A stretch of DNA of 64,000 bases from Bacteroidales bacterium (lineage in GTDB: Bacteria > Bacteroidota > Bacteroidia > Bacteroidales > UBA3824): positions 1-64,000 of the forward strand of contig JAFPYR010000083.1 in the NCBI GenBank assembly GCA_017412115.1, in the 5' to 3' direction. The notes under the pieces were generated by a model. That model ran no database searches. It was not told the origin of the DNA and was given only the letters and a program-made list of their open reading frames with translations. Positions 1 through 64,000 of this stretch are shown here, in pieces; positions within the stretch are counted from its first letter, which is position 1; the number at the start of each line of letters is the position of its first letter. The position numbers and the translations under genes were made by a program.

Positions 1-48
1 CATTGTAAATTTTATGTTTTTTTGGGGCTTTGTAATTTTTTTTTTTTT

Positions 49-92
49 CTTTTTGAAAATTGCACTTTACCTTTGAAACCGAGTTAAGATTA
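49..92 (+). promoter_or_regulatory. Putative promoter block upstream of the first susC-like gene
   Basis: This AT-rich leader holds TACCTTTG at 68-75, an exact match to the Bacteroidota -7 consensus TAnnTTTG. No TTTG lies at the expected 19-21 bases upstream, so only the -7 half is supported. The whole 44-base block recurs with about 80% identity at 5631-5672 ahead of the second susC-like gene. The rest of 1-209 is poly-T-rich and shows no gene. Confidence 0.4.
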
Positions 93-209
93 TTGCAAAA
101 AGTTTATCAAACAACTTTTGAAAGAAGAAAATTATGCGGGGGAGTTTTTTTTTAATGGAAGATTATGCTGATTATTATTTTTTTTTTATAAATAACTAAA
201 TTTTATTTT

Positions 210-3200
210 ATGAGACGATTGATTTTTCTGGGATTGTTAATACTATTGATCCCTTTTGCTCTGAATGCTCAGAACATCAGAGTATCTGGTACGGTTGTCG
301 ATGACGGCAACGTGCCGCTACCGGGTGTCAATGTCGTTGAAGAGGGTACTACAAACGGTACTATTACAGACATTGATGGTAATTATTCATTGGAGGTACC
401 TTCCGATGCAAAAATTTCGTTTTCTTTTATCGGTTTTATGAATCATACGGAAATCGTGAACGGACGTTCTACTATTTCGGTTGCGATGAAACCCGATAAT
501 CAAGAAATCGAAGAAGTGGTGGTTGTAGGTTACGGTACACAAAGAAAAGAAGCTGTTACGGGTTCGGTTGCCTCTGTTAAAGGCGACGACATGAGAGCCG
601 TTGCGGGTTCCAACATTACCCAGTCTTTGCAGGGCCGCGTAGCCGGCGTTGAAATGACACAGACTTCTTCAAAACCGGGCGAGACGATGCAGATCCGTAT
701 CCGCGGTACGCGTTCTCTTAACGCAAGCAACGACCCGCTTATCGTCCTTGACGGTATTCCTTTTGCAGGAAACCTCTCCGACATCAACCCCTCAGACATC
801 AAATCTTTGGACATCTTAAAAGACGCTTCCGCAACCGCAATCTACGGTTCGCGCGGTGCAAACGGCGTTATCATTATCACTACCAACAGAGGTTCAGAAG
901 GTCAGAAAGCGCAGTTTTCTTACAACGGATACTACGGTGTTAAGAAACTTTTCTCAAAATTCCCGATGATGGACGGTGAAGAGTTCGTAAAACTGCGTGA
1001 GGCAAGAGGTCAGTTCAAAAATTCTGTTGATGAGGCTAACAGCAACAATGTTGACTGGCAAGACCTTTATTTTGAAACTGGTATGGTTACAAGCCATGAC
1101 ATCGGCGTTACCGGCGGTACAAAAGCAGGAAGTTACTCTTTCGGTCTTGGTTATTACAAAGAGGAAGCGGTTGTTCCTTCGCAGGATTTTTCAAGATTTT
1201 CTTTGAGAGGTTCTGTTGATCAGAAACTCGGAGATTATTTTAAAGTAGGTTTTTCAACCACCAACAACTATTCTATCACCAACGATGCAAACCAGATTTT
1301 TACTATTCTTTCTGCATCTCCTATTGTTAATATTTACAATGAGGATGGCTCTGTAAAAGATCGTGTTGATAATACGGACGGAAAACGTTACGTAGTAACT
1401 GCTGACAAAGTAAACGACCTCGGCGATCAATATTCAAATCAGAAAAAAGTATTTGGTTCTTACAACACTTTCTACGGTGAGGCAGAACTTCCTTATGTTA
1501 AAGGTTTGAAATATAGAATTAACGTAGGTCTTAACTTCCGTCATCAGAACAACGGTAATTATACCGGCGTAGGTGTTTTCAGCGGTACTCCTACTGCTAA
1601 TTCTAATGCTTCGATTACTAACTCGCTCTCTACAAACTGGGCTGTTGAAAATCTTATTACATACGATAAAATTTTCGCAGAAAAACATTCTATTAATTTC
1701 GTAGCAATGTATTCTGCTGAAGAGAATATGTATAATTCTTCTAATTTAGGTGCTAAAGACATTCAGTCTGACCATTTCTTATATTACAATCTTGGTCGTA
1801 CAGACTCTCCTTATACTGTTGATCCTTCAAATCAGGGTTATCAGAAATCAGGTCTTATCTCTTATATGGGTAGAGTTATGTATTCTTACGACAGCAAATA
1901 CATGATTAGCGCAACAGTAAGAAGTGATGGTTCTTCACGTCTTGCCGAAGGTCATAAATGGCACACTTATCCTGCTGTTTCATTCGGTTGGAATGTTAGA
2001 AACGAGGCATTTATGGAAAGTTTAGACTGGCTTGATCAGTTGAAAGTACGTGCCGGTTACGGTGAGACTTCAAACCAATCTGTTGATCCTTACAAAACTA
2101 TTGGTCTTCTTGGTACTTCGGCTTATAACTTTGGCGGCAAAAACACAACCGGTATGAGAGTTACTGAACTTCCGAATGAAGAACTCGGTTGGGAATATTC
2201 TACGACATGGAACTTCGGTCTTGATATGGCTTTTTTCAGAAACCGTTTGAATGTTACTGCTGAATACTATTCTATGAAAACCAATAAAGTTCTTTTGGGT
2301 ATTTCAATGCCCGGTTCAACGGGTGTAAATTCCGTTATGGCTAACATTGGTAAAACTCAGAACAGAGGTTTCGAGATGAGCGTAGACGGTACTATTATCG
2401 ACAACAAAAACGGTTGGACTTGGACGGCTGGCGTAAACTTCTACGTAAACCGCAACAAACTTGTTGAACTTGCCTCAGGTCAGACCGAAGACAAAGGTAA
2501 TAACTGGTTTGTGGGTATGCCTATTGATTGTATTTATGATTTCAAATACGAAGGTCTTTGGCAGGAAGATGAAGAAGATATGAGAAAAATTCTTGAACCT
2601 TCAGGTAGCGCAGGTATGATTAAAGTAGAATACACCGGCGAATACGGCTCTGACGGCAAACCTGTTAGAAAAATCAATGACGATGATAGAATTCCTCAAA
2701 GCATGGAATGTGATTTCCAAGGCGGTTTCAATACTACTCTTGCATGGAAAAACATTGATTTGAACATCGTAGGCGCATTCAAAGCAGGCGGAATTCTTAT
2801 CAGCACTCTTTACGGTGGTTCAGGTTATTTGAACCTTTTATCAACCAAAAACAACAACGTTTCTGTCGATTACTGGACTCCCGAAAACACTGGTTCACGT
2901 TATCCCAATCCTAAAGCAGAACGCAGCGGTGATAATGCAAAATATGCAAGTACACTCGGTTATTTTGATGCTTCATACTTGAAAATCCGTACTATTACTC
3001 TCGGATATAATTTTGAAAAACTTCCCGCTTTGAAAAAAGCCGGTATTTCAAAAATGAGAGTTTACTTCTCTGTTATCAATCCGTTCGTAATGTTCTCTCC
3101 CTACAAGAAAGAATCAGGCATGGATCCTGAGACCAACTCTTACGGTAACGAAAACTCTGCTGTGGAATACGGTCAGAAGCGTTTGCTTACCATCGGTACC

Positions 3201-3251
3201 AATACGCCGTCTACGAGAACTTATATGGTCGGTATGAATTTTACATTTTAA
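210..3251 (+). CDS. SusC-like TonB-dependent outer-membrane receptor (first pair)
   Basis: This is a 1013-residue SusC/RagA-family receptor that would import an oligosaccharide or other bulky ligand across the outer membrane with its SusD partner and TonB-ExbBD energy. A signal peptide ends near residue 20 (FALNA/Q). A carboxypeptidase-regulatory-like domain follows at about 22-95, then a TonB box (EEVVVVGYG, 101-109), the plug at about 115-230 (with LDGIPF and DASATAIYGSRGANGV) and a C-terminal 22-strand-type barrel ending in an aromatic residue. The susD-like gene starts 24 bases downstream. No glycoside hydrolase lies beside the pair, so the substrate cannot be inferred. The first 110 residues are nearly the same as in the receptor at 5906. 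Confidence 0.95.
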   Translation: MRRLIFLGLLILLIPFALNAQNIRVSGTVVDDGNVPLPGVNVVEEGTTNGTITDIDGNYSLEVPSDAKISFSFIGFMNHTEIVNGRSTISVAMKPDNQEIEEVVVVGYGTQRKEAVTGSVASVKGDDMRAVAGSNITQSLQGRVAGVEMTQTSSKPGETMQIRIRGTRSLNASNDPLIVLDGIPFAGNLSDINPSDIKSLDILKDASATAIYGSRGANGVIIITTNRGSEGQKAQFSYNGYYGVKKLFSKFPMMDGEEFVKLREARGQFKNSVDEANSNNVDWQDLYFETGMVTSHDIGVTGGTKAGSYSFGLGYYKEEAVVPSQDFSRFSLRGSVDQKLGDYFKVGFSTTNNYSITNDANQIFTILSASPIVNIYNEDGSVKDRVDNTDGKRYVVTADKVNDLGDQYSNQKKVFGSYNTFYGEAELPYVKGLKYRINVGLNFRHQNNGNYTGVGVFSGTPTANSNASITNSLSTNWAVENLITYDKIFAEKHSINFVAMYSAEENMYNSSNLGAKDIQSDHFLYYNLGRTDSPYTVDPSNQGYQKSGLISYMGRVMYSYDSKYMISATVRSDGSSRLAEGHKWHTYPAVSFGWNVRNEAFMESLDWLDQLKVRAGYGETSNQSVDPYKTIGLLGTSAYNFGGKNTTGMRVTELPNEELGWEYSTTWNFGLDMAFFRNRLNVTAEYYSMKTNKVLLGISMPGSTGVNSVMANIGKTQNRGFEMSVDGTIIDNKNGWTWTAGVNFYVNRNKLVELASGQTEDKGNNWFVGMPIDCIYDFKYEGLWQEDEEDMRKILEPSGSAGMIKVEYTGEYGSDGKPVRKINDDDRIPQSMECDFQGGFNTTLAWKNIDLNIVGAFKAGGILISTLYGGSGYLNLLSTKNNNVSVDYWTPENTGSRYPNPKAERSGDNAKYASTLGYFDASYLKIRTITLGYNFEKLPALKKAGISKMRVYFSVINPFVMFSPYKKESGMDPETNSYGNENSAVEYGQKRLLTIGTNTPSTRTYMVGMNFTF

Positions 3252-3275
3252 TTGATTATAATATTTAAGTAAATA

Positions 3276-5246
3276 ATGAAAACAAATTTAAAATATATAT
3301 TAGCGGTTGCTTCATTGCTTGGGCTTTCTTCTTGTGATGATATTCTTGACGAAGAACCGCGCGGAGTTTTCACTCCGGAATATTATAAAACTGACAAGGG
3401 TATTGAAGGCGGTCTTGTAGGACTTTATCAAAACCTGCGTTATGTTTACGGAAATATGTACTTCTTCAACTCTCTTGAAACCGGTACTGACGAATATACA
3501 TGGGCGCAAAGTGCTGATGGTAACTTCAAAGATGCAGACCTTTCGGGTGTCGGTACTTTAACTCCTTCTTCGTCTCGAAGCGACGTTTTGTGGGGTAATG
3601 CATTTTCAAGTATCAACTCTGTAAACTACATTCTTGAATATGCCGGTGAGGCCGGTGTGTCAAATCAACTTTTGGCGGAGGCTTATTTCTTCCGTGGTTT
3701 CAATTATTTCTGTCTTGTTCAGACATTCGGCGGTGTGCCGTTGGATTTGGGTTGTGGAGTATTGAAACCTGTTATAGAGACAGTTAGAACAAGTAAGAGA
3801 AATACTGTTCCGGAAGTTTACAAGCAGATTTTCTCTGACCTTAAATTTGCAGTTGATAATCTTCCTGATAATCCGCGTTTGACAGGTACAGTTACTAAAA
3901 ACGTGGCAAGATTTTTCCTTTCAAAGGCGTATTTGACCTACGGTTGGTGGCTTGAAAATCCGAATGATATTCCCACTTATCCTCAATGTTCAAGAACTGA
4001 CCTTGACGGACACGATTACAATTGGTATTTTGAACAAGCTTACAATCTGTCAAAAGAAGCTATTGATAATCCCGGTCCTTACGGTTTGATGCCTACTTAT
4101 TACGATGTAAATCTCGGTGCTAATGACAGAAACAGGGAATGTATGTTTTATGCCGATAGAACCGAAAGTAGTGCATATTATAATGGTGGCGACCTTTCAT
4201 ACGCCGGTGGTAGCGGAACAGAACAGACTACGGTTTGGGCTCCGACATGGAACTATTGTAACTTGCGTGCTTATAAGTCTGATAAAGGTTCTATTTTGAA
4301 TGAAAAGGGCGAAGAAACCAATCAAATAGACCCGTGTAAACGTGAGGCTGCTCAATGGGCAGGTCGTCCGTGGACTCGTATGGCTCCTGTTCAGGAAGTG
4401 TTCTTGAATATTTTCACTGATAAGGACAAGGATTCTCGTTATGACGGAACGTTTGTAACCGTTTACCGTGGCAACTGGGCAAAGGACGGTGATAAAACCG
4501 AAACTTATTACAATGCTAACCTTATGCCTATTAAAAACGGTGATGCTGTCTTGACATTCGTACCTGAACAGCTTTCTACAACGGTAGAATATCCGCAAGC
4601 CGGTTTGGGTAAAAGCAATGTAGGTGCAGGAGAAACTGAAGGCCGTGCCGATTGGGTTATCGAACCCGAAAGCATAAGCCGTAACGCTTATCCCGGACTT
4701 TGGAAACTCGGAACTTACCGTACTGACAACGGTAACGGTTTAGGTCAGCCTAACGGCGCATTAACCCGTCCGTTTGTAATTGCTAAATTCTCTGAACTTT
4801 ACCTTATCGCTGCCGAGGCTGCCGTAAAATTGGGCAAAAATACCGAAGCACGCGATTTAATAAACGTTTTGCGTGAAAGAGCCGGTAAATGGAGCTTTAG
4901 CAATGCAGAAAACAAGGCTGTCAGCGAAGATTATTCTTCAGACTTAACAGATGCTACTCCTGCAACCATCGACATTGATTACATTCTTGATGAGCGTATG
5001 AGAGAACTTTTTGGTGAAGGTATTCGTTGGTATGACCTTGCACGTACCCAGACATGGGAAAAACGTGCTGGTGAATATACTATATGCGATCAAAATGCTG
5101 ACAAAGCATGGTGCGAAAGAAAAACCGTTAAACGTACTATCGAGAAATTCAATTATCTCCGTCCTATTCCGACGGGACAATTGAATTCTATGGATATGTC
5201 GGCTGAAGATGTTAGCGCATATCAAAATCCCGGTTATGATAAATAG
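3276..5246 (+). CDS. SusD/RagB-like surface nutrient-binding lipoprotein (first pair)
   Basis: This 656-residue SusD/RagB-family lipoprotein would cap the preceding SusC-like barrel on the cell surface and deliver the ligand. The signal peptide ends in a lipobox with Cys20 (GLSSC), followed by DD, which resembles a lipoprotein surface-export signal. The helical TPR-like N-terminal half includes the LAEAYFFRGFNYF segment. The C-terminus has the family hallmarks LNVLRERAG, DERMRELFGEG and IRWYDLART, and ends in YQNPGYDK. The length is at the long end for the family. A strong terminator follows, so this susCD pair appears to be its own transcription unit without an enzyme gene. Confidence 0.93.
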   Translation: MKTNLKYILAVASLLGLSSCDDILDEEPRGVFTPEYYKTDKGIEGGLVGLYQNLRYVYGNMYFFNSLETGTDEYTWAQSADGNFKDADLSGVGTLTPSSSRSDVLWGNAFSSINSVNYILEYAGEAGVSNQLLAEAYFFRGFNYFCLVQTFGGVPLDLGCGVLKPVIETVRTSKRNTVPEVYKQIFSDLKFAVDNLPDNPRLTGTVTKNVARFFLSKAYLTYGWWLENPNDIPTYPQCSRTDLDGHDYNWYFEQAYNLSKEAIDNPGPYGLMPTYYDVNLGANDRNRECMFYADRTESSAYYNGGDLSYAGGSGTEQTTVWAPTWNYCNLRAYKSDKGSILNEKGEETNQIDPCKREAAQWAGRPWTRMAPVQEVFLNIFTDKDKDSRYDGTFVTVYRGNWAKDGDKTETYYNANLMPIKNGDAVLTFVPEQLSTTVEYPQAGLGKSNVGAGETEGRADWVIEPESISRNAYPGLWKLGTYRTDNGNGLGQPNGALTRPFVIAKFSELYLIAAEAAVKLGKNTEARDLINVLRERAGKWSFSNAENKAVSEDYSSDLTDATPATIDIDYILDERMRELFGEGIRWYDLARTQTWEKRAGEYTICDQNADKAWCERKTVKRTIEKFNYLRPIPTGQLNSMDMSAEDVSAYQNPGYDK

Positions 5247-5273
5247 ATTTTTCTTTTAACATCTTTTAATACT

Positions 5274-5310
5274 AAGACCGTCTTAATTCTTTTAAGGCGG
5301 TCTTTTTTTT
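5274..5310 (+). terminator. Rho-independent terminator after the first susCD pair
   Basis: The arms AAGACCGTCTTAA (5274-5286) and TTAAGGCGGTCTT (5292-5304) form a 13-pair stem with one G-T wobble, followed by an unbroken T-run to 5310. It lies 28 bases after the susD stop codon. Confidence 0.92.
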
Positions 5311-5905
5311 AGGGGGAAATTTGCACTTTTTTAGGGCATAAAAACCACTTTTTTGGTGTACTAAAAAACATTTTTTTGCCATTAAAAATACGATAAAGGT
5401 ATAATATACAATTAAAATCTTTTTTACATAAAATTAACTTTAAATGTTAAAAAATGCTTTTAAGTAAAATTTACATTACAAAAAATAAGGTTATGTTTGA
5501 AATGTAAACTTTACATTTTTGCCTGTCTGAAGGTTAAATTTTCTATTTTTTTAAAATTATTTAATATTGATTTTTAGCCTTTTACACAAAAAACTAATTT
5601 TTTGTTTCAAAAAAATACAAAAAAATTTTTCTTTTTGGATTTTGCAATTTATCTTCGTAACTGTTAAGATTAGTTAAGGGGTGTTAATTACGAACATCAA
5701 TTTTAACAGACTAAAATTAATTATACGGGATACGACAACATAAAAAATGTTTTATCAACTATCTTACTGACGAAACAATTTAAAAAAAAAGACTATTAAC
5801 TTTGATGTTTTTACCATTTAGAAAAAATGCAAGTTAGTTAGTCTTTAGTAACAAAATAGAGTTTTAATTTTTTTTATTAACAATAACCAAATAATAAATT
5901 TTTTT
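5311..5905. other. Long AT-rich intergenic leader before the second susC-like gene
   Basis: No plausible gene was found in this 595-base gap. It contains the copy (5631-5672) of the block seen upstream of the first susC-like gene and a -7-like box at 5797-5804. It also has many A and T runs and several copies of short words such as TTACAT and ACTTTTTT. The long leader would leave room for regulation, but no riboswitch fold was recognised. Confidence 0.6.
5797..5804 (+). promoter_or_regulatory. Putative -7 element (TAACTTTG) for the second susC operon
   Basis: TAACTTTG matches TAnnTTTG exactly and would put the transcript start near 5811, leaving a leader of about 95 bases. No good -33 TTTG is present at the right distance. 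An imperfect alternative, TATCTTCG, lies at 5650-5657 in the block shared with the first susC gene. Confidence 0.45.
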
Positions 5906-8900
5906 ATGAGAAGATTGATTTTATTGGGGTTATTTATTATGCTAATCCCGTTTGCTTTGAATGCTCAAAGCATCAGGGTATCAGGTACAGTTCTCGATGA
6001 TCAGAACGAACCTCTGCCCGGTGTTAATGTCATTCAAGTAGGTACCACGAATGGTACAATCACGGACATTGACGGTAAATACGAGTTGCAAGTTCCGTCT
6101 GATGCCCAACTTACGTTTTCATTTATCGGTTTTTCCAACCACACCGAAAATGTTGACGGAAGGTCAAACATCACAGTTACTTTGAAATCTGACAACAAAG
6201 AACTGGATGAAGTCGTAGTTGTCGGCTACGGTACGATGAAAAAATCCGACGTTTCGGGTTCTGTCGTATCGGTCGATACAAAAGACATGATGAAGCGTGC
6301 ACCCGCTAACGTAAACCAAGGTTTGCAAGGTGCTGCTGCCGGTGTTATGGTAACCGCGCAAGACGGTTCGCCGGACGGTAATTCACAAGTACGTATCCGT
6401 GGTGTTGCAACCATCAACGGTAGTGCTGCTCCTCTTTATGTAGTAGACGGCGTTCAGGTTGGTACTGACGCTAACTTCCTTAACCCTGCCGATATTCAGA
6501 GCATTGAGGTTTTGAAAGACGCTTCTGCAACCGCTATTTACGGTGCTGCCGGTGCTAACGGTGTTATCATGATTACCACCAAACACGGTGATAAAGGTAA
6601 AGCAAGATTCGATTTCTCCGCTGATTTCGGCGTTCAGGTTCTTCCTTACCACATCGATGTTTGCGACATTGATCAGTATGCTAAAAACATCCGTCAGGCG
6701 CGTCTTAACGACAACGGCTATTATGACGATGCAACAAGCCTTAACAACCAGATTTGGAGCGAAAAATTTGACGGTAAAAGAGACGAAATCGACTGGCAGA
6801 GCGAACTTACACGCCTCGGTCTCAAACAACAGTACAATATGTCTGTTGCCGGCGGTAACGAAAACACTCAGGCTATGTTCTCGGCTTCTTACCTCAAAAA
6901 CAACGGTATCTTGAAAAACTCTGCTTACGAAAGAGCTACCGCAAGAGTAAACGTAAAATCCAAAATCACCGATTTCTTGGAAGCTGGCGGCGATTTGAAC
7001 TATGTTTACACTCGTTCTAACGGTTCTAACTTCGGTGCAGGTCAAAACAACTTGAACCTTTCTTCTCACAGAGACTTGGCTTATATCTGCCCGACGTTGG
7101 ATTATATCGACGGCGACCGTTATGTAGCTGCAAGACTTGAAAACGAAGACGGTTCTTACGGTGTTCCTATGCAGGGTACTAACGTAAACGAAGGTATTAC
7201 CGACGGTATGGACAACCCCTTGGCAAGAATTTATGAAAACAACGCTGTTTCAAAATCTAACCGTATGTTCACAAGCCTTTACGGTCAGGTTAATATTATC
7301 AAAGGTTTGTCTTTCAAATCAGTAGGTTCTTTGAACTTCTACTCTTCTGACTGGAACAACTTTGAAATCGTTCCCCACAGATACAATCCTTCTATCACGG
7401 GTGAACTCGAAGAAGTAAAATTGGCAAGAAACTCTACAAACGCTTTTTCTATCAGCCAAAGTCAAAATACTACGATTAACATCGAAAACTATTTGACTTA
7501 CAACTGGAAAAACGACATTCACAACATCTCTGCAATGATTGGTCAGGAAGCTTCAGACTCTTGGGGTGAATGGGTTAGCGCAAGCGCAAGAGAGTTTATC
7601 AGCGAGGCTAACAGAAAACTTTCTTTGACTACCAATACCGAAACTATCAACGGTGACGGTGCTTACAACGCAAAAGTAAGAGGTATCTCTTATTTCGGTC
7701 GTTTGACTTACAGCGCATTCGACAAATATATTTTGACGGCTACTATCCGTCGTGACGGTTCTTCTAACTTCGGTTCTGGTAATCGTTGGGGTACTTTCCC
7801 CTCAGTTGCTTTGGCTTGGAGAATTTCTCAAGAAGATTTCTTGGCTAACAACGAAATCATTACTAACTTAAAACTCCGTCTCGGCTGGGGTCAGACAGGT
7901 AACTCGGGCGGTGCAACAGATCTTTGTATTCCTCACTTGACTTCAAGTGGAGTACTTTATCACTTCTTCCCGCAAAACGGTACTATGGGTAACTGGGGTT
8001 ATTCTGGTAACACCCTCACCGGTCTTGAAACTGTTACCGTGGACAGCAACCTTAAATGGGAAACCAACGAACAGACCAACATCGGTATCGACTTAGGTCT
8101 TCTCGGCGGTCAAATCAACATGACTCTTGATTACTTTATCCGTAAATCTAAAGACTTGTTGCTTTACAGAAACATCCGTTCATCATCAGGCGTTTCTCAG
8201 GTTTACACCAACTACGGTGAAATCAACAACCAAGGTCTTGAAATCATGGTTAACTACCAGAAACGTGTAGGTGATTGGAATTTTGCTGCTACACTTACTG
8301 GTTCTACTATCAAAAACGAAGTTAAAAAGATGGGTAACCCTGTTATGGCTACTAACGACGGTGGTGATAACGACCCCGCTGCTAAAACTTCTGACGGTTC
8401 TAACATCGGTACAATCGGTGCTGCATCAGGTTTCCACTGGGGCGACCACTCAAGAAGTCAAGAAGGTGAGGCTGTAGGTTCTTACTACGGATATGTAGTA
8501 GAAGGTATCTTCAGATCTGAAGAAGAACTTGCTGCTGCTAACAGACTTGCCACTGACAAAGCTATAGAGAGAGGCGATGTTACGCCTGATGAAAAAGATC
8601 CTAACAAAATTTTGGAATACTACCAAGTAGAAGGTACAAAAGTTGGTGACTTCAAATTCAAAGATATCAATGGTGATGGTAAAATCACTGAAGATGACCG
8701 TCAAATTTTGGGCAATGGTTTTCCGAAATTCAACTACGGTATCAACCTTACCGCTAATTACAAAAATTGGGATTTCTCAATCTATGGTTACGGTGTAGCA
8801 GGTTACAAGATTTTCTCTTACTCTGCAATGCGTCTTAGCACAATGTTCTCTGGTGATGACCAAACTGTTCCGAACCTCTTGAAAGAAAGCTCTGACGATG

Positions 8901-9238
8901 CTTGGAGTCCTGAAAACCCGAACGGCTCATTGCCCAGACTTTCTATCACTGACGTAAACTACAACATGAGAGCTTCTGATGCTTGGGTTAAAAAAGCAGA
9001 TTATTTCAAAATCAGCAATATCCAAGTTGGTTATACTTTCCCGCGTCAGACAATCGAACGCTTAAAACTCTCTAACGCAAGAGTTTACGTATCAGTAAGC
9101 AACCTTGTAACATTCTCTAAATACAAAAAATACGGTGATCCGGAAGTTGGTCAGGGCTGCGTACTTTACACAGGTTTGGATGCTGGACGTTATCCTATGC
9201 CGAGAGTATTCCAAGCTGGTTTAAGTTTCTCATTCTAA
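5906..9238 (+). CDS. SusC-like TonB-dependent outer-membrane receptor (second pair)
   Basis: This is a 1110-residue SusC-family receptor, about 100 residues longer than the first. The signal peptide ends near residue 20 (FALNA/Q). A carboxypeptidase-regulatory-like domain (about 22-95), TonB box DEVVVVGYG (101-109), plug (LYVVDGVQV, DASATAIYGAAGANGV) and barrel follow. Near the C-terminus is a short calcium-type loop, FKDINGDGKITEDDRQILG, common in the long SusC receptors of polysaccharide loci. It heads a + strand unit with the susD-like gene 37 bases downstream and then three lipoproteins. The substrate is not predictable from context because no degrading enzyme is encoded nearby. Confidence 0.95.
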   Translation: MRRLILLGLFIMLIPFALNAQSIRVSGTVLDDQNEPLPGVNVIQVGTTNGTITDIDGKYELQVPSDAQLTFSFIGFSNHTENVDGRSNITVTLKSDNKELDEVVVVGYGTMKKSDVSGSVVSVDTKDMMKRAPANVNQGLQGAAAGVMVTAQDGSPDGNSQVRIRGVATINGSAAPLYVVDGVQVGTDANFLNPADIQSIEVLKDASATAIYGAAGANGVIMITTKHGDKGKARFDFSADFGVQVLPYHIDVCDIDQYAKNIRQARLNDNGYYDDATSLNNQIWSEKFDGKRDEIDWQSELTRLGLKQQYNMSVAGGNENTQAMFSASYLKNNGILKNSAYERATARVNVKSKITDFLEAGGDLNYVYTRSNGSNFGAGQNNLNLSSHRDLAYICPTLDYIDGDRYVAARLENEDGSYGVPMQGTNVNEGITDGMDNPLARIYENNAVSKSNRMFTSLYGQVNIIKGLSFKSVGSLNFYSSDWNNFEIVPHRYNPSITGELEEVKLARNSTNAFSISQSQNTTINIENYLTYNWKNDIHNISAMIGQEASDSWGEWVSASAREFISEANRKLSLTTNTETINGDGAYNAKVRGISYFGRLTYSAFDKYILTATIRRDGSSNFGSGNRWGTFPSVALAWRISQEDFLANNEIITNLKLRLGWGQTGNSGGATDLCIPHLTSSGVLYHFFPQNGTMGNWGYSGNTLTGLETVTVDSNLKWETNEQTNIGIDLGLLGGQINMTLDYFIRKSKDLLLYRNIRSSSGVSQVYTNYGEINNQGLEIMVNYQKRVGDWNFAATLTGSTIKNEVKKMGNPVMATNDGGDNDPAAKTSDGSNIGTIGAASGFHWGDHSRSQEGEAVGSYYGYVVEGIFRSEEELAAANRLATDKAIERGDVTPDEKDPNKILEYYQVEGTKVGDFKFKDINGDGKITEDDRQILGNGFPKFNYGINLTANYKNWDFSIYGYGVAGYKIFSYSAMRLSTMFSGDDQTVPNLLKESSDDAWSPENPNGSLPRLSITDVNYNMRASDAWVKKADYFKISNIQVGYTFPRQTIERLKLSNARVYVSVSNLVTFSKYKKYGDPEVGQGCVLYTGLDAGRYPMPRVFQAGLSFSF

Positions 9239-9275
9239 TTTAAAAATTTAAACGTTTTTTTTAACTGAATTTAAT

Positions 9276-11147
9276 ATGAAAAACATACATAAATTATTAG
9301 GTTTGGCACTTTCCGTCGGTATGGTTTCGGGTGTAACTTCTTGTAAAGAGGATTTTCTCGATGTAGACCAGTACGGAATTGTAAGTAGCGATGCCGTAAC
9401 CGAATCGGAAAGCAATATGTTAGCCGGTCTTATTTCTTGCTATGCCGAATTTCATCAAAAGACCAACGGAGATGAGTTCAAACCCAATCTTTGGATGGGA
9501 TGCCACCCGACGATGGATACTCAGGCTACTGGTTGGGACAAAGACTGGAACCAACAAAAATGGAAAGCTGACCAAGGCGAGCTCCTTGACGAATGGAAAG
9601 CTCTTTACAAAGGTATAACCAACTGTAACGATTATATCACAACGCTCGAAGAATTGGGCGAAGAGAAAATCAAAGAGTCAAAAGTTTTGACGGAATATCT
9701 CGCTGAGGCTAAAACGATGCGTGCATATTATTACACATGGCTCGCTCAAAACTGGGGACGTGTTCCTCTTATCGGTACGGGCGAAACATACGTTAATACG
9801 CCGACCAAAGCAAAGGCGAAAGATTACAATGAGATGTGGGATTGGATTATCGCAGATTACGAAGCAGCAAAAGATAATCTTCCTGCTGATTGGAAACCTT
9901 TCAACGGCGAATACGGTCGCGTAACCAAAGGTATGTGTTTGACTTATTTGGCTGACGCTTATTTGTGGAAAGCATTCCGCAATGACGTTCCTGCTACAGA
10001 GGCTGATGAAAATGTTAAGAAGGCAAAAGAGTACCTCAAACAAGTTATTGATTGCGGTCAATACGAACTCAATCCTTCTTACACGACACTTTGGGATCCG
10101 ATTGCTTGGCAGAAAGAGGCTATTTGGGAAGAAGTTGCCGACCCGCAGTCTTGGGATTGGGGTCCTAACAAAAACAACACCCAGTTCTGGTCTACATTCT
10201 ACTCAGCTTGCCCTGCTAACGGCGGTTGGGGTACTCTTTACCTCTCTTGGGAGTGGTATACAAGCTTTGAAGTAGGCGACAAACGCCGCGACGGTTCTGC
10301 TTGTACAGGTCCTGTTGATTTCAAAGAAATTATTGACCCGATTACTCAACAACCTCTTTCTAAGGTTGCTAAATCTCAGTACTGCTACGGACATCACCCG
10401 TATCTTAATATTGCAGTTGGTAACGGTAACGACCTTGCCGCTCACTATCACTACAATATGAACGGTGATTTCGCTCCTTCTATTTGGAGTTTGAAATATT
10501 GGAGAACGGGCGAACCCGAATGGAACGGTCAGACTTATCCTCCGTGCCATGTTTATTGGAAACGTCTTGCTAACGTTTATCTTGACTACGCTGAATGTTG
10601 TTTCCGTACGGGTGCTGAAGCTGAAGGTTGGGAATATATCGAAAAAATCCGTGAACGTGCTTTCGGTTATCTTGAAGACGGACAAGAACAAAAACTTACT
10701 GATACATACTTGCCTTATTATCAGCAGTATCTTACAAGTAAGTTTAATGTTCAATCTCCGCAAGTTGCTCCGACATCTTACCCGATTCCGTTCGGTCATC
10801 AGATTGATAAATCTGCGTATGTAGACGGTAAGACTTATTACACAACTGTAAAAGCTAATTTAGGTTTCAGCTTGGAAGTATGGCAGGTTGCTCTTTTGCA
10901 GGAACGTCGTAAAGAGTTCAACGTAGAATGGGGCTTGCGTCCTGACTTGCAGCGTTCTGGTGTAATTGCTGAACACGTTGCTAAAAACTATCAGGATCAA
11001 AGAGGCAGACAAAGCGATAAAGCGTTGATTGACAATCCTTGGACTCCTGAATACGGATTCACATATTCAGACCAAAAAATGGATATGCCTATTCCGCAGT
11101 CTGAAATCAATAACAATCCGGCATGTGAACAAAACCCCGGATACTAA
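9276..11147 (+). CDS. SusD/RagB-like surface nutrient-binding lipoprotein (second pair)
   Basis: This 623-residue SusD/RagB-family lipoprotein is the partner of the receptor encoded 37 bases upstream. The lipobox ends at Cys23 (GVTSC) and is followed by KED. Family features are the helical segment LAEAKTMRAYYYTWLAQNW, the C-terminal ERRKEFNVEWGLRPDLQRSG helix, and the ending ACEQNPGY. It is rich in Trp and Tyr, as expected of a glycan-binding surface, although this does not identify the ligand. The next gene starts 42 bases later on the same strand, with no terminator between them. Confidence 0.93.
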   Translation: MKNIHKLLGLALSVGMVSGVTSCKEDFLDVDQYGIVSSDAVTESESNMLAGLISCYAEFHQKTNGDEFKPNLWMGCHPTMDTQATGWDKDWNQQKWKADQGELLDEWKALYKGITNCNDYITTLEELGEEKIKESKVLTEYLAEAKTMRAYYYTWLAQNWGRVPLIGTGETYVNTPTKAKAKDYNEMWDWIIADYEAAKDNLPADWKPFNGEYGRVTKGMCLTYLADAYLWKAFRNDVPATEADENVKKAKEYLKQVIDCGQYELNPSYTTLWDPIAWQKEAIWEEVADPQSWDWGPNKNNTQFWSTFYSACPANGGWGTLYLSWEWYTSFEVGDKRRDGSACTGPVDFKEIIDPITQQPLSKVAKSQYCYGHHPYLNIAVGNGNDLAAHYHYNMNGDFAPSIWSLKYWRTGEPEWNGQTYPPCHVYWKRLANVYLDYAECCFRTGAEAEGWEYIEKIRERAFGYLEDGQEQKLTDTYLPYYQQYLTSKFNVQSPQVAPTSYPIPFGHQIDKSAYVDGKTYYTTVKANLGFSLEVWQVALLQERRKEFNVEWGLRPDLQRSGVIAEHVAKNYQDQRGRQSDKALIDNPWTPEYGFTYSDQKMDMPIPQSEINNNPACEQNPGY

Positions 11148-11189
11148 AAAACAATTTGTTAAACAAGAATTTTTTAATAGGTAAATAAT

Positions 11190-11567
11190 ATGAAAAACAT
11201 ATTAAAAGCAGCCGCATTCGCCGCTATATTAGCGGGTCTTGTTTCTTGTGAGAAAAAAGAAATTACTGATTACACTATAGAGACGGTTAATTCCGGCGAT
11301 GTTGTAAAAGAATATGCTACCGGCAAGGTTATCGTAAAATATGACCTTAACGATGAAGTCGGTGAAATTCCTGCTCCGCACTATGTTGTTGCAGGCGAAA
11401 CGGTAACGTTAGCCGCTCCGGCAAAAGTAGTTGATGGAGACGAAACTATAACTTCCTTAGGATGGTCTTTGAATCCCGATGGAACTAAGGCTGATGTTAT
11501 AACGTCTTATAAAGCAGATAAGGGTGCTGTTTTGTACGCTGTTTGGCCGGACGATAAAACAAAATAA
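11190..11567 (+). CDS. Small surface lipoprotein with one InlB-B-type repeat
   Basis: This is a 125-residue lipoprotein with Cys20 (GLVSC) followed by EKKE. After a short linker, residues about 45-120 form one module resembling the InlB B-repeat (Listeria-Bacteroides repeat): a beta strand VIVKYDLND, then GEIPAPHYVVAGETVTL, SLGWSLNPDGT and the closing VLYAVWP. Such modules are small beta-grasp folds in surface proteins; a binding role is likely but unproven. It has no LRR region, unlike the two genes that follow. Its position after susCD suggests an accessory surface protein of this uptake locus. Confidence 0.8.
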   Translation: MKNILKAAAFAAILAGLVSCEKKEITDYTIETVNSGDVVKEYATGKVIVKYDLNDEVGEIPAPHYVVAGETVTLAAPAKVVDGDETITSLGWSLNPDGTKADVITSYKADKGAVLYAVWPDDKTK

Positions 11568-11591
11568 ACTTAATTTAAAAAGTTGAAAGAA

Positions 11592-12815
11592 ATGAACAGA
11601 AAATATATTTTAGTGGCTATGGTGCTAAGTGCCTCGGTTTTGTCTTCATGCACCAAAGAAAAAGAAGACAACTTTACTTATAAGGAAGTACCTGCATCGC
11701 AGGTAGTTTCCGACTTAGGTATCGGTAGTAGAGTCGTTACGTTCAGTATTACGGACGGCGACGGAGAAGCTCCGGCTGATGTCGTAGCCTTGAACGGTTC
11801 TGAAATTGACCTTCCCGCTGCTACCAGTTTCGGTCTTGACGGTTACGATTTTGACGGTTGGGCAACTTCTTATAACGGCACACCGTTAGAGAAAGACAAA
11901 GACGGCAAACAGAAATTGAAAGTTGCAGACAATACCGTTCTTTATGCCGTATGGAAAGTAAGAACAGTTCAGAAAGCGTTAGATGCTTTTGAAAAGGGTG
12001 AAAAAGTTCCCGAAGGTGGTAAACTCGTAATCGAAGAAAAAAATCTTACTGAATGGGAGTTTAAACAACTTTGGAAATTATTTACAGCCGATTATTTTTC
12101 TGAAGTTAACGGTAGTTATACAGAAATTGATTTATCAAAAACTGAAATTACCGAAATACCGAAGATTACATTTGCAAATACCGACCTTAAAGCAATAACA
12201 TTCCCTGAAACGTTGAAAACTATCGGTGAAGAAGCTTTCGAAAATTGTAACTTACTTGAGAGTGTTGATTTTGAGAAAACTGCTATTGAAACTATAGGAA
12301 AAAACGCTTTTAGAGGATGTAATGCTTTGAAATCCGTTGTTATTTCCAATGAGATTAAGGAAGGAGATAAGAAGAGAGACAATACACTTAAATCTATTGA
12401 AGAAGGTGCGTTTCTCAATTGTGAAGCATTAACAAACAAAGATGCGGCTACTCTTTTCGTGATTCCTGCATCAGTATCATCGATAGGTAATAATGCTTTT
12501 TCCGGCACTGCATTTACTAAAATAGAAGTTGGAGCCGGTGTAAAACTTGTTAAATCTGGTACATTTGGTGGATGTACAAGTCTTACCGAGATTACTTTCA
12601 ATTACAATGGTATTGATAAGTTGAGAATCAATCCCAATGTTTTTTATGATTGCCCTGCTTTAACTAAGATTTCTTATAAAGCAGAAAAAGGTGTTGATTT
12701 GGCGATAGGCGAAATACCGGGTAATGATGAAGAAGTATATTCTATCGGTGATGGAAACCATGTTTATGAGGTTGTTGAAACCGAAAAAGTAATTACAGTT
12801 ACAGAAAAAAATTAA
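11592..12815 (+). CDS. Surface lipoprotein: InlB-B-type module plus BspA-like leucine-rich repeats
   Basis: The frame opens at a TTG at 11583, but the ATG at 11592 is preferred because it gives a compact signal peptide with lipobox Cys20 (VLSSC). The protein has 407 residues. An InlB-B-type module (about 45-120; GYDFDGWATS, VLYAVWK) is followed by a spacer and BspA-type leucine-rich repeats from about residue 170, with units such as LKTIGEEAFENCNLLESV and SIGNNAFSGTAFTKIEV. Proteins of this class sit on the cell surface and often bind host or matrix proteins or glycans. The gap to the previous gene is 24 bases. It is probably co-transcribed with the upstream susCD pair. Confidence 0.85.
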   Translation: MNRKYILVAMVLSASVLSSCTKEKEDNFTYKEVPASQVVSDLGIGSRVVTFSITDGDGEAPADVVALNGSEIDLPAATSFGLDGYDFDGWATSYNGTPLEKDKDGKQKLKVADNTVLYAVWKVRTVQKALDAFEKGEKVPEGGKLVIEEKNLTEWEFKQLWKLFTADYFSEVNGSYTEIDLSKTEITEIPKITFANTDLKAITFPETLKTIGEEAFENCNLLESVDFEKTAIETIGKNAFRGCNALKSVVISNEIKEGDKKRDNTLKSIEEGAFLNCEALTNKDAATLFVIPASVSSIGNNAFSGTAFTKIEVGAGVKLVKSGTFGGCTSLTEITFNYNGIDKLRINPNVFYDCPALTKISYKAEKGVDLAIGEIPGNDEEVYSIGDGNHVYEVVETEKVITVTEKN

Positions 12816-12824
12816 GGAGGGTGA
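12814..12824 (+). promoter_or_regulatory. Unusually strong Shine-Dalgarno sequence
   Basis: AAGGAGGGTGA lies 6 bases before the ATG at 12831 and overlaps the TAA of the upstream gene. It is almost fully complementary to the usual 16S 3' end (TAAGGAGGTGAT with one extra G). Other starts in this window lack such a sequence, as expected for Bacteroidota. Confidence 0.7.
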
Positions 12825-12830
12825 TTAATC

Positions 12831-14297
12831 ATGATTAGAAGAATATTAACAGTAGCGGCTTTTCTTGGTTTTTTAGCAACTGTTTCGAGTTGTACGAAAG
12901 AGACTGAGAACGACCCTGTTACTATAAATGCAAAAGACGAAGTAAACGTTTCCGTTTTGGCGGGAAAAATTGTTACGGTAGATTTTAGAACTGACGGTAT
13001 CGCCGGTGCGGAAACACCCGCAGCAATATCAGTTGCCAACGGTGATAAAATAAAATTACCGAAACTTACTTTGAGTAAAGAGGCGGCTGAATTTATGGTA
13101 CATAAAGGTTGGTCGGATGGTACAAACTTTTATGAGCCTGAAAAAGAGTATGATGTTACCGGCAATACGGTTTTCAATGCTGTTTGGGCGTTCAAACCAT
13201 TAAAGCAAGAAGCTTTGGAGGGTTTACTGAAATATGTTGATTTCGATTCAGACGAGGTTGTTGAGATTCCGTTGGAAGGTACTGTAAAGAATCTTAATAA
13301 ATTAGTAGAGAAAATTTCTGAAGCAATTTCTCACTCTAATTTAAAAGTAGTTTTAGATCTTTCGAGGGTTGAGGAACTTGAAAAAGTTAGCCTTGGAACA
13401 GATACTGAAGAAGACATAGAGCAGCTTGTTTATCTTTATGGTTTGATTCTTCCGGAAACAGTAAAAAAAGTTACTATTTATGGTAGTAGAATTCAAGAAT
13501 TTACGATTCCAAAATATGTGGTAGATGTTACTTTGAAAGGTAACAATAAACTAACTTCTCTAAAATTTGAAGATGGTTCTGTTTGTGACGAACTTACAAT
13601 TGAAGAGGCTGCAAATTTGGAAAGCATTGATTTGCCTAAGACTTCATTGTGTAGTGTTAAGATAGCAAATTGTCCGAAGTTGAAATCAATAGAGGTTACA
13701 TCATCGTACTTAGACGAATGGGCTTTTGAAGGCTGTACTGCTCTTGAAAGTGTAACTTTAAATGAGTCTATTTCTGAAATAAAAGATGGTACTTTCTTTG
13801 TGTGCGAATCTTTGAAGTCAATTACAATACCAAAAACTGTAACGGAAATCGGAGCGTCTGCTTTTGCTGGTTGTAAATCATTGCAATCAATTGTGATTCC
13901 GTCAGCGGTAAAGGAGATTGGCTCGTCTGCTTTTGCCTATTGTGAATCGTTAACTTCGGTTGAGGTTAAAGTGAAGACTGAAGAAGATGGAGTTGTATTA
14001 CCCGATATTGAAACCAATATCTTCGGTTCTGGTGCGTTGACTCAGTATGATGCAGAGAAAGAGGAGCGTTCCTATAGAGACAATCTCAAGATTACTTTCA
14101 CGAAACCTGACGGCAAAAAAGCTAAAAAATCAGAGATTCCGAATTTCGCAGAATGTGATTGGCGTACGGCTGTAATGAATGTACTTCATATTCCTGATGA
14201 TGACGAAACGGGAACGCCATTAACAGGAGAAAAACTTACAGAATACATTGATAGCCACTTTGACTTTGAAAAAGAAGACGAGACAAAAACGAAATAG
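12831..14297 (+). CDS. Surface lipoprotein: InlB-B-type module plus BspA-like leucine-rich repeats
   Basis: This 488-residue lipoprotein has Cys21 (ATVSSC), followed by TKETEND. Residues about 45-120 resemble the InlB B-repeat module of the two preceding genes (HKGWSDG, VFNAVWAFK). BspA-type leucine-rich repeats run from about 230 to 385, including LESVTLNESISEI, LKSITIPKTVTEIGASAFAG and LQSIVIPSAVKEIGSSAFAY. It is the third protein in a row with the same order of lipobox, InlB-type module and variable remainder, so the three probably arose by duplication. A terminator follows directly. The function is probably surface binding; the ligand is unknown. Confidence 0.85.
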   Translation: MIRRILTVAAFLGFLATVSSCTKETENDPVTINAKDEVNVSVLAGKIVTVDFRTDGIAGAETPAAISVANGDKIKLPKLTLSKEAAEFMVHKGWSDGTNFYEPEKEYDVTGNTVFNAVWAFKPLKQEALEGLLKYVDFDSDEVVEIPLEGTVKNLNKLVEKISEAISHSNLKVVLDLSRVEELEKVSLGTDTEEDIEQLVYLYGLILPETVKKVTIYGSRIQEFTIPKYVVDVTLKGNNKLTSLKFEDGSVCDELTIEEAANLESIDLPKTSLCSVKIANCPKLKSIEVTSSYLDEWAFEGCTALESVTLNESISEIKDGTFFVCESLKSITIPKTVTEIGASAFAGCKSLQSIVIPSAVKEIGSSAFAYCESLTSVEVKVKTEEDGVVLPDIETNIFGSGALTQYDAEKEERSYRDNLKITFTKPDGKKAKKSEIPNFAECDWRTAVMNVLHIPDDDETGTPLTGEKLTEYIDSHFDFEKEDETKTK

Positions 14298-14319
14298 TTT
14301 TCTTTGATATTAAAAAAGG

Positions 14320-14354
14320 CATCCGGCAGAGAAAGTCTGCCGGATGTTTTTTTT
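14320..14354 (+). terminator. Rho-independent terminator ending the second susCD-lipoprotein unit
   Basis: CATCCGGCAGA (14320-14330), loop GAAAG, and TCTGCCGGATG (14336-14346) form a perfect 11-pair GC-rich stem followed by eight T. It lies 22 bases after the last stop codon. Confidence 0.95.
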
Positions 14355-14389
14355 GTGTGTGGGTGTATGAAAAACGAGATTTTATTTAA

Positions 14390-14460
14390 TAACCCCGCAC
14401 ATTCATTTCTACGCTTGAATGTACGGGGTTATAGAACTACCGTCTTTCAGACGGTTAGTT
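14390..14460. repeat. Two consecutive hairpins (REP-like or mobile-element end)
   Basis: The first hairpin pairs 14390-14405 with 14416-14431 (15 of 16 positions, TAACCCCG/CGGGGTTA at the base, 10-base loop). The second pairs AACTACCGTC (14435-14444) with GACGGTTAGTT (14450-14460) around a TTTCA loop, with one bulged base. Neither is followed by a T-run and a terminator already lies upstream, so they look like a palindromic repeat unit or the subterminal hairpins of an IS200/IS605-type or REP element. No transposase is adjacent. Confidence 0.55.
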
Positions 14461-14488
14461 TGATGTATGTCAAAATATCGTCTGTGAT

Positions 14489-15258
14489 TTATAACGAGTC
14501 TTTTAGTTTTTCGATTTCTTCGATAGAGAGTTTTGAAACTTTGACTATCAATTCAATAGGTATATTATTTTTTAGCATTTCAAGAGCTGTTTCGATGAGA
14601 GCTTTTTTCTCGCCAATTTCTATACCTTCAGCACGGCCTTCGGCAATGCCTTCAGCGCGACCTTCAGCAATGCCTTCAGCGCGACCTTCAGCACGGCCTT
14701 CAGCACGACCTTCGTTAAAACCTTCTATGTGTCCGTCCTCCCTTGCTGTTTCAAAAACATCAAGTGTGTCGCGGTAATGTTTTAACGATTCTTCGTATTT
14801 GTCGCGTTGTTCTGACCCGAGATGCGCAACTTCCGCAAGTTCTTCCAACCGTTTAAAAACCGCATTTTGCGCTGCCCATGGCATTCTTGCTAATGTAGAC
14901 ATATTTTTAAATAAATAAATCCATTTTTCAAAATCAGTTTCACAATCTTCTTGTTCTTTTTCAAATAACGGAAGTTGCAAGAAGGTCATTCTTATATCCT
15001 TGGAAAAAACTTGTTTATGTGTTTGGTCCATTAGAACGACATCCGTTCTAAAATCCGGTATGTCATCCAATTTGAAGTTCATAAAGGCTACAAAATATAC
15101 AGCTTTTATGTCATACCGCCATTTTTTCCCGCTTTCACCTTGTCGTACTATGGCCTTTGATACATAAAAAATACTGCGTTTTTTAAAGTAGCCCTGCTTT
15201 TTGTTTTGCATTTGATGAAGTTGTTTCCGATCCGATTTTGCTTTTCGGTTTTGTAAAG
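14489..15258 (-). pseudogene. Truncated, frameshifted Rpn/PD-(D/E)XK nuclease family 'transposase' gene
   Basis: The intact frame 14489-15211 encodes 240 residues matching the C-terminal two thirds of the Rpn/PD-(D/E)XK transposase-like family: MQNKKQGYFKKRSIFY, KAVYFVAFMNF, WIYLFKNM and the tail helix SIEEIEKLK. Family members normally have about 100 more N-terminal residues carrying most of the nuclease core. Upstream, the +1-shifted frame 15214-15258 reads YKTEKQNRIGNNFI. This resembles the conserved segment just before the family's FIVEMQ motif, with about 4 bases lost at the junction. The remaining upstream part is missing and the iorB terminator begins right there. The fragment is therefore a decayed gene without a visible promoter. 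Confidence 0.75.
14625..14708 (-). repeat. Seven 12-base tandem repeats encoding EGRA/EGIA
   Basis: Seven units of the form CCTTCAGCRNGR lie inside the Rpn-family fragment and encode alternating EGRA and EGIA tetrapeptides near its C-terminus. Charged EGR(A/E) repeats are common in this family and prone to slippage. An apparent + strand reading frame through the repeats (PSARPSAMPSARP) is an antisense artefact. Confidence 0.85.
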
Positions 15259-15264
15259 CATATT

Positions 15265-15326
15265 AAAAAACTGTCGAAAAAGGGGAGGAGTTTTATATAA
15301 AAATCCTCCTTTTCGACAGTTTTTTC
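15265..15326 (-). terminator. Terminator of the iorAB operon
   Basis: ACTGTCGAAAA...GGAGGA (15270-15289) pairs with TCCTCCTTTTCGACAGT (15304-15320), a 17-pair stem with a 3-base bulge. A-runs and T-runs flank both sides, so it could act in either direction. It lies just downstream of the iorB stop codon on the minus strand. Confidence 0.88.
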
Positions 15327-15347
15327 TTTTGAATTATAAAAAATAAA

Positions 15348-15917
15348 TTAGTTGTTAACGCCGGCGTCAAACGCTTTTAAGTTTGTCTCTACGATAGCCT
15401 CGCCTTTTTTTGCGAAAATCGTTTTAACAGCCTCGCGAAGTTGTTCTACGCTGAGAATTTCAATAAATGGTGCTGCCATTCCGAGCAAAACCATATTTGC
15501 TGCTTTGGGCATTGCAACTTGTTTTGCAATTTCTTCAATATCAAGTTTTTTGATGTTAGGCAATGTGTCCAATTCTGCAAATAGTTTAGCCTCGTCGGGG
15601 TAGTCGGGAATGTTGATAAAAGGTTTTGCATTTGTTACGACCTGAGACTTTTTGTTCAAATAAGGCAAATAACGCAAAACTTCCATCGGCTCCATCGAAA
15701 TAAGCAAATCGGCTTTCCCTTTTGGAATCAAATCAGAGTAAATCTCTGAATCAGAAAGTCTTAAATTGCTTTGAACGTCGCCGCCCCTCTGACTCATACC
15801 ATGAACCTCAGCCTGTTTTAAAAACAATCCGGCTTTTGTAGCTGCTTCGCCAATAACGGTTGCGATAGAGAGGATTCCTTGTCCGCCTACACCGCAAAGT
15901 ATTAAATCTTTCTTCAT
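15348..15917 (-). CDS. iorB: Indolepyruvate ferredoxin oxidoreductase, beta subunit
   Basis: This 189-residue protein is the small gamma-type subunit of 2-oxoacid:ferredoxin oxidoreductases. With IorA it oxidatively decarboxylates aryl pyruvates to aryl-acetyl-CoA, or in reverse makes them from arylacetates, in the cytoplasm. The start MKKDLILCGVGGQGILSIA carries the diagnostic GVGGQG loop at 9-14. HGMSQRGGDVQSNLR (39-53) is the other conserved segment of this family. Its ATG overlaps the iorA stop by 4 bases (ATGA), implying translational coupling. The length is normal. Confidence 0.93.
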   Translation of the reverse strand: MKKDLILCGVGGQGILSIATVIGEAATKAGLFLKQAEVHGMSQRGGDVQSNLRLSDSEIYSDLIPKGKADLLISMEPMEVLRYLPYLNKKSQVVTNAKPFINIPDYPDEAKLFAELDTLPNIKKLDIEEIAKQVAMPKAANMVLLGMAAPFIEILSVEQLREAVKTIFAKKGEAIVETNLKAFDAGVNN

Positions 15918-17500
15918 TTTTTCTTGTGTCTTTTAAGGGTTTGCATACATTCGCGGCGGGGAATTATAACCGAAACGCCGTTATAATTGATTTCTTCCTC
16001 GATAATTTTGGTAATTTCGGGCATATTTTTCGGCATCGGAACCACAACTCTAACGTGCTTAGGATCAACGCCCAAACCTATACAAATAGCCTCGTATTTG
16101 TTTAAGCCTGCCGAATCTTGACCGCCTGTCATTCCCGTTGTTAAATTATCAGAAATTATGACCGTGATATTAGCATTTTCATTAACGGCGTCCAAAAGAC
16201 CTGTCATTCCCGAATGTGTGAAAGTTGAGTCGCCGATAACAGCGATTGCGGGGAAAAGACCTGCATCAGCCGCGCCTTTTGCCATAGTGATTGAAGCTCC
16301 CATATCCACGCAACTTGCCAATGCTTGAAACGGTGGCAATGCGCCCAAAGTATAGCAACCTATATCGCCGAAAACTCTTGCATTTTCATATTTTTTGATA
16401 ACCTCTTTCAATGCTCCGTAAACATCTCTGTGTCCGCAGCCTTGACAAAGTTGAGGCGGACGGTTTGAAAGATTTTGAGCGGCAGAGAAATCTTCTTCGA
16501 TTTTAACGCCGAAAGCCTGAGCCACAGCATCCGGTGTGAGTTCGCCTTGACGTGGCAAATTACCAGTCAGACGTCCCAAAACTTCAGCTTTGTCGCCGAC
16601 AATTCTCTTAACGTCCTCTTCTACAACGGGTTGTCCGTCTTCTACGACGAGGATTTTTTTGCAGTCTTTGGTTAAATTCAAAACTGCTTGTTCGGGCAGT
16701 GGGTATTGAGAAATTTTTAAAAGTTTTATGCCTTTGACGCCGTAATTTTCAATGGCTTCTTTAACGTAGTTGTAACCTATGCCGCAGGCTACAACAGCCA
16801 AATCCTGACCGTAATTTTCTTCACGGTTGAAAACGGATTTTTCAGCGGCGTTTTTCATTTGGGGCTGTTTTTCAATCAAACCGGCGTATTGTTTTTTAGC
16901 GATTCCGGGCAAAAGCACCCAACCGCGTGATGTTGAAGGATTAAAAGGATTCATATCCTTGATTTCGTCGATTTTAACGGCAGCCCTTGAATGAGCAAGA
17001 CGTGTTACAACTCTCAACAAAACAGGCTCTTGAAGTTTTTCGCTGAGTTCAAAAGCGATTTTCATCATATCGAAAGCCTCTTGTTGGTTTGAGGGTTCAA
17101 AAATAGGAATCATTGCAAATTTTCCGTAAAATCTTGAATCCTGTTCGTTTTGACTCGAATGCATTGACGGGTCATCAGCTGCCAAAACGACCAAACCACC
17201 GTTAACACCTGTTACGGCGGAGTTTACAAAAGCATCGGCACATACGTTCATGCCGACATGTTTCATACAAACTAACGCTCTTTTTCCGGCGTAAGACATA
17301 CCCAAAGCGGCTTCCATGGCCGTTTTTTCGTTAGTGCACCAACGAGAGTGGATATTCCGCTCTTTGGCGGTTTGATTGTTTTGAATAAATTCGGTAATTT
17401 CAGTGGACGGCGTTCCCGGATATGCGTAAACGCCGGAAAGTCCGGCATATATCGCACCTAAAGCAATCGCTTCGTCCCCTAATAATAAAGTTTTTTCCAT
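15914..17500 (-). CDS. iorA: Indolepyruvate ferredoxin oxidoreductase, alpha subunit (no ferredoxin domain)
   Basis: This 528-residue thiamine-diphosphate enzyme is the large subunit paired with IorB. The N-terminal pyrimidine-binding region has YPGTPSTE (27-34). The CQGCGHRD segment starts at C352. The TPP-binding IGDSTFTHSG...NLTTGMTGGQD region follows. Archaeal and many bacterial IorA proteins continue with a C-terminal two-[4Fe-4S] ferredoxin domain after the conserved RREC. Here the protein ends about ten residues after RREC, so electrons must leave by a separate ferredoxin or another route. This short form is, as far as I know, usual in Bacteroidota. The gene heads the iorAB operon. Confidence 0.93.
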   Translation of the reverse strand: MEKTLLLGDEAIALGAIYAGLSGVYAYPGTPSTEITEFIQNNQTAKERNIHSRWCTNEKTAMEAALGMSYAGKRALVCMKHVGMNVCADAFVNSAVTGVNGGLVVLAADDPSMHSSQNEQDSRFYGKFAMIPIFEPSNQQEAFDMMKIAFELSEKLQEPVLLRVVTRLAHSRAAVKIDEIKDMNPFNPSTSRGWVLLPGIAKKQYAGLIEKQPQMKNAAEKSVFNREENYGQDLAVVACGIGYNYVKEAIENYGVKGIKLLKISQYPLPEQAVLNLTKDCKKILVVEDGQPVVEEDVKRIVGDKAEVLGRLTGNLPRQGELTPDAVAQAFGVKIEEDFSAAQNLSNRPPQLCQGCGHRDVYGALKEVIKKYENARVFGDIGCYTLGALPPFQALASCVDMGASITMAKGAADAGLFPAIAVIGDSTFTHSGMTGLLDAVNENANITVIISDNLTTGMTGGQDSAGLNKYEAICIGLGVDPKHVRVVVPMPKNMPEITKIIEEEINYNGVSVIIPRRECMQTLKRHKKK

Positions 17501-17607
17501 CAGAAAAGAAATTTTTTTTTAAAAATCGGGGGTAAAGTTACAAAATTTTTTCTGAAAAAGGGGAAAGAATACGGTTTTATTTTTTTATTGTGGTTCTCTT
17601 TTTTTAG

Positions 17608-17646
17608 AAATCCGCAGTTTGATATGATTTTTCAAACTGCGGATTT
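17608..17646 (-). terminator. Hairpin terminator of the GH53 polysaccharide locus
   Basis: AAATCCGCAGTTTGA (17608-17622) and TCAAACTGCGGATTT (17632-17646) form a perfect 15-pair stem just after the GH53 stop codon. On the minus strand the tail is TTTCTAAAAA, so the T-run is weak on that side and stronger on the plus strand. Confidence 0.75.
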
Positions 17647-17667
17647 TTTTGTTAAAAGAAAATACCT

Positions 17668-19206
17668 CTATTCGTTAGAAGTGTATTTATAAGTTAAATT
17701 CTTTATGTCGAAAGTTAAAGTGTAATCGTAATTGCCATCAGCTGTAGCCCAAAACCAAAAATGATCGTAGTCGCCTGCGGCTTTTTGCATAGAAGCTGTT
17801 TCACCGGCTGTCGGTTTATTCCAATTTATCGGACCGTATTTGTTGCCGTCTTTATCTGTTACGGTAAATTCGAGATTTGCTTTTATTTCGGTTAATGTAC
17901 CTGAATATGTACCGTCTTCTTGTTTTTCAAGCGTTCCGAGTTCTTCGCCGGTTCTTGCAGCTATATGAAGTACATCGGCATCGGCATTAGCGTTAGGATC
18001 ATTTTCCGGTAAAAGATAATTATAATTTCCGCTGAAAACTTTCAATGCGTCAGCCGGTTTACCACTTGCAAGAAATCCGCCCTTATTATATTTGTTGAAC
18101 GAATTATATGCTTCAGGCTCCCAATAAAATACACCGAGACAGCGTTCTACTTCTTCCCTCATGCGCAAAACGGAGTTTATTATTGCTCTTTGTCCGTTCC
18201 ATGTAGCGATAGATTCTGTTCCGAGTTCACAGACCATGACATCTTTGTTGCATTCTTGAGCAATGGTGTTGAGATTTTTTATGCACTCGTCAATGTAGGT
18301 TGAGTACCAATTGGAAACTTTAAAATCAGGATACAACGAAACTCCGAGTATATCGTAATTCGCATTGTGCTGTTTTAATAATTTTGCAGCATAAACGGCG
18401 TCGCTTTCTATTTGACCGTTTTGAATGTGAACTACTGTTTTACATGCTAAAAACACTTCTTTTGCGGCTTTGTTTGCTTGATTGCAAAGTATAGCAAAGT
18501 TTCCGTTAGTGTTGGAAAGTCCGCCGTTAGCGTTAGTAGCTTCTGTTGTTTTGTCTGATTGTTTAGTCATCATACCTGTTTTGGTTTCGTTGCCGATTTG
18601 AACCCAAGTTACGTTTATGCCTGCATTTTTGATTTTTTCAAGGGATTCTTTTGTGTAACTATAAACTTTATTAGCAAGTTCATCTTGGCTTAAATTATCC
18701 CATGCCGCAGGTTTAAACTGTTTTGACGGATCAGCCCATGTGTCAGAATAATGAAAATCAATCATAATTTTCATTCCTTGTGCTTTGGCACGTTTACATT
18801 TTTCAATCACATCGTCAATATTGCAAAGTCCGTTGATTCCTTCTTCACTTGAGGGATTTACCCAAACTCTGAATCTTGCAGCATTGAAGCCTATGGTTTT
18901 GAGCAATTCAAGACATTCCGTCTCTTTGCCTTCCGAGTTATAAAATTTTATGTCTTTTTGCTCCATAAGGGTTACCCATGAAGGGTCGCAACCGTAAATG
19001 AAATCTGCTTTTGTATTAGCAATTTCTTCATATTCCTCGGTTGAGGGAGGATTCGGATTATCCGGATTGGTAGTGTTTGTGCCGCTACCATTGGTTACTT
19101 TTATCGGTGCCGGAATTTCCAATTCCGATTTGTCATCATCGTTGCACGCTGTCATAGCAGTAGATACTATTAACGATGATAACAATATATAATTAAACTT
19201 TTTCAT
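17668..19206 (-). CDS. GH53 arabinogalactan endo-beta-1,4-galactanase, surface lipoprotein
   Basis: This 512-residue lipoprotein has Cys21 (AMTACNDDD). Residues about 66-395 form a glycoside hydrolase family 53 (beta/alpha)8 barrel, including FRVWVNP, the strongly conserved IDFHYSDTWADP (149-160), WVQIGNE with the predicted acid/base Glu207, and DVMVCE with the predicted nucleophile Glu327. GH53 enzymes cut beta-1,4-linked galactan of pectin side chains. The remaining hundred residues (about 410-512) form a separate beta-rich domain ending FDIKNLTYKYTSNE, resembling the last domain of SusE/SusF-type proteins. It is the last gene of the susC-susD-susE-GH53 unit, so the enzyme probably works on the cell surface ahead of uptake. 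Confidence 0.9.
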   Translation of the reverse strand: MKKFNYILLSSLIVSTAMTACNDDDKSELEIPAPIKVTNGSGTNTTNPDNPNPPSTEEYEEIANTKADFIYGCDPSWVTLMEQKDIKFYNSEGKETECLELLKTIGFNAARFRVWVNPSSEEGINGLCNIDDVIEKCKRAKAQGMKIMIDFHYSDTWADPSKQFKPAAWDNLSQDELANKVYSYTKESLEKIKNAGINVTWVQIGNETKTGMMTKQSDKTTEATNANGGLSNTNGNFAILCNQANKAAKEVFLACKTVVHIQNGQIESDAVYAAKLLKQHNANYDILGVSLYPDFKVSNWYSTYIDECIKNLNTIAQECNKDVMVCELGTESIATWNGQRAIINSVLRMREEVERCLGVFYWEPEAYNSFNKYNKGGFLASGKPADALKVFSGNYNYLLPENDPNANADADVLHIAARTGEELGTLEKQEDGTYSGTLTEIKANLEFTVTDKDGNKYGPINWNKPTAGETASMQKAAGDYDHFWFWATADGNYDYTLTFDIKNLTYKYTSNE

Positions 19207-19256
19207 GTTTGTTTCTTTTTGTTGAATTAAACCAATAAAAAACTGTCCCTAAATTT

Positions 19257-21032
19257 TTATAATAATGTGGCGGTTGCTGAGTATGAAACCGTACCGTCGG
19301 CATTTGCTGTGGCTTTAAAGACAATATCGTATGTACCGTTTGGTAAACTTATGTTACCGCCATCAGTAGATAAATTATCTATTGTTCCGCCGAGCCAAGT
19401 GCTTCCATCCGTGAATTTAAAATTAGTGTTATCGATTGCAATATCACTAAATGTATAAGTATAAACAAAATTTTCATCCGGACCAGTTGGAGATACAGCA
19501 TTGGCAGTCGTAGACCAATTATTGAATCCTCCGGCAATAGCAAATTTTACATTTGAGAGATCAGCACGAGGTAAATCACCAGTTTTTTCAGCTGTAAGAG
19601 AATAAGTTATTGTTCCGTCATCGTTGCAAACGGCTTTTACGGTAAGGGTGTAAACTCCGGCAACAGTTGCAGCGGGATTAGAACCCGATACATCAAGATT
19701 ATCACTAACGGTTGTAAATGCACTTGAACCTAAGAAATCGCTGATAGGTGCTGTAGTACGGAAACCGAAACCTTGTGTTAAACCAACACCCGTAAATTTG
19801 GCTTCGTATTCGTAATCGGCTGTTTTGGTAAATTTTACACCGGGAGTTTCTTCCGATGGTTCCCAATTATCGTACCAACCCATGTCTCCGCCTACTACAA
19901 GAATACTTGTATTTGAAAGGTCTTTGTGCAAATCAATGTCGCCCGTTAAAAACTCGTATGTCCAAACACGTTTTGTAGTGGTATATTTCAAATCCAATTT
20001 CAAAACGTATGTTCCGGCAGTGGGAACAATAATTTTGCTCTCAGCACTTTCTACTGAAAGAGTTCCATCAGTACCGCCGAAGTAGAAATTGGTTTTTTCA
20101 CCGGCATCTGCACCTGTTGTTGAATTATATAATGTAGCATCACCGGAAATAATAATTTCTTGATTATCGGCTGTCGTTGTTATACTTCCCATCCATGAAA
20201 CACTTTCTCTGTCAAAAGTAAGGTCAGCCTCAGCATCGCCCGATACTGTCAAAGCAGAAATATAAGTGTAACTCATTTCCATAGCGACATTATCCTCCAA
20301 GAAATAATAGCAACCGGCGGGCTCAGGACTCCATAAGTGGAGTTTTTTCTCATCATCCCAATCGGTGGTAATTTTTCCGAATTTCCATTCGTTTTTGCCG
20401 CTTGTTCCGTATGCAATCCCTTTATTATCAACGGAGGTAAAGTTTAACCAACTTTTTGCACCGACAAAACCATTGTAAATATTATTGTCTTCCTTAGAGA
20501 AGAGCAATGCGATAGTATCGCCCGAAGTTTTATCTTGGTCGAACAAATATAAGTAAGCCGGTGCCGGGTACGGTGTTACTGATACTTTTACAATATTGCT
20601 GTAAAGCGTTTCAGAATTGGTGCTAAGATTACTTGCAATGCGGAAATAAATTGTTGTTGCAATCTTGGGTTCAAGTCCGAGTTTGTTTGCCAATGTTTGA
20701 AGTTGTCCGTGAGTGAATTCGGCTTTTTCAACGCCTTCAACAGCCTCATAATTTGCAAAATCTTCTGTTTTGGAAACTTGTAAAGTGAGATTTCCTCCTT
20801 TGGGAATTGTTAAAGCCTCTGCACCACCTCCTACGGCAAGTGTTGAGGAATTCCAAGTAAGGGTCAAAACTTTTTCACTTATTTTGTCAATATCAAGTAC
20901 GGCTGTCGTTACATCGACCGACAATTCACTTGGAGTCAGCCCCGATACTGTATAATGTTCCAAATCGTCTTCACAAGCTGACATTAAGCCGGCAATAGCA
21001 AAGACTGATAATATATATTTTAACTTTTTCAT
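19257..21032 (-). CDS. SusE/SusF-like surface glycan-binding lipoprotein
   Basis: This 591-residue lipoprotein has Cys20 (GLMSCEDD-like: LMSACEDD). An N-terminal SusE-type beta domain covers about residues 25-155 (LTLTWNSS, LTLQVSKTEDFANYE, YFRIASN). Several beta-sandwich modules follow. The last two begin LSNTSILVVGGDMGWYDNWEP and LSNVKFAIAGGFNNWSTTA, with the GG-x-x-x-W pattern of SusE/SusF carbohydrate-binding modules and surface-exposed Trp. It sits between susD (21 bases) and GH53 (50 bases), where characterised galactan loci encode the surface glycan-binding protein. It probably binds galactan at the cell surface; the ligand is inferred only from context. Confidence 0.83.
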   Translation of the reverse strand: MKKLKYILSVFAIAGLMSACEDDLEHYTVSGLTPSELSVDVTTAVLDIDKISEKVLTLTWNSSTLAVGGGAEALTIPKGGNLTLQVSKTEDFANYEAVEGVEKAEFTHGQLQTLANKLGLEPKIATTIYFRIASNLSTNSETLYSNIVKVSVTPYPAPAYLYLFDQDKTSGDTIALLFSKEDNNIYNGFVGAKSWLNFTSVDNKGIAYGTSGKNEWKFGKITTDWDDEKKLHLWSPEPAGCYYFLEDNVAMEMSYTYISALTVSGDAEADLTFDRESVSWMGSITTTADNQEIIISGDATLYNSTTGADAGEKTNFYFGGTDGTLSVESAESKIIVPTAGTYVLKLDLKYTTTKRVWTYEFLTGDIDLHKDLSNTSILVVGGDMGWYDNWEPSEETPGVKFTKTADYEYEAKFTGVGLTQGFGFRTTAPISDFLGSSAFTTVSDNLDVSGSNPAATVAGVYTLTVKAVCNDDGTITYSLTAEKTGDLPRADLSNVKFAIAGGFNNWSTTANAVSPTGPDENFVYTYTFSDIAIDNTNFKFTDGSTWLGGTIDNLSTDGGNISLPNGTYDIVFKATANADGTVSYSATATLL

Positions 21033-21053
21033 AATTGATTCTTTTTTTTAAGA

Positions 21054-22655
21054 TTAATAACCTTCGTTTTTAAGATTCGGATTTGCCGAAAGTTCGTATG
21101 CTGGAATCGGGTAGCAGTTGTATTTTTTATCAACTGAGATTCCGTTCATAACTTTTCCACGCCAAGAAAAATTTTCACCGCCCGTAAATTTTCCGAAACG
21201 TATTAAATCCGTACGGCGGACACATTCAAGATACATTTCTCTTGCACGCTCGTCTAATATGAAATCTAACGTAACCGAACCTGCTTCTACTTTACCTGAA
21301 GCATCGTATGCTTTGTCGTATGCGCGTTTGCGTAGTTCATTTATGCAATCAGCGGCAGAAGGTCCTTCGCCAGAGCCGCCGCGAAGTTTTGCCTCTGCAA
21401 TGTTAAGATAAATTTCGCCTAAACGGAACATTGGAAAATCTGTATCAACACCATTCGCATTGGCATCGCAAGATTGTTTGCCGTCTTGGTTGGAATTTTT
21501 CCATTTAACGCTTTGAAATCCTTGTGCCGGATCTGTGGGTTTTAAAATATCAAAAGATAAATCCTTGCACCAAAACATACAACGTTTATCTTCTTTATTA
21601 AGACCGTTGTCAGTGTTGTTGTCAGCTGCGCTTAATCCGAACAATGCCGGGATTTCTTTTCTCGGACGGAAATTTCCCCATCCTGCAGTAGAGCCGATAT
21701 ATGTTTTTGCAGCATCGGAGGTAACAGCACCGCAAACCAAAAGCGAGGTAACACCCCAAGATTGAGAATTTTCAGAATCTACTATTAGCGGGAAAATAAT
21801 TTCGTTAGTGCATTTGTAATTGTCGGCTTTGAAAAGGTTGGAATAATCACTTTCCAAAGAGTATTTGCCGCTGTTCAAGATTTTGTTGGAGACTTCAATA
21901 CATTCGTTGTATTTTTTTTCTCCAGTGTAAACCTCGGCATTAAGATACATTCTTGACAATAAAGCATACGCAGCATATTTTCCTGCACGTCCGTATTCGG
22001 GTGTTTCAGAGAGCTTTTCGGCGATATCTTTCAATTCGCTTTCAATGTATTCAAACATTTGTTTTCTTGAATAAGACGGTGGGGTACTAGCGCCTATTCC
22101 CGTATTTTCGTCAGTGAATGGTATTGTGTTGAAAAAGTCAAGAGCATGCGAATAACACAAAGCGCGGATAAAGCGGGCTTCGGTTTTATAATTTTCTATT
22201 TTTGACATTTCCTCTGACGAAAGTGATGCCGTATTGCAATTGAGGATAAACTCGTTAGCGAGAGTAATCGAATACATCAATTGGTAATAAAAATCATTGA
22301 CCCATTGGTCGTTGGCATCCCATTGAAGATACATAATGCCGCCCATATTGTCGCCTTCTGCCCATTGCGAAATCATTTCGTCGGTTCCGAGCTCTTGAAG
22401 GTTACAAAAATCACGCATATAACCGTCATCTTTCGGACTGTTATCCGTTATATCAGCATCACCGCCGCCTTTTTCTTGACCTTTCATCGTAAACCGCGAA
22501 TAAAGTTTGGCAAGCACCATATTGTATTTTTCTGCTGAGGTGTAGACATCCTTTGATGTAATTTCCAATTCGGGATACTGATCGAGGTCGCTGGTGCAGG
22601 CGTTAAAAAATGTCAGTCCCGAAAAAACTAATGTATATAATAATTTTTTGTTCAT
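21054..22655 (-). CDS. SusD/RagB-like lipoprotein of the predicted galactan locus
   Basis: This 533-residue SusD-family lipoprotein has Cys20 (FFNACTSDLD). Typical features are YKTEARFIRALCYSHALDFF, LRKRAYDKAYDASG, DERAREMYLECVRRTDLIRFG and the ending NPNLKNEGY. The length is typical. It follows susC by 24 bases and precedes the susE-like gene by 21 bases on the minus strand. With the SusC-like barrel it should form the import complex for oligosaccharides released by the GH53 enzyme encoded in the same unit. Confidence 0.94.
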   Translation of the reverse strand: MNKKLLYTLVFSGLTFFNACTSDLDQYPELEITSKDVYTSAEKYNMVLAKLYSRFTMKGQEKGGGDADITDNSPKDDGYMRDFCNLQELGTDEMISQWAEGDNMGGIMYLQWDANDQWVNDFYYQLMYSITLANEFILNCNTASLSSEEMSKIENYKTEARFIRALCYSHALDFFNTIPFTDENTGIGASTPPSYSRKQMFEYIESELKDIAEKLSETPEYGRAGKYAAYALLSRMYLNAEVYTGEKKYNECIEVSNKILNSGKYSLESDYSNLFKADNYKCTNEIIFPLIVDSENSQSWGVTSLLVCGAVTSDAAKTYIGSTAGWGNFRPRKEIPALFGLSAADNNTDNGLNKEDKRCMFWCKDLSFDILKPTDPAQGFQSVKWKNSNQDGKQSCDANANGVDTDFPMFRLGEIYLNIAEAKLRGGSGEGPSAADCINELRKRAYDKAYDASGKVEAGSVTLDFILDERAREMYLECVRRTDLIRFGKFTGGENFSWRGKVMNGISVDKKYNCYPIPAYELSANPNLKNEGY

Positions 22656-22679
22656 TTTATGTTCTGTTTTTTTACTTTG

Positions 22680-25643
22680 TTAAAGAAAATTGAAGCCTAA
22701 AGTTATCGAAAAAACTCTCGGTCTCGGATAGAAGTTGTTATCAACACCGTTGGCAATTTCCGGATCTGTTCCGTTGTATTTGGTTACGGTGAATACGTTT
22801 TGAATCATTGCTGAAGCATTGAGTGAACACCACGGAGTTATTTGTCCGAAATTATAACCGAGCGAAATGTTGTCCATTTTGAGGAACGAAGCATTTTCGA
22901 GATAATAATCTGAATAATATTGACGGCCTATAAATTTGGTTTCTTTGTATGAAGCGGCAAAATTATTTAAGTCTTTTTCACCCCAATGTGCTGATGAATA
23001 AGAACCGTAATTCATGGAAAGACCGTTGAATACATAATTTCCGAGGTTTGCTCTCAAACTTGTGGAGAGAGTCCATTTTTTGTAACGGAATTGCGTTGAA
23101 AATCCGAAAATCCAATCCGGAGCCGGTGAATGTGCACTATATTTATCGCCTGAAGATTCTTGACCGTCTCCGTCGAGGTCGGCATAAACACCTTCCAAAG
23201 GTTTACCGTTTTCGTCGTAAATTTGGTGATAAAGACGGAATACATACGGAGTTTCTCCTTCTCTTAAGGCTTGAACAAAATGGTTGTCAATTGTAGGACC
23301 GGCTTCCGTGCTTACTACTTCGCCGTTATCAACAATTGAAAGGTTTGTGATTTCGTTTTTCTGCCATGTAGAGTTGAAAGAGACAGTCCAGCCGAAATCT
23401 TTTTTGTCGTAAACAACACCGCTGATTTCAAATTCAACACCCTTGCTTTCTACGTTACCGGCATTGCTGAGGATTGATTTTGCAAAATTAGTTCCGCCTG
23501 CAACGGGAATTTTAGCCAAAAGATTTTCTGTTTTACGGGTATATATATCCAACGTACCGTAAACTTTGCTGTTGAAAAATCCGAAGTCAAGACCTAAGTT
23601 GTAAGCTTTTGTGGTTTCCCAAGTGAGTTTTTCGTCATAAGCAGAGGGACGGAATGTGTAATAATAATAATCACCGAGCTGATAGAGCGCACCGGGTTGT
23701 GAAATCTTGTAGACAGGAAGATAAGCATAATTACCGATACCGTCCTGCTGACCCGTTACACCGTAACTTGCACGGAGTTTAAGATTGTTAATCCATGAAA
23801 TTCCTGACATGAAATCTTCACCGCTAAGTCTCCAAGCCAAAGCTACGGACGGGAAAGAACCCCAACGGTTGTCTTCACTAAAACGGGAAGAACCATCTCT
23901 ACGGATAGTTGCCGTTACCATATATTTGTCAGCCAAAGTAAAATTTACACGTCCGTAATATGACAAAAGGACGTGAGTTTGGTCTTTTGCTGCTATTGTT
24001 TTTTGAATATCTTGTGCAACGTTGAGTTCAGGGTATGAAGGATGTTCGCTGTGCCAATTTTGATAATCGTAACCGGCGGTTGCGTCAAAATAAAGAATAC
24101 CCCATTTTTTGTTGTAGTTGAGATATGCTGTAAAAAGTTTATTGCTGTTTTTTTCTGGACCGTAAGTATATTTTCTACCTCCGGAAGCATTTTGTTCGGC
24201 AGCCTCGGCAGGGATAAAAATATCACCTTCGCCTTTTGCAAAATCACCGCCGAGAGTAATATGAGCTTTCAAATCCGGTAAAAAGTGCATTTTGTAATCT
24301 AAATCAAGATTAGCGATAGCACGTTTTACTGTTGAAGTATTTTCGTTTTGTTCAACAAGACCGAGCGGATTTTTAGCTGCTGAGGTTTGCAATGTTCCGT
24401 CCGGATTTGTTACTTCGTAATAACCTCCGTATATTGAGTTCTGGTCATGAACGGGCATTGTCGGGTTGGCTGTTATTGCAGCACCTATAGCACCGTTATT
24501 GCCGAAAGTATTCTTATTGATTGCGCCTTTAAAACTTGCATTAACTTTTAAGTGTTCGTCAAAAAAAGTAGGAGTAAGATTAACGCTTGCCGTTGTGCGT
24601 TTTACGTTATCGTTCAAGAGTATACCGTTTTGATCGGAATATCCGAAAGAAACACGGTATGGTAAAAATCCTTGTTTGCCTGAAACGCTGAGATTGTTGT
24701 CTGTTCCGAAGGCTGCATGATAAATTTCATCGTTCCAATCTGTGTTAGCCGTTCCGATGTTTGCGGTAACGTCATCAATATCTTTCATCTCGTTGATAGC
24801 TTGGATAAATTCCTCGCGTGAAAGCATTTCGGGTAGTTTGGTTTTGAAAGATACCGAATTTGTGGTAGTGAAATTAATTTTGGGTTTTCCGCTCTGACCT
24901 TTTTTGGTATTAATAATGATGACACCGTTTGAGGCTCTTGAACCATAAATAGCAGTAGAAGAAGCGTCTTTTAAGATTGTCATTGATTCAATATCGTTAG
25001 GGTTGATAAGGGAAAGGAAATTATTATCGTTGCCTGAGATACCGCCGTTTTCCAAAGGCACACCGTCGAGAACGATAAGCGGGTTGTTTGAAGCGTTAAG
25101 AGATGCACCACCGCGGATTTTAATTGTGCTTCCGCCTGAAGGTGAACCACCACCGTTTGTGATTTGAACGCCGGCAACCTTACCGTTGATGAGTTGTTCA
25201 GGGCTGGATACAACGCCGCCGTTAAAATCTTTTTCAGAAACCGATGCAATAGAACCGGTCATGTCGCCTTTACGTTTGGTACCGTAACCGATAGCTACGA
25301 TTTCTTCCAATTCCGTAACGGCGGGGCGCATTTGGATGTTCAATTTGCCCGCAGAAGGAATGTTTGTCGTTACGCTTTCGTAACCGATAAATGAGAAGAT
25401 TATAGGTTTGTCATCGTTTCCGCTTGGGATACTCAAGGAATAATTACCGTCAATGTCGGTAATCGTACCAACGGTAGTTCCCTGTAAGGCAACGGTAACG
25501 CCTATCAATGGCTGATTACTTTCGTCTGTTACATTTCCCGAAACTATTTTCTGGGAAAATGCTGAACATGAAAGCACCATAAATGTCATACATAGCATTA
25601 ATCTCGCTATAATATAACGCAAATTTAATGTTTTACAGTTCAT
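22680..25643 (-). CDS. SusC-like TonB-dependent receptor of the predicted galactan locus
   Basis: This 987-residue SusC-family receptor heads the minus-strand susC-susD-susE-GH53 unit. The signal peptide ends near residue 30 (SCSAFS/Q). A carboxypeptidase-regulatory-like domain covers about 32-108, a TonB box LEEIVAIGYG lies at 112-121, and the plug contains LIVLDGVPL and DASSTAIYGSRASNGV. The barrel ends PRPRVFSITLGFNFL, with a C-terminal aromatic residue. By comparison with the characterised pectic galactan locus of Bacteroides thetaiotaomicron, which has the same susC, susD, surface-binding and GH53 order, it is predicted to import galacto-oligosaccharides. No N-terminal extension for sigma/anti-sigma signalling is present. 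Confidence 0.94.
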   Translation of the reverse strand: MNCKTLNLRYIIARLMLCMTFMVLSCSAFSQKIVSGNVTDESNQPLIGVTVALQGTTVGTITDIDGNYSLSIPSGNDDKPIIFSFIGYESVTTNIPSAGKLNIQMRPAVTELEEIVAIGYGTKRKGDMTGSIASVSEKDFNGGVVSSPEQLINGKVAGVQITNGGGSPSGGSTIKIRGGASLNASNNPLIVLDGVPLENGGISGNDNNFLSLINPNDIESMTILKDASSTAIYGSRASNGVIIINTKKGQSGKPKINFTTTNSVSFKTKLPEMLSREEFIQAINEMKDIDDVTANIGTANTDWNDEIYHAAFGTDNNLSVSGKQGFLPYRVSFGYSDQNGILLNDNVKRTTASVNLTPTFFDEHLKVNASFKGAINKNTFGNNGAIGAAITANPTMPVHDQNSIYGGYYEVTNPDGTLQTSAAKNPLGLVEQNENTSTVKRAIANLDLDYKMHFLPDLKAHITLGGDFAKGEGDIFIPAEAAEQNASGGRKYTYGPEKNSNKLFTAYLNYNKKWGILYFDATAGYDYQNWHSEHPSYPELNVAQDIQKTIAAKDQTHVLLSYYGRVNFTLADKYMVTATIRRDGSSRFSEDNRWGSFPSVALAWRLSGEDFMSGISWINNLKLRASYGVTGQQDGIGNYAYLPVYKISQPGALYQLGDYYYYTFRPSAYDEKLTWETTKAYNLGLDFGFFNSKVYGTLDIYTRKTENLLAKIPVAGGTNFAKSILSNAGNVESKGVEFEISGVVYDKKDFGWTVSFNSTWQKNEITNLSIVDNGEVVSTEAGPTIDNHFVQALREGETPYVFRLYHQIYDENGKPLEGVYADLDGDGQESSGDKYSAHSPAPDWIFGFSTQFRYKKWTLSTSLRANLGNYVFNGLSMNYGSYSSAHWGEKDLNNFAASYKETKFIGRQYYSDYYLENASFLKMDNISLGYNFGQITPWCSLNASAMIQNVFTVTKYNGTDPEIANGVDNNFYPRPRVFSITLGFNFL

Positions 25644-25980
25644 CTTTTTACGTTTAATTGTTATTGATAATATTAATTATTGTGTTGTATATTAGTTATT
25701 TACATTTTCAAAAGTACGAAATCTTATGTTTTTTTTGTCGGAATAAAGGTAAAAAGTATATTTAATATATGCAACATTATTTTAAACTTTTTTTAACTTT
25801 TACCCGATTTTTTTTACTTGTCTAAGCAATAATTGTATTATAATAGTTTGATATACAATTAAATATGTGATTATTGTTTTTTTAATGTTTTAGCAAATGT
25901 AATGCTATTTTAGAATAAATTGCTAAAAAAATAATTATTTTGTTACAAAAAAACATCGCAAACGATTGCAAAAAAAATAA
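25644..25980. other. AT-rich control region between the galactan susC and udk
   Basis: No gene is seen here. A TACTTTTG box (-7-like, minus strand) lies at 25709-25716. An inverted repeat ATTGTAT...ATACAAT (25832-25838 and 25853-25859, 14-base spacer) could be an operator for the locus, but no regulator gene lies nearby. The rest is A/T homopolymer-rich. Confidence 0.4.
25709..25716 (-). promoter_or_regulatory. Putative -7 element (TACTTTTG) for the galactan locus
   Basis: On the minus strand this reads TACTTTTG, an exact TAnnTTTG, about 66 bases before the susC start. No -33 TTTG was found at 19-21 bases, which would be compatible with a promoter that needs an activator. Confidence 0.45.
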
Positions 25981-26013
25981 AAAAAAGTTGCTGAATTTTT
26001 CAGCAACTTTTTT
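25981..26013 (-). terminator. Rho-independent terminator after udk
   Basis: AAAAAAGTTGCTGA (25981-25994) pairs with TCAGCAACTTTTTT (26000-26013), with the loop ATTTT. On the minus strand it follows the udk stop by about 30 bases and is followed by a T-run. Confidence 0.9.
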
Positions 26014-26044
26014 TTGAAAAAAGAAAATATCGTAAAAATCAAAA

Positions 26045-26650
26045 CTATACGATAGTTGAAATATATTTTTTAATAATAGAGATGCCCTTTTCGTTGTCGC
26101 CACCTTGAGGAATGATGATGTCGGCATAGCGTTTGGTCGGCTCAATAAATTCTAAGTGCATGGGTTTTAATACATTAACATATCGTTCCATAACCATTTC
26201 CGCAGTTCTGCCGCGTTCTATGACATCACGTTTTATAATACGGATTAATCTTTCGTCAGAGTCCGTATCGACGAAAATTTTCAAATCCATGAGGTTTCTT
26301 AATTCGTCTTTGATGAGGGTCATAATACCTTCAACAATCATAACCGGCTTTGGTTCAACGTGAACGGTTTCTTTCAGACGGTTGGAGATAACGTAGGAAT
26401 AAGTCGGCTGCTCCACTGCGTGACCGTTTTTCAATTCGGAAATGTGCTTGAAAAGCAAATCCCAATCAAAAGCGTCGGGGTGGTCAAAGTTAATGTTTCT
26501 GCGTTGTTCCTCTGTCAAATCGTCAGTACAATTATAATAAGAATCAAGTGGTATAACTGCCACATTGTCAGGCGGTAATGTTTCGGCGATTTTTTTTACG
26601 ACCGTTGTTTTCCCGCTTCCTGTTCCTCCTGCTATTCCTATGATTATCAT
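26045..26650 (-). CDS. udk: Uridine kinase
   Basis: This 201-residue cytosolic pyrimidine-salvage kinase phosphorylates uridine and cytidine to UMP and CMP. The P-loop is at 8-16 (GGTGSGKTT). PLDSYYN carries the conserved catalytic Asp. FDHPDAFDW and IVEGIM are uridine-kinase signatures, and DERLIRRIKRD-type residues (DERLIRIIKRD) form the lid Arg cluster. The length is normal for the family. It follows recA on the same strand with a 29-base gap and ends at a clear terminator, so it is probably the last gene of a recA-udk transcript. Confidence 0.94.
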   Translation of the reverse strand: MIIIGIAGGTGSGKTTVVKKIAETLPPDNVAVIPLDSYYNCTDDLTEEQRRNINFDHPDAFDWDLLFKHISELKNGHAVEQPTYSYVISNRLKETVHVEPKPVMIVEGIMTLIKDELRNLMDLKIFVDTDSDERLIRIIKRDVIERGRTAEMVMERYVNVLKPMHLEFIEPTKRYADIIIPQGGDNEKGISIIKKYISTIV

Positions 26651-26679
26651 CGTATTATAAAAGTTTTTATGAAAAAAAA

Positions 26680-27771
26680 TTATTCCTCAGGTTCTCTTTC
26701 TTGTTCAGGGTCTTCTACTTTTTCTTCGTCAGAGAGGTCTGCCGAAAAATTATCTCCTTTCATTTGAGCCCTTACTTTGTCTTCGATTTCTTTTGAAAGT
26801 TCAGTATTTTCTTTGAGAAGTTGAAGCACGGCATCACGTCCCTGACCGATTTTGCTGTCGCCGTAGCTGAACCATGAACCGCTCTTTTTAACGATTCCCA
26901 TTTCAACAGCGGTGTCTACGAGTTCGCCCGTAAACGAAATACCCGTACCGAACATCAAATCGAATTCAGCTTTCTTGAACGGAGGCGCAACTTTGTTTTT
27001 AACAACTTTCACTTTGATTCTGCCGCCGATAACGTCCTCTCCGTCTTTGATTTGACCTATTCTGCGGACATCAAGTCTGAGAGAAGAATAGAATTTCAAA
27101 GCGTTACCGCCTGTTGTTGTTTCGGGATTGCCGAAAAGTACACCGATTTTGTCCCTCAACTGATTGATGAAAATTACGCAAGTATTTGTTTTAGAGATGT
27201 TTGCTGTAAGTTTTCTTAATGCTTGCGACATCAATCTTGCTTGAAGACCCATTTTAGAATCGCCCATTTCACCTTCGATTTCTGCTCTCGGGGTAAGTGC
27301 TGCAACGGAGTCAATAACGATAATGTCAAGTGCACCGGAGCGGATTAACGAGTCGGCAATTTCCAAGGCTTGTTCGCCGCAGTCGGGTTGTGAAATCAAA
27401 AGTTGTGAAACATCAACACCGAGATTTTCTGCGTAAGTGCGGTCAAAAGCGTGTTCGGCGTCGATTATTGCTGCAATTCCGCCGAGTTTCTGAGCCTCAG
27501 CAATAGCATGGATTGCAAGTGTTGTTTTACCTGAAGATTCCGGACCGAAAATTTCAATCACACGACCTCTCGGATAGCCTCCGATACCGATTGCAAAGTC
27601 CAATCCTAACGAGCCTGTCGGAATGCAGGGAATATCCTCGGTTACTTTGTCGCCGAGTTTCATAATCGTTCCCTTTCCGTAGTCTTTATCTATTTTGTCG
27701 AGCGCAAGTTGCAATGCTTTAAGACGTTCTGCTTTAGCATCAACAGGCGCGGCTGTTTCTTTTTTCGCCAT
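26680..27771 (-). CDS. recA: DNA recombination/repair protein RecA
   Basis: RecA forms filaments on single-stranded DNA, drives homologous strand exchange and triggers LexA-type self-cleavage. The open frame extends to 27837, but the ATG at 27771 (MAKKETAAP) is the normal RecA start and lies downstream of a good promoter; this gives 363 residues. Visible features are KGTIMKLGD, Walker A GPESSGKT, the DAEHAFD segment, the Walker B-like [22 protein letters not shown]2-region [20 protein letters not shown] and an acidic C-terminal tail. The length and motifs are ordinary. Confidence 0.97.
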
Positions 27772-27806
27772 TTTTCTTTTTTTTATGTGGTTTAAAATTA
27801 TTCGTG

Positions 27807-27838
27807 CAAACGTAATAAATAATTTACGAAGTTGCAAA
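27807..27838 (-). promoter_or_regulatory. Predicted recA promoter
   Basis: Read on the minus strand: TTTG (complement of 27835-27838), a 20-base spacer, then TACGTTTG (complement of 27807-27814). This matches both halves of the Bacteroidota consensus TTTG-N19-21-TAnnTTTG and supports the recA start at 27771. No obvious LexA-type palindrome was seen. Confidence 0.7.
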
Positions 27839-27843
27839 TTTTT

Positions 27844-29025
27844 TTAGAATTCCGTTTCTGCTTTTTTCAAGAAATCACGGCATGAATCTTTGTGAACCAA
27901 AAGTCCTGTTGTTTTGGCTTTAACAAAATTGACGGAAACATAAAAAAATCCGTCAAGATTATTTGTTCTGCCCCAAGAGTTTTTCACTTTATAATATTTG
28001 TTGCCGTTTTGATCGGTTGCCGTGCCGATGATTTGCATTCCGTGGTCATCGGTTGTGTTACGGTTTTCAAAATCTATTTGACGGCTTTCCTGCGTTACGC
28101 TTATTTCCAAACCCGGTTTTGTAAGGCGTTTGGCTTTTTCGGCTTGTTTTTCAACGGGAAGGGCTTTAAAATCTTCAATTTGTTTTTTTGACATATTGTC
28201 AGTCTCAATTCCGGGCAGCAAAGCGTATCCGCGTCTGTAATCAAAACCGTCTTCCGAGATGTCGCTTGCCCACAAAACCGTGTGTCCTAACGCCAAAGAA
28301 TTGTCAATTATTGTTATCAAATCATCGACTTTAACATTCAGAAACAACGACCAACGCCAATTGTCAGGCAGCTCTAAGGCAATGTATTTGTAAAAATCGT
28401 GATGAGAAAACGATGTTACTTGGATATAATCCTCATATTTCAATTTGCAATAATCCTCGGCGAAACTTTTCGGAGTGTATGTTTTGCCTTGATATTCAAA
28501 TGTTTGAGGAATAGTGTCAAAAAAATCGTCCAAAAAGGAATTATATTCGTTTATCCAGTTTTGCGATACGAATTCTCTATCGGGCGAGGCGATAGAATCA
28601 ATGTAATTTTTCAATTTTTTTTCCAAATCGGAGTGGTCGATGTTAGAAGCCCCCGATTTAGTATTGGGATAATTATCTTCGGGCATCAAACCGTAATTTT
28701 TCATTATCGCGAAATTGTCCACAAAATAACTGCCTTCGCTAAATGTCATATTGCCATGAAGCATGACATATTTTTTGGCACGGTCAAGATAATTGTATCT
28801 GACAACGAACATTTCCGATAAATTCGGCGGATTTTTAACACCGTTTTTTATCATTTCGGATTCTATAAACGACATTGACGAAAAACACCAACACGTTCCT
28901 GAATAGCCTTGGTCCTGAACATTTGGACATTCTAAAACATTTTTGTCGGTAAAAATGAATTTGTTTTGAGCGTAACTTGTTATCAAACAAGAGCTTAGAA
29001 GTAATGTTGAAATTATTTTTTTCAT
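27844..29025 (-). CDS. Secreted C1-family (bleomycin hydrolase/PepC-like) cysteine peptidase
   Basis: This 393-residue papain-fold peptidase of the C1B type (aminopeptidase C/bleomycin hydrolase) has a signal peptide ending near residue 19 (ITSYA/Q), so it acts in the periplasm or outside. The oxyanion Gln39 and catalytic Cys45 are in QGYSGTCWCFSS. His328 is in DDHGMQIIG and Asn349 in VKNSWG, completing the triad. The long insertion between the two halves is normal for C1B enzymes. It lies upstream of recA with a 72-base gap that contains the recA promoter, so it is probably transcribed separately. The substrates are unknown. Confidence 0.88.
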   Translation of the reverse strand: MKKIISTLLLSSCLITSYAQNKFIFTDKNVLECPNVQDQGYSGTCWCFSSMSFIESEMIKNGVKNPPNLSEMFVVRYNYLDRAKKYVMLHGNMTFSEGSYFVDNFAIMKNYGLMPEDNYPNTKSGASNIDHSDLEKKLKNYIDSIASPDREFVSQNWINEYNSFLDDFFDTIPQTFEYQGKTYTPKSFAEDYCKLKYEDYIQVTSFSHHDFYKYIALELPDNWRWSLFLNVKVDDLITIIDNSLALGHTVLWASDISEDGFDYRRGYALLPGIETDNMSKKQIEDFKALPVEKQAEKAKRLTKPGLEISVTQESRQIDFENRNTTDDHGMQIIGTATDQNGNKYYKVKNSWGRTNNLDGFFYVSVNFVKAKTTGLLVHKDSCRDFLKKAETEF

Positions 29026-29052
29026 GATTCTTATTTCTTAATTTTAATTTTA

Positions 29053-29060
29053 CAAAGTTA
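29053..29060 (-). promoter_or_regulatory. Putative -7 element (TAACTTTG) for the C1 peptidase gene
   Basis: The complement of 29053-29060 reads TAACTTTG, an exact TAnnTTTG, about 27 bases before the peptidase ATG. No well-spaced -33 TTTG is seen. Confidence 0.5.
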
Positions 29061-29108
29061 AACATTTATTTTTAATTAAAATACTGACAATTTGGCAGTA
29101 AAAATATA

Positions 29109-29138
29109 TTGGCAACATATTTGATTTATTTAACTTTG
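29109..29138 (+). promoter_or_regulatory. Predicted grpE-dnaJ promoter
   Basis: TTGG begins at 29109 and TAACTTTG covers 29131-29138, with 19 bases between the TTG and the box. This is a close match to the Bacteroidota -33/-7 consensus. Transcription would start near 29145, about 16 bases before the grpE ATG. No CIRCE-type (TTAGCACTC) heat-shock repeat is present. Confidence 0.7.
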
Positions 29139-29160
29139 CAATCAAAAAAATAGGAACAAG

Positions 29161-29865
29161 ATGTCAAAAAGAAACAGAAGAAAACACTTTGATAATAAGA
29201 AAGTTAATAAACAAAATATTACGATGGAACAAAAAACCGCTAATTCTGAGGCTCAGGAAACTGATTCTCAGACTGAAAATTTGTCAGAAAATGACGTACA
29301 AAATGTCAGCGCTGACACACAAACTGACAGTCAGACACGATCTTCTGACAATGTGTCGGAAGAAAAATCTGACAATATGACAGAAGAAAGCACTTCAGAA
29401 GGAGAAAATTCTGCTCCTAAAGAAGAAAATTTTGAAGAAAAATACAATGAACTCAACGACAGATATTTGCGTCTGATGGCAGAGTTTGACAATTACCGCA
29501 AACGTACTCTTAAAGAGAAAATGGAGCTTACCAAAAACGGCGGCGAGGATGTTTTGAAAGGCATTTTACCCGTTGTTGATAATATGGAAAGAGCCATGAA
29601 ATCTATGGAAACGGCTACGGATACCGAAGCGGTGAAGGAAGGTATTAATTTGATTTACAAGAAATTCCAGGAATTTTTGACCGGCAAGGGTTTGAAAGAA
29701 ATTGAGGCTCAAGGCTTGGACCTTGATACCGACAAACACGAAGCCGTTACCAAATTTCCTGCTCCGAGCGAGGATTTAAAAGGTAAAATCATTGACGTAA
29801 TCGAAAAAGGCTATACCCTTAACGACAAGGTTATCCGTTACGCTAAAGTTGTTATAGGAGAGTAA
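29161..29865 (+). CDS. grpE: Nucleotide exchange factor GrpE
   Basis: This 234-residue co-chaperone opens the DnaK nucleotide pocket to release ADP. A long charged, Ser/Thr/Gln-rich N-terminal extension (about 1-85) is followed by the coiled-coil dimer helix (YNELNDRYLRLMAEFDNYRKRT) and the C-terminal beta domain with the GrpE signature (HEAVTKFPAPSEDLKGKIIDVIEKGYTLND region). The ATG at 29161 is preferred over an internal ATG at 29224 because it directly follows the predicted promoter. dnaJ starts 6 bases downstream. dnaK is not in this window. Confidence 0.95.
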   Translation: MSKRNRRKHFDNKKVNKQNITMEQKTANSEAQETDSQTENLSENDVQNVSADTQTDSQTRSSDNVSEEKSDNMTEESTSEGENSAPKEENFEEKYNELNDRYLRLMAEFDNYRKRTLKEKMELTKNGGEDVLKGILPVVDNMERAMKSMETATDTEAVKEGINLIYKKFQEFLTGKGLKEIEAQGLDLDTDKHEAVTKFPAPSEDLKGKIIDVIEKGYTLNDKVIRYAKVVIGE

Positions 29866-29871
29866 TTTATC

Positions 29872-31032
29872 ATGGCAGAAAAGAGAGATTATTACGAGGT
29901 ACTCGGTGTTGAAAAAGGTGCTTCAAAAGACGATATTAAAAAAGCTTACCGTAAATTGGCTATGAAATATCACCCTGACAGAAATCCGGGTGATAAAGAG
30001 GCTGAAGAAAAATTTAAGGAAGCTGCCGAGGCATACGAAGTTTTGAGCGACGATCAAAAACGTGCGCGTTATGACCAATTCGGACACGCCGGAATGCAAG
30101 GTGGCGGTGCGGGCGGTTTTAATATGGACATTGAAGATATTTTCTCGAACTTCGGAGATATTTTCGGCGGTTTCGGTTTCGGCGGATTTTCTGGTTCGCG
30201 CGGCGGTTCAAGACAGAGAGTCAATAAGGGTTCTAATTTGAGAATCAAAGTAAAACTCACCTTGAAAGAGATAGCCGAAGGTGCAGAGAAAAAACTGAAA
30301 GTAAAAAAATATTGTTCTTGTCAGGCTTGTAGCGGTACGGGTGCGCAAGGCGGCAAAGGCGGTACTGAAACTTGTCCTACTTGTCACGGCACAGGTGTTA
30401 TAACTCAGGTTAGAAACACGATGTTAGGTCAAATGCGCAGCACTTCACCGTGTCCTAACTGCGGCGGAACGGGAACTGTTATCAAAAACAAATGTACTTC
30501 ATGCGCCGGTACGGGTATCGTTCAAGGCGAGGAAGTTATCACGATTAATATTCCTGCCGGTGTAACAGACGGTATGTCAATGACGGTTTCAGGCAAAGGT
30601 AACGCAGCAAGAAACGGCGGTGTTAATGGCGATTTGATTGTTGTTTTTGAAGAAGAACCGGATCCGCTCTTGACAAGGGAAGATAATAATTTGATTTATA
30701 AACTTAACATCAGTGTTCCTGATGCAATTTTGGGTACAACGGCTGAAATTCCGACAATTTCAGGAAAAGTTAAATTCAAAGTTGAAGCAGGTACTCAGCC
30801 GGGCAGCATTTTGAGGCTGAAAGGCAAAGGTTTACCGACTTACGGTGAATACGGTCGTGGTGATTTGTTAGTTTTGGTAAATGTTTGGATTCCTAATTCT
30901 AAAAATCTTTCACGCTCAGAAGTTAAGTGTATTGAAGACCTTCAGAAATCTGAAAATTTCGGAGCAAAAACCTCTGATACATCATCAAAAAGTTCAGGTT
31001 CGATTTTCGATAGATTGTTCGGAAAGGATTAA
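29872..31032 (+). CDS. dnaJ: Chaperone protein DnaJ
   Basis: This 386-residue type I J-protein stimulates the DnaK ATPase and hands over unfolded clients. The J-domain has HPD at 34-36. A Gly/Phe-rich linker (about 75-115, [13 protein letters not shown]) follows. The zinc-binding region has four CxxCxGxG modules: [24 protein letters not shown] and CTSCAGTG. The two C-terminal substrate-binding beta domains include [12 protein letters not shown] and [12 protein letters not shown]. The length is normal. It is co-transcribed with grpE and ends at a bidirectional terminator. Confidence 0.97.
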
Positions 31033-31041
31033 TAAAAAAAA

Positions 31042-31069
31042 GGAACTGCCGAAAGCAGTTCTTTTTTTT
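31042..31069. terminator. Bidirectional terminator between dnaJ and dprA
   Basis: GAACTGC (31043-31049) and GCAGTTC (31055-31061) with a 5-base loop are flanked by A7 on the left and T8 on the right. It therefore works as an intrinsic terminator for dnaJ (+) and for dprA (-), which converge here. Confidence 0.92.
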
Positions 31070-31075
31070 GTATTA

Positions 31076-32191
31076 TTATCTTGCTTCAAATTTTTTACCC
31101 GGATACGAATTTATCAAATCCTTAAATTCCATTGTTAAAAGTATTGACGCTAATTCGGGTTGGGGAATTTCTGTTAGAGCCGATAAAACATCAATATGTG
31201 TCTGACCTTTTGAGCGTAAAACGTCTATGATTTTTATCTCTTTCGGTGTTAATGTTTCAAGTGCTAAAGAGGTCTGTTCGGGTGTGTTTTTTTTGCTTTT
31301 TGTCCATCCCATAAGACGTTGTAAATCTTCCGCTGAGGTTATTAAAGAGGCTTTTCCAGTGCTGATTAAATTGTTGCAACCGGCATACAAACTATCGGAA
31401 GCTCTTCCCGGAAACGCAAAAACATCTCTTTTATAATCAATTGCATCTTCTACCGTGATGAGTGCTCCGCCTTTTATTTTGCTTTGAGCTACGATTAACG
31501 CATCGCAAAGCCCGGCTATGATGCGGTTTCGGGACGGAAAATTAGATTTGCTGACGGGTTCGCCGTAATAGTATTCCGTCATTAACATTCCTTGATTGTG
31601 GATTATGTCGCTTGCTAATTTTCGGTTTGTGGAGGGATAAATCATGTGGAGACCGTGTCCTAAAACGGCTGCTGTCGGTATTTGAAATTTTAATGCCGCT
31701 TGATGCGCAAAACTATCCGCTCCGGCTGCTAATCCGCTGATTATTATTGCGTTAATGTCATTTTCTTTTAAATCCTTGACTAACGAAAAGATATTGTTTT
31801 TGCAATCGGCATCAGCATCTCTTGTCCCGACAATGCCTACGGTACGGCTAAAGTCGAAGTTGATGTTTCCGAGCGAGAAAAACATTGCCGGAGAATCAGA
31901 ACATTGTGCCAATTTTCTCGGATAATTGTTTTCTTTGTAATATGTAACGTTAATTTTATGCGTTAAACAAGTATCAATCTGATTTTTAGCCATATCCAAA
32001 ACTTTTCCGTTTATAATACGGTTTTTAATTTCTTCGGATATAACTTTTTTTTCGACAAATTCATTTAAATTCTCGAAAAAATATTTTTCAGATTGAGCAT
32101 TTGCCATAATTTTTTTTACACCGGCACTGCCTACACCGGGAATCATGTTGAGCGCAACAACGTACAAAGCGTCCTGACTTTTCAGATCCAT
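31076..32191 (-). CDS. dprA: DNA-processing protein DprA
   Basis: This 371-residue DprA/Smf protein protects incoming single-stranded DNA and loads RecA during natural transformation; many non-competent bacteria also have it. An N-terminal helix-hairpin-helix-like region (LNMIPGVGSAGVKKIM) is followed by the DprA Rossmann fold with VGTRDADADCK, IISGLAAGADSFAHQAAL, the NFPSRNRIIAGLCDALIVAQ core and DVFAFPGRASDSLYAGCNNLI. A winged-helix DprA_WH-type domain lies at about 305-371. It starts 3 bases after the permease gene stop and is the last gene of the tgt-permease-dprA unit. Confidence 0.95.
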   Translation of the reverse strand: MDLKSQDALYVVALNMIPGVGSAGVKKIMANAQSEKYFFENLNEFVEKKVISEEIKNRIINGKVLDMAKNQIDTCLTHKINVTYYKENNYPRKLAQCSDSPAMFFSLGNINFDFSRTVGIVGTRDADADCKNNIFSLVKDLKENDINAIIISGLAAGADSFAHQAALKFQIPTAAVLGHGLHMIYPSTNRKLASDIIHNQGMLMTEYYYGEPVSKSNFPSRNRIIAGLCDALIVAQSKIKGGALITVEDAIDYKRDVFAFPGRASDSLYAGCNNLISTGKASLITSAEDLQRLMGWTKSKKNTPEQTSLALETLTPKEIKIIDVLRSKGQTHIDVLSALTEIPQPELASILLTMEFKDLINSYPGKKFEAR

Positions 32192-32194
32192 TTT

Positions 32195-33274
32195 TTATTT
32201 CGGGGCTTTAAAGTACAACACTATTCCGATTATTGTATAAATTATGTTCGGTATCCAAACCGCTAAAAGCGGGGGCAATGAACTTCCGATTGCAAACTGT
32301 GTAAAAATCTGCATGAACAGTATGTAACTGAAACTCAGTCCTAAACCGACTCCAAGATTAATACCCATTCCGCCTCTGACTTTTTTGCAAGAAAGTGTTA
32401 CGCCGATTAGCGTTAAAATAAAACACGCAAAAGGATACGAAATTCTACGGTAACTTTCCACTTCAAAAACTTCGATGTTTTCGCTTCCGCGTCTTCTTTG
32501 TTCGTCGATATATTCGTGAAGTTCGTCCGAATTTAGGGTTTCAATCTGACTTAAACGCTGATTGAAATCGGTCGGTAAAATTGCCAAAACCGTATCCATA
32601 CTTTTGCCCGTTACGACGGAATCTCCGTTTTCGGTAATGTAGCGGATATAATAATTCTGAATTTTCCATTTTTGAAGTGTGGAATCCCAAATTATATTGT
32701 CGCTCATGAGCTTTTCTTTCATCTCCTTGCCGTTGAATTTTTCCCAGCTGAAACGGTAGCCGATGTTGGAGGCGGCATTATAAGACTGCAAATAAAGTCG
32801 CGTAGAATCGTTCACTTGTCTGTGAATATTTCTTGCGTTATTAACGTAAGCTCTTTTGATATAAGTGTTTTCAAAATTCAGACGTATGGCAGTTGCCGGA
32901 GGAATAACGTACGCACTAAGCACATACGAGAGCAACGCCAAAACAAAAGCTGATTCAAAATAAGGTACTAATAATCGTCGAAAACTTATTCCGGCACTTA
33001 AAATGGCTATGATTTCGGAGTTGTTGGCAAGTTTCGAGGTAAAAAATATCACCGAAATGAATATGAACAAAAACATGAACATATTAGCATAATAAGGCGC
33101 AAAGTTTACGTAATAATCGAAAACTATCGCCTCAAAAGGTGCTTTTTTCTCCATAAAATCATCGAGTTTTTCCTGAATGTCAAAAACGATGATTATCGAA
33201 ATCAGAAGCAACAACGAATAAAAAAACGTTCCTAAAAATTTTTTTATTAAATATCTGTCTAATATCGTAAACAT
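32195..33274 (-). CDS. LptF/LptG (YjgP/YjgQ) family permease
   Basis: This 359-residue inner-membrane protein belongs to the family that, with the LptB ATPase, extracts lipopolysaccharide from the inner membrane. The start MFTILDRYLIKKFLGTFFYS is typical. TM helices lie at about 14-34, 55-78 and 100-120, then a periplasmic beta-jellyroll domain (about 140-265), then three C-terminal TM helices (FACFILTLIGVTLSC, LGVGLGLSFSYILFMQIF, IPNIIYTIIGIVLYF). The conserved coupling segment ILSAGISFRRLL is present after the second TM. LptF and LptG cannot be told apart with certainty here. In Bacteroidota this gene often neighbours tgt, as it does here. Confidence 0.9.
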   Translation of the reverse strand: MFTILDRYLIKKFLGTFFYSLLLLISIIIVFDIQEKLDDFMEKKAPFEAIVFDYYVNFAPYYANMFMFLFIFISVIFFTSKLANNSEIIAILSAGISFRRLLVPYFESAFVLALLSYVLSAYVIPPATAIRLNFENTYIKRAYVNNARNIHRQVNDSTRLYLQSYNAASNIGYRFSWEKFNGKEMKEKLMSDNIIWDSTLQKWKIQNYYIRYITENGDSVVTGKSMDTVLAILPTDFNQRLSQIETLNSDELHEYIDEQRRRGSENIEVFEVESYRRISYPFACFILTLIGVTLSCKKVRGGMGINLGVGLGLSFSYILFMQIFTQFAIGSSLPPLLAVWIPNIIYTIIGIVLYFKAPK

Positions 33275-33307
33275 TTTTAATGCTTAAATTTTTTTTTTTA
33301 TCATTAT

Positions 33308-33361
33308 GCATTATGAATTGTGCATTATGAATTGTGCATTATGAATTGTGCATTATGAATT
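33308..33361. repeat. Tandem 14-base repeat, 3.9 copies
   Basis: GCATTATGAATTGT is repeated perfectly at 33308, 33322 and 33336, with a fourth 12-base copy at 33350. It fills the gap between the tgt stop and the permease start and encodes nothing. A related AATTCATAATTCATAATTG run is found at 44831. Confidence 0.9.
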
Positions 33362-33363
33362 CC

Positions 33364-34494
33364 TCATAACCGTTCCATCATTTTTTTAGCGGCGTTGTCT
33401 TTCCAATCAGCGAAAGAGCCGTCAAGTATTCTTTGGCGTATTTCTTTGACAAGTGCGAGGTAGAATGCAAGGTTGTGAATACTTGCAATTTGCGATGCTA
33501 ATCTTTCACCGGCTATTGTCAAATGTCTTAAATATGCTTTTGAATAATATTTATCGACGTATGATGTGCCATCGGGGTCGAGCTCTGAGAAATCGTTTTT
33601 CCACTTTTCGTTTTTGATGTTGATAGTTCCGTTTTTGGTGAAAAGCATTCCGTTGCGACCGTTTCTTGTCGGCATTACGCAGTCAAACATATCAACACCT
33701 CTTGCAACGCCTTCAATAATGTTAGCCGGTGTGCCGACACCCATTAAATAACGCGGTTTGTCTTTCGGTAAAATATTATTGACAACTTCAATCATTTCGT
33801 ACATTTTATCAACGGGTTCGCCGACCGAAAGTCCGCCGATAGCGTTTGCCTCCATACCTTGCGAGGCGATAAACTCCGCTGACTTTTCTCTCAAATCTTT
33901 GTACACAGAGCCTTGAACGATAGGTAGATACGCTTGCGAATAGCCGTAAAGCGGTTCTGTTTCTTTATAATGTTTTACACCGCGTTCAAGCCAAGAGTGA
34001 GTTATGTTTAAAGATTTTTTGGCATAATCGTATGTGCAAGGGTATGGTGTGCACTCGTCTAAGGCCATCATAAAATCGCTGCCGATAATTCTTTCGGTAT
34101 CAACGACGTTTTCCGGCGTAAAAATATGTTTTGAACCGTCAATATGAGAGCGGAAAGTAACACCTTCTTTTGTGATTTTACGGTTTTCGGCAAGTGAAAA
34201 AACTTGAAATCCGCCGCTGTCTGTCAGAATTGAGCGATTCCAGTTGATGAATTTGTGCAAACCGCCTGCGTTTCTGATTATTTCCATGCCGGGGCGCAGA
34301 TAAAGGTGATAAGTGTTTCCCAAAATGATTTTAGCGTCGATGTCATCGGAAAGTTCCCTTTGATGAACACCTTTAACGCTTCCAACCGTGCCTACGGGCA
34401 TGAAAATTGGGGTTTGAATTTCGCCGTGTGCCGTTGTTATAACGCCTGCACGTGCAGAGGTCCGTGTATCTGAATGTGTAATTTCAAAATTCAT
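33364..34494 (-). CDS. tgt: Queuine/preQ1 tRNA-ribosyltransferase
   Basis: This 376-residue tRNA-guanine transglycosylase exchanges G34 of GUN anticodons for the queuosine precursor. The frame extends to 34521, but MNFEITHSDTRTSARAG at 34494 is the conventional start and lies correctly after a strong promoter. Visible are TPIFMPVGTVGSVKGV, the LGNTYHLYLRPG segment, the catalytic region TDSGGFQVFSLA, GGLSVGEP and the nucleophile region FDCVMPTRNGRNGMLF. The zinc ligands common to this family (CxCxxC...H) are missing: the region after the active site reads YVDKYYSKAYLRHL. Some Bacteroidota TGTs share this loss. Tgt heads a unit with the permease and dprA. Confidence 0.94.
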   Translation of the reverse strand: MNFEITHSDTRTSARAGVITTAHGEIQTPIFMPVGTVGSVKGVHQRELSDDIDAKIILGNTYHLYLRPGMEIIRNAGGLHKFINWNRSILTDSGGFQVFSLAENRKITKEGVTFRSHIDGSKHIFTPENVVDTERIIGSDFMMALDECTPYPCTYDYAKKSLNITHSWLERGVKHYKETEPLYGYSQAYLPIVQGSVYKDLREKSAEFIASQGMEANAIGGLSVGEPVDKMYEMIEVVNNILPKDKPRYLMGVGTPANIIEGVARGVDMFDCVMPTRNGRNGMLFTKNGTINIKNEKWKNDFSELDPDGTSYVDKYYSKAYLRHLTIAGERLASQIASIHNLAFYLALVKEIRQRILDGSFADWKDNAAKKMMERL

Positions 34495-34518
34495 GTCAAA
34501 ATCTTTTTTATTAGGGTA

Positions 34519-34550
34519 CAAAGTTAGTTTTTTTGCAAGTAATATCCAAA
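34519..34550 (-). promoter_or_regulatory. Predicted tgt promoter
   Basis: On the minus strand: TTTG (complement of 34547-34550), 20 bases, TAACTTTG (complement of 34519-34526). Both consensus halves match and the box lies 24 bases from the chosen tgt ATG. Confidence 0.7.
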
Positions 34551-34591
34551 AAAGATGATTTTTTTATGTTAAAATTTTTTAATAACAAAAA

Positions 34592-35773
34592 ATGATTTTA
34601 AATTTGCAGAATTATATGATGGAAATTTTTAACAGGTTTTTAGGAATTGTAACGGACTTTAGTTGCCGTGAATTTTGGTTTTTATGTGCGTTAGTCCTGT
34701 TTTGGCTGATACAAATGTGTTATTATTTGTTTGTATTTCTTAGGATTTGCGGCAAAAAAAAACCGGGAGAATATGTAGCAGCGATGCCCGTTTCGGTGAT
34801 AATATGCGCTAAAAACGAGTCAGACAACCTTAAAGAAAGACTAAAATACGTTTTGGAGCAGGATTATCCCGATTTTGAGGTTATTGTAGTAAATGATCAG
34901 AGTACGGACGATACGGAACTCGTTTTGGACGAGTACAAACAACAATACAAAAATCTTTACGTAACGGAGATTTCTCATGATAGGAACTTCCGTCAAGGAA
35001 AAAAATTAGCATTGACTATCGGTATAAAAGCTGCTAAACACGAATGGTTACTTTTGACCGATGCTGATTGTATGCCTGTAAGCAAATATTGGATTCGTAC
35101 TATGAGTCAATATTTTACGGACAAAAACGATTTCGTTTTGGGTTACGGCGGCTACGAACAGCAAAAAGGTTTTGTTAACAAAATAATCCGTTACGATGCC
35201 GGTTTTATTGCAATGCAATATTACACATTGGCGGAGGCAGGAATGCCGTACATGGGTGTAGGCAGAAATTTGGCTTACAGAAAATCGCTTTTTGAAAAAA
35301 CACGTGGTTTTGCCTCTCATAGTCGTCTTATGTCGGGCGATGATGATATTTTTGTTAATGACAATGCTAAAAAGAAACGTGTCGGACTCTCTTATAATCC
35401 TGATTCGTTTACCTCATGTATTCCGAAAAACTCTTTTTCGGACTGGTGCAGTCAAAAGCAAAGACATTATACGGCATCGGAAAGATATAAGTCATGGCAT
35501 AAATTCGTTTTAGGGCTTGAACCGTTTTCAAGGTCGGCGTTTTATGTGCTGTGTATTGTTTTGTCGTTTTTTCCGCCGTTGTATATTGCAACTGCGGGAC
35601 TTTTCCTTATAAGATACGGCGTTTTTATCTCCGTGATTGCGGGAATGACAAGAAAATTTAAAATCAAAAATATAAAAGCCGTTGCACTTTTGTTGGATTT
35701 TATTTTGCCTTATATTAATTTTGTGCAATATGTTTTGGGTAAAAAACGTAAAGAACGATTAAAATGGAAGTAA
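34592..35773 (+). CDS. Membrane-associated glycosyltransferase, family 2
   Basis: This 393-residue GT2 enzyme has an N-terminal TM helix (FWFLCALVLFWLIQMCYYLFVFL, about 31-53), a GT-A domain and C-terminal TM helices (about 310-330 and 340-362). Motifs are PVSVIICAKNE, VVNDQSTDDTE, LLLTDADCMP (metal-binding DxD-like), MSGDDDIFVN (ED-type acceptor motif) and SWCSQKQRHYTA in place of the processive QxxRW. It probably builds an envelope glycan or glycolipid; the sugar is unknown. A TAAATTTG box at 34599-34606 lies inside the 5' end, so the ATG at 34616 or 34619 may be the true start. The gene overlaps the following sigma factor by 10 bases. Confidence 0.88.
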   Translation: MILNLQNYMMEIFNRFLGIVTDFSCREFWFLCALVLFWLIQMCYYLFVFLRICGKKKPGEYVAAMPVSVIICAKNESDNLKERLKYVLEQDYPDFEVIVVNDQSTDDTELVLDEYKQQYKNLYVTEISHDRNFRQGKKLALTIGIKAAKHEWLLLTDADCMPVSKYWIRTMSQYFTDKNDFVLGYGGYEQQKGFVNKIIRYDAGFIAMQYYTLAEAGMPYMGVGRNLAYRKSLFEKTRGFASHSRLMSGDDDIFVNDNAKKKRVGLSYNPDSFTSCIPKNSFSDWCSQKQRHYTASERYKSWHKFVLGLEPFSRSAFYVLCIVLSFFPPLYIATAGLFLIRYGVFISVIAGMTRKFKIKNIKAVALLLDFILPYINFVQYVLGKKRKERLKWK

Positions 35774-36408
35774 AGGAAACAACATATAATATCGTAGATA
35801 AGTTTTCTGACAAGGCAAAAGCTGATTTTCAGCTTGTTACCATGGCTCAGGGCGGGGATCAGAAGGCTTTTACGAAATTACTCTCAAAATATCGGGAATC
35901 AGTGTTTTTTATGATTGCCAAGATGGTAAAAAATCATGATGATGCCGAAGATTTAACTATGGACTCATTCGGGAGGGCGTTTAGAAATATCAGTCTTTAT
36001 AAGCCTACGAGTGCTTTTAGTACGTGGCTTTTTAGGATTGCCTCCAACAATGCGATTGATTATATCAGAACCAACCGTCAAAAAACTATTTCTATCGACA
36101 AGACTCAAGAAGAAGAAAACGAAACTAATTATGATGCTTTTCCGGCGTTGATTGAGGGCAGCAAAGACCCTGAAGAAAATATGATTTCCGTTCAAAAAAG
36201 CAGAATCATGCGTTCCGTTGTGGATCAGTTGCCAGAGGATTACAAGCATATAACCGAGATGCGTTATTTTCAGGAGAAAAGTTATATTGAGATTTCTAAA
36301 GAGTTGGATTTGCCGATAGGAACAGTTAAAGCAAGACTTTTCCGTAGCCGTGAATTGCTTTTGGCGATATTAAAAGACAGAAATTTTGCAAAGGATAATT
36401 TCAAATAA
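35764..36408 (+). CDS. ECF-type sigma-70 family RNA polymerase sigma factor
   Basis: This 214-residue sigma factor has region 2 at about 35-105 (KLLSKYRESVFFMIAKMVKNHDDAEDL, then TWLFRIASNNAIDYIRTNR) and region 4 at about 140-200 (LPEDYKHITEMRYFQEKSYIEISKELDLPIGTVKARLFRSR). The acidic linker between them (about 112-130) is longer than in minimal ECF factors. No anti-sigma gene is adjacent; the start overlaps the glycosyltransferase end by 10 bases, implying coupled expression. Its regulon cannot be told from the sequence. Sigma factors without a partner anti-sigma in this order often serve general envelope or growth functions, which is an inference here. Confidence 0.92.
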   Translation: MEVKETTYNIVDKFSDKAKADFQLVTMAQGGDQKAFTKLLSKYRESVFFMIAKMVKNHDDAEDLTMDSFGRAFRNISLYKPTSAFSTWLFRIASNNAIDYIRTNRQKTISIDKTQEEENETNYDAFPALIEGSKDPEENMISVQKSRIMRSVVDQLPEDYKHITEMRYFQEKSYIEISKELDLPIGTVKARLFRSRELLLAILKDRNFAKDNFK

Positions 36409-36434
36409 TTTAAAAGAAAAAAAAGAATCAGAAG

Positions 36435-37058
36435 ATGGACATTCAAAAATATTTTCCGAATTTAACACCGCTGCAAATAGAGCAGTTTTCCGTTTTGGAG
36501 AAACTTTATCCACAATGGAACGAAAAAATCAACGTTATTTCAAGGGCTGACATCGAGCATTTGTTTGTCCGTCATATACTTCATTCCCTTTCTATTGCAA
36601 AATTCAATTTGATAGAATCCTCCGAAAATATTCTTGACGTAGGTACGGGCGGAGGTTTTCCGGGGATTCCGTTAGCGGTGATGTATCCTGAGAAAAAATT
36701 TACGCTGATAGATTCAATCGGTAAAAAAATCACTGTTGCAAGCAGTATAGCTCAAGCAGCCGGTTTAAAAAATGTTACGGCTAAACAAATAAAATCCAAT
36801 ATGTTGAACGAAAGGTTTGATACGATTACGAGCCGTGCCGTTACTGCATTTCCTAACTTTTTGAAACAGACGAAAAACAATCTTGAAAAAAACGAAAAAT
36901 CAAAAATAGTATATTTAAAAGGCGGAGATTTCGATGATGAAATTTCCGCCGTAAAGTCTAAATGTAAAATTTATAACATAACGGAGATTTTTGACGATGA
37001 ATTTTTTGAAACCAAAAAAATTATCGTTTATACGCCTTTTATAAATACCGTTAAATAA
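36435..37058 (+). CDS. rsmG: 16S rRNA (guanine-527-N7) methyltransferase
   Basis: This 207-residue class I methyltransferase modifies G527 in the 530 loop of 16S rRNA. Motif I is ILDVGTGGGFPGIPLA; FTLIDSIGKK and SRAVTAF are the other conserved GidB/RsmG segments. NEKINVISRADIEHLFVRHILHSL at about 32-55 is the family's RNA-binding N-terminal signature. The length is normal. It starts 26 bases after the sigma factor gene and overlaps the convergent metallo-beta-lactamase gene by 8 bases at its 3' end. Confidence 0.95.
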   Translation: MDIQKYFPNLTPLQIEQFSVLEKLYPQWNEKINVISRADIEHLFVRHILHSLSIAKFNLIESSENILDVGTGGGFPGIPLAVMYPEKKFTLIDSIGKKITVASSIAQAAGLKNVTAKQIKSNMLNERFDTITSRAVTAFPNFLKQTKNNLEKNEKSKIVYLKGGDFDDEISAVKSKCKIYNITEIFDDEFFETKKIIVYTPFINTVK

Positions 37059-37692
37059 TTTCTACGAAAGGATTTTCTGTGGTTTCATGACTTACGGAAG
37101 TCGGTTCGCCATGTCCGGGGAAAATTTCGTATTCGCAGTCAAAACGTAAAATTTTGTTGCGGATAGAATTCATTTCGTCTTCGTATGATGCGCCTTCAAG
37201 GTCGGTCCTGCCGATTGTACCCTTGAAAATCGTATCACCGGTAAACATAAATTTCTCTTTTTCAGCGTAAATTGTCATGCCTCCGGGTGTGTGTCCGGGC
37301 GTTAATGTGCATTTCAATTCTGAATTGCCGAATTTTAGAGTCGTGCCTTCCTGACATTCGATGTCAATTTTTATCGGTTCTGAAATTTTCCATCCCCATC
37401 TTGAGGCATATTTATCGGCATCCTCCAAAAGGAAATTGTCTTTTATATTGGCAGCAAAGGGAATAGAAAATTTCTCTTTCAGAAAATTAACACCTAAAAT
37501 ATGGTCGCTATGACAATGGGTATTAGCAATTAAAACCGGTTTTAAATCTTTTTCTTGAAGAAATTTTAAGAAAAAATTGCGTTCGGCTTGACTGTAACAA
37601 CCCGGATCGATGATTACACATTCTTTGGTTTCATCATAAACGGCGTATGTATTAACTTCAAAAAGATTGAATCGGAAAAACTCTATATTCAT
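37051..37692 (-). CDS. Metallo-beta-lactamase-fold hydrolase (glyoxalase II-like)
   Basis: This 213-residue cytosolic MBL-fold protein has the binuclear metal motif THCHSDH (HxHxDH), TPGHTPGG with the third-motif His, the bridging Asp in FTGDTIFKGTIGRTD, and a closing PGHGEPTS His. This set matches glyoxalase II-like hydrolases such as YcbL, which cleave thioesters. It lacks the C-terminal helical substrate domain of true GloB, so the substrate is uncertain. The start overlaps the 3' end of the 110-residue gene by 4 bases (ATGA), placing it in the aspS unit. Confidence 0.9.
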   Translation of the reverse strand: MNIEFFRFNLFEVNTYAVYDETKECVIIDPGCYSQAERNFFLKFLQEKDLKPVLIANTHCHSDHILGVNFLKEKFSIPFAANIKDNFLLEDADKYASRWGWKISEPIKIDIECQEGTTLKFGNSELKCTLTPGHTPGGMTIYAEKEKFMFTGDTIFKGTIGRTDLEGASYEDEMNSIRNKILRFDCEYEIFPGHGEPTSVSHETTENPFVEII

Positions 37693-38021
37693 AAATTTTG
37701 CAGTACTTTTTCTAAAACGGTTTTATGCATCGGAATCGTTTTTTTGGCAAATTCAAAGATGTCTTTTAGTGCAGCAAAACTGTATTCCATGCTTGAATAA
37801 TCCGTGTATTGTTTGATCTCGACGTTAGAGCGCAAAATATCTTTGGTACTTTCGTCGAGCATTATGAAACATTCGATTATAACAATAACATTAGTACGGA
37901 TATTATCAAAAACTTCTTCAGTTCTTTTGATTTCTCCGTACATATTATAATCGGCTGTTACAAACATGATATTTTTACATGCTTGTAACATCCGGTTAAT
38001 TATGTTTTTTGTGTCGTTCAT
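37689..38021 (-). CDS. Uncharacterised 110-residue protein
   Basis: I do not recognise a family. The protein is soluble, has no signal peptide or TM helix, and looks alpha/beta: strands NIMFVTADY and NVIVIIECFIML, then mainly helical segments to the C-terminus (LKDIFEFAKKTIPMHKTVLEKVLQNL). Its ATG shares one base with the aspS stop (TAATG) and its TGA overlaps the next start (ATGA). It is therefore tightly coupled between aspS and the MBL hydrolase, which makes it very likely to be a real translated gene. Two cysteines are present but form no metal motif. Confidence 0.75.
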   Translation of the reverse strand: MNDTKNIINRMLQACKNIMFVTADYNMYGEIKRTEEVFDNIRTNVIVIIECFIMLDESTKDILRSNVEIKQYTDYSSMEYSFAALKDIFEFAKKTIPMHKTVLEKVLQNL

Positions 38022-39778
38022 TACTGTTTTTCGGGTTTTATAATTAATGACAATTCGTCTAATTGTTCGTCTGAAATCTTAGACGGAGCGTCAATCATAA
38101 TATCCCTTGCGGCATTGTTTTTCGGGAATGCGATAACGTCTTTTATCGAATCCGAACCGTTCATTAACGCAGCCCAACGGTCAAGACCGAAAGCCAAACC
38201 GCCGTGAGGAGGTGCACCGTATTTGAAAGCGTTAATAAGACAAGAGAACTGAGCCTGTGCCTTTTCTTCAGTAAAGCCCAAGAGTTTGAACATTCTTACC
38301 TGAAGTGCCGAATCATGTATTCTGATAGAACCGCCGCCGATTTCTACGCCGTTGATTACAAGGTCGTAAGCGTTAGCCCTTGCCTCGCCCGGATTTGTTT
38401 CCAAGATGTCATAATCCTCTTTTTTAGGCGAAGTAAACGGGTGGTGCATTGCGTAAAATCTTTGTGTTGCCTCGTCCCACTCAAAAAGCGGAAAATCAAC
38501 AACCCAAAGCGGTGCAAAAATATTTTTGTCTCTGAGTCCCAAACGGTTAGCCATTTCGATACGGAGAACACCCATTTGGTTTAAAACCGGAAGTTTTTTA
38601 CCGCAGAGAATTAATACTAAATCGCCTGTTCCTGCACCTGATTTTTTAGCGATTTCGGTGAGTTCTTCTGGAGAATAGAATTTGTCTACTGACGATTTAA
38701 CTGTTCCGTCTTCGTTGTATTTTATATAAACAAGACCTTTTGCGCCAACTTGCGGACGTTTTACCCATTCGGTGAGTTCGTCAGTTTGTTTGCGTGAATA
38801 ATTAGCACAACCGCCAACAGCAATAGCGCAAACGTATTCAGCCTCGTCAAAAATCTTGAAATTATGACCTTTAACATCGTCTGTGATGTTGTGAATTTTC
38901 ATGCCGAAACGAATATCGGGTTTGTCAGAGCCGTATTGCTCCATAGCGTCTTTCCAAACCATGCGCGGGAATTGATAATTCATTTCAATACCTTTGATTT
39001 CTTTGAAAAGATGTTTTGCCAAACCTTCAAAAACTTGAAGTACGTCTTCTTGTTCTACGAATGACATCTCGCAGTCGATTTGCGTGAACTCCGGCTGACG
39101 GTCAGCGCGTAAATCCTCGTCCCTGAAACATTTTACGATTTGATAGTAGCGGTCGATTCCGGCAACCATCAAAAGTTGTTTATATTGTTGAGGGCTTTGT
39201 GGAAGAGCGTAAAATTCGCCGTGATGAATTCTTGAGGGCACAACGTAATCCCTTGCGCCTTCGGGAGTTGATTTTATTAACATCGGCGTTTCAACTTCCA
39301 TAAAAGAATGTCCGTCCAAGAATCTGCGGACTTCAAACGACATTTTGTTTCTCAGTTGAAGACCTTTTATAATTGGTCTGCGGCGAATGTCGAGATAGCG
39401 GTATTTCATCAAAAGGTCTTCTCCGCCGTCAGTGTTGTCTTCGATAGTGAAAGGCGGAATTTCGCTTTTGTTAAGGATATTGAGTTCTTGAACGGTGAGT
39501 TCGATGTCACCGGTGGGAATGTCTTTGTTTTTGCTTGAACGTTCAGTAACAACGCCGATAGCCTGAATGACAAATTCTCTGCCGAGTTTTCTTGCTTTTT
39601 CGCAAAGTTCAGCGTTAGTTTCGGTGTTGAAAACGAGTTGTGTGATACCGTAACGGTCTCTTAAATCGACGAAAGTCATTCCGCCGAGGTTTCTTACTTT
39701 CTGCACCCAGCCGCAGAGAGTAACTGTTTTGTTGATGTCAGCGGCTCTTAGTTCGCCGCAGTTATGTGTTCTGTACAT
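38021..39778 (-). CDS. aspS: Aspartyl-tRNA synthetase
   Basis: This 585-residue class II synthetase charges tRNA-Asp. An N-terminal OB-fold anticodon domain (about 1-105, [24 protein letters not shown]) is followed by the catalytic core with motif 2 [19 protein letters not shown], the bacterial GAD insertion (about 290-410), and motif 3 [15 protein letters not shown]. The bacterial-type length and insertion are complete. It heads a tightly packed three-gene unit with the 110-residue protein and the MBL hydrolase. Whether it is discriminating or also charges tRNA-Asn cannot be told by eye. Confidence 0.97.
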
Positions 39779-39814
39779 TTTTTACTGTATGTTTTTAACA
39801 AAATTTTCCGACCC

Positions 39815-39822
39815 CAAAATTA
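39815..39822 (-). promoter_or_regulatory. Putative -7 element (TAATTTTG) for aspS
   Basis: The complement reads TAATTTTG, an exact TAnnTTTG, 36 bases before the aspS ATG. No -33 TTTG at the proper distance was found. The remaining sequence to 40017 is AT-rich and shows no gene. Confidence 0.45.
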
Positions 39823-40017
39823 CAAATTTTTTTAGAATTAAACGATGTAACTGAATTAATTTTGTAATATTCTAAAAAAAAATAATATTTCTGCGCTAAA
39901 AGTAAAAACGGGTAATTTTTTTTTTAAAACGAGTTATGTTTATTTCGCTTGATAAATTTATCCCGCAAATATAAAGGTTTTATGAAATCAAAAGAAAAGT
40001 ATTAAGAAAAAAATGTT

Positions 40018-40048
40018 TTTGAAATTTCGTATAGATTTTTTATATTTG
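40018..40048 (+). promoter_or_regulatory. Predicted promoter of the AAA-ATPase/nuclease-like gene
   Basis: TTTG (40018-40021), 19 bases, TATATTTG (40041-40048). Both halves match TTTG-N19-21-TAnnTTTG; transcription would start about 18 bases before the ATG at 40074. Confidence 0.72.
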
Positions 40049-40073
40049 CCAACTAATAAAAATGTAAAAAACA

Positions 40074-41636
40074 ATGGCAACACCGCATAATTATCCTACA
40101 GGCAGGGCAGATTTTGAGTCAATCATCAAAGAAGATTTCATTTATGTTGATAAGACAGAAAGAATGTACGAAATGATTGGCAAAAGAAAGTTCGTTTTTC
40201 TTTCGCGACCGAGACGTTTTGGTAAATCGTTGTTGGTAAATACATTATGTGCTTATTTCGAGGGTAAAAAAGATCTTTTCAAAGGCTTGAAGATATACGA
40301 TTTAGAAAAAGATTGGATACAATATCCTGTGATTCAACTCGATATGTCGGCGGTAAAGGATAAGACTATTGAACAAATGCCGGTTTCAATAGGCAAACAA
40401 CTCGAAGTGTATGAAAAAAAATATGCAGTACCAGTTGATAATAGTCTAAGCAATGGCGACCGTCTTTTTCAACTCATCAAAGCCGCCAAAGCACAAACCA
40501 AACGTGATGTCGTTGTCCTTATTGACGAGTACGACGCGCCTCTAAACGCTCATTTGTATGATGGGAAACTTGTTGATGTAAAACCCATTTTGCAAGACGT
40601 TTATCAGCAACTTAAAGTATTGGAAAAGGACGAGAGATTTGTGTTTTTAACAGGTATTTCTAAGTTTTCGCAAGTGTCGATTTTTTCTACTATCAACAAC
40701 CTTGAAAAAATTTCGATGTGGGATAAATTTTCCGACATTTGCGGTATAACCCACGAAGAACTTCAAAGTTATTTTAAGGACGACATCGAAGTTTTGGCAG
40801 AAAAACACAACTGCACTTACGAAAAAATGATGCAACAGTTGATATATCAATACGATTGTTACCATTTTAGCAAAAATTCGCCTGCAATGTTCAATCCTAC
40901 AAGCATTTTGAATGCTTTTGCCGAGGGTGAACTCAATAATCATTGGTTTGGAACGGCTACTTCTTCGTATATCATTGACCATTTGAAACGTCACAACGCT
41001 GATATTAAACGGCTTGCACCCAAGACATTGTTTGCTGACGATTTCGACGTTTCGCCAGAAGATTACGACAACCTTTGGCCGATTCTCTATCAGGCGGGGT
41101 ATTTGACAATTAAAAGTTTTGACCCGCAATGGAATACATACGTTTTGGACTATCCTAACAACGAAGTCCGCGTAGGCATGATGCAGAATATGATGAAGTA
41201 TTATTTCCCAAGGAATATTTCTTCGGGAAAAATCTCGATGCAGCAATTTTATGCCGCCCTTAAATCAGGACAAATCGATGAGGCGTTCACATACTTAAAA
41301 GATTTTTTGTCTGACATTCCCAATATCCTTAACAATAAGGAAGAAAAGCATTTTCAGACAATACTTTATGTAATGTTTACGTGGCTTGGTTTTTACACTG
41401 AGGTTGAGGTTAATACTGCCGTTGGACGTACCGATGTTGTAATCAAAAACGAAAAAAACATCTTCGTTCTTGAACTCAAAGTAGACGGTTCGGCTGATGA
41501 CGCATTAGCACAAATCAATTCCAAAAACTATTCAATTCCGTACAAGTACGACGGTAGAGAAGTCGTTAAAATCGGCGTAAATGTTTCAACCGAAAACAAC
41601 GTCAGGTCAATAGACAAATGGGTGGTGGAAAAATAA
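40074..41636 (+). CDS. AAA-ATPase-like protein with C-terminal PD-(D/E)XK nuclease-like domain
   Basis: This 520-residue protein belongs to a family common and often multicopy in Bacteroidota, with function unknown. The N-terminal AAA-ATPase-like part has FLSRPRRFGKSLLVNTL as a Walker A variant (G50-K51-S52) and VVVLIDEYDAPL as Walker B. The C-terminal domain (about 430-515) has GRTDVVIKNEKNIFVLELK, the D...ExK pattern of a PD-(D/E)XK nuclease fold. A role in DNA processing or defence has been suggested for relatives but is not established. It stands alone on the + strand with its own promoter. It looks intact, in contrast to the Rpn-family fragment at 14489. Confidence 0.85.
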   Translation: MATPHNYPTGRADFESIIKEDFIYVDKTERMYEMIGKRKFVFLSRPRRFGKSLLVNTLCAYFEGKKDLFKGLKIYDLEKDWIQYPVIQLDMSAVKDKTIEQMPVSIGKQLEVYEKKYAVPVDNSLSNGDRLFQLIKAAKAQTKRDVVVLIDEYDAPLNAHLYDGKLVDVKPILQDVYQQLKVLEKDERFVFLTGISKFSQVSIFSTINNLEKISMWDKFSDICGITHEELQSYFKDDIEVLAEKHNCTYEKMMQQLIYQYDCYHFSKNSPAMFNPTSILNAFAEGELNNHWFGTATSSYIIDHLKRHNADIKRLAPKTLFADDFDVSPEDYDNLWPILYQAGYLTIKSFDPQWNTYVLDYPNNEVRVGMMQNMMKYYFPRNISSGKISMQQFYAALKSGQIDEAFTYLKDFLSDIPNILNNKEEKHFQTILYVMFTWLGFYTEVEVNTAVGRTDVVIKNEKNIFVLELKVDGSADDALAQINSKNYSIPYKYDGREVVKIGVNVSTENNVRSIDKWVVEK

Positions 41637-41674
41637 TTTTTCCCTACCACTAAATTAATCAACACTTTTTTATC

Positions 41675-42127
41675 ATGGCTGATGACGAAAAATTTATGAA
41701 AGCGGCTTTGGACGAAGCCTTGAAAGCCTTTGACGAAGATGAAGTTCCAATCGGGGCGGTGATTGTCGTTAACGGGAAAATCGTAGCCCGTGCGCATAAT
41801 ATGACCGAACGGTTGAACGATGTTACTTCGCACGCTGAAATGCAGGCTCTAACCATTGCAAGTTCGCAAGGCGGAAAATATCTTCCTCAGGCAACGCTTT
41901 ATGTTACTGTTGAACCGTGCGTTATGTGTGCCGGAGCATTGTCTTGGGCTCAAATCGGACGGATTGTGTACGGCGCAAAAGACATAAAACGCGGCTTTCA
42001 AAAATATGAAAACTGCGTTTTATGTCAAAATCTTTCGCTTCTTCATCCCAAAACGGAAGTCGTTTCTGGTGTTTTAGAAGCCGAATGTGCCGATTTAATG
42101 AAGTCGTTTTTCGCTAAAAAGAGGTGA
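41675..42127 (+). CDS. tadA: tRNA-specific adenosine deaminase-like nucleoside deaminase
   Basis: This 150-residue zinc deaminase of the TadA/cytidine deaminase fold converts A34 to inosine in tRNA-Arg(ACG). The zinc and proton-shuttle motif is HAE at 53-55 (TSHAEMQAL). The other zinc ligands are Cys82 and Cys85 in VEPCVMCAGAL. DEVPIGAVIV at 22-31 and the ARAHNMTE segment, which contacts tRNA in TadA, favour TadA over guanine deaminase. It starts 38 bases after the preceding gene and converges with the PAP2 gene. Confidence 0.9.
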   Translation: MADDEKFMKAALDEALKAFDEDEVPIGAVIVVNGKIVARAHNMTERLNDVTSHAEMQALTIASSQGGKYLPQATLYVTVEPCVMCAGALSWAQIGRIVYGAKDIKRGFQKYENCVLCQNLSLLHPKTEVVSGVLEAECADLMKSFFAKKR

Positions 42128-42134
42128 GAAAAAA

Positions 42135-42824
42135 TTAAAATTCTTTTATTGAACTTTTTTTGTCTTTTTTAGAAAAAATGCGTTTTTCAAGCGGTAGAAG
42201 CCAATGTGATATTCTTGCTGACAATATGCCAATTCCAGCTCCGGCAACTAAGTCGTTGAACCAATGTCTGTTATTGTGAATTCTGAAACAACCCACCGTT
42301 GCTGCCGCCAAGTATGCCGGAATTGATAATGCTTTTCCGTGAGTCAGCCTTATTAATTCGGCTCCCATAAACGCTGTTGCTGTATGTCCTGAAGGAAACG
42401 AATTGCTAGCAGACATATCAGGACGTCTTTCTCCGGCAGTTTCTTTTATCGGTGTTACTATCGCCCAACAAATAATACCTGCCGTAGCTGTTTTCAAAAG
42501 TCTGTCAGTAAATTTTTCTTTTCCGCCTATGCTCAAATATGCAACCGCAGGGGCGTATTGAAGAACATCGTCAAAATGAACGTGAGAACCACTCATTTTT
42601 TCGTAGAATAAATATCTCGCAGGACGGTTGAATGTGTTAGGTTTTCCTTCGGGACAATTGTATGCTATTGCGCCTACAGTTATCAGTGATGCCGGTAAAA
42701 TCAATCTTTTATACGAAAACGGATATTCTTTTTTGTTGGAAAATAACGAATCTTTGCCGTTTAAATTCTGTGCAGAACTTGCACCTACATACAAAAGGAT
42801 TAGGATCGTAAAGATAAATCTCAT
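42135..42824 (-). CDS. PAP2-family membrane phosphatase
   Basis: This 229-residue protein has a signal or first TM segment (about 1-18) and the three-part PAP2 active site: KETAGERRP, PSGHT, and RIHNNRHWFND with the catalytic His. Members remove phosphate from lipid substrates such as undecaprenyl pyrophosphate, phosphatidic acid or lipid A, at the periplasmic face. The substrate is not predictable. It is monocistronic, convergent with tadA and divergent from ilvD. Confidence 0.9.
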   Translation of the reverse strand: MRFIFTILILLYVGASSAQNLNGKDSLFSNKKEYPFSYKRLILPASLITVGAIAYNCPEGKPNTFNRPARYLFYEKMSGSHVHFDDVLQYAPAVAYLSIGGKEKFTDRLLKTATAGIICWAIVTPIKETAGERRPDMSASNSFPSGHTATAFMGAELIRLTHGKALSIPAYLAAATVGCFRIHNNRHWFNDLVAGAGIGILSARISHWLLPLEKRIFSKKDKKSSIKEF

Positions 42825-42940
42825 GATTAATTAATTGTTTTTGTTACTTTTATAAAAATTTGTTAAAAAAATCGGGTGCAAAGGTATGAAAAAAAATTAG
42901 CAAGGATTAATAATTTTATTAAAAAATAATAAATTTAATG

Positions 42941-42972
42941 TTGGTCAAGATTGAGTATTTTTTTTAACTTTG
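42941..42972 (+). promoter_or_regulatory. Predicted ilvD promoter
   Basis: TTG (42941-42943), 21 bases, TAACTTTG (42965-42972). This is a good match to the Bacteroidota -33/-7 pattern, 34 bases before the ilvD ATG. No leucine-, isoleucine- or valine-rich leader peptide is visible. Confidence 0.68.
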
Positions 42973-43006
42973 CGCCGTAAGAAAAAACAAACATCAAAAA
43001 AATATC

Positions 43007-44827
43007 ATGGATTTAAAAAGCAAAGTTAATACTTCCGGTCGTTTGATGGCGGCTGCACGCGGTTTGTGGCGTGCTAACGGAATGAAAGAAAACAATTTCG
43101 GCAAACCGATTATCGCTATTGCAAACTCTTTTACGCAGTTTGTACCCGGACACGTTCATTTGGATGAGTGTTCTAAAATCGTAAAGAAAACTGTTGAAGA
43201 CCTCGGTTGTTTTGCTGCCGAGTTCAATACTATTGCTATTGACGATGGTATTGCAATGGGACACGACGGAATGTTGTATTCACTTCCCTCGCGCGAGATT
43301 ATTGCCGATAGTGTTGAATATATGTGTCAAGCACACAAAGCCGATGCTTTGGTCTGCATTTCTAACTGCGACAAAATTACCCCCGGTATGCTTATGGCGG
43401 CAATGCGTCTTAACATTCCGACTGTTTTTGTATCAGGCGGACCTATGGAAGCCGGACGTTACAAAAACGGTAAAATCGACCTTATCGACGCTATGATTAT
43501 GGGCGGCGACAACGGCGTTTCAGAAGAAGAACTTTCAAAAGTTGAAAAAATCGCTTGTCCTACTTGCGGAAGTTGTTCTGGAATGTTCACTGCTAATTCA
43601 ATGAACTGTTTAACAGAGGCTTTAGGACTTTCTTTGCCGGGCAACGGAACTATTGTTGCAACTCACAAAAACCGCGTAAAACTTTTTGAAAAAGCAGGCA
43701 AACGTATCGTAGAACTCGCATACAAATATTATAACGAAAACGACAATTCGATGTTGCCGTTAAGCATTGCTACAAAACCGGCGTTCCTTAATTCAATGGC
43801 TTTGGATATTGCGATGGGCGGTTCAACAAATACAGTTCTTCACCTTTTGGCAGTGGCTCGTGAGGCTGGTGTTGATTTCAAAATGAAAGATATTGACGAG
43901 TTATCACGCAGAGTATCATGTATTTGCAAAGTTGCGCCTAATACTCACGATTATCACATCGAAGAGGTTAACCGTGCGGGCGGCGTTCTTAACATCATGG
44001 GCGAACTCGCAAAAGCCGGGCTTTTGGATTTAACTTGCAAGAGAATTGACGGATTGACATTAGGTGAGGCCGTTGAAAAATATTCAATTCTTCAAAGTCC
44101 TGTGCCTGAAGATGTTAAAGATATTTATACTTCAGCCGCAAGCGGTAAAATCGGACTTTTGAAAGTTGGTTCTCAAGATACTCGTTGGGAAACACTTGAT
44201 ACCGACAGAGAAAAAGGTTGTATCCGCGATGTCAATCATGCTTATACAAAAGACGGCGGTATTGCTGTTTTGTTCGGAAACATTGCCAAAGACGGTTGCG
44301 TTGTTAAGACGGCCGGTGTTAATGAGAAAATATTTAAATTCTCCGGCACGGCAAAAGTTTATGATTCACAAGATCAAGCCGTTGAAGCAATTCTCGGCGA
44401 TAAAGTAAAAGCCGGTGATGTTGTTGTCATCAAATACGAAGGTCCTAAAGGCGGACCCGGTATGCAGGAAATGCTTTATCCGACCTCTTATCTTAAATCA
44501 AAACATTTAGGCGATAAATGCGCTTTGATTACTGACGGTAGATTTTCAGGCGGAACTTCAGGCCTTTCTGTCGGACACGTTAGCCCTGAGGCAGCCTCTC
44601 ACGGCGAATTTGCGTTGATTCAAGACGGCGATATTATCGAATTTGACATCTTGAACCGTAGCGTAAATCTTAAAATCTCTGATGAGGAGTTGGAAAACCG
44701 TCGCAAAAAAATGGATGCCGACCCCGATGGTTACAAACCAAAACGCAACAGAAAAGTTTCTCGCGCTTTGCAACTCTACGCCGCTCATGCCTCAAGTGCT
44801 GACAAAGGCGCAGTAAGAGAGCTTTAG
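43007..44827 (+). CDS. ilvD: Dihydroxy-acid dehydratase
   Basis: This 606-residue Fe-S enzyme performs the third shared step of valine and isoleucine synthesis, dehydrating 2,3-dihydroxy acids. The cluster-binding cysteines are in [12 protein letters not shown] and [19 protein letters not shown]. The C-terminal substrate site includes [19 protein letters not shown]. The length fits the E. coli-type [4Fe-4S] enzyme. In many Bacteroidota ilvD leads an ilvBNC cluster; here the next genes are unrelated, so ilvD is solitary in this window. A terminator-like hairpin follows about 45 bases downstream. Confidence 0.96.
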
Positions 44828-44830
44828 TTC

Positions 44831-44863
44831 AATTCATAATTCATAATTGACAATTGACAATTG
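44831..44863. repeat. Short direct repeats (AATTCAT / AATTGAC)
   Basis: The run AATTCATAATTCAT is followed by AATTGACAATTGACAATTG. It resembles the reverse complement of the 14-base tandem repeat at 33308. It lies just before the ilvD terminator and is not coding. Confidence 0.7.
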
Positions 44864-44870
44864 AAAAAAT

Positions 44871-44911
44871 AAAAATTACGGGTTACGGATTTCGTAATTC
44901 GTAATTTTTTT
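44871..44911 (+). terminator. Terminator-like hairpin after ilvD
   Basis: AAAAATTACGGGTTACGGA (44871-44889) pairs with TTCGTAATTCGTAATTTTT (44891-44909) through Watson-Crick and G-T pairs, followed by a T-run. The stem is AT-rich with a very small loop, so termination strength is uncertain. Confidence 0.6.
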
Positions 44912-44913
44912 GT

Positions 44914-44921
44914 TATTTTTG
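44914..44921 (+). promoter_or_regulatory. Putative -7 element (TATTTTTG) for the pseudo-caspase operon
   Basis: TATTTTTG is an exact TAnnTTTG 24 bases before the ATG at 44946. No TTTG is found at the -33 position, where the ilvD hairpin lies. Confidence 0.45.
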
Positions 44922-44945
44922 CGGCGGAAGATCTAATTAAAAATC

Positions 44946-45263
44946 ATGGAAATTCATAGTAGAAATCAAAAAACGAAAGGTTATAATACAATTTTGACAG
45001 GTGTGGCTATAGCACTTATAGTTCCTGTCATAATTTTCTTATTTTATTGGTACATAAAATTTTATCCGACTATACCTTTGACGGATTTAATAACTCAAAG
45101 GCTTAATTTTAAAACACTTATGCAAATCATTGCTGTATGTGCGTTGCCGGTTCCGATAATTTTTTATTTCTTTTCAAAACACAATTATTACCAAACTTGC
45201 AAAGGTATGATAGCCGTTATTTTTTTGCTTTTGGTAGTAACGCTTATAACTAAATTTGTTTAA
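44946..45263 (+). CDS. Small membrane protein of unknown function
   Basis: I do not recognise this 105-residue protein. It has three predicted TM helices at about 15-38 (TILTGVAIALIVPVIIFLF), 60-78 (LMQIIAVCALPVPIIFYFF) and 86-105 (GMIAVIFLLLVVTLITKFV), and a basic N-terminus. The pseudo-caspase gene starts 12 bases after its stop codon, so the two are very likely co-transcribed. Small three-TM proteins of this kind are common next to Bacteroidota envelope genes, but no function can be given. Confidence 0.75.
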   Translation: MEIHSRNQKTKGYNTILTGVAIALIVPVIIFLFYWYIKFYPTIPLTDLITQRLNFKTLMQIIAVCALPVPIIFYFFSKHNYYQTCKGMIAVIFLLLVVTLITKFV

Positions 45264-45275
45264 CCCAAGAAATAT

Positions 45276-47144
45276 ATGTTCAAATGTTTGCCACTCATAA
45301 TATCGTTGATATTTTGTAAAGTTTCTTTTGCGCAGGTTAAGGAAACAGTTATTAATGAGACTTTTACTTCTAACTACGCTGGCTGGCCTGAAGACATTAC
45401 AAAAGTCTATTCGGCAAGCGTAAACGGGGGCATTTATTACATTGAACATTTTCTCTCTGTCGGTTCAAAGACTTTCGATATTCCTACAAAACTTTATTTG
45501 GGAACGAATTATTTTATTGAAACCGAGGCTAAAATTATTTCCGGTGATAACAACAACGGTATCGGAATCGTTTGGGGCAAAGGTCCGGGCGGTTTCTTTT
45601 CTTTTGTCGTCACAAGCGAAGGAAAATATTATATCCGAAAAAAAACACAAGGCTCTCAAGGCGAATATTTGGTTTATCCGACCGCCTCAAAAGCGATTTA
45701 TCCAAAAGGCAAAACCAATAAATTCCGTGTTCAATATTCGGAAGGCGAATTGATGTTTTTTATTAACGGAAAGTATATCACGCATTTACCTGTTGAAAAA
45801 TATTTCGGTGATAATGCGGGCGTAATTCTTTACGGAAAACAAAAAGCGGAGGTTTATAAATTCGGAATTTACGGCACTAAAAATTATGAAATTTTGCCCG
45901 ATTATAAAGCAAAACTCAGGGTTGCATCTTACGAAATTGATGATAATACGGGAATTAACTCCGATGTTTTTGGCAACGGTGATTGCCGTATTCAACCCGG
46001 TGAAACGGTTAAATTGGCTATAACGCTAAGAAATCAAAGTTACGGTCAATGTGCAAATTTAAGGGCGGTGTTTTATGCAATCAGCGATTACGTTAAAATT
46101 GTTAGCCCTAATAAATATCTGATTTTGAATAATATAGAACGTTATCAATCGCAGATTTTGGAATTAACTTTCAAAGTGAGTCAAGCTTGTAATCTCGAAA
46201 ACTTAAAGTTCAAAATCGACATCACCGACGAAAAAGATAGGTTAGGGGAGAGCATCACTTTCAACGTGCCGACAAATTCTTTGATTCCGCCAATCAACCG
46301 TGATGAGGCCGGAAAAATATCTTTTACGATTAATCTCCGTGAGGATAATTCTCAGGATATTAACTCGTTTTTTCCAATAACGCTCAACAATGCACGGAAT
46401 GTTTGCGCCGTTGTTATCGGCATCGAAAACTATTTGAATCTGCCCAAAGCCGTTTATGCTAACAATGATGCGAAAGCTGTTTATAATTATTTGGTGAAAG
46501 TTATAAATGTTCCAAGACAAAATATTATTTATCTGACGAATCAAAATGCAAATCTTCAGCGTTTGAAAAGTGTGTTCTCCATGGCGGGCGAACTTCATAG
46601 CAAGGTTTTGTCGGGGGCCGAAAATATTATAGTTTATTTTTCAGGCTTGGGAATGTGTCCCTACGCCAAGACGACTCCTTATTTAATGATGTTTGAATCC
46701 GAATCCGAATCTCCGCAAAATACGGGTTATAGTCTTTCAAATATGATAAAAGATATTAAAGCCTTGGAACCAAGAACTTTGATTTGTATGTTTGAAACCA
46801 CTTTTGCCGGTCTTGACCGTTTTGGAAACAGTTTTGTAAACAAGGGCGGAACGGTTTGGAGCAATGCGCATTTTCCTGTTGTCAGCGATAATTCTACGTG
46901 TCTGCTTTATGCCTCAGGCGGTCAGCAGTACAATCCCGTTGTAGAGGCTACTTCGCACGGAATGTTTACGCATTATCTTTTGACAGCTATACAGACTTTC
47001 GGTAAAAACCGTATAACTCTTGATATGAAAGTACTTTACGATTTTATTTATCAGAGAATGGACAAAGAGTCTGTTAAAAAGGGTATAAGTGTTTTTCCCA
47101 GAATCGATTGCAACAATAAAGACGGTATTAAATTATTGAAATAA
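45276..47144 (+). CDS. Secreted caspase-fold (C14-like) protein lacking the catalytic dyad
   Basis: This 622-residue protein has a signal peptide ending near residue 19 (KVSFA/Q). Residues about 25-200 resemble a LamG/3-keto-disaccharide-hydrolase-like jelly roll. About 215-335 form an Ig-like CARDB domain (GNGDCRIQPGETVKLAITLRN). About 375-620 show a caspase fold: CAVVIGIENY, NNDAKAVYNYL, IIVYFSGLG and the late HGMFTHYLLTAI. In active members the third strand ends SGHG and the next DxCxSG. Here they read YFSGLG (Leu458) and FETTFAG (Thr509), so both the catalytic His and Cys are gone. It is probably a non-enzymatic envelope protein. It lies 12 bases after the small TM gene and 12 before the patatin gene. 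Confidence 0.82.
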   Translation: MFKCLPLIISLIFCKVSFAQVKETVINETFTSNYAGWPEDITKVYSASVNGGIYYIEHFLSVGSKTFDIPTKLYLGTNYFIETEAKIISGDNNNGIGIVWGKGPGGFFSFVVTSEGKYYIRKKTQGSQGEYLVYPTASKAIYPKGKTNKFRVQYSEGELMFFINGKYITHLPVEKYFGDNAGVILYGKQKAEVYKFGIYGTKNYEILPDYKAKLRVASYEIDDNTGINSDVFGNGDCRIQPGETVKLAITLRNQSYGQCANLRAVFYAISDYVKIVSPNKYLILNNIERYQSQILELTFKVSQACNLENLKFKIDITDEKDRLGESITFNVPTNSLIPPINRDEAGKISFTINLREDNSQDINSFFPITLNNARNVCAVVIGIENYLNLPKAVYANNDAKAVYNYLVKVINVPRQNIIYLTNQNANLQRLKSVFSMAGELHSKVLSGAENIIVYFSGLGMCPYAKTTPYLMMFESESESPQNTGYSLSNMIKDIKALEPRTLICMFETTFAGLDRFGNSFVNKGGTVWSNAHFPVVSDNSTCLLYASGGQQYNPVVEATSHGMFTHYLLTAIQTFGKNRITLDMKVLYDFIYQRMDKESVKKGISVFPRIDCNNKDGIKLLK

Positions 47145-47156
47145 ACCACCCTAAAA

Positions 47157-49481
47157 ATGAAGAGAATCTATTTTTTTGTTTTAACATTATTTATTTGCCT
47201 CAATGAGGTTTCTGCACAAAAAGTCGGATTGGTTTTAAGCGGCGGTGGTGCTAAAGGTTTGGCTCATATCGGCGTTCTTAAAGCCTTGGAAGAGCAAGGA
47301 ATCCCGATTGATTATATAACCGGAACTTCTATGGGCTCGATTATCGGAGCCTTGTATGCCTGCGGTTATAATACGGACGAGATGACTGAAATTTTTAGTT
47401 CCAAAGATTTTAAAAAATGGCATGCCGGAGAGACTGCCGACGAATTAAAATATTTTTATAAGCAGGACGATCAGACCTCGGAATGGTTTAAACTTAGAAT
47501 GTCTGTTGATTCCGTCTTAAAAGTTTATCTTCCCACCAATATTATTTCTTCGCATCAAATGGATTTTGCTTTTGAGGAAATAATGGGTCCGGCGGCTGCG
47601 GCTGCGGGTTATAATTTTGACTCCTTGATGGTGCCTTTCCGTTGTGTGGCTTCTGATGTTTACAAAAAGCGATCCGTTATTTTTAGCAACGGACATTTAA
47701 GCACGGCTGTACGTTCTTCGATGGCTATTCCCCTTTATTTTAGGCCTGTGATTTTTCAAGGAAGTCTGCTTTTTGACGGCGGTATTTACAACAACTGTCC
47801 GATTGATGTTATGGAAAAGGATTTTAATCCCGATATTATTCTCGGGGTTCAGGTCAGCACTAACAACGAAAAACCTAAGGAGGACGATTTGATTAGTCAA
47901 ATCGAAAATATGGTTATGGACCCGAGCAATTATGTAATTCCTCAGGGCAAAGGTTTTATGATTGTGCCTGATGTTCTCAATCACAGTACTTTGGATTTTG
48001 AGCCTTGTGAAGATTTAATCCGCCGCGGTTACAATGCCGTTTATGAAAAAATAGATTCTATTAAAGCCTTGATTAAAAGGCACGTAACCGACGAACAATA
48101 TTTTGAGCGCAGAAGTAATTTCAAAGCCAAAATTCATCCTTTGGTTTTTGACAGTTTTTCCATTTCGGGTACGGGACTTAAAAATTCTCATTCAAAATAT
48201 ATTTTAGCGTCTTTCAAAGATTTTAAGCACGATACTCTTTCACTTAAGGACATGAGACGGGAATTTTATAAAATAGCTGCCGATATAACTTTGGACAGAA
48301 TTTATCCTACAACGAATTATGATCCTAATGTTGAAAAATACGGTCTTGATCTTGAACTTACAAGGCGTAAAACTCTTTGCGCTAAAATCGGTGGAAATAT
48401 TTCAACTTCAGCCAATTGCGAAGGTTTTTTGGAGTTGGAAAAACTTTTTTGCGCATATATTCCTACTATTGTAAGAGTTAATGGTTATTTCGGAAGATTT
48501 TATACCTCAGGTATGGCTCAAATGAAAGCTTATTTCCCCTCTCCGGAGTTCTCGTTTGAAACTGCCATTCAATTGAACCGTTACAATTATATGGAGGCAG
48601 ACCCGGATGTTTTCTTTATTGACACCAGAAGTCCGATGTGCATAAAAAATGATTTTGAATATTATGCTAATTTTATTTTGCCGGTTATGATGGCGGGTAA
48701 ATTCTATGTGGGAACCTCTTTAGGACGTTTTTCGGAGCAGTATAATATTTCGCCTGTTTATCTGTCTTCCAATCAGTTAGACAAGACGACTTTGAGTTAT
48801 AACGGCTATCATATAACTTATCTGCGTCAGACCTTGGATCATGTTACGATGCCGGGAAAAGGAACGAATTTTATGTTGAAATTAAAATACGCAAAAGCAA
48901 GGGAAAAATTTATTCCCGGAACTGATTTTACCGGTGAAAAAAGTGATTATTTGCCCGAAAAGAGAGATTTTTTTGATATTTATATTTCTTACGAAAATTA
49001 TTCTTTTGGTAGCAAAAATCATAAATTCAGTTTTCCGTTTTCGGTGGAACTCAATTTAAGTAAGCATGACGAATTGCATAATTCTATGGCAACGCTGCTT
49101 ACAACTAACGCATACCGTCCTACCGATTATACCAAAACAATGCTTTTTGAGGATTATCGTGCTTCAAAATATCTTGCCGGAAGTCTCGGCGTATTGTACA
49201 GATTTACAGAGGATTTCACTTTTAGAATTGCGGGTTACGCTTTTGAACCCTACAAAAAGGATTTTCTTGTTGTTAATGAAGAAAAAAATACTTACGAATA
49301 TGAAAAACGCGGAAAATTTGACGGTTTCAAATATTTCTTCAACGCCGCACTTTCGTATCAAACCTTTATCGGACCTTTGGCCTTTACGGTAAGATACGAG
49401 CCTGAAGGCAAAAGTCATTTTTATTATATGTTCAACCTCGGATTTATGATTTATAATAAATCTTGGTGGGACAGAAACTAA
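47157..49481 (+). CDS. Patatin-like phospholipase with C-terminal outer-membrane barrel domain
   Basis: This 774-residue protein has a signal peptide (about 1-20, NEVSA/Q). A patatin domain covers about 22-300 with the oxyanion loop SGGGAKG, nucleophile Ser58 in GTSMGS, and Asp207 in FDGG, so the Ser-Asp dyad is intact. About 325-400 may be a POTRA-like segment. The remainder is beta-rich and ends in aromatic-rich strands (YYMFNLGFMIYNKSWWDRN), consistent with an Omp85-type barrel as in PlpD-like type Vd autotransporters. It would be an outer-membrane or surface lipase. It is the last gene of the small-TM/pseudo-caspase/patatin unit and overlaps the convergent GGGP synthase gene by 4 bases. 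Confidence 0.9.
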   Translation: MKRIYFFVLTLFICLNEVSAQKVGLVLSGGGAKGLAHIGVLKALEEQGIPIDYITGTSMGSIIGALYACGYNTDEMTEIFSSKDFKKWHAGETADELKYFYKQDDQTSEWFKLRMSVDSVLKVYLPTNIISSHQMDFAFEEIMGPAAAAAGYNFDSLMVPFRCVASDVYKKRSVIFSNGHLSTAVRSSMAIPLYFRPVIFQGSLLFDGGIYNNCPIDVMEKDFNPDIILGVQVSTNNEKPKEDDLISQIENMVMDPSNYVIPQGKGFMIVPDVLNHSTLDFEPCEDLIRRGYNAVYEKIDSIKALIKRHVTDEQYFERRSNFKAKIHPLVFDSFSISGTGLKNSHSKYILASFKDFKHDTLSLKDMRREFYKIAADITLDRIYPTTNYDPNVEKYGLDLELTRRKTLCAKIGGNISTSANCEGFLELEKLFCAYIPTIVRVNGYFGRFYTSGMAQMKAYFPSPEFSFETAIQLNRYNYMEADPDVFFIDTRSPMCIKNDFEYYANFILPVMMAGKFYVGTSLGRFSEQYNISPVYLSSNQLDKTTLSYNGYHITYLRQTLDHVTMPGKGTNFMLKLKYAKAREKFIPGTDFTGEKSDYLPEKRDFFDIYISYENYSFGSKNHKFSFPFSVELNLSKHDELHNSMATLLTTNAYRPTDYTKTMLFEDYRASKYLAGSLGVLYRFTEDFTFRIAGYAFEPYKKDFLVVNEEKNTYEYEKRGKFDGFKYFFNAALSYQTFIGPLAFTVRYEPEGKSHFYYMFNLGFMIYNKSWWDRN

Positions 49482-50191
49482 ACAAGTATTGAAGAATTGA
49501 AAAAGTCGGGATTTTTCTCAAACGCTGAGCCAATGACAGTGATGTCGGCTCCGGCGTTAAAGGCTTTTTCAATATCTTGCATACTGCGCAACCCCCCGCC
49601 TGTGATTATCGGCAGCGATACGCAATCTCTGACAGCAGAAATCATTTCTTTTCTAATCGGATTTTCAGCACCGCTTCCGGCCTCAAGGTAAAGACATTTT
49701 AGTCCTAAAAATTCGCCTGCAACTGCTGTTGCCGCTGCTAAATCGGGTTTGTCTTTCGGTATCGGCATCGTATTGCTGATGTATTGAACGGAAGTAATTT
49801 TGCCGCCGTCAATCAAAATATAACCCGTAGGAATAATTTCTAATCCCGTTTTTTTTATTTTAAAAGCCGTTTTGACGTGTTCGCCGATTAAATATTCGGG
49901 ATTTCTGCCCGAAATTAAACTCAAATACAAAAGTGCGTCAGCCTCTTTTACAACCTGTGAGGCTGCCCCGGGAAACAAAACAACGGGTTTTCCCGTGGAT
50001 TGTTTCAATGCTGAAATTATTTCCTCAACCGGATTATTGACAAGACTACCGCCAGCTAAAATTATTTCAGCAGGAGATTTTTCTATGATTTCACCGTAAC
50101 GTAACGCTGTTTCTGAAGTTAATTTGTCGGGGTCCAACAAAACTGCAATGCGCTTTTTGTCCCGTGAAAAATATTTTTGATATATCGTCAT
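49478..50191 (-). CDS. Geranylgeranylglyceryl phosphate synthase (GGGPS/PcrB family)
   Basis: This 237-residue TIM-barrel prenyltransferase joins a polyprenyl diphosphate to sn-glycerol-1-phosphate to make an ether lipid precursor. Visible are the N-terminal IAVLLDPDKL, AEIILAGGSLV, VVLFPGAASQV, GYILIDGG, YLEAGSGAENPI and the C-terminal phosphate-binding ITGGGLRS and GADITVIGSAFEK. Group II GGGPS enzymes are known from Bacteroidota as well as archaea; chain length cannot be set by eye. It lies downstream of the broken phosphopantetheinyl transferase by 12 bases on the minus strand, at the end of the ssb-gldE-gldD run. Confidence 0.9.
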   Translation of the reverse strand: MTIYQKYFSRDKKRIAVLLDPDKLTSETALRYGEIIEKSPAEIILAGGSLVNNPVEEIISALKQSTGKPVVLFPGAASQVVKEADALLYLSLISGRNPEYLIGEHVKTAFKIKKTGLEIIPTGYILIDGGKITSVQYISNTMPIPKDKPDLAAATAVAGEFLGLKCLYLEAGSGAENPIRKEMISAVRDCVSLPIITGGGLRSMQDIEKAFNAGADITVIGSAFEKNPDFFNSSILV

Positions 50192-50203
50192 CGTAAAAAA
50201 AAA

Positions 50204-50839
50204 TTATTCGGCGCACCATGCCGTCATGTAACCGTCAAATTCGTTGTAATGAATGGTGAATTTTTTCTCTAAATCGCCTTGCATGATTTTGCCCGGGACT
50301 TTGCCGCACGAAAGATAATCAAAGGTTTCAAGGCGGAAATTGTCTTTGAAATCAAAATCCTTTATGTTGAAAGCCTTGTACATAGCCTCTTTAGCGCACC
50401 AATTAACATAAAGACTTTGGATTTTGTTGTCAGGTTTAAGTCCGCTGATTTCGGATTTTTCCATGAATTTGTGTTCTATTTTCAAAATCCTTTAATTCAT
50501 TTTTTCGATGTCAAGACCTATATGATTTTTGTCGGAAATCATAACGCCCGCCATGTCGTAACTATGTGTTATAGATATATTGAAACCGTTTTTGATATAT
50601 GGTTTGCCCGAGTCGTAATAAAAAACTTCAGCGTGCTGACCGATAAGTTTTTGAATCAAAAGTCTGCTTGCAAGCCATTCGCAGCGCCTTCTCTCATGCG
50701 TTAAATCCTTGTATTGAGTCAATTCTCTTGCATTCAAGGAGTCTTTTAACATCGAAAAAAGTTCTGCGCTTTCTTCCTCGATTTTCCAAAAACCGATGAT
50801 ATTATTTTCTGATTTTATTGTTTTGTCCAAAAATGCCAT
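50204..50839 (-). pseudogene. 4'-phosphopantetheinyl transferase (Sfp type) interrupted by an in-frame TAA
   Basis: Two adjacent frames in the same phase make one Sfp-type phosphopantetheinyl transferase, the enzyme that puts the phosphopantetheine arm on acyl carrier proteins. The first part (from ATG 50839, MAFLDKTIKS) has GKPYIKNGFNISITHSYD and GLDIEKMN. A TAA then falls at 50492-50494, and the same frame continues RILKIEHKFM, WCAKEAMYKAF and DFKDNFRLE. Related proteins read straight through this point, with DIEK...RILKI...KF contiguous. The metal Asp is before the stop and the WxxKEA Glu/Lys after it, so neither half can be active. This is a nonsense mutation, a sequencing error, or an unrecognised readthrough. 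Confidence 0.88.
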
Positions 50840-50843
50840 AATA

Positions 50844-51422
50844 TTATTTCCATTGCAAAGTTTCAAAAATTTGTTTTATGTCTTCCCGTATGAAATTTAC
50901 AGCCGGCAAAAGCGAATCTTTGTTAGGAGAACTATTAAAATAAAGCGAACCCCTGAGAAAATGTTTCGTGCTGTCGGTCAAATAAAACTGCACGGGACTT
51001 GCTACGTTGCCTTTGAGATTGTACATAAGACCGTAAACTCTTGTAGAGTCGTTGTAATACGATATTTTTTCGATTGCATCGGCTTTTACGGTGTGTTTGT
51101 AAGCAAGTGTATGCGAATCCTCAATCAGAGTATCAAGATTGTTGTTAAGAAAAGTGAACGTAATATGAATTTTGGCGTTCATGCCTTTGAAAACGATATT
51201 GGTCCAATATTTTTCGGCTCCTCTTGAATTTTCTTTTTCCATAATGCAATAATTCGGCATAGCAAAACTATACGGCAAATCCACTGAATCATAAATCGAA
51301 TATTCTTTTTCAGGAAATGTTATCCTAAAATAACCTCTTGGTTTTGGCGTCGGCTTGTGCGAACACGAAAACAGCATGAAAGCCGTAAAAACCGTTATAA
51401 AAATTTGTATGTGTTTTTTCAT
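50844..51422 (-). CDS. gldD: Gliding-motility-associated lipoprotein GldD
   Basis: This 192-residue lipoprotein has Cys20 (LFSCSHKP). It matches GldD: PKPRGYFRITFPEKEY, the aromatic LPYSFAMPNYCIM region, LAYKHTVKADAIEKISY, and a C-terminal FNSSPNKDSLLPAVNFIREDIKQ. In Flavobacterium GldD is required for gliding and type IX secretion-linked functions; many non-motile Bacteroidota also carry it. It overlaps gldE by 4 bases and lies between gldE and the phosphopantetheinyl transferase, the usual order ssb-gldE-gldD in Bacteroidota. Confidence 0.92.
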   Translation of the reverse strand: MKKHIQIFITVFTAFMLFSCSHKPTPKPRGYFRITFPEKEYSIYDSVDLPYSFAMPNYCIMEKENSRGAEKYWTNIVFKGMNAKIHITFTFLNNNLDTLIEDSHTLAYKHTVKADAIEKISYYNDSTRVYGLMYNLKGNVASPVQFYLTDSTKHFLRGSLYFNSSPNKDSLLPAVNFIREDIKQIFETLQWK

Positions 51423-52690
51423 TGTTCTTCTTCTTTGGGATTAGAAATAATTTTAACGCTTATTTTTTCGATGCGTCTGTTGTTGAACGCCTCGGTTATG
51501 AATACTAAATTCTTGTACGAGATTTTTTCGCCTAATTGCGGAAATTCGCCGCGCATTTCCAAAAGTACTCCCGCTAACGATTCCGCATCGCCTTTCACGC
51601 CTTGAAAAAAATCATCGTCCAGATTCAGCGTTTTGTAAAAATCGCTTAACATGATTTTGCCGTCGAAAATATAATGCGTTTCACTTATTTTCTTAAACAT
51701 TATTTCGTCGTTGTCGTCGAACTCGTCAGAAATCTCGCCTACGATTTCCTCCAAAATATCCTGCATCGTTATCAAACCCGAAATGCCGCCGTACTCGTTT
51801 GAAACGACTGCCATGTGGATTTTTTTCTGTTGAAAAACTTTCAGCAAATCGGATATTTTTTTGTTTTCCGATACATAATTTATTTTTTTTACAAGCCTTG
51901 TCCAATCAAAACTATCGTCCATGGAAATATATTTCAACAAATCCTTGACGTAAATTATGCCGTAAATATTGTCGGGCGTTTTTTCAAAGACCGGAATTCT
52001 TGAAAAATTGGATTCTACAACGAGTTTTTTTAGGGCAGAATATTTTTCGTTTTGTTCTATTGCAACAATATCGTGCCTTGGGGTCATAATCTCTTTTACT
52101 TGAGTATCACCGAATTGAAGAATATTTTTTAAGATTTCTTTTTCGCCGATTTTTGTGTTGCCGGAGTCTATTGCAACCGAAATTTGTTCGGAATCGCTGT
52201 CCTCTTTTTCCTTGGCATAAATGCTTGAAAAAATTAACAACGAACCTGTTTTGATGGCTGATTTAACAAAAAATTTAGTTTTGAAAACAAACTTTTCTTT
52301 TTGCGCCAAAGTGAAAACACGGCTGGGAATTTCAATGCTGATAACAAGCAGAAAGGTTGTTATCAAAAACAAAACCGCATATTCCAAAGCCGGATATTCT
52401 CCAAAATCCAAAACCGCCGTGTAAGGCGAAAAAACATTTGACGGAGATTTTACTAAAGAGAAGGCACACAGCGCAAAAATTACCGTTAAAAGTATTTCCC
52501 ACGCCGAAATCGCTGCTTTTGCTTTGTTTTTATTTTCTTTTTTTATTAACACGCCTACCGCACCTCTTGCCCAAGAAAGTGAGAACAAAAGTGTGAGTAT
52601 TACAATCATCAGAGCGGGAATAATGTACGCACTGAAGTCAGAAGGCGCAATTAACGCAAAACTTAATATCGTATTTAAAATAGTTTCCAA
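51419..52690 (-). CDS. gldE: Gliding-motility-associated protein GldE (CorC/HlyC family)
   Basis: This 423-residue inner-membrane protein has an N-terminal segment of three or four TM helices (IVILTLLFSLSWA, WEILLTVIFALCAF, YAVLFLITTFLLVI), then a CBS pair (about 200-335; KEIMTPRHDIVAIE, GISGLITMQDILEEIVGEI) and a CorC/HlyC-type domain (about 345-415, GDAESLAGVLLEMRGEFP). This is the GldE architecture. The first in-frame start is a TTG at 52690; the nearest ATG would cut into the first TM helix, so TTG is preferred. It lies between ssb and gldD. Confidence 0.9.
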   Translation of the reverse strand: METILNTILSFALIAPSDFSAYIIPALMIVILTLLFSLSWARGAVGVLIKKENKNKAKAAISAWEILLTVIFALCAFSLVKSPSNVFSPYTAVLDFGEYPALEYAVLFLITTFLLVISIEIPSRVFTLAQKEKFVFKTKFFVKSAIKTGSLLIFSSIYAKEKEDSDSEQISVAIDSGNTKIGEKEILKNILQFGDTQVKEIMTPRHDIVAIEQNEKYSALKKLVVESNFSRIPVFEKTPDNIYGIIYVKDLLKYISMDDSFDWTRLVKKINYVSENKKISDLLKVFQQKKIHMAVVSNEYGGISGLITMQDILEEIVGEISDEFDDNDEIMFKKISETHYIFDGKIMLSDFYKTLNLDDDFFQGVKGDAESLAGVLLEMRGEFPQLGEKISYKNLVFITEAFNNRRIEKISVKIISNPKEEEQ

Positions 52691-52713
52691 TTCTTATTAA
52701 AACAAAAAAACTT

Positions 52714-53166
52714 TTAAAAAGGTAAATCATCTTTTGTAACTTCCAACTTGATGTTGTCGATGTCAAAACCGGGAATTGCCGAACCCGTTTTTTCCTCTTT
52801 AGAATCCTTTGGCAAGGGCGTGTCCTGACCGCTTTTGCTGCGGGAAATTATTTCAAGTCTGCTTGCTAAAATGTCTGTTGTCTTGAATCTGAAACCCTCT
52901 TCGGTATATTCAAAACGGTTTTGAAGTTTACCTTCTAAAAAAATTATATCTCCTTTATGAACATATTTTTCTGCAAATTTCGATAATTCTCCGTAGGTAA
53001 CGATATTGTGCCATTGAGTCTCTATAATCTCTTGTCCTAAAGCACTTATGACCGTTTCGTCTACTGCCACGGGAAAGGTAATTTTTGAAAAACCTTTTTG
53101 TATGTATCTAATTAACGGTTCTTTACCTACCGTTCCGATTATGATTGCTTTGCTGTATCCTTTCAT
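52714..53166 (-). CDS. ssb: Single-stranded DNA-binding protein
   Basis: This 150-residue OB-fold protein coats single-stranded DNA in replication, repair and recombination. The frame extends to 53196, but MKGYSKAIIIGTVGKEPLIRY at 53166 is the normal start. HNIVTYGELSKFAEKYVHKGDIIFLEGKL and the acidic C-terminal tip DIDNIKLEVTKDDLPF, which binds partner proteins, are present. The tip DDLPF is the Bacteroidota form. It leads the minus-strand ssb-gldE-gldD run. Confidence 0.94.
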   Translation of the reverse strand: MKGYSKAIIIGTVGKEPLIRYIQKGFSKITFPVAVDETVISALGQEIIETQWHNIVTYGELSKFAEKYVHKGDIIFLEGKLQNRFEYTEEGFRFKTTDILASRLEIISRSKSGQDTPLPKDSKEEKTGSAIPGFDIDNIKLEVTKDDLPF

Positions 53167-53193
53167 GCTGAAAAAATGTTTGTCAAAACAAAG

Positions 53194-53224
53194 CAAAATT
53201 ATATATTTTTATTTATATTTGCAA
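53194..53224 (-). promoter_or_regulatory. Predicted ssb promoter
   Basis: On the minus strand: TTG (complement of 53222-53224), 20 bases, TAATTTTG (complement of 53194-53201). Its upstream half sits against the -7 box of the divergent gene. Confidence 0.55.
53214..53221 (+). promoter_or_regulatory. Putative -7 element (TATATTTG) of the divergent gene at 53252
   Basis: TATATTTG is an exact match, 30 bases before the ATG at 53252. It overlaps the -33 region of the ssb promoter on the other strand. No good -33 of its own was found. Confidence 0.5.
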
Positions 53225-53251
53225 CATCAAAAATTTTCTTTTTTTCTCGGT

Positions 53252-55465
53252 ATGAAATTTTTTAAAGTATTTTTAGTAGTAATACTCTTGATGGTGCTTT
53301 CCATTGCGGGGTATTTCGGTTACAAAACTTATTTGAAGAGCAGGTCATCGACGGACGCATTTTCTGCCGTGCCTGATGATGCTTTTTTTGTGGCTCAGAC
53401 CAACGATTTGTCCAAGGCGTGGAACGATTTGAGTAAAAGTCAGTTTTGGGCGTATCTTAAAACGACGGAATATTTCTCCGATATTAATGAAGATATCGAA
53501 ACCGTTGATAAATTTTTGAAAGATAATGCCGTAACCCGCAAAATCCTTGAAAACCGTGAACTACTTGCCTGCGGTATGAAAACCGATAATAATTGGGATA
53601 TGGCGTATATTATTGATTTGCAAGAGTTTTCAAAATATTATGATGAAATTTCAGCATCGCTCGGACTCCTTAGCGGTTACAGCCTGAAGAAAACGCTTTG
53701 CAGAATATCTCAAGAGAATCAATACGAAATTTATACTCTTACCGACAAGACCGACAATACGTTTCAGATAAATCTTACGTTAGCTGACAACATCTTGATT
53801 ATCAGCCTTGACAGAAATGTCGTAGAAAAAGTTTTAAAAAATTTCAACACTGGTTATTGGGCTGAAAACAGCAATTTTGAATTTGTTTCTTCCGAACTTT
53901 TAACGGGAAACGACGTTAAGTTTTTTGTTAACTTTAAGCAGCTTGACAAAATTTATTCGCTATATTCTGCTGAAAAATCCGAAAGTCTTGACATGATTTG
54001 TCAGTCGCTTGTTTATTCGGTTATGAATCTTGAATTGTTTGACGATCAAATCGAACTTTCAGGCCGTACATCTTTGGATTCGGTTTATTCGTATTTGAGG
54101 GCTTTTGCGAGTGTAGATCCCGGCAAAACAAGGGCTTATGAAATAATTTCAAATCAGACGGCATTGTATTTTAGTCTTGCATTCAACGATTTCAAAAGTT
54201 TTTATGACGCTTTGATTCAGGAGTATGTCCGTGGCAACAAAGCCGAGTATGAGGATATGCAAAAAAATATTTCCCTTGTTGAAAAACTCCTCGGCATCAG
54301 TATTCAAAACGATTTCTTGGGTTGGATAGGACAGGAAATTACGATTGCAAAACTTCGTCCTTTGAGCGAAAAATCCCGCGATATTGATGCTGCCGTTTTG
54401 ATTCAAGCCGACAAAATTGACAATGCTAAAGCGCATTTGGGCAATATTATAACGCATTTGAACAAGCGCACGCCAATAAAATTCAAAACCGAGGCTTACA
54501 GAAATTTTGAAATTAATTATTTAGGTTTGAAAGGGTTTTTCAAAATGTTTTTCGGAAAATTGTTTTCAAAAATCGAAAAACCATATTTCACTTATATCGA
54601 GGATTATGTCGTTTTTGCTAACTCTCAAGAAGTTTTGAAACAGATTATCGACGATTATCTTCAAGGCAGAACGATGGTAAAATCCATGAAATTCGATAAT
54701 TTTAAATCTTGTTTCAACAAAAAATCCAATGTAACGGCGTATATTCAGACTCCGAAACTTTTTGAAACGTTTTTGAAATATTCCACCCCCGAGGAGAAAA
54801 AGGACATTGAAAACAACCGTGAATTAATCAATAGTTTTGCCCGGCTCGGTTTTCAGCTTGTAAACGGCGGCGGTTTGTTTAAAACGAAATTTGCAATTCA
54901 ATACGATTCTACGGCCTTGAGCGAGGATATTGCGCAGAAGACCGAAAGTTTAGCAGAAAATTCGCTTAATATCGAAGATATTGATTCATTGCGTTTTAAA
55001 GTCGTTTTGGGAGATGAGACTTTGGAAGACGGACCTTGCAATGTGCTTTATGATAGTATTCAAAAAACGCATTTTGAGGGTAACGTTTCTAACAACAAGG
55101 CTAACGGCATTTGGCGTACTTATTACGAAAGCGGTTATCTTTTTGCAACGGCTAATTATCAGTACGGAATGTTGAACGGTACGGCATATTTTTACCGTAA
55201 TGCCCCCGGTCAAAAATTAATGGCGGAGGCTACATATTCTGCTGACGAGTTGAACGGTTATTACATTGAGTATTATAACAACGGCAATATCAAAGCCAAA
55301 ATTAATTACGAAAACGGCAGACGGCATGGCGACTGTACGTATTATTACGAAAACGGCAATATGCGTTATCAGTGCAAATACAAAAAAGGCGAACGTTCCG
55401 GCAAAGCCGTTGTCTACAACGACAAAGGGAAAAAAATCGGCAAACTTGATGCCGATAATTATTAA
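53252..55465 (+). CDS. Membrane-anchored protein with C-terminal MORN-like repeats
   Basis: The open frame begins at 53048, but that part is antisense to ssb. The ATG at 53252 (MKFFKVFLVVILLMVLSIAGYFGY, an N-terminal TM anchor) gives 737 residues. About 35-570 is a large uncharacterised region beginning VPDDAFFVAQTNDLSKAW, loosely like DUF3352-type proteins. About 620-735 holds repeats of the MORN-variant kind: NGIWRTYYESG, NGTAYFYRN, NGYYIEYYNNG, HGDCTYYYENG, SGKAVVYNDKG. Such repeats occur in envelope proteins of Bacteroidota with unknown roles. The 3' end overlaps the convergent mltG gene by 4 bases. Confidence 0.8.
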   Translation: MKFFKVFLVVILLMVLSIAGYFGYKTYLKSRSSTDAFSAVPDDAFFVAQTNDLSKAWNDLSKSQFWAYLKTTEYFSDINEDIETVDKFLKDNAVTRKILENRELLACGMKTDNNWDMAYIIDLQEFSKYYDEISASLGLLSGYSLKKTLCRISQENQYEIYTLTDKTDNTFQINLTLADNILIISLDRNVVEKVLKNFNTGYWAENSNFEFVSSELLTGNDVKFFVNFKQLDKIYSLYSAEKSESLDMICQSLVYSVMNLELFDDQIELSGRTSLDSVYSYLRAFASVDPGKTRAYEIISNQTALYFSLAFNDFKSFYDALIQEYVRGNKAEYEDMQKNISLVEKLLGISIQNDFLGWIGQEITIAKLRPLSEKSRDIDAAVLIQADKIDNAKAHLGNIITHLNKRTPIKFKTEAYRNFEINYLGLKGFFKMFFGKLFSKIEKPYFTYIEDYVVFANSQEVLKQIIDDYLQGRTMVKSMKFDNFKSCFNKKSNVTAYIQTPKLFETFLKYSTPEEKKDIENNRELINSFARLGFQLVNGGGLFKTKFAIQYDSTALSEDIAQKTESLAENSLNIEDIDSLRFKVVLGDETLEDGPCNVLYDSIQKTHFEGNVSNNKANGIWRTYYESGYLFATANYQYGMLNGTAYFYRNAPGQKLMAEATYSADELNGYYIEYYNNGNIKAKINYENGRRHGDCTYYYENGNMRYQCKYKKGERSGKAVVYNDKGKKIGKLDADNY

Positions 55466-56496
55466 TGAATCCCTTTTCTGTCGAGTTCTTTTTGAAAGTC
55501 TTTAGCGTGCCGTTTTTGATCTTCGTAACTCTTTGAGAAAAAATGGTATCCGCTAAAGTCGCTTTTTGCGCACATATACAAATAATCGTTGTGTTCATAA
55601 TCAAGAACGGCTTTTAATGCGCTTTCTTCAGGAAAACAGATAGGAGAGGGCGGAAGTCCGGGATTTTTGTAAGTGTTGTAAGGCGAGTCGGTTTCAAGCA
55701 TTTTTCCCGAAACTCTTTTTATAGAAAAATCGCCTAACGCAAAAATTAGTGTCGGACAGCTTTGAAGCGGCATTCCGATTTTTAGGCGGTTGATATAAAG
55801 TCCTGCTATAATCGGCTGTTCTTCTTTGTGTTGAGCTTGTTCCATTTGAACTATCGAGGCTAAGGTGCTGACCTCCAACGGTGTTAAATTTATTTTAGCG
55901 GCTTTGGCTTTGCGTTCCTCATTCCAAAACTTTTTATAATAACCATACATTTTTTCGATGAATTTTTCTGCCGAAGTGTTCCAATACATTTGATAAGTAT
56001 CGGGAATAAACATAGCCGAACAACTCATGTGGTCAAAACCGTATTTGCTTATAAAATTATCATCTTGCAAAAGTGAGAAAAGATAATTGCTGTCAATGTC
56101 AATTTGATGAGCAACCCTTGAACATAACTGCTTGATTGTACGGATATTATTGAAAGTCAGATTTACCGGTGACTGCTCTCCCGAGCGCAAAAGGTTTATA
56201 ATAGCGTTGTTGCTCATGCCGTCTTGAATTTTATAACGCCCCGGTTTAATTTTGTTAGGGTAGTTTTTCCTTTGAGCCGTAAATTCAAACATTGTTTTGT
56301 CCTCTACACGGAAATTGGCGTAAAGAGAATCTTTAACAGTGTTGAAATCAGCATCTTGCGGAATATAAAGATAATTTTTGCCGTTTAAAAAAATGTTCGG
56401 CGAAAAAACTTTACGGTATATAATGTAACCCGTAATTGATGCGGCAAGAATTAAAAATCCAGCCGTGAAACTTATTAATTTAACTGCTTTTTTCAT
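55462..56496 (-). CDS. mltG: Endolytic transglycosylase MltG
   Basis: This 344-residue YceG/MltG-family enzyme cuts nascent peptidoglycan glycan strands and sets their length at the inner membrane. The ATG at 56496 (MKKAVKLISF, then one TM helix at about 8-28) is preferred over a TTG at 56508. The LysM-like part is at about 35-105. The catalytic region reads STLASIVQMEQAQHKEE with the second Glu at the position of the catalytic residue, followed by AGLYINRLKIGMPLQSCPT and NTYKNPGLPPSPI. The usual EKET is changed to QMEQ, so the active-site neighbourhood is slightly altered. Confidence 0.92.
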   Translation of the reverse strand: MKKAVKLISFTAGFLILAASITGYIIYRKVFSPNIFLNGKNYLYIPQDADFNTVKDSLYANFRVEDKTMFEFTAQRKNYPNKIKPGRYKIQDGMSNNAIINLLRSGEQSPVNLTFNNIRTIKQLCSRVAHQIDIDSNYLFSLLQDDNFISKYGFDHMSCSAMFIPDTYQMYWNTSAEKFIEKMYGYYKKFWNEERKAKAAKINLTPLEVSTLASIVQMEQAQHKEEQPIIAGLYINRLKIGMPLQSCPTLIFALGDFSIKRVSGKMLETDSPYNTYKNPGLPPSPICFPEESALKAVLDYEHNDYLYMCAKSDFSGYHFFSKSYEDQKRHAKDFQKELDRKGIH

Positions 56497-56587
56497 GTTA
56501 TTAACCAAAAATAATCTGCAATTTTAATCATTTTTTGTTTAAACTAAAAAAAAATTTGGTACTCTTGAGGATATTTAATAATTTTAT

Positions 56588-56601
56588 CCGATTATAATCG
56601 G
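56588..56601. promoter_or_regulatory. Perfect 14-base palindrome upstream of the NTPase-TPR gene
   Basis: CCGATTATAATCGG is its own reverse complement and ends 34 bases before the ATG at 56636. It has no loop, so it is a better candidate for a protein-binding operator than for a terminator. No clear -33/-7 promoter was found in 56509-56635. Confidence 0.45.
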
Positions 56602-56635
56602 GCTTAAGAGGAAAGTTTATTGTATTGAATAACAG

Positions 56636-59600
56636 ATGGTTAGAAAAGCGAATACTTTTATCGGACGTGATGTAGAACTCAGCATTTTGAGTCAAGCCTT
56701 TGATAAAGCGGCCTTAGGAGACGGACAGGCTGTATTTATTCACGGCGTTTTGTGTGTTGGAAAAACTTCTCTTTTGGAAAATTTCCTCGAGAGCATCAAA
56801 GATAAAGATTGTTATCTTTTAAGATTTTCAGTAGGGCATTATCCTATATGCAGCAGTTATAAAATTATAACACAAAACGAAGATTTTTTCGGCAGTCTTG
56901 ATAATTATTTATCGCAAAGGCCTGAAGAAACGGGTTATAATCTTGATAAATTTTTAAGGCAAAAGTCAGAGGAGAAAATCATTGTTTTGGCAGTGGACAA
57001 CGGCAGTTTTATAGATACTGAGAGCCGCGGCGTGATAAAATCTTTGATTGCTTCGTTGGGAAAAAATCCTTACAAAATCTTGATGATTTTTACCTCAACG
57101 CCAACAACAGACGTTTTTTTAAATTACAAATATCTCTCCGCCCCGCTGATTTCTAACCATGAAGAATTTTTCTGCTCAGCCGATGAAAGTCCTAAAAATT
57201 CTATCAATATAAATCTTTCGGGCATTAAACTTGCCGATATTTTGTGGCTTATTAATCAGAAATTTCCTAAAAACAATTTTGAAAACGATTTGGCCAACAA
57301 AATTCAAAGGTTTTCCTTGGGCAATCCTTTTGTTATCAACGAGGTTTTTAATTATCTGATTCAAAGCGGAGTAGTTTATCAGGAGGACGGCGTTTACAAA
57401 ATTGTGAATTATTTGTTTTTGGATAATGTTTCGCTTTCCTTGTTGGAGAATGTCAGAATCACGGATTTGTCAGCCAAAATTGATGCTTATGACAATTCTA
57501 AGAAAATTTCCGACGTGTTTTTTTTCGGCGGAATTGATGTGATAAAACAACTTTGCGAAAATTATTGCAATCATATAATTTTTGATACCGAATTAGAAAT
57601 AAATCTTATAGAACTTTGTGATAAAATTGAGACTTTTTTCTTGGACAAAAATTTTGAAAAGAAAGATGAAATTTTACGCAATGTTCATAAAATCAAAGAG
57701 TTATATAATAACAAAAACGAACTTTTAAAACCTGAGAAAATCGAGGATTATGATTTTTATCTTAATAAGAGGCTCTCTAAAGAGGATTTGAAAAGAGTTT
57801 TCGGTGTGCTTGAATATTGCCTTCAAGAGTACAGAATGAAGGAGTTAGACGATTTGTCAGACCATGTTTATAATAGTCTTGATGAAATTTTTCCTGACCA
57901 AAAGGACGGATACGGCGAGGCTCTTTACGAGGTTTACAGATTGAAAAACTTAGCTTTAGATAGGTTGAGTTATTTTAAAAAAGCTTTGGATTTTGCACTT
58001 TTGATGATAAAAACCGCTGAGAAATTCAAACTCGGTAACGAAAAAAAATCTAAGGCTTATTCCCGCAAAGGTCTTGAGGAGCTTGCCTCAAGCGATTTTA
58101 AAGGTTCGATTGAAAGTTTTTCCACTGCCGTCGGATATGCCGAAAAAACGGGTGATGAACTTTTGATTTCTATTTCTAACAATTATTTGGGTATGCCGTA
58201 TACTTATCTGAACGAATTAAGCAGAGCAATGGTTTTGTTTAAGTATGCAGAAAAAACGGCAATAAAATTGGGTAATAGGTTAGCCCTTGCAAGAGCGCGT
58301 TTGAATATTGGCATTTTGGATTTTCAGCGCAAATCATACGACGAGGCCGAAAACAATCTTGTTTATACCGAAGTTACTTTTTCTGAAGAAAAATGTTACG
58401 CCGAGTATGCGCAATATTATTGTTACATGGGCTTGGTTTATGCTGAGACCAACTCGCCTGATTTAGCTAATTTGTATATCAGAAAAGCCCTTCAACTCGG
58501 TATTCAATATTCTGATATGGCTCTTGTTGGCATTTGTTATTATTATTTGGGAGTTTTGCAGGCGATAAACGGTTTAGACGACGGGGCTTTGGATTTTTAT
58601 TATAGAGCCTTGAATATAATTTCGGGTTTCGATAAATTAAGACTTGAAGGCTCTATTTCCATAAGTATCGCCGAGATTTTGGGCAAACAAGGCAAATATC
58701 AACAGGCCGAACAATATTTTTTGAAAGCGGGCGGAATTTATTCCGGTTTAGGCTTTCAGGCGGGTTTGATTGATGTTTTTATGGACTTAGGCGATTTGTG
58801 TTTCGTTATGGAAGACCTCGAAAACGCCGAAAAATATTATCTCAAATGCGATAAAAAATTTATGAGGATCGATGAAAAAATCGATTATTATCATATTTTA
58901 GCCAATTTGTATTGTTGTAAACAAAACTTTGCCAAAGGTATGGAATTTTTTAACAATGCCCTTACTTTGGCTCGTGAAAACGCTTTCAGCAAAGAGCAGG
59001 CTGAAATTCTCAACGATATGGGAAATATGTATCTCGTATTGGAAAATAATGATTTCGCTTTGAGATGTTATAGTTTGGCATTGGATATTAACGAACATTT
59101 GTGTGATACTGCCTCTCAAAGTCTTAATTACGTGAATTTAGGCACGGTTTACGAACGCAAAAAAGATTTTCTCAAGGCCTCGGATTGTTATCACAAGGCA
59201 ACGGAATGTGATAAGAAAAAAAATGATATGTCAAGTCTTGCTGCTAATTTGGAACTCCTTGCTCATGCTTATACTCAGATTCCGAATTATTCCGAGGCCG
59301 TGAAATACTCTCTTGAAGCCTCTGAAACTTACAAAAAATCAGGTAATTATAACAATGCAGCTCAAGCCTTGTGCAAAGCCTCTGATGTTTTGAGGTTGGA
59401 TTCAGAATATCAAAGGGCGGAAAGAGTACTTGAGGAGGCTCAAGAAATTTGTCAGACAAGCGGATATATCGAAGGTTTGGGACTTTGTAGTTTCTATTTG
59501 GCTTGTATTCAAAAAGATACTGAAAATTATAAAGAGGCTCTGAAAACTTTTAAAAAGGCTGTTGAATACTTTTTGAAAAGCAATCCGACTAATAAATTCC

Positions 59601-61249
59601 GTTATTTGAGTTTGGATTTTATTGCATTGATTTACGAATATACCGGACGCAAAGAAGAGGCTCTTTTGAATCATTTGCAATTAGCGGATATTTTCAAAGA
59701 GGAGGGCGATTTTGAAAGTCTTGCTCAAAAATATACCGACATTGCCGATTTTATGTCAAATCCCGAAAATGGTGAGGCTTTGGGCGACAGCTTTTCCGCT
59801 AAAAAATATTACACTTTGGCTCTTGAAACCGCAGAGCAGGTCAGCGACGTATATTTAAAAGCCAAATGTTATTATTCGGCGGGTGAGTTTCATAACTATT
59901 TGGGCGAAAATCAAAAAGGTATCGAACTTATTTTGGAGGCGGCTAAAATTATCGAAGATGCTCATAAAAACGATGTTGAGGCTGCAAAATATTATTTGAT
60001 GGCCTCTGATGCGTTTTACGATATTAAGGATTATGACAATGCCGTTCATAATTATCTTTCTGCGGCGGATATTTATATCGAAAACGGTGATATTCAACAA
60101 ACTGCATACGTTTATAATAATATCGGCTACACTTACGATACGATGTCAAGATTCCGTGAGGCGATAAAATTTTATCATCAGGCTTACGAGAATTACAAAA
60201 AAATCAATTATACTGACGGTATTATCAACAATCTTAAAAACGTAGCCTTAATGTACGAAAGGCTTGAACAATATCCTGAGGCTGCCTCTTATTACCGCAA
60301 AGTCCTTGACGGATTGAAAGATTTTGACTCCGAGTACGAAAAAGCCGAAACAGCTTTGGACGTTGCTCAAAATAGCCTTAAAGCCGGTTTTGATTACCGT
60401 GAGGTCGCAAAATATACCGATATGGCTTACACGTTTTTCAAAAATGCCGACGACGAAATTCAACCGATAATCTGTCTTGAAAATCTTGCACTGCTTTATT
60501 ATTCTAACGGTGAGGACAAAAAAGCATTAGGTTTTCAGAAAAAACTTTTGAAAGAACTAAAGGTTGCAAGCGGTGAGGTTAAAATTCAGATTTATAAATC
60601 TTTAGCATCAATTTATTTTCGTCTTTCAGAATATGGCAAAATGTTTGAAATGATTTCCGGGGCAGTTGCTTTGGCCGGTGAAAATACCGACAATTGGGAA
60701 GAAATGGGCGAGGTTTATTACGATTTTGCCGTTTTGCTGCTTTCTGACGATTTGAAATACGCTGATAACGTTTCAGAGGTTTTTCCCGATAAGACTTTTG
60801 CTAAAATTGCCGTGGAATATCTCGAAAACGCCGAAAAAATCGCTAAAGCCGAAAAAGACGATGCCGCTTTTATGAAAGCAGCCGATTTGAAGGCCGTTGC
60901 TAAAAGTTCTTTCGCCAAAATGGATGAAGTTGTTGCTGATTATAAAGAACTTTTGGATTTTGAAAAAGAAAACGATACTCAAAAATATGTTGTAAGTCTT
61001 TTGGCTCAAGGCGAAATCATGCTCAACAAATTTCAAAATTTTGAAATCGCAGAGCGTTGTTTCGATGAGGCTTACAAAATGGCTAAAGAAATCAAATCTC
61101 CGGATTTGGCTGTTTTGTCAAGAGGGTACACTTGTTTGAAATATTTTATGCAAGGTATGCCGGGTATGGCTAAAATGATTTTGGACAAAGAAAAAGATTA
61201 TTTCGATTTGATTGTTACAACAGTCCCGGCAATCAAAAAATATTTGTAG
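56636..61249 (+). CDS. STAND-like NTPase with a very long TPR array (1537 residues)
   Basis: The N-terminal NTPase (about 5-250) resembles AAA_16/STAND ATPases: FIGRDVELSILSQAF, Walker A GVLCVGKT (37-44), a Walker B-like IIVLAVDNGSFID in which the second acidic residue is Asn122, and NPFVINEVFNYLIQSG. After a helical spacer, tetratricopeptide repeats run from about 440 to 1500, with units such as AYSRKGLEELASSDFKGSIESFSTAV, YYLGVLQAINGLDDGALDFYYRAL and YNNIGYTYDTMSRFREAIKFYHQAY. There is no signal peptide or TM helix, so it is cytosolic. STAND proteins act as nucleotide-gated signalling switches whose repeats sense a partner. The next gene, also TPR-rich, starts 24 bases downstream. Confidence 0.83.
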   Translation: MVRKANTFIGRDVELSILSQAFDKAALGDGQAVFIHGVLCVGKTSLLENFLESIKDKDCYLLRFSVGHYPICSSYKIITQNEDFFGSLDNYLSQRPEETGYNLDKFLRQKSEEKIIVLAVDNGSFIDTESRGVIKSLIASLGKNPYKILMIFTSTPTTDVFLNYKYLSAPLISNHEEFFCSADESPKNSININLSGIKLADILWLINQKFPKNNFENDLANKIQRFSLGNPFVINEVFNYLIQSGVVYQEDGVYKIVNYLFLDNVSLSLLENVRITDLSAKIDAYDNSKKISDVFFFGGIDVIKQLCENYCNHIIFDTELEINLIELCDKIETFFLDKNFEKKDEILRNVHKIKELYNNKNELLKPEKIEDYDFYLNKRLSKEDLKRVFGVLEYCLQEYRMKELDDLSDHVYNSLDEIFPDQKDGYGEALYEVYRLKNLALDRLSYFKKALDFALLMIKTAEKFKLGNEKKSKAYSRKGLEELASSDFKGSIESFSTAVGYAEKTGDELLISISNNYLGMPYTYLNELSRAMVLFKYAEKTAIKLGNRLALARARLNIGILDFQRKSYDEAENNLVYTEVTFSEEKCYAEYAQYYCYMGLVYAETNSPDLANLYIRKALQLGIQYSDMALVGICYYYLGVLQAINGLDDGALDFYYRALNIISGFDKLRLEGSISISIAEILGKQGKYQQAEQYFLKAGGIYSGLGFQAGLIDVFMDLGDLCFVMEDLENAEKYYLKCDKKFMRIDEKIDYYHILANLYCCKQNFAKGMEFFNNALTLARENAFSKEQAEILNDMGNMYLVLENNDFALRCYSLALDINEHLCDTASQSLNYVNLGTVYERKKDFLKASDCYHKATECDKKKNDMSSLAANLELLAHAYTQIPNYSEAVKYSLEASETYKKSGNYNNAAQALCKASDVLRLDSEYQRAERVLEEAQEICQTSGYIEGLGLCSFYLACIQKDTENYKEALKTFKKAVEYFLKSNPTNKFRYLSLDFIALIYEYTGRKEEALLNHLQLADIFKEEGDFESLAQKYTDIADFMSNPENGEALGDSFSAKKYYTLALETAEQVSDVYLKAKCYYSAGEFHNYLGENQKGIELILEAAKIIEDAHKNDVEAAKYYLMASDAFYDIKDYDNAVHNYLSAADIYIENGDIQQTAYVYNNIGYTYDTMSRFREAIKFYHQAYENYKKINYTDGIINNLKNVALMYERLEQYPEAASYYRKVLDGLKDFDSEYEKAETALDVAQNSLKAGFDYREVAKYTDMAYTFFKNADDEIQPIICLENLALLYYSNGEDKKALGFQKKLLKELKVASGEVKIQIYKSLASIYFRLSEYGKMFEMISGAVALAGENTDNWEEMGEVYYDFAVLLLSDDLKYADNVSEVFPDKTFAKIAVEYLENAEKIAKAEKDDAAFMKAADLKAVAKSSFAKMDEVVADYKELLDFEKENDTQKYVVSLLAQGEIMLNKFQNFEIAERCFDEAYKMAKEIKSPDLAVLSRGYTCLKYFMQGMPGMAKMILDKEKDYFDLIVTTVPAIKKYL

Positions 61250-61273
61250 CTAACAGTAAAAAAATTATAAGGT

Positions 61274-62305
61274 ATGAAATTCAACAAATTGTTTTTTATG
61301 TTTCTGTTTTTTTCTGCCACTGTTTTTGCGCAGACCGATACGAGTGAAACTATTGTCGTGCTCGGCGGTCAAGACGGCGCATTAGCTTATAATCAGGGAA
61401 TTACGGATGCTAACAAAAGAGATTTGGACAAATCTTTGGAAAATTTTTCAAGAGCGTTGGGATATGCTCCGAGATATTCAAAGGCTCTTTACAACCGAGG
61501 AATCATTTATTTGGAAAAACAAATGAATAAGGAGGCACTTCAGGATTTAACCGATGCCGTTATCTCCGACAAGGCAAAACCTCAGTATTATTTAGCAAGG
61601 GCAATCGCTCATGCAAGGCTCAAAAATTTTGAAAACGCTTACAAAATGGTGCGTAAAGCCGAATTAATGGATTATAACAAAAGCGAAATTCAATATTTTT
61701 ACGGTTATGTTTATTTCATGGAAGAAAGATACGCTTTGGCGGAAAAATCTTTTACGGAGGCTATCAAATGTAACGAAAAATTTGCATACGCTTATTGCGA
61801 CAGAGCTGCTGCCCGTTTTCGTCAGGGAAATCTGAAAGCTGCGTTAGAGGATTATACCAAGGCTTTGGAAATAAAACCTAACGCTGTTTTTATTTACACT
61901 TTGCGCTCTGAGGTAAAAGCCGCTCAAAATAATTTTAACGGTGCAATCGAGGATATTAATTCCGCAATGGAAATTGATACCGAAAACGAAGTCATTTATC
62001 TCAACGACCGTGCAAATATGTATGTCAGAGCCAAAAAATATAAACTCGCAATCAAGGATTTTAATACTTGCATGGAAAAATATCCGAAAAATACTGATGC
62101 TTACATCAATTACGGCAATATGTTGATGGGACAAAAAAAATACGCCGAGGCTGAACAATATTACACTAAAGCCATCGAAAAAGATTACAACAATATTGCT
62201 GCCTACAACAACCGGGCTAACGCTAAAGAATTGCAATTCAATCTCAAAGGTGCTGAGGCCGACAAGCGTATTGCAAAACATTTAATCGAAAAACAAAAAC
62301 AATAG
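61274..62305 (+). CDS. Secreted tetratricopeptide-repeat protein
   Basis: This 343-residue protein has a signal peptide ending near residue 19 (ATVFA/Q) and about eight TPR units, for example YSKALYNRGIIYLEKQMNKEALQDLTDA, FAYAYCDRAAARFRQGNLKAALEDYTKA and TDAYINYGNMLMGQKKYAEAEQYYTKA. It would act as a periplasmic protein-protein scaffold. It sits between the STAND-like NTPase gene (24 bases upstream) and a PorE-like gene (11 bases downstream), implying one transcript across the inner membrane, periplasm and outer envelope. The specific partner is unknown. Confidence 0.85.
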   Translation: MKFNKLFFMFLFFSATVFAQTDTSETIVVLGGQDGALAYNQGITDANKRDLDKSLENFSRALGYAPRYSKALYNRGIIYLEKQMNKEALQDLTDAVISDKAKPQYYLARAIAHARLKNFENAYKMVRKAELMDYNKSEIQYFYGYVYFMEERYALAEKSFTEAIKCNEKFAYAYCDRAAARFRQGNLKAALEDYTKALEIKPNAVFIYTLRSEVKAAQNNFNGAIEDINSAMEIDTENEVIYLNDRANMYVRAKKYKLAIKDFNTCMEKYPKNTDAYINYGNMLMGQKKYAEAEQYYTKAIEKDYNNIAAYNNRANAKELQFNLKGAEADKRIAKHLIEKQKQ

Positions 62306-62316
62306 TTTTTTTTAAG

Positions 62317-64000
62317 ATGAAACGAAATTATTTAGTGCTGACATTGATTTTTGCGGCTTGTTTTTTCGCTCAAGCGTTTTCGCAGTCAGCTCCAAAAATC
62401 AAAAAAAGCGAATTTTTGAATATAGATGCCGGCAAAAAAGAGGCTTGGAAGGCTGTTAAAATCGGTAACAAACATTACAAAAAGGGCGGTGTCGGACATT
62501 ACAGAATTGCCGCCGCTAATTATTTGACAGCATTGGATTACAACGAAATGTATGCTCCGCTGCTTTTTAGATGCGGTGTGAGCGAGTTGATGTCGGGTTT
62601 TGACTACCTTGCGTTAAGACATTTGACCGATGCTTATGATTTTTCCTCGTCCGTTGCGCCGGATTGTCAGTATTGGCTCGGTGTTTCAAAACAGCATCTT
62701 AATATGTTTGATGAGGCACGCCGCGATTTGGACGAATGTTCAAGTATGTTTGATAAAAAAACGGCTAAAATTTTAAGAAATTCCGTTGCTTTGAGATTAA
62801 CGCAGTGCGATTTGGGAATTATGCTAAAAAATGTTCCCGATTTGGCTGTCGTTCAGTGGGTTGACGGCGATGTTAATAACGAGATGCCGCAACTTGCTCC
62901 CGTTTTTTCTAATATGGATTCGTCATTGTATTTCGGCTCTAAAGTCTTGGATGGCAACGTTTCTAAAAAAATCGGAAAAGACGGCGATCCTAATTCTGAT
63001 ATTTTCTTTGCCAAAGCTCAAAATGGCAAATTCGTTGATTTGCAAAACCCTCAGAAAAAACTTAACAAATCTTGTTCTGATTATCCCGTTAATATGAATC
63101 TTAACGGTCTTAGAATGTTCGTCTTAAAAAAAGAGAAAAAAATTTTTCAGTTTTACCGTAAGAGCGAAAATTCCAAATTTCTCTCTGCCGGAAAAATTAT
63201 GAAAAAAGTCATATCGCTCTCATTTTCAAAAGATTCGTCAATGATTTTGTTTTGTACCGACAAGGGAAATGGTCAAGGCGGTTTTGATATTTGGTATTCT
63301 AAAAAAATGCGTTCAAAGGGTGGAAAATACGGCAAACCTCAAAATTTGGGCGAAGTTGTTAATTCTCAATACAACGAAGTTTGGGCTACTTTCGGCAGCA
63401 ACGACACCGTTATTTATTTTGCCTCAGACGGTCAGTTGAGTGTCGGAGGTTTCGACATTTTGAAAACCTCTTACAAAAACGGAAAATGGAACAAACCCGT
63501 AAATCTCGGTTTAGGAATCAATTCGGGTACTGACGAAAACTTTTTTCAACTCTCTCCCGGTGAAACAAGAATCGGTTATTATTGTTCAAAACAGCAGGGC
63601 GGAAAAGGCGATTACGATATTTATAAAGTTTTGCTCTTGAATGAGGCTATCGTACAATTGCCGCCGATTGTTCCTTTTATTTTGGCTGCCGATTTGGCTA
63701 AAGAGCCGATTATGAAATTGGAAGAGCCCGAAATTATCAGAACAATGCGTTTGACCGTTGTGAAAGGCAAAGTTACTGATTATGACGGTCTTAAAAATCT
63801 TTATGCTCAAATTACAATTACCGACAACGCAACTAATAAGGTAATGCAGCAGATTATGACCGATTCCGAGACGGGCGATTATACCGTAATGTTGGAATCG
63901 GGGAAAAACTATGCAATGACAGTTTCTTCCGACGGTTATTTGTTTCACAGCGAAAACTTTGACATTCCTCAAACCACTTCTTATCAAGAGATTAAAAAAG
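62317..64000 (+). CDS. PorE-like TPR/PD40/CRD envelope protein (3' part beyond the window)
   Basis: The frame runs open from ATG 62317 to the window end, at least 561 residues. A signal peptide ends near residue 23 (FAQAFS/Q). An N-terminal helical TPR-like region (about 35-165) is followed by PD40/WD40-like beta-propeller segments with FGSKVLDGNVSKK, LFCTDKGNGQGGFDIWYSKK, IYFASDGQLSVGGFDILKT and GYYCSKQQGGKGDYDIYK. From about residue 475 a carboxypeptidase-regulatory-like domain begins (VVKGKVTDYDGLKNLYAQITI). This order matches PorE and related OmpA-family proteins of type IX secretion, whose C-terminal OmpA domain would lie outside the window. A FAAC at 12-15 is a poor lipobox. PorE identity is a suggestion, not established. 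Confidence 0.78.
   Translation, partial: MKRNYLVLTLIFAACFFAQAFSQSAPKIKKSEFLNIDAGKKEAWKAVKIGNKHYKKGGVGHYRIAAANYLTALDYNEMYAPLLFRCGVSELMSGFDYLALRHLTDAYDFSSSVAPDCQYWLGVSKQHLNMFDEARRDLDECSSMFDKKTAKILRNSVALRLTQCDLGIMLKNVPDLAVVQWVDGDVNNEMPQLAPVFSNMDSSLYFGSKVLDGNVSKKIGKDGDPNSDIFFAKAQNGKFVDLQNPQKKLNKSCSDYPVNMNLNGLRMFVLKKEKKIFQFYRKSENSKFLSAGKIMKKVISLSFSKDSSMILFCTDKGNGQGGFDIWYSKKMRSKGGKYGKPQNLGEVVNSQYNEVWATFGSNDTVIYFASDGQLSVGGFDILKTSYKNGKWNKPVNLGLGINSGTDENFFQLSPGETRIGYYCSKQQGGKGDYDIYKVLLLNEAIVQLPPIVPFILAADLAKEPIMKLEEPEIIRTMRLTVVKGKVTDYDGLKNLYAQITITDNATNKVMQQIMTDSETGDYTVMLESGKNYAMTVSSDGYLFHSENFDIPQTTSYQEIKK

Follow-up and report, generated by a model that had tools for sequence, protein, structure and literature searches.

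Does the single stop codon inside the phosphopantetheinyl transferase (PPTase) gene of this Bacteroidales genome record a real loss of the enzyme, or did it arise during sequencing and assembly? The window, i.e. the whole stretch of 64,000 nucleotides that was analysed, is part of contig 35 of a 4.09 Mb genome (G000; 132 contigs, 95.2% complete). Translated across the stop, a frame of 211 codons on the minus strand (50839-50204) encodes an Sfp-type PPTase, reading ...GLDIEKMN*RILKIEHKF...WCAKEAMYK...AWCAE* with asterisks for stops. A sequence-only reading of this DNA, which gave no strand, had described one in-frame stop in the gene and intact gldD and GGGPS genes beside it. Both points are confirmed: there is exactly one internal TAA (50494-50492, codon 116), and the two neighbours have open frames and match their families (Table 1).

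Table 1. Features of the interrupted PPTase gene and its neighbours, in window coordinates.
Feature	Position	Strand	Basis
GGGPS / PcrB family gene, intact	49478..50191	-	Open frame and family match
Sfp-type PPTase frame with one interruption (211 codons counted from the ATG, then the final TAA)	50204..50839	-	Translation, PF01648, identity to sister
C-terminal PPTase piece, 95 codons plus final stop	50204..50491	-	Translation, profile search
WCAKEAMYK motif (E151), after the stop	50375..50401	-	Motif
TTG codon 6 bases past the TAA, behind AGGA	50483..50485	-	Nearest feature possibly suiting re-initiation
In-frame TAA, codon 116	50492..50494	-	Translation; Leu or Asn there in genus orthologues
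N-terminal PPTase piece, 115 aa, with metal-binding motif G-L-D-I-E	50495..50839	-	Translation, profile search
GLDIE motif (D110, E112), before the stop	50504..50518	-	Motif; triad as in excerpts of PMC4103896
gldD, intact	50844..51422	-	Open frame and family match
gldE-like CBS/CorC protein gene, intact	51419..52690	-	Open frame and family match

PF01648, with a cut-off of 25 bits, gives 36.3 bits for the whole frame when the stop is ignored, and the C-terminal piece alone still passes with 26.6 bits. By contrast, the N-terminal piece, queried together with the 9 codons upstream of the ATG, reaches 21 bits against PF17837 and stays under the cut-off of 27, and it falls far under the cut-offs of the NCBIfam AcpT and HetI models. 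Sfp-type (group II) PPTases such as PcpS (7bcz), PptT, and Sfp (4mrt, 1qr0) share with the window gene the PF01648 domain, the D-x-E and K-E-A motifs, and a length of about 211 residues, whereas in the window assembly a single in-frame TAA separates these motifs. The AcpS-type PPTase has a related fold of half the size, and is half as long as the frame found here. All residues of the metal-binding triad (D110, E112, and E151) are present in the frame, on opposite sides of the stop, with E151 of the K-E-A motif taken as the third triad residue on our reading of the motif. According to excerpts of one study, the first and third residues of this triad are essential in group II PPTases (PMC4103896). 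Given that D110 lies before the stop and E151 after it, neither piece should be able to work alone.

Where the break falls in the fold was judged from a predicted structure of the PPTase of the closest relative (hereafter the sister, G014), which has a mean pLDDT of 75.1, was built from three sequences, and has low confidence at residues 1-3, 106-112, and 124-135. The model matches known PPTases over its whole length (for PcpS, 7bcz_B: Z 15.7, 192 residues, rmsd 3.9), with 14% identity to PcpS in the structural alignment; phmmer finds no PDB match for the sister protein at E≤0.01. In the structural comparison, AcpS chains cover residues ~10-106 of the model, and one row covers 108-211. The sister's predicted fold thus has two AcpS-like halves in one chain, while the window chain is cut at codon 116, i.e. 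near the predicted joint of the halves and about 8 residues past it.

The sequence-only reading had proposed a comparison with sister strains, and the gene of the sister, 95.6% identical to the window in a DNA alignment of 8.7 kb, is open at the stop site. It aligns end to end with the read-through frame (220/220 codons, counting 9 ahead of the ATG; 98.6% identity), so the interrupted gene is more than a chance pattern. The closest named record, the Bacteroidales MAG RGIG6989 (JAFYDK010000094.1, sheep rumen), appears to be this sister; its orthologue, the 98.6% identical protein, lies in the same neighbourhood but, unlike the window gene, has an open frame with Leu at the stop site. Among 15 other orthologues of the genus, this column holds Leu in 13 and Asn in 2. 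Sixteen of the 18 genus genomes have a PF01648 match, and the two that have none are 72% and 64% complete. On complete match listings for the genus and for a wider set of 39 genomes, the stop occurs in 1/17 and 1/40 matches, respectively, each time in G000 only; that is, it is kept in 0/16 and 0/39 of the other matches. Close relatives of the neighbouring GGGPS gene occur in three named records, each a Bacteroidales MAG; two of the record titles state a source (sheep rumen and goat abomasum), and in all three loci PPTase directly precedes GGGPS, as in the window. From its 132 contigs and these three relatives, we infer that the window genome is also metagenome-assembled and comes from such a habitat. 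That metagenome-assembled genomes can contain local assembly errors is known from the literature (PMC7111523, excerpt).

The earlier suggestion of a recent break or an error is supported, given that no other listed match carries the stop and that the sequence beyond it shows no decay. The window and sister genes differ at 16 codons, stop included: 2 nonsynonymous and 6 synonymous differences precede the stop, and 7 synonymous and no nonsynonymous differences follow it. Without constraint ~79% of changes are expected to be nonsynonymous, and 0/7 would then have a probability of ~2e-5, but these figures alone do not show selection after the stop, because most of the changes beyond it may predate it or fall on the sister's branch. 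Specifically, codon 158 is the only one that clearly changed on the window's branch, codons 182 and 203 seem to have changed in the sister, and the branch of the others is ambiguous. Judged from this alignment, the break would be recent at most.

How often do such breaks occur in the two assemblies? PPTase alone is broken among the 33 genes of the window that can be compared with the sister, which argues against a strongly error-ridden assembly. The other 32 are covered over at least 99% at >90% identity, with no internal break; of 41 ORFs with a match, 7 had been dropped because identity or coverage was lower, and another two, short ones at 62831 and 63586, because they lie inside the span of a longer sister ORF. 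Two further candidates in the window were rejected. One is a sister ORF of 120 aa whose window counterpart (37588-37947) contains a stop; it was taken as spurious, lying on the strand opposite to the intact ORFs 37051-37692 and 37689-38021. The other is a net frameshift in the ORF at 53048 that lies ahead of its likely true start, the sister covering residues 39-805 unbroken. Errors would be expected to create 0.03 stops per window at an assumed rate of 1e-5 per base and ~0.29 at 1e-4, figures to be read with the fact that this window was flagged because it contains one.

A control comparison was run in both directions. From the sister to ~138 kb of G000, 105 of 110 ORFs match at >80%, and 90 of these 105 are full length without a stop; from G000 to ~116 kb of the sister, 104 of 125 match, 90 of them at full length. 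Nine of the 29 remaining cases were aligned, while the rest lie at stretch ends or are partial or paralogous. G000 shows one internal break, in a PKD-domain gene, and three others at gene starts. The PKD-domain gene (L117:15970-17303, on G000:C94) has a one-base gap relative to the sister and an ORF of 368 aa against 444. On the sister's side, one-base gaps are seen in a LuxR-type gene (L122:1449-2163; two), an AMP-binding gene (L126:6747-8059; one), and a MazG-like gene (L119:12584-12958; three), and two further stops lie close to an ORF start and an ORF end. Both assemblies therefore contain single-base breaks, at a low rate. This fits an assembly error in the PPTase gene and is no proof of one, because real mutations could also produce such breaks.

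Window positions 11583-25643 align poorly or not at all to the syntenic sister contig, except for 15210-17605 (98.7%) and the end from 24822, and on this alignment look like a variable region. Elsewhere, three tandem tRNA-like elements on the minus strand (G000:C13:74966-75565) have near-identical ends, extra D-arm-like sequence, and differing middles; ARAGORN calls one of them only, as a 94-nt tRNA-Trp, and the elements may be tRNA-derived repeats.

If the break were real, the sequence-only reading had argued, another PPTase must serve the acyl carrier proteins, and a second Sfp- or AcpS-type enzyme should be sought. None was found: in the 95% complete assembly the interrupted gene is the only match to PF01648 at E≤10 and to PF17837 at E≤1, and the AcpS model TIGR00516 has 0 matches at E≤1. 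TIGR00516 is also over its cut-off in 0/18 genomes of the genus; of 14 control genomes just 5 pass with this model, which makes PF01648 the broader test. Repeating the genus search at E≤10 left the counts unchanged, i.e. 16/18 genomes match and 15 of these 16 carry exactly one copy. The remaining one, G010, has besides the orthologue a second, divergent PF01648 protein (G010:C119; 30% identity over part of the query), and 5 of 35 matching relatives in the wider set carry two matches. G000 itself has six carrier-protein matches, all open, and these proteins need a PPTase. For Synechocystis, with a single PPTase, excerpts of one study report that deletion attempts failed (PMC5605751), and the enzyme is probably indispensable in our organism too. 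As such, with no second PPTase in sight and a sole PPTase that should be indispensable, a real loss of function is unlikely, and the lack of a second gene favours an error or an unrepresentative variant over redundancy.

That argument depends on how well the models detect PPTases. Across a sample of the order, 230 of 247 genomes have a PF01648 match at E≤0.001, and 9 of 207 near-complete genomes have none. A second search at E≤10 covered ten of the 17 genomes without a match: the nine that are near-complete, and G226, with 92% completeness and 6% contamination. Two of the ten, G097 and G201, then gave a match over the cut-off, and both were recovered with the orthologue as query as well, so the search at E≤0.001 misses some PPTases. 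The other seven of the nine (G033, G071, G092, G123, G140, G177, and G256), all near-complete Bacteroidales, have no PF01648 match over the cut-off at E≤10, which suggests gaps in the assemblies or PPTases beyond the reach of the model. A near-complete draft can thus lack a detectable PPTase or hold one that escapes the models, and a PPTase may be hidden in the unassembled part of G000.

These seven genomes, in which the enzyme can be out of sight, give some room to the idea that the stop is real and recent and that the carrier proteins are served by a second PPTase, located in the unassembled 5% or too divergent for the models. The incompleteness of an assembly in 132 contigs and the second matches in G010 and in five of the 35 matching relatives point the same way. 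The single-copy state of 15/16 matching genus genomes and the failure of all three models to find a second gene in G000 speak against it, however, and we regard this explanation as unlikely. We hold it somewhat less probable still that the stop is real but tolerated, with low-rate ribosomal read-through giving enough full-length enzyme. The frame past the stop is fully conserved relative to the sister, and we suppose that little enzyme may suffice. On the other side, of 59 tRNA matches, 55 could be called as tRNAs and none of these has a suppressor anticodon (4 uncalled; 150 of 325 candidates scored), and the 121 nt of RNA around the TAA fold no better than shuffles (z 0.02), with no structure standing out. 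Nor does Rfam have a match in the window at gathering score. Furthermore, the stop is in no other match of the complete listings. TAA itself is an ordinary stop codon here: of 45 ORFs in the window, counting spurious ones, 30 end with it. A scan for promoters and terminators was uninformative.

Could the two pieces instead be translated separately, with re-initiation at the TTG or at an ATG (codon 126), and then combine to form a functional enzyme? An AGGA precedes the TTG just past the stop, and a break near the joint of two AcpS-like halves would suit such an arrangement. The break nonetheless lies about 8 residues past the predicted joint and parts D110 and E112 from E151, with the first and third residues of the triad essential in the excerpts cited above. 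Moreover, the TTG and its AGGA are also present in the sister, where they are plain coding sequence, and the sequence around the TAA is otherwise identical in that intact gene, so nothing there is adapted for a split enzyme. None of the other matches in the complete listings is divided by a stop, and a literature search by titles found none on a split PPTase. Separate synthesis of the pieces is therefore very improbable in our judgement, and we give even less credit to its strongest form, a naturally split sole PPTase that is parted between its metal-binding motifs, is active when assembled, and arose from one point change.

We consider it probable, then, that this is an ordinary PPTase gene whose stop does not represent the living population and is absent from most cells. 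The TAA would be either a single wrong base introduced by assembly or sequencing, or a rare variant at strain level that entered the consensus. The living population would make the full-length protein, an ordinary and probably sole Sfp-type enzyme predicted to load the phosphopantetheine arm onto carrier proteins.

The interrupted gene would mean little in itself. It does illustrate how a genome may seem to be without an indispensable enzyme because of one base in its draft assembly, and why a missing second gene argues for error and against redundancy. If the stop were real, a PPTase that is the only one of its genome, and is split or made by read-through, would be a surprise.
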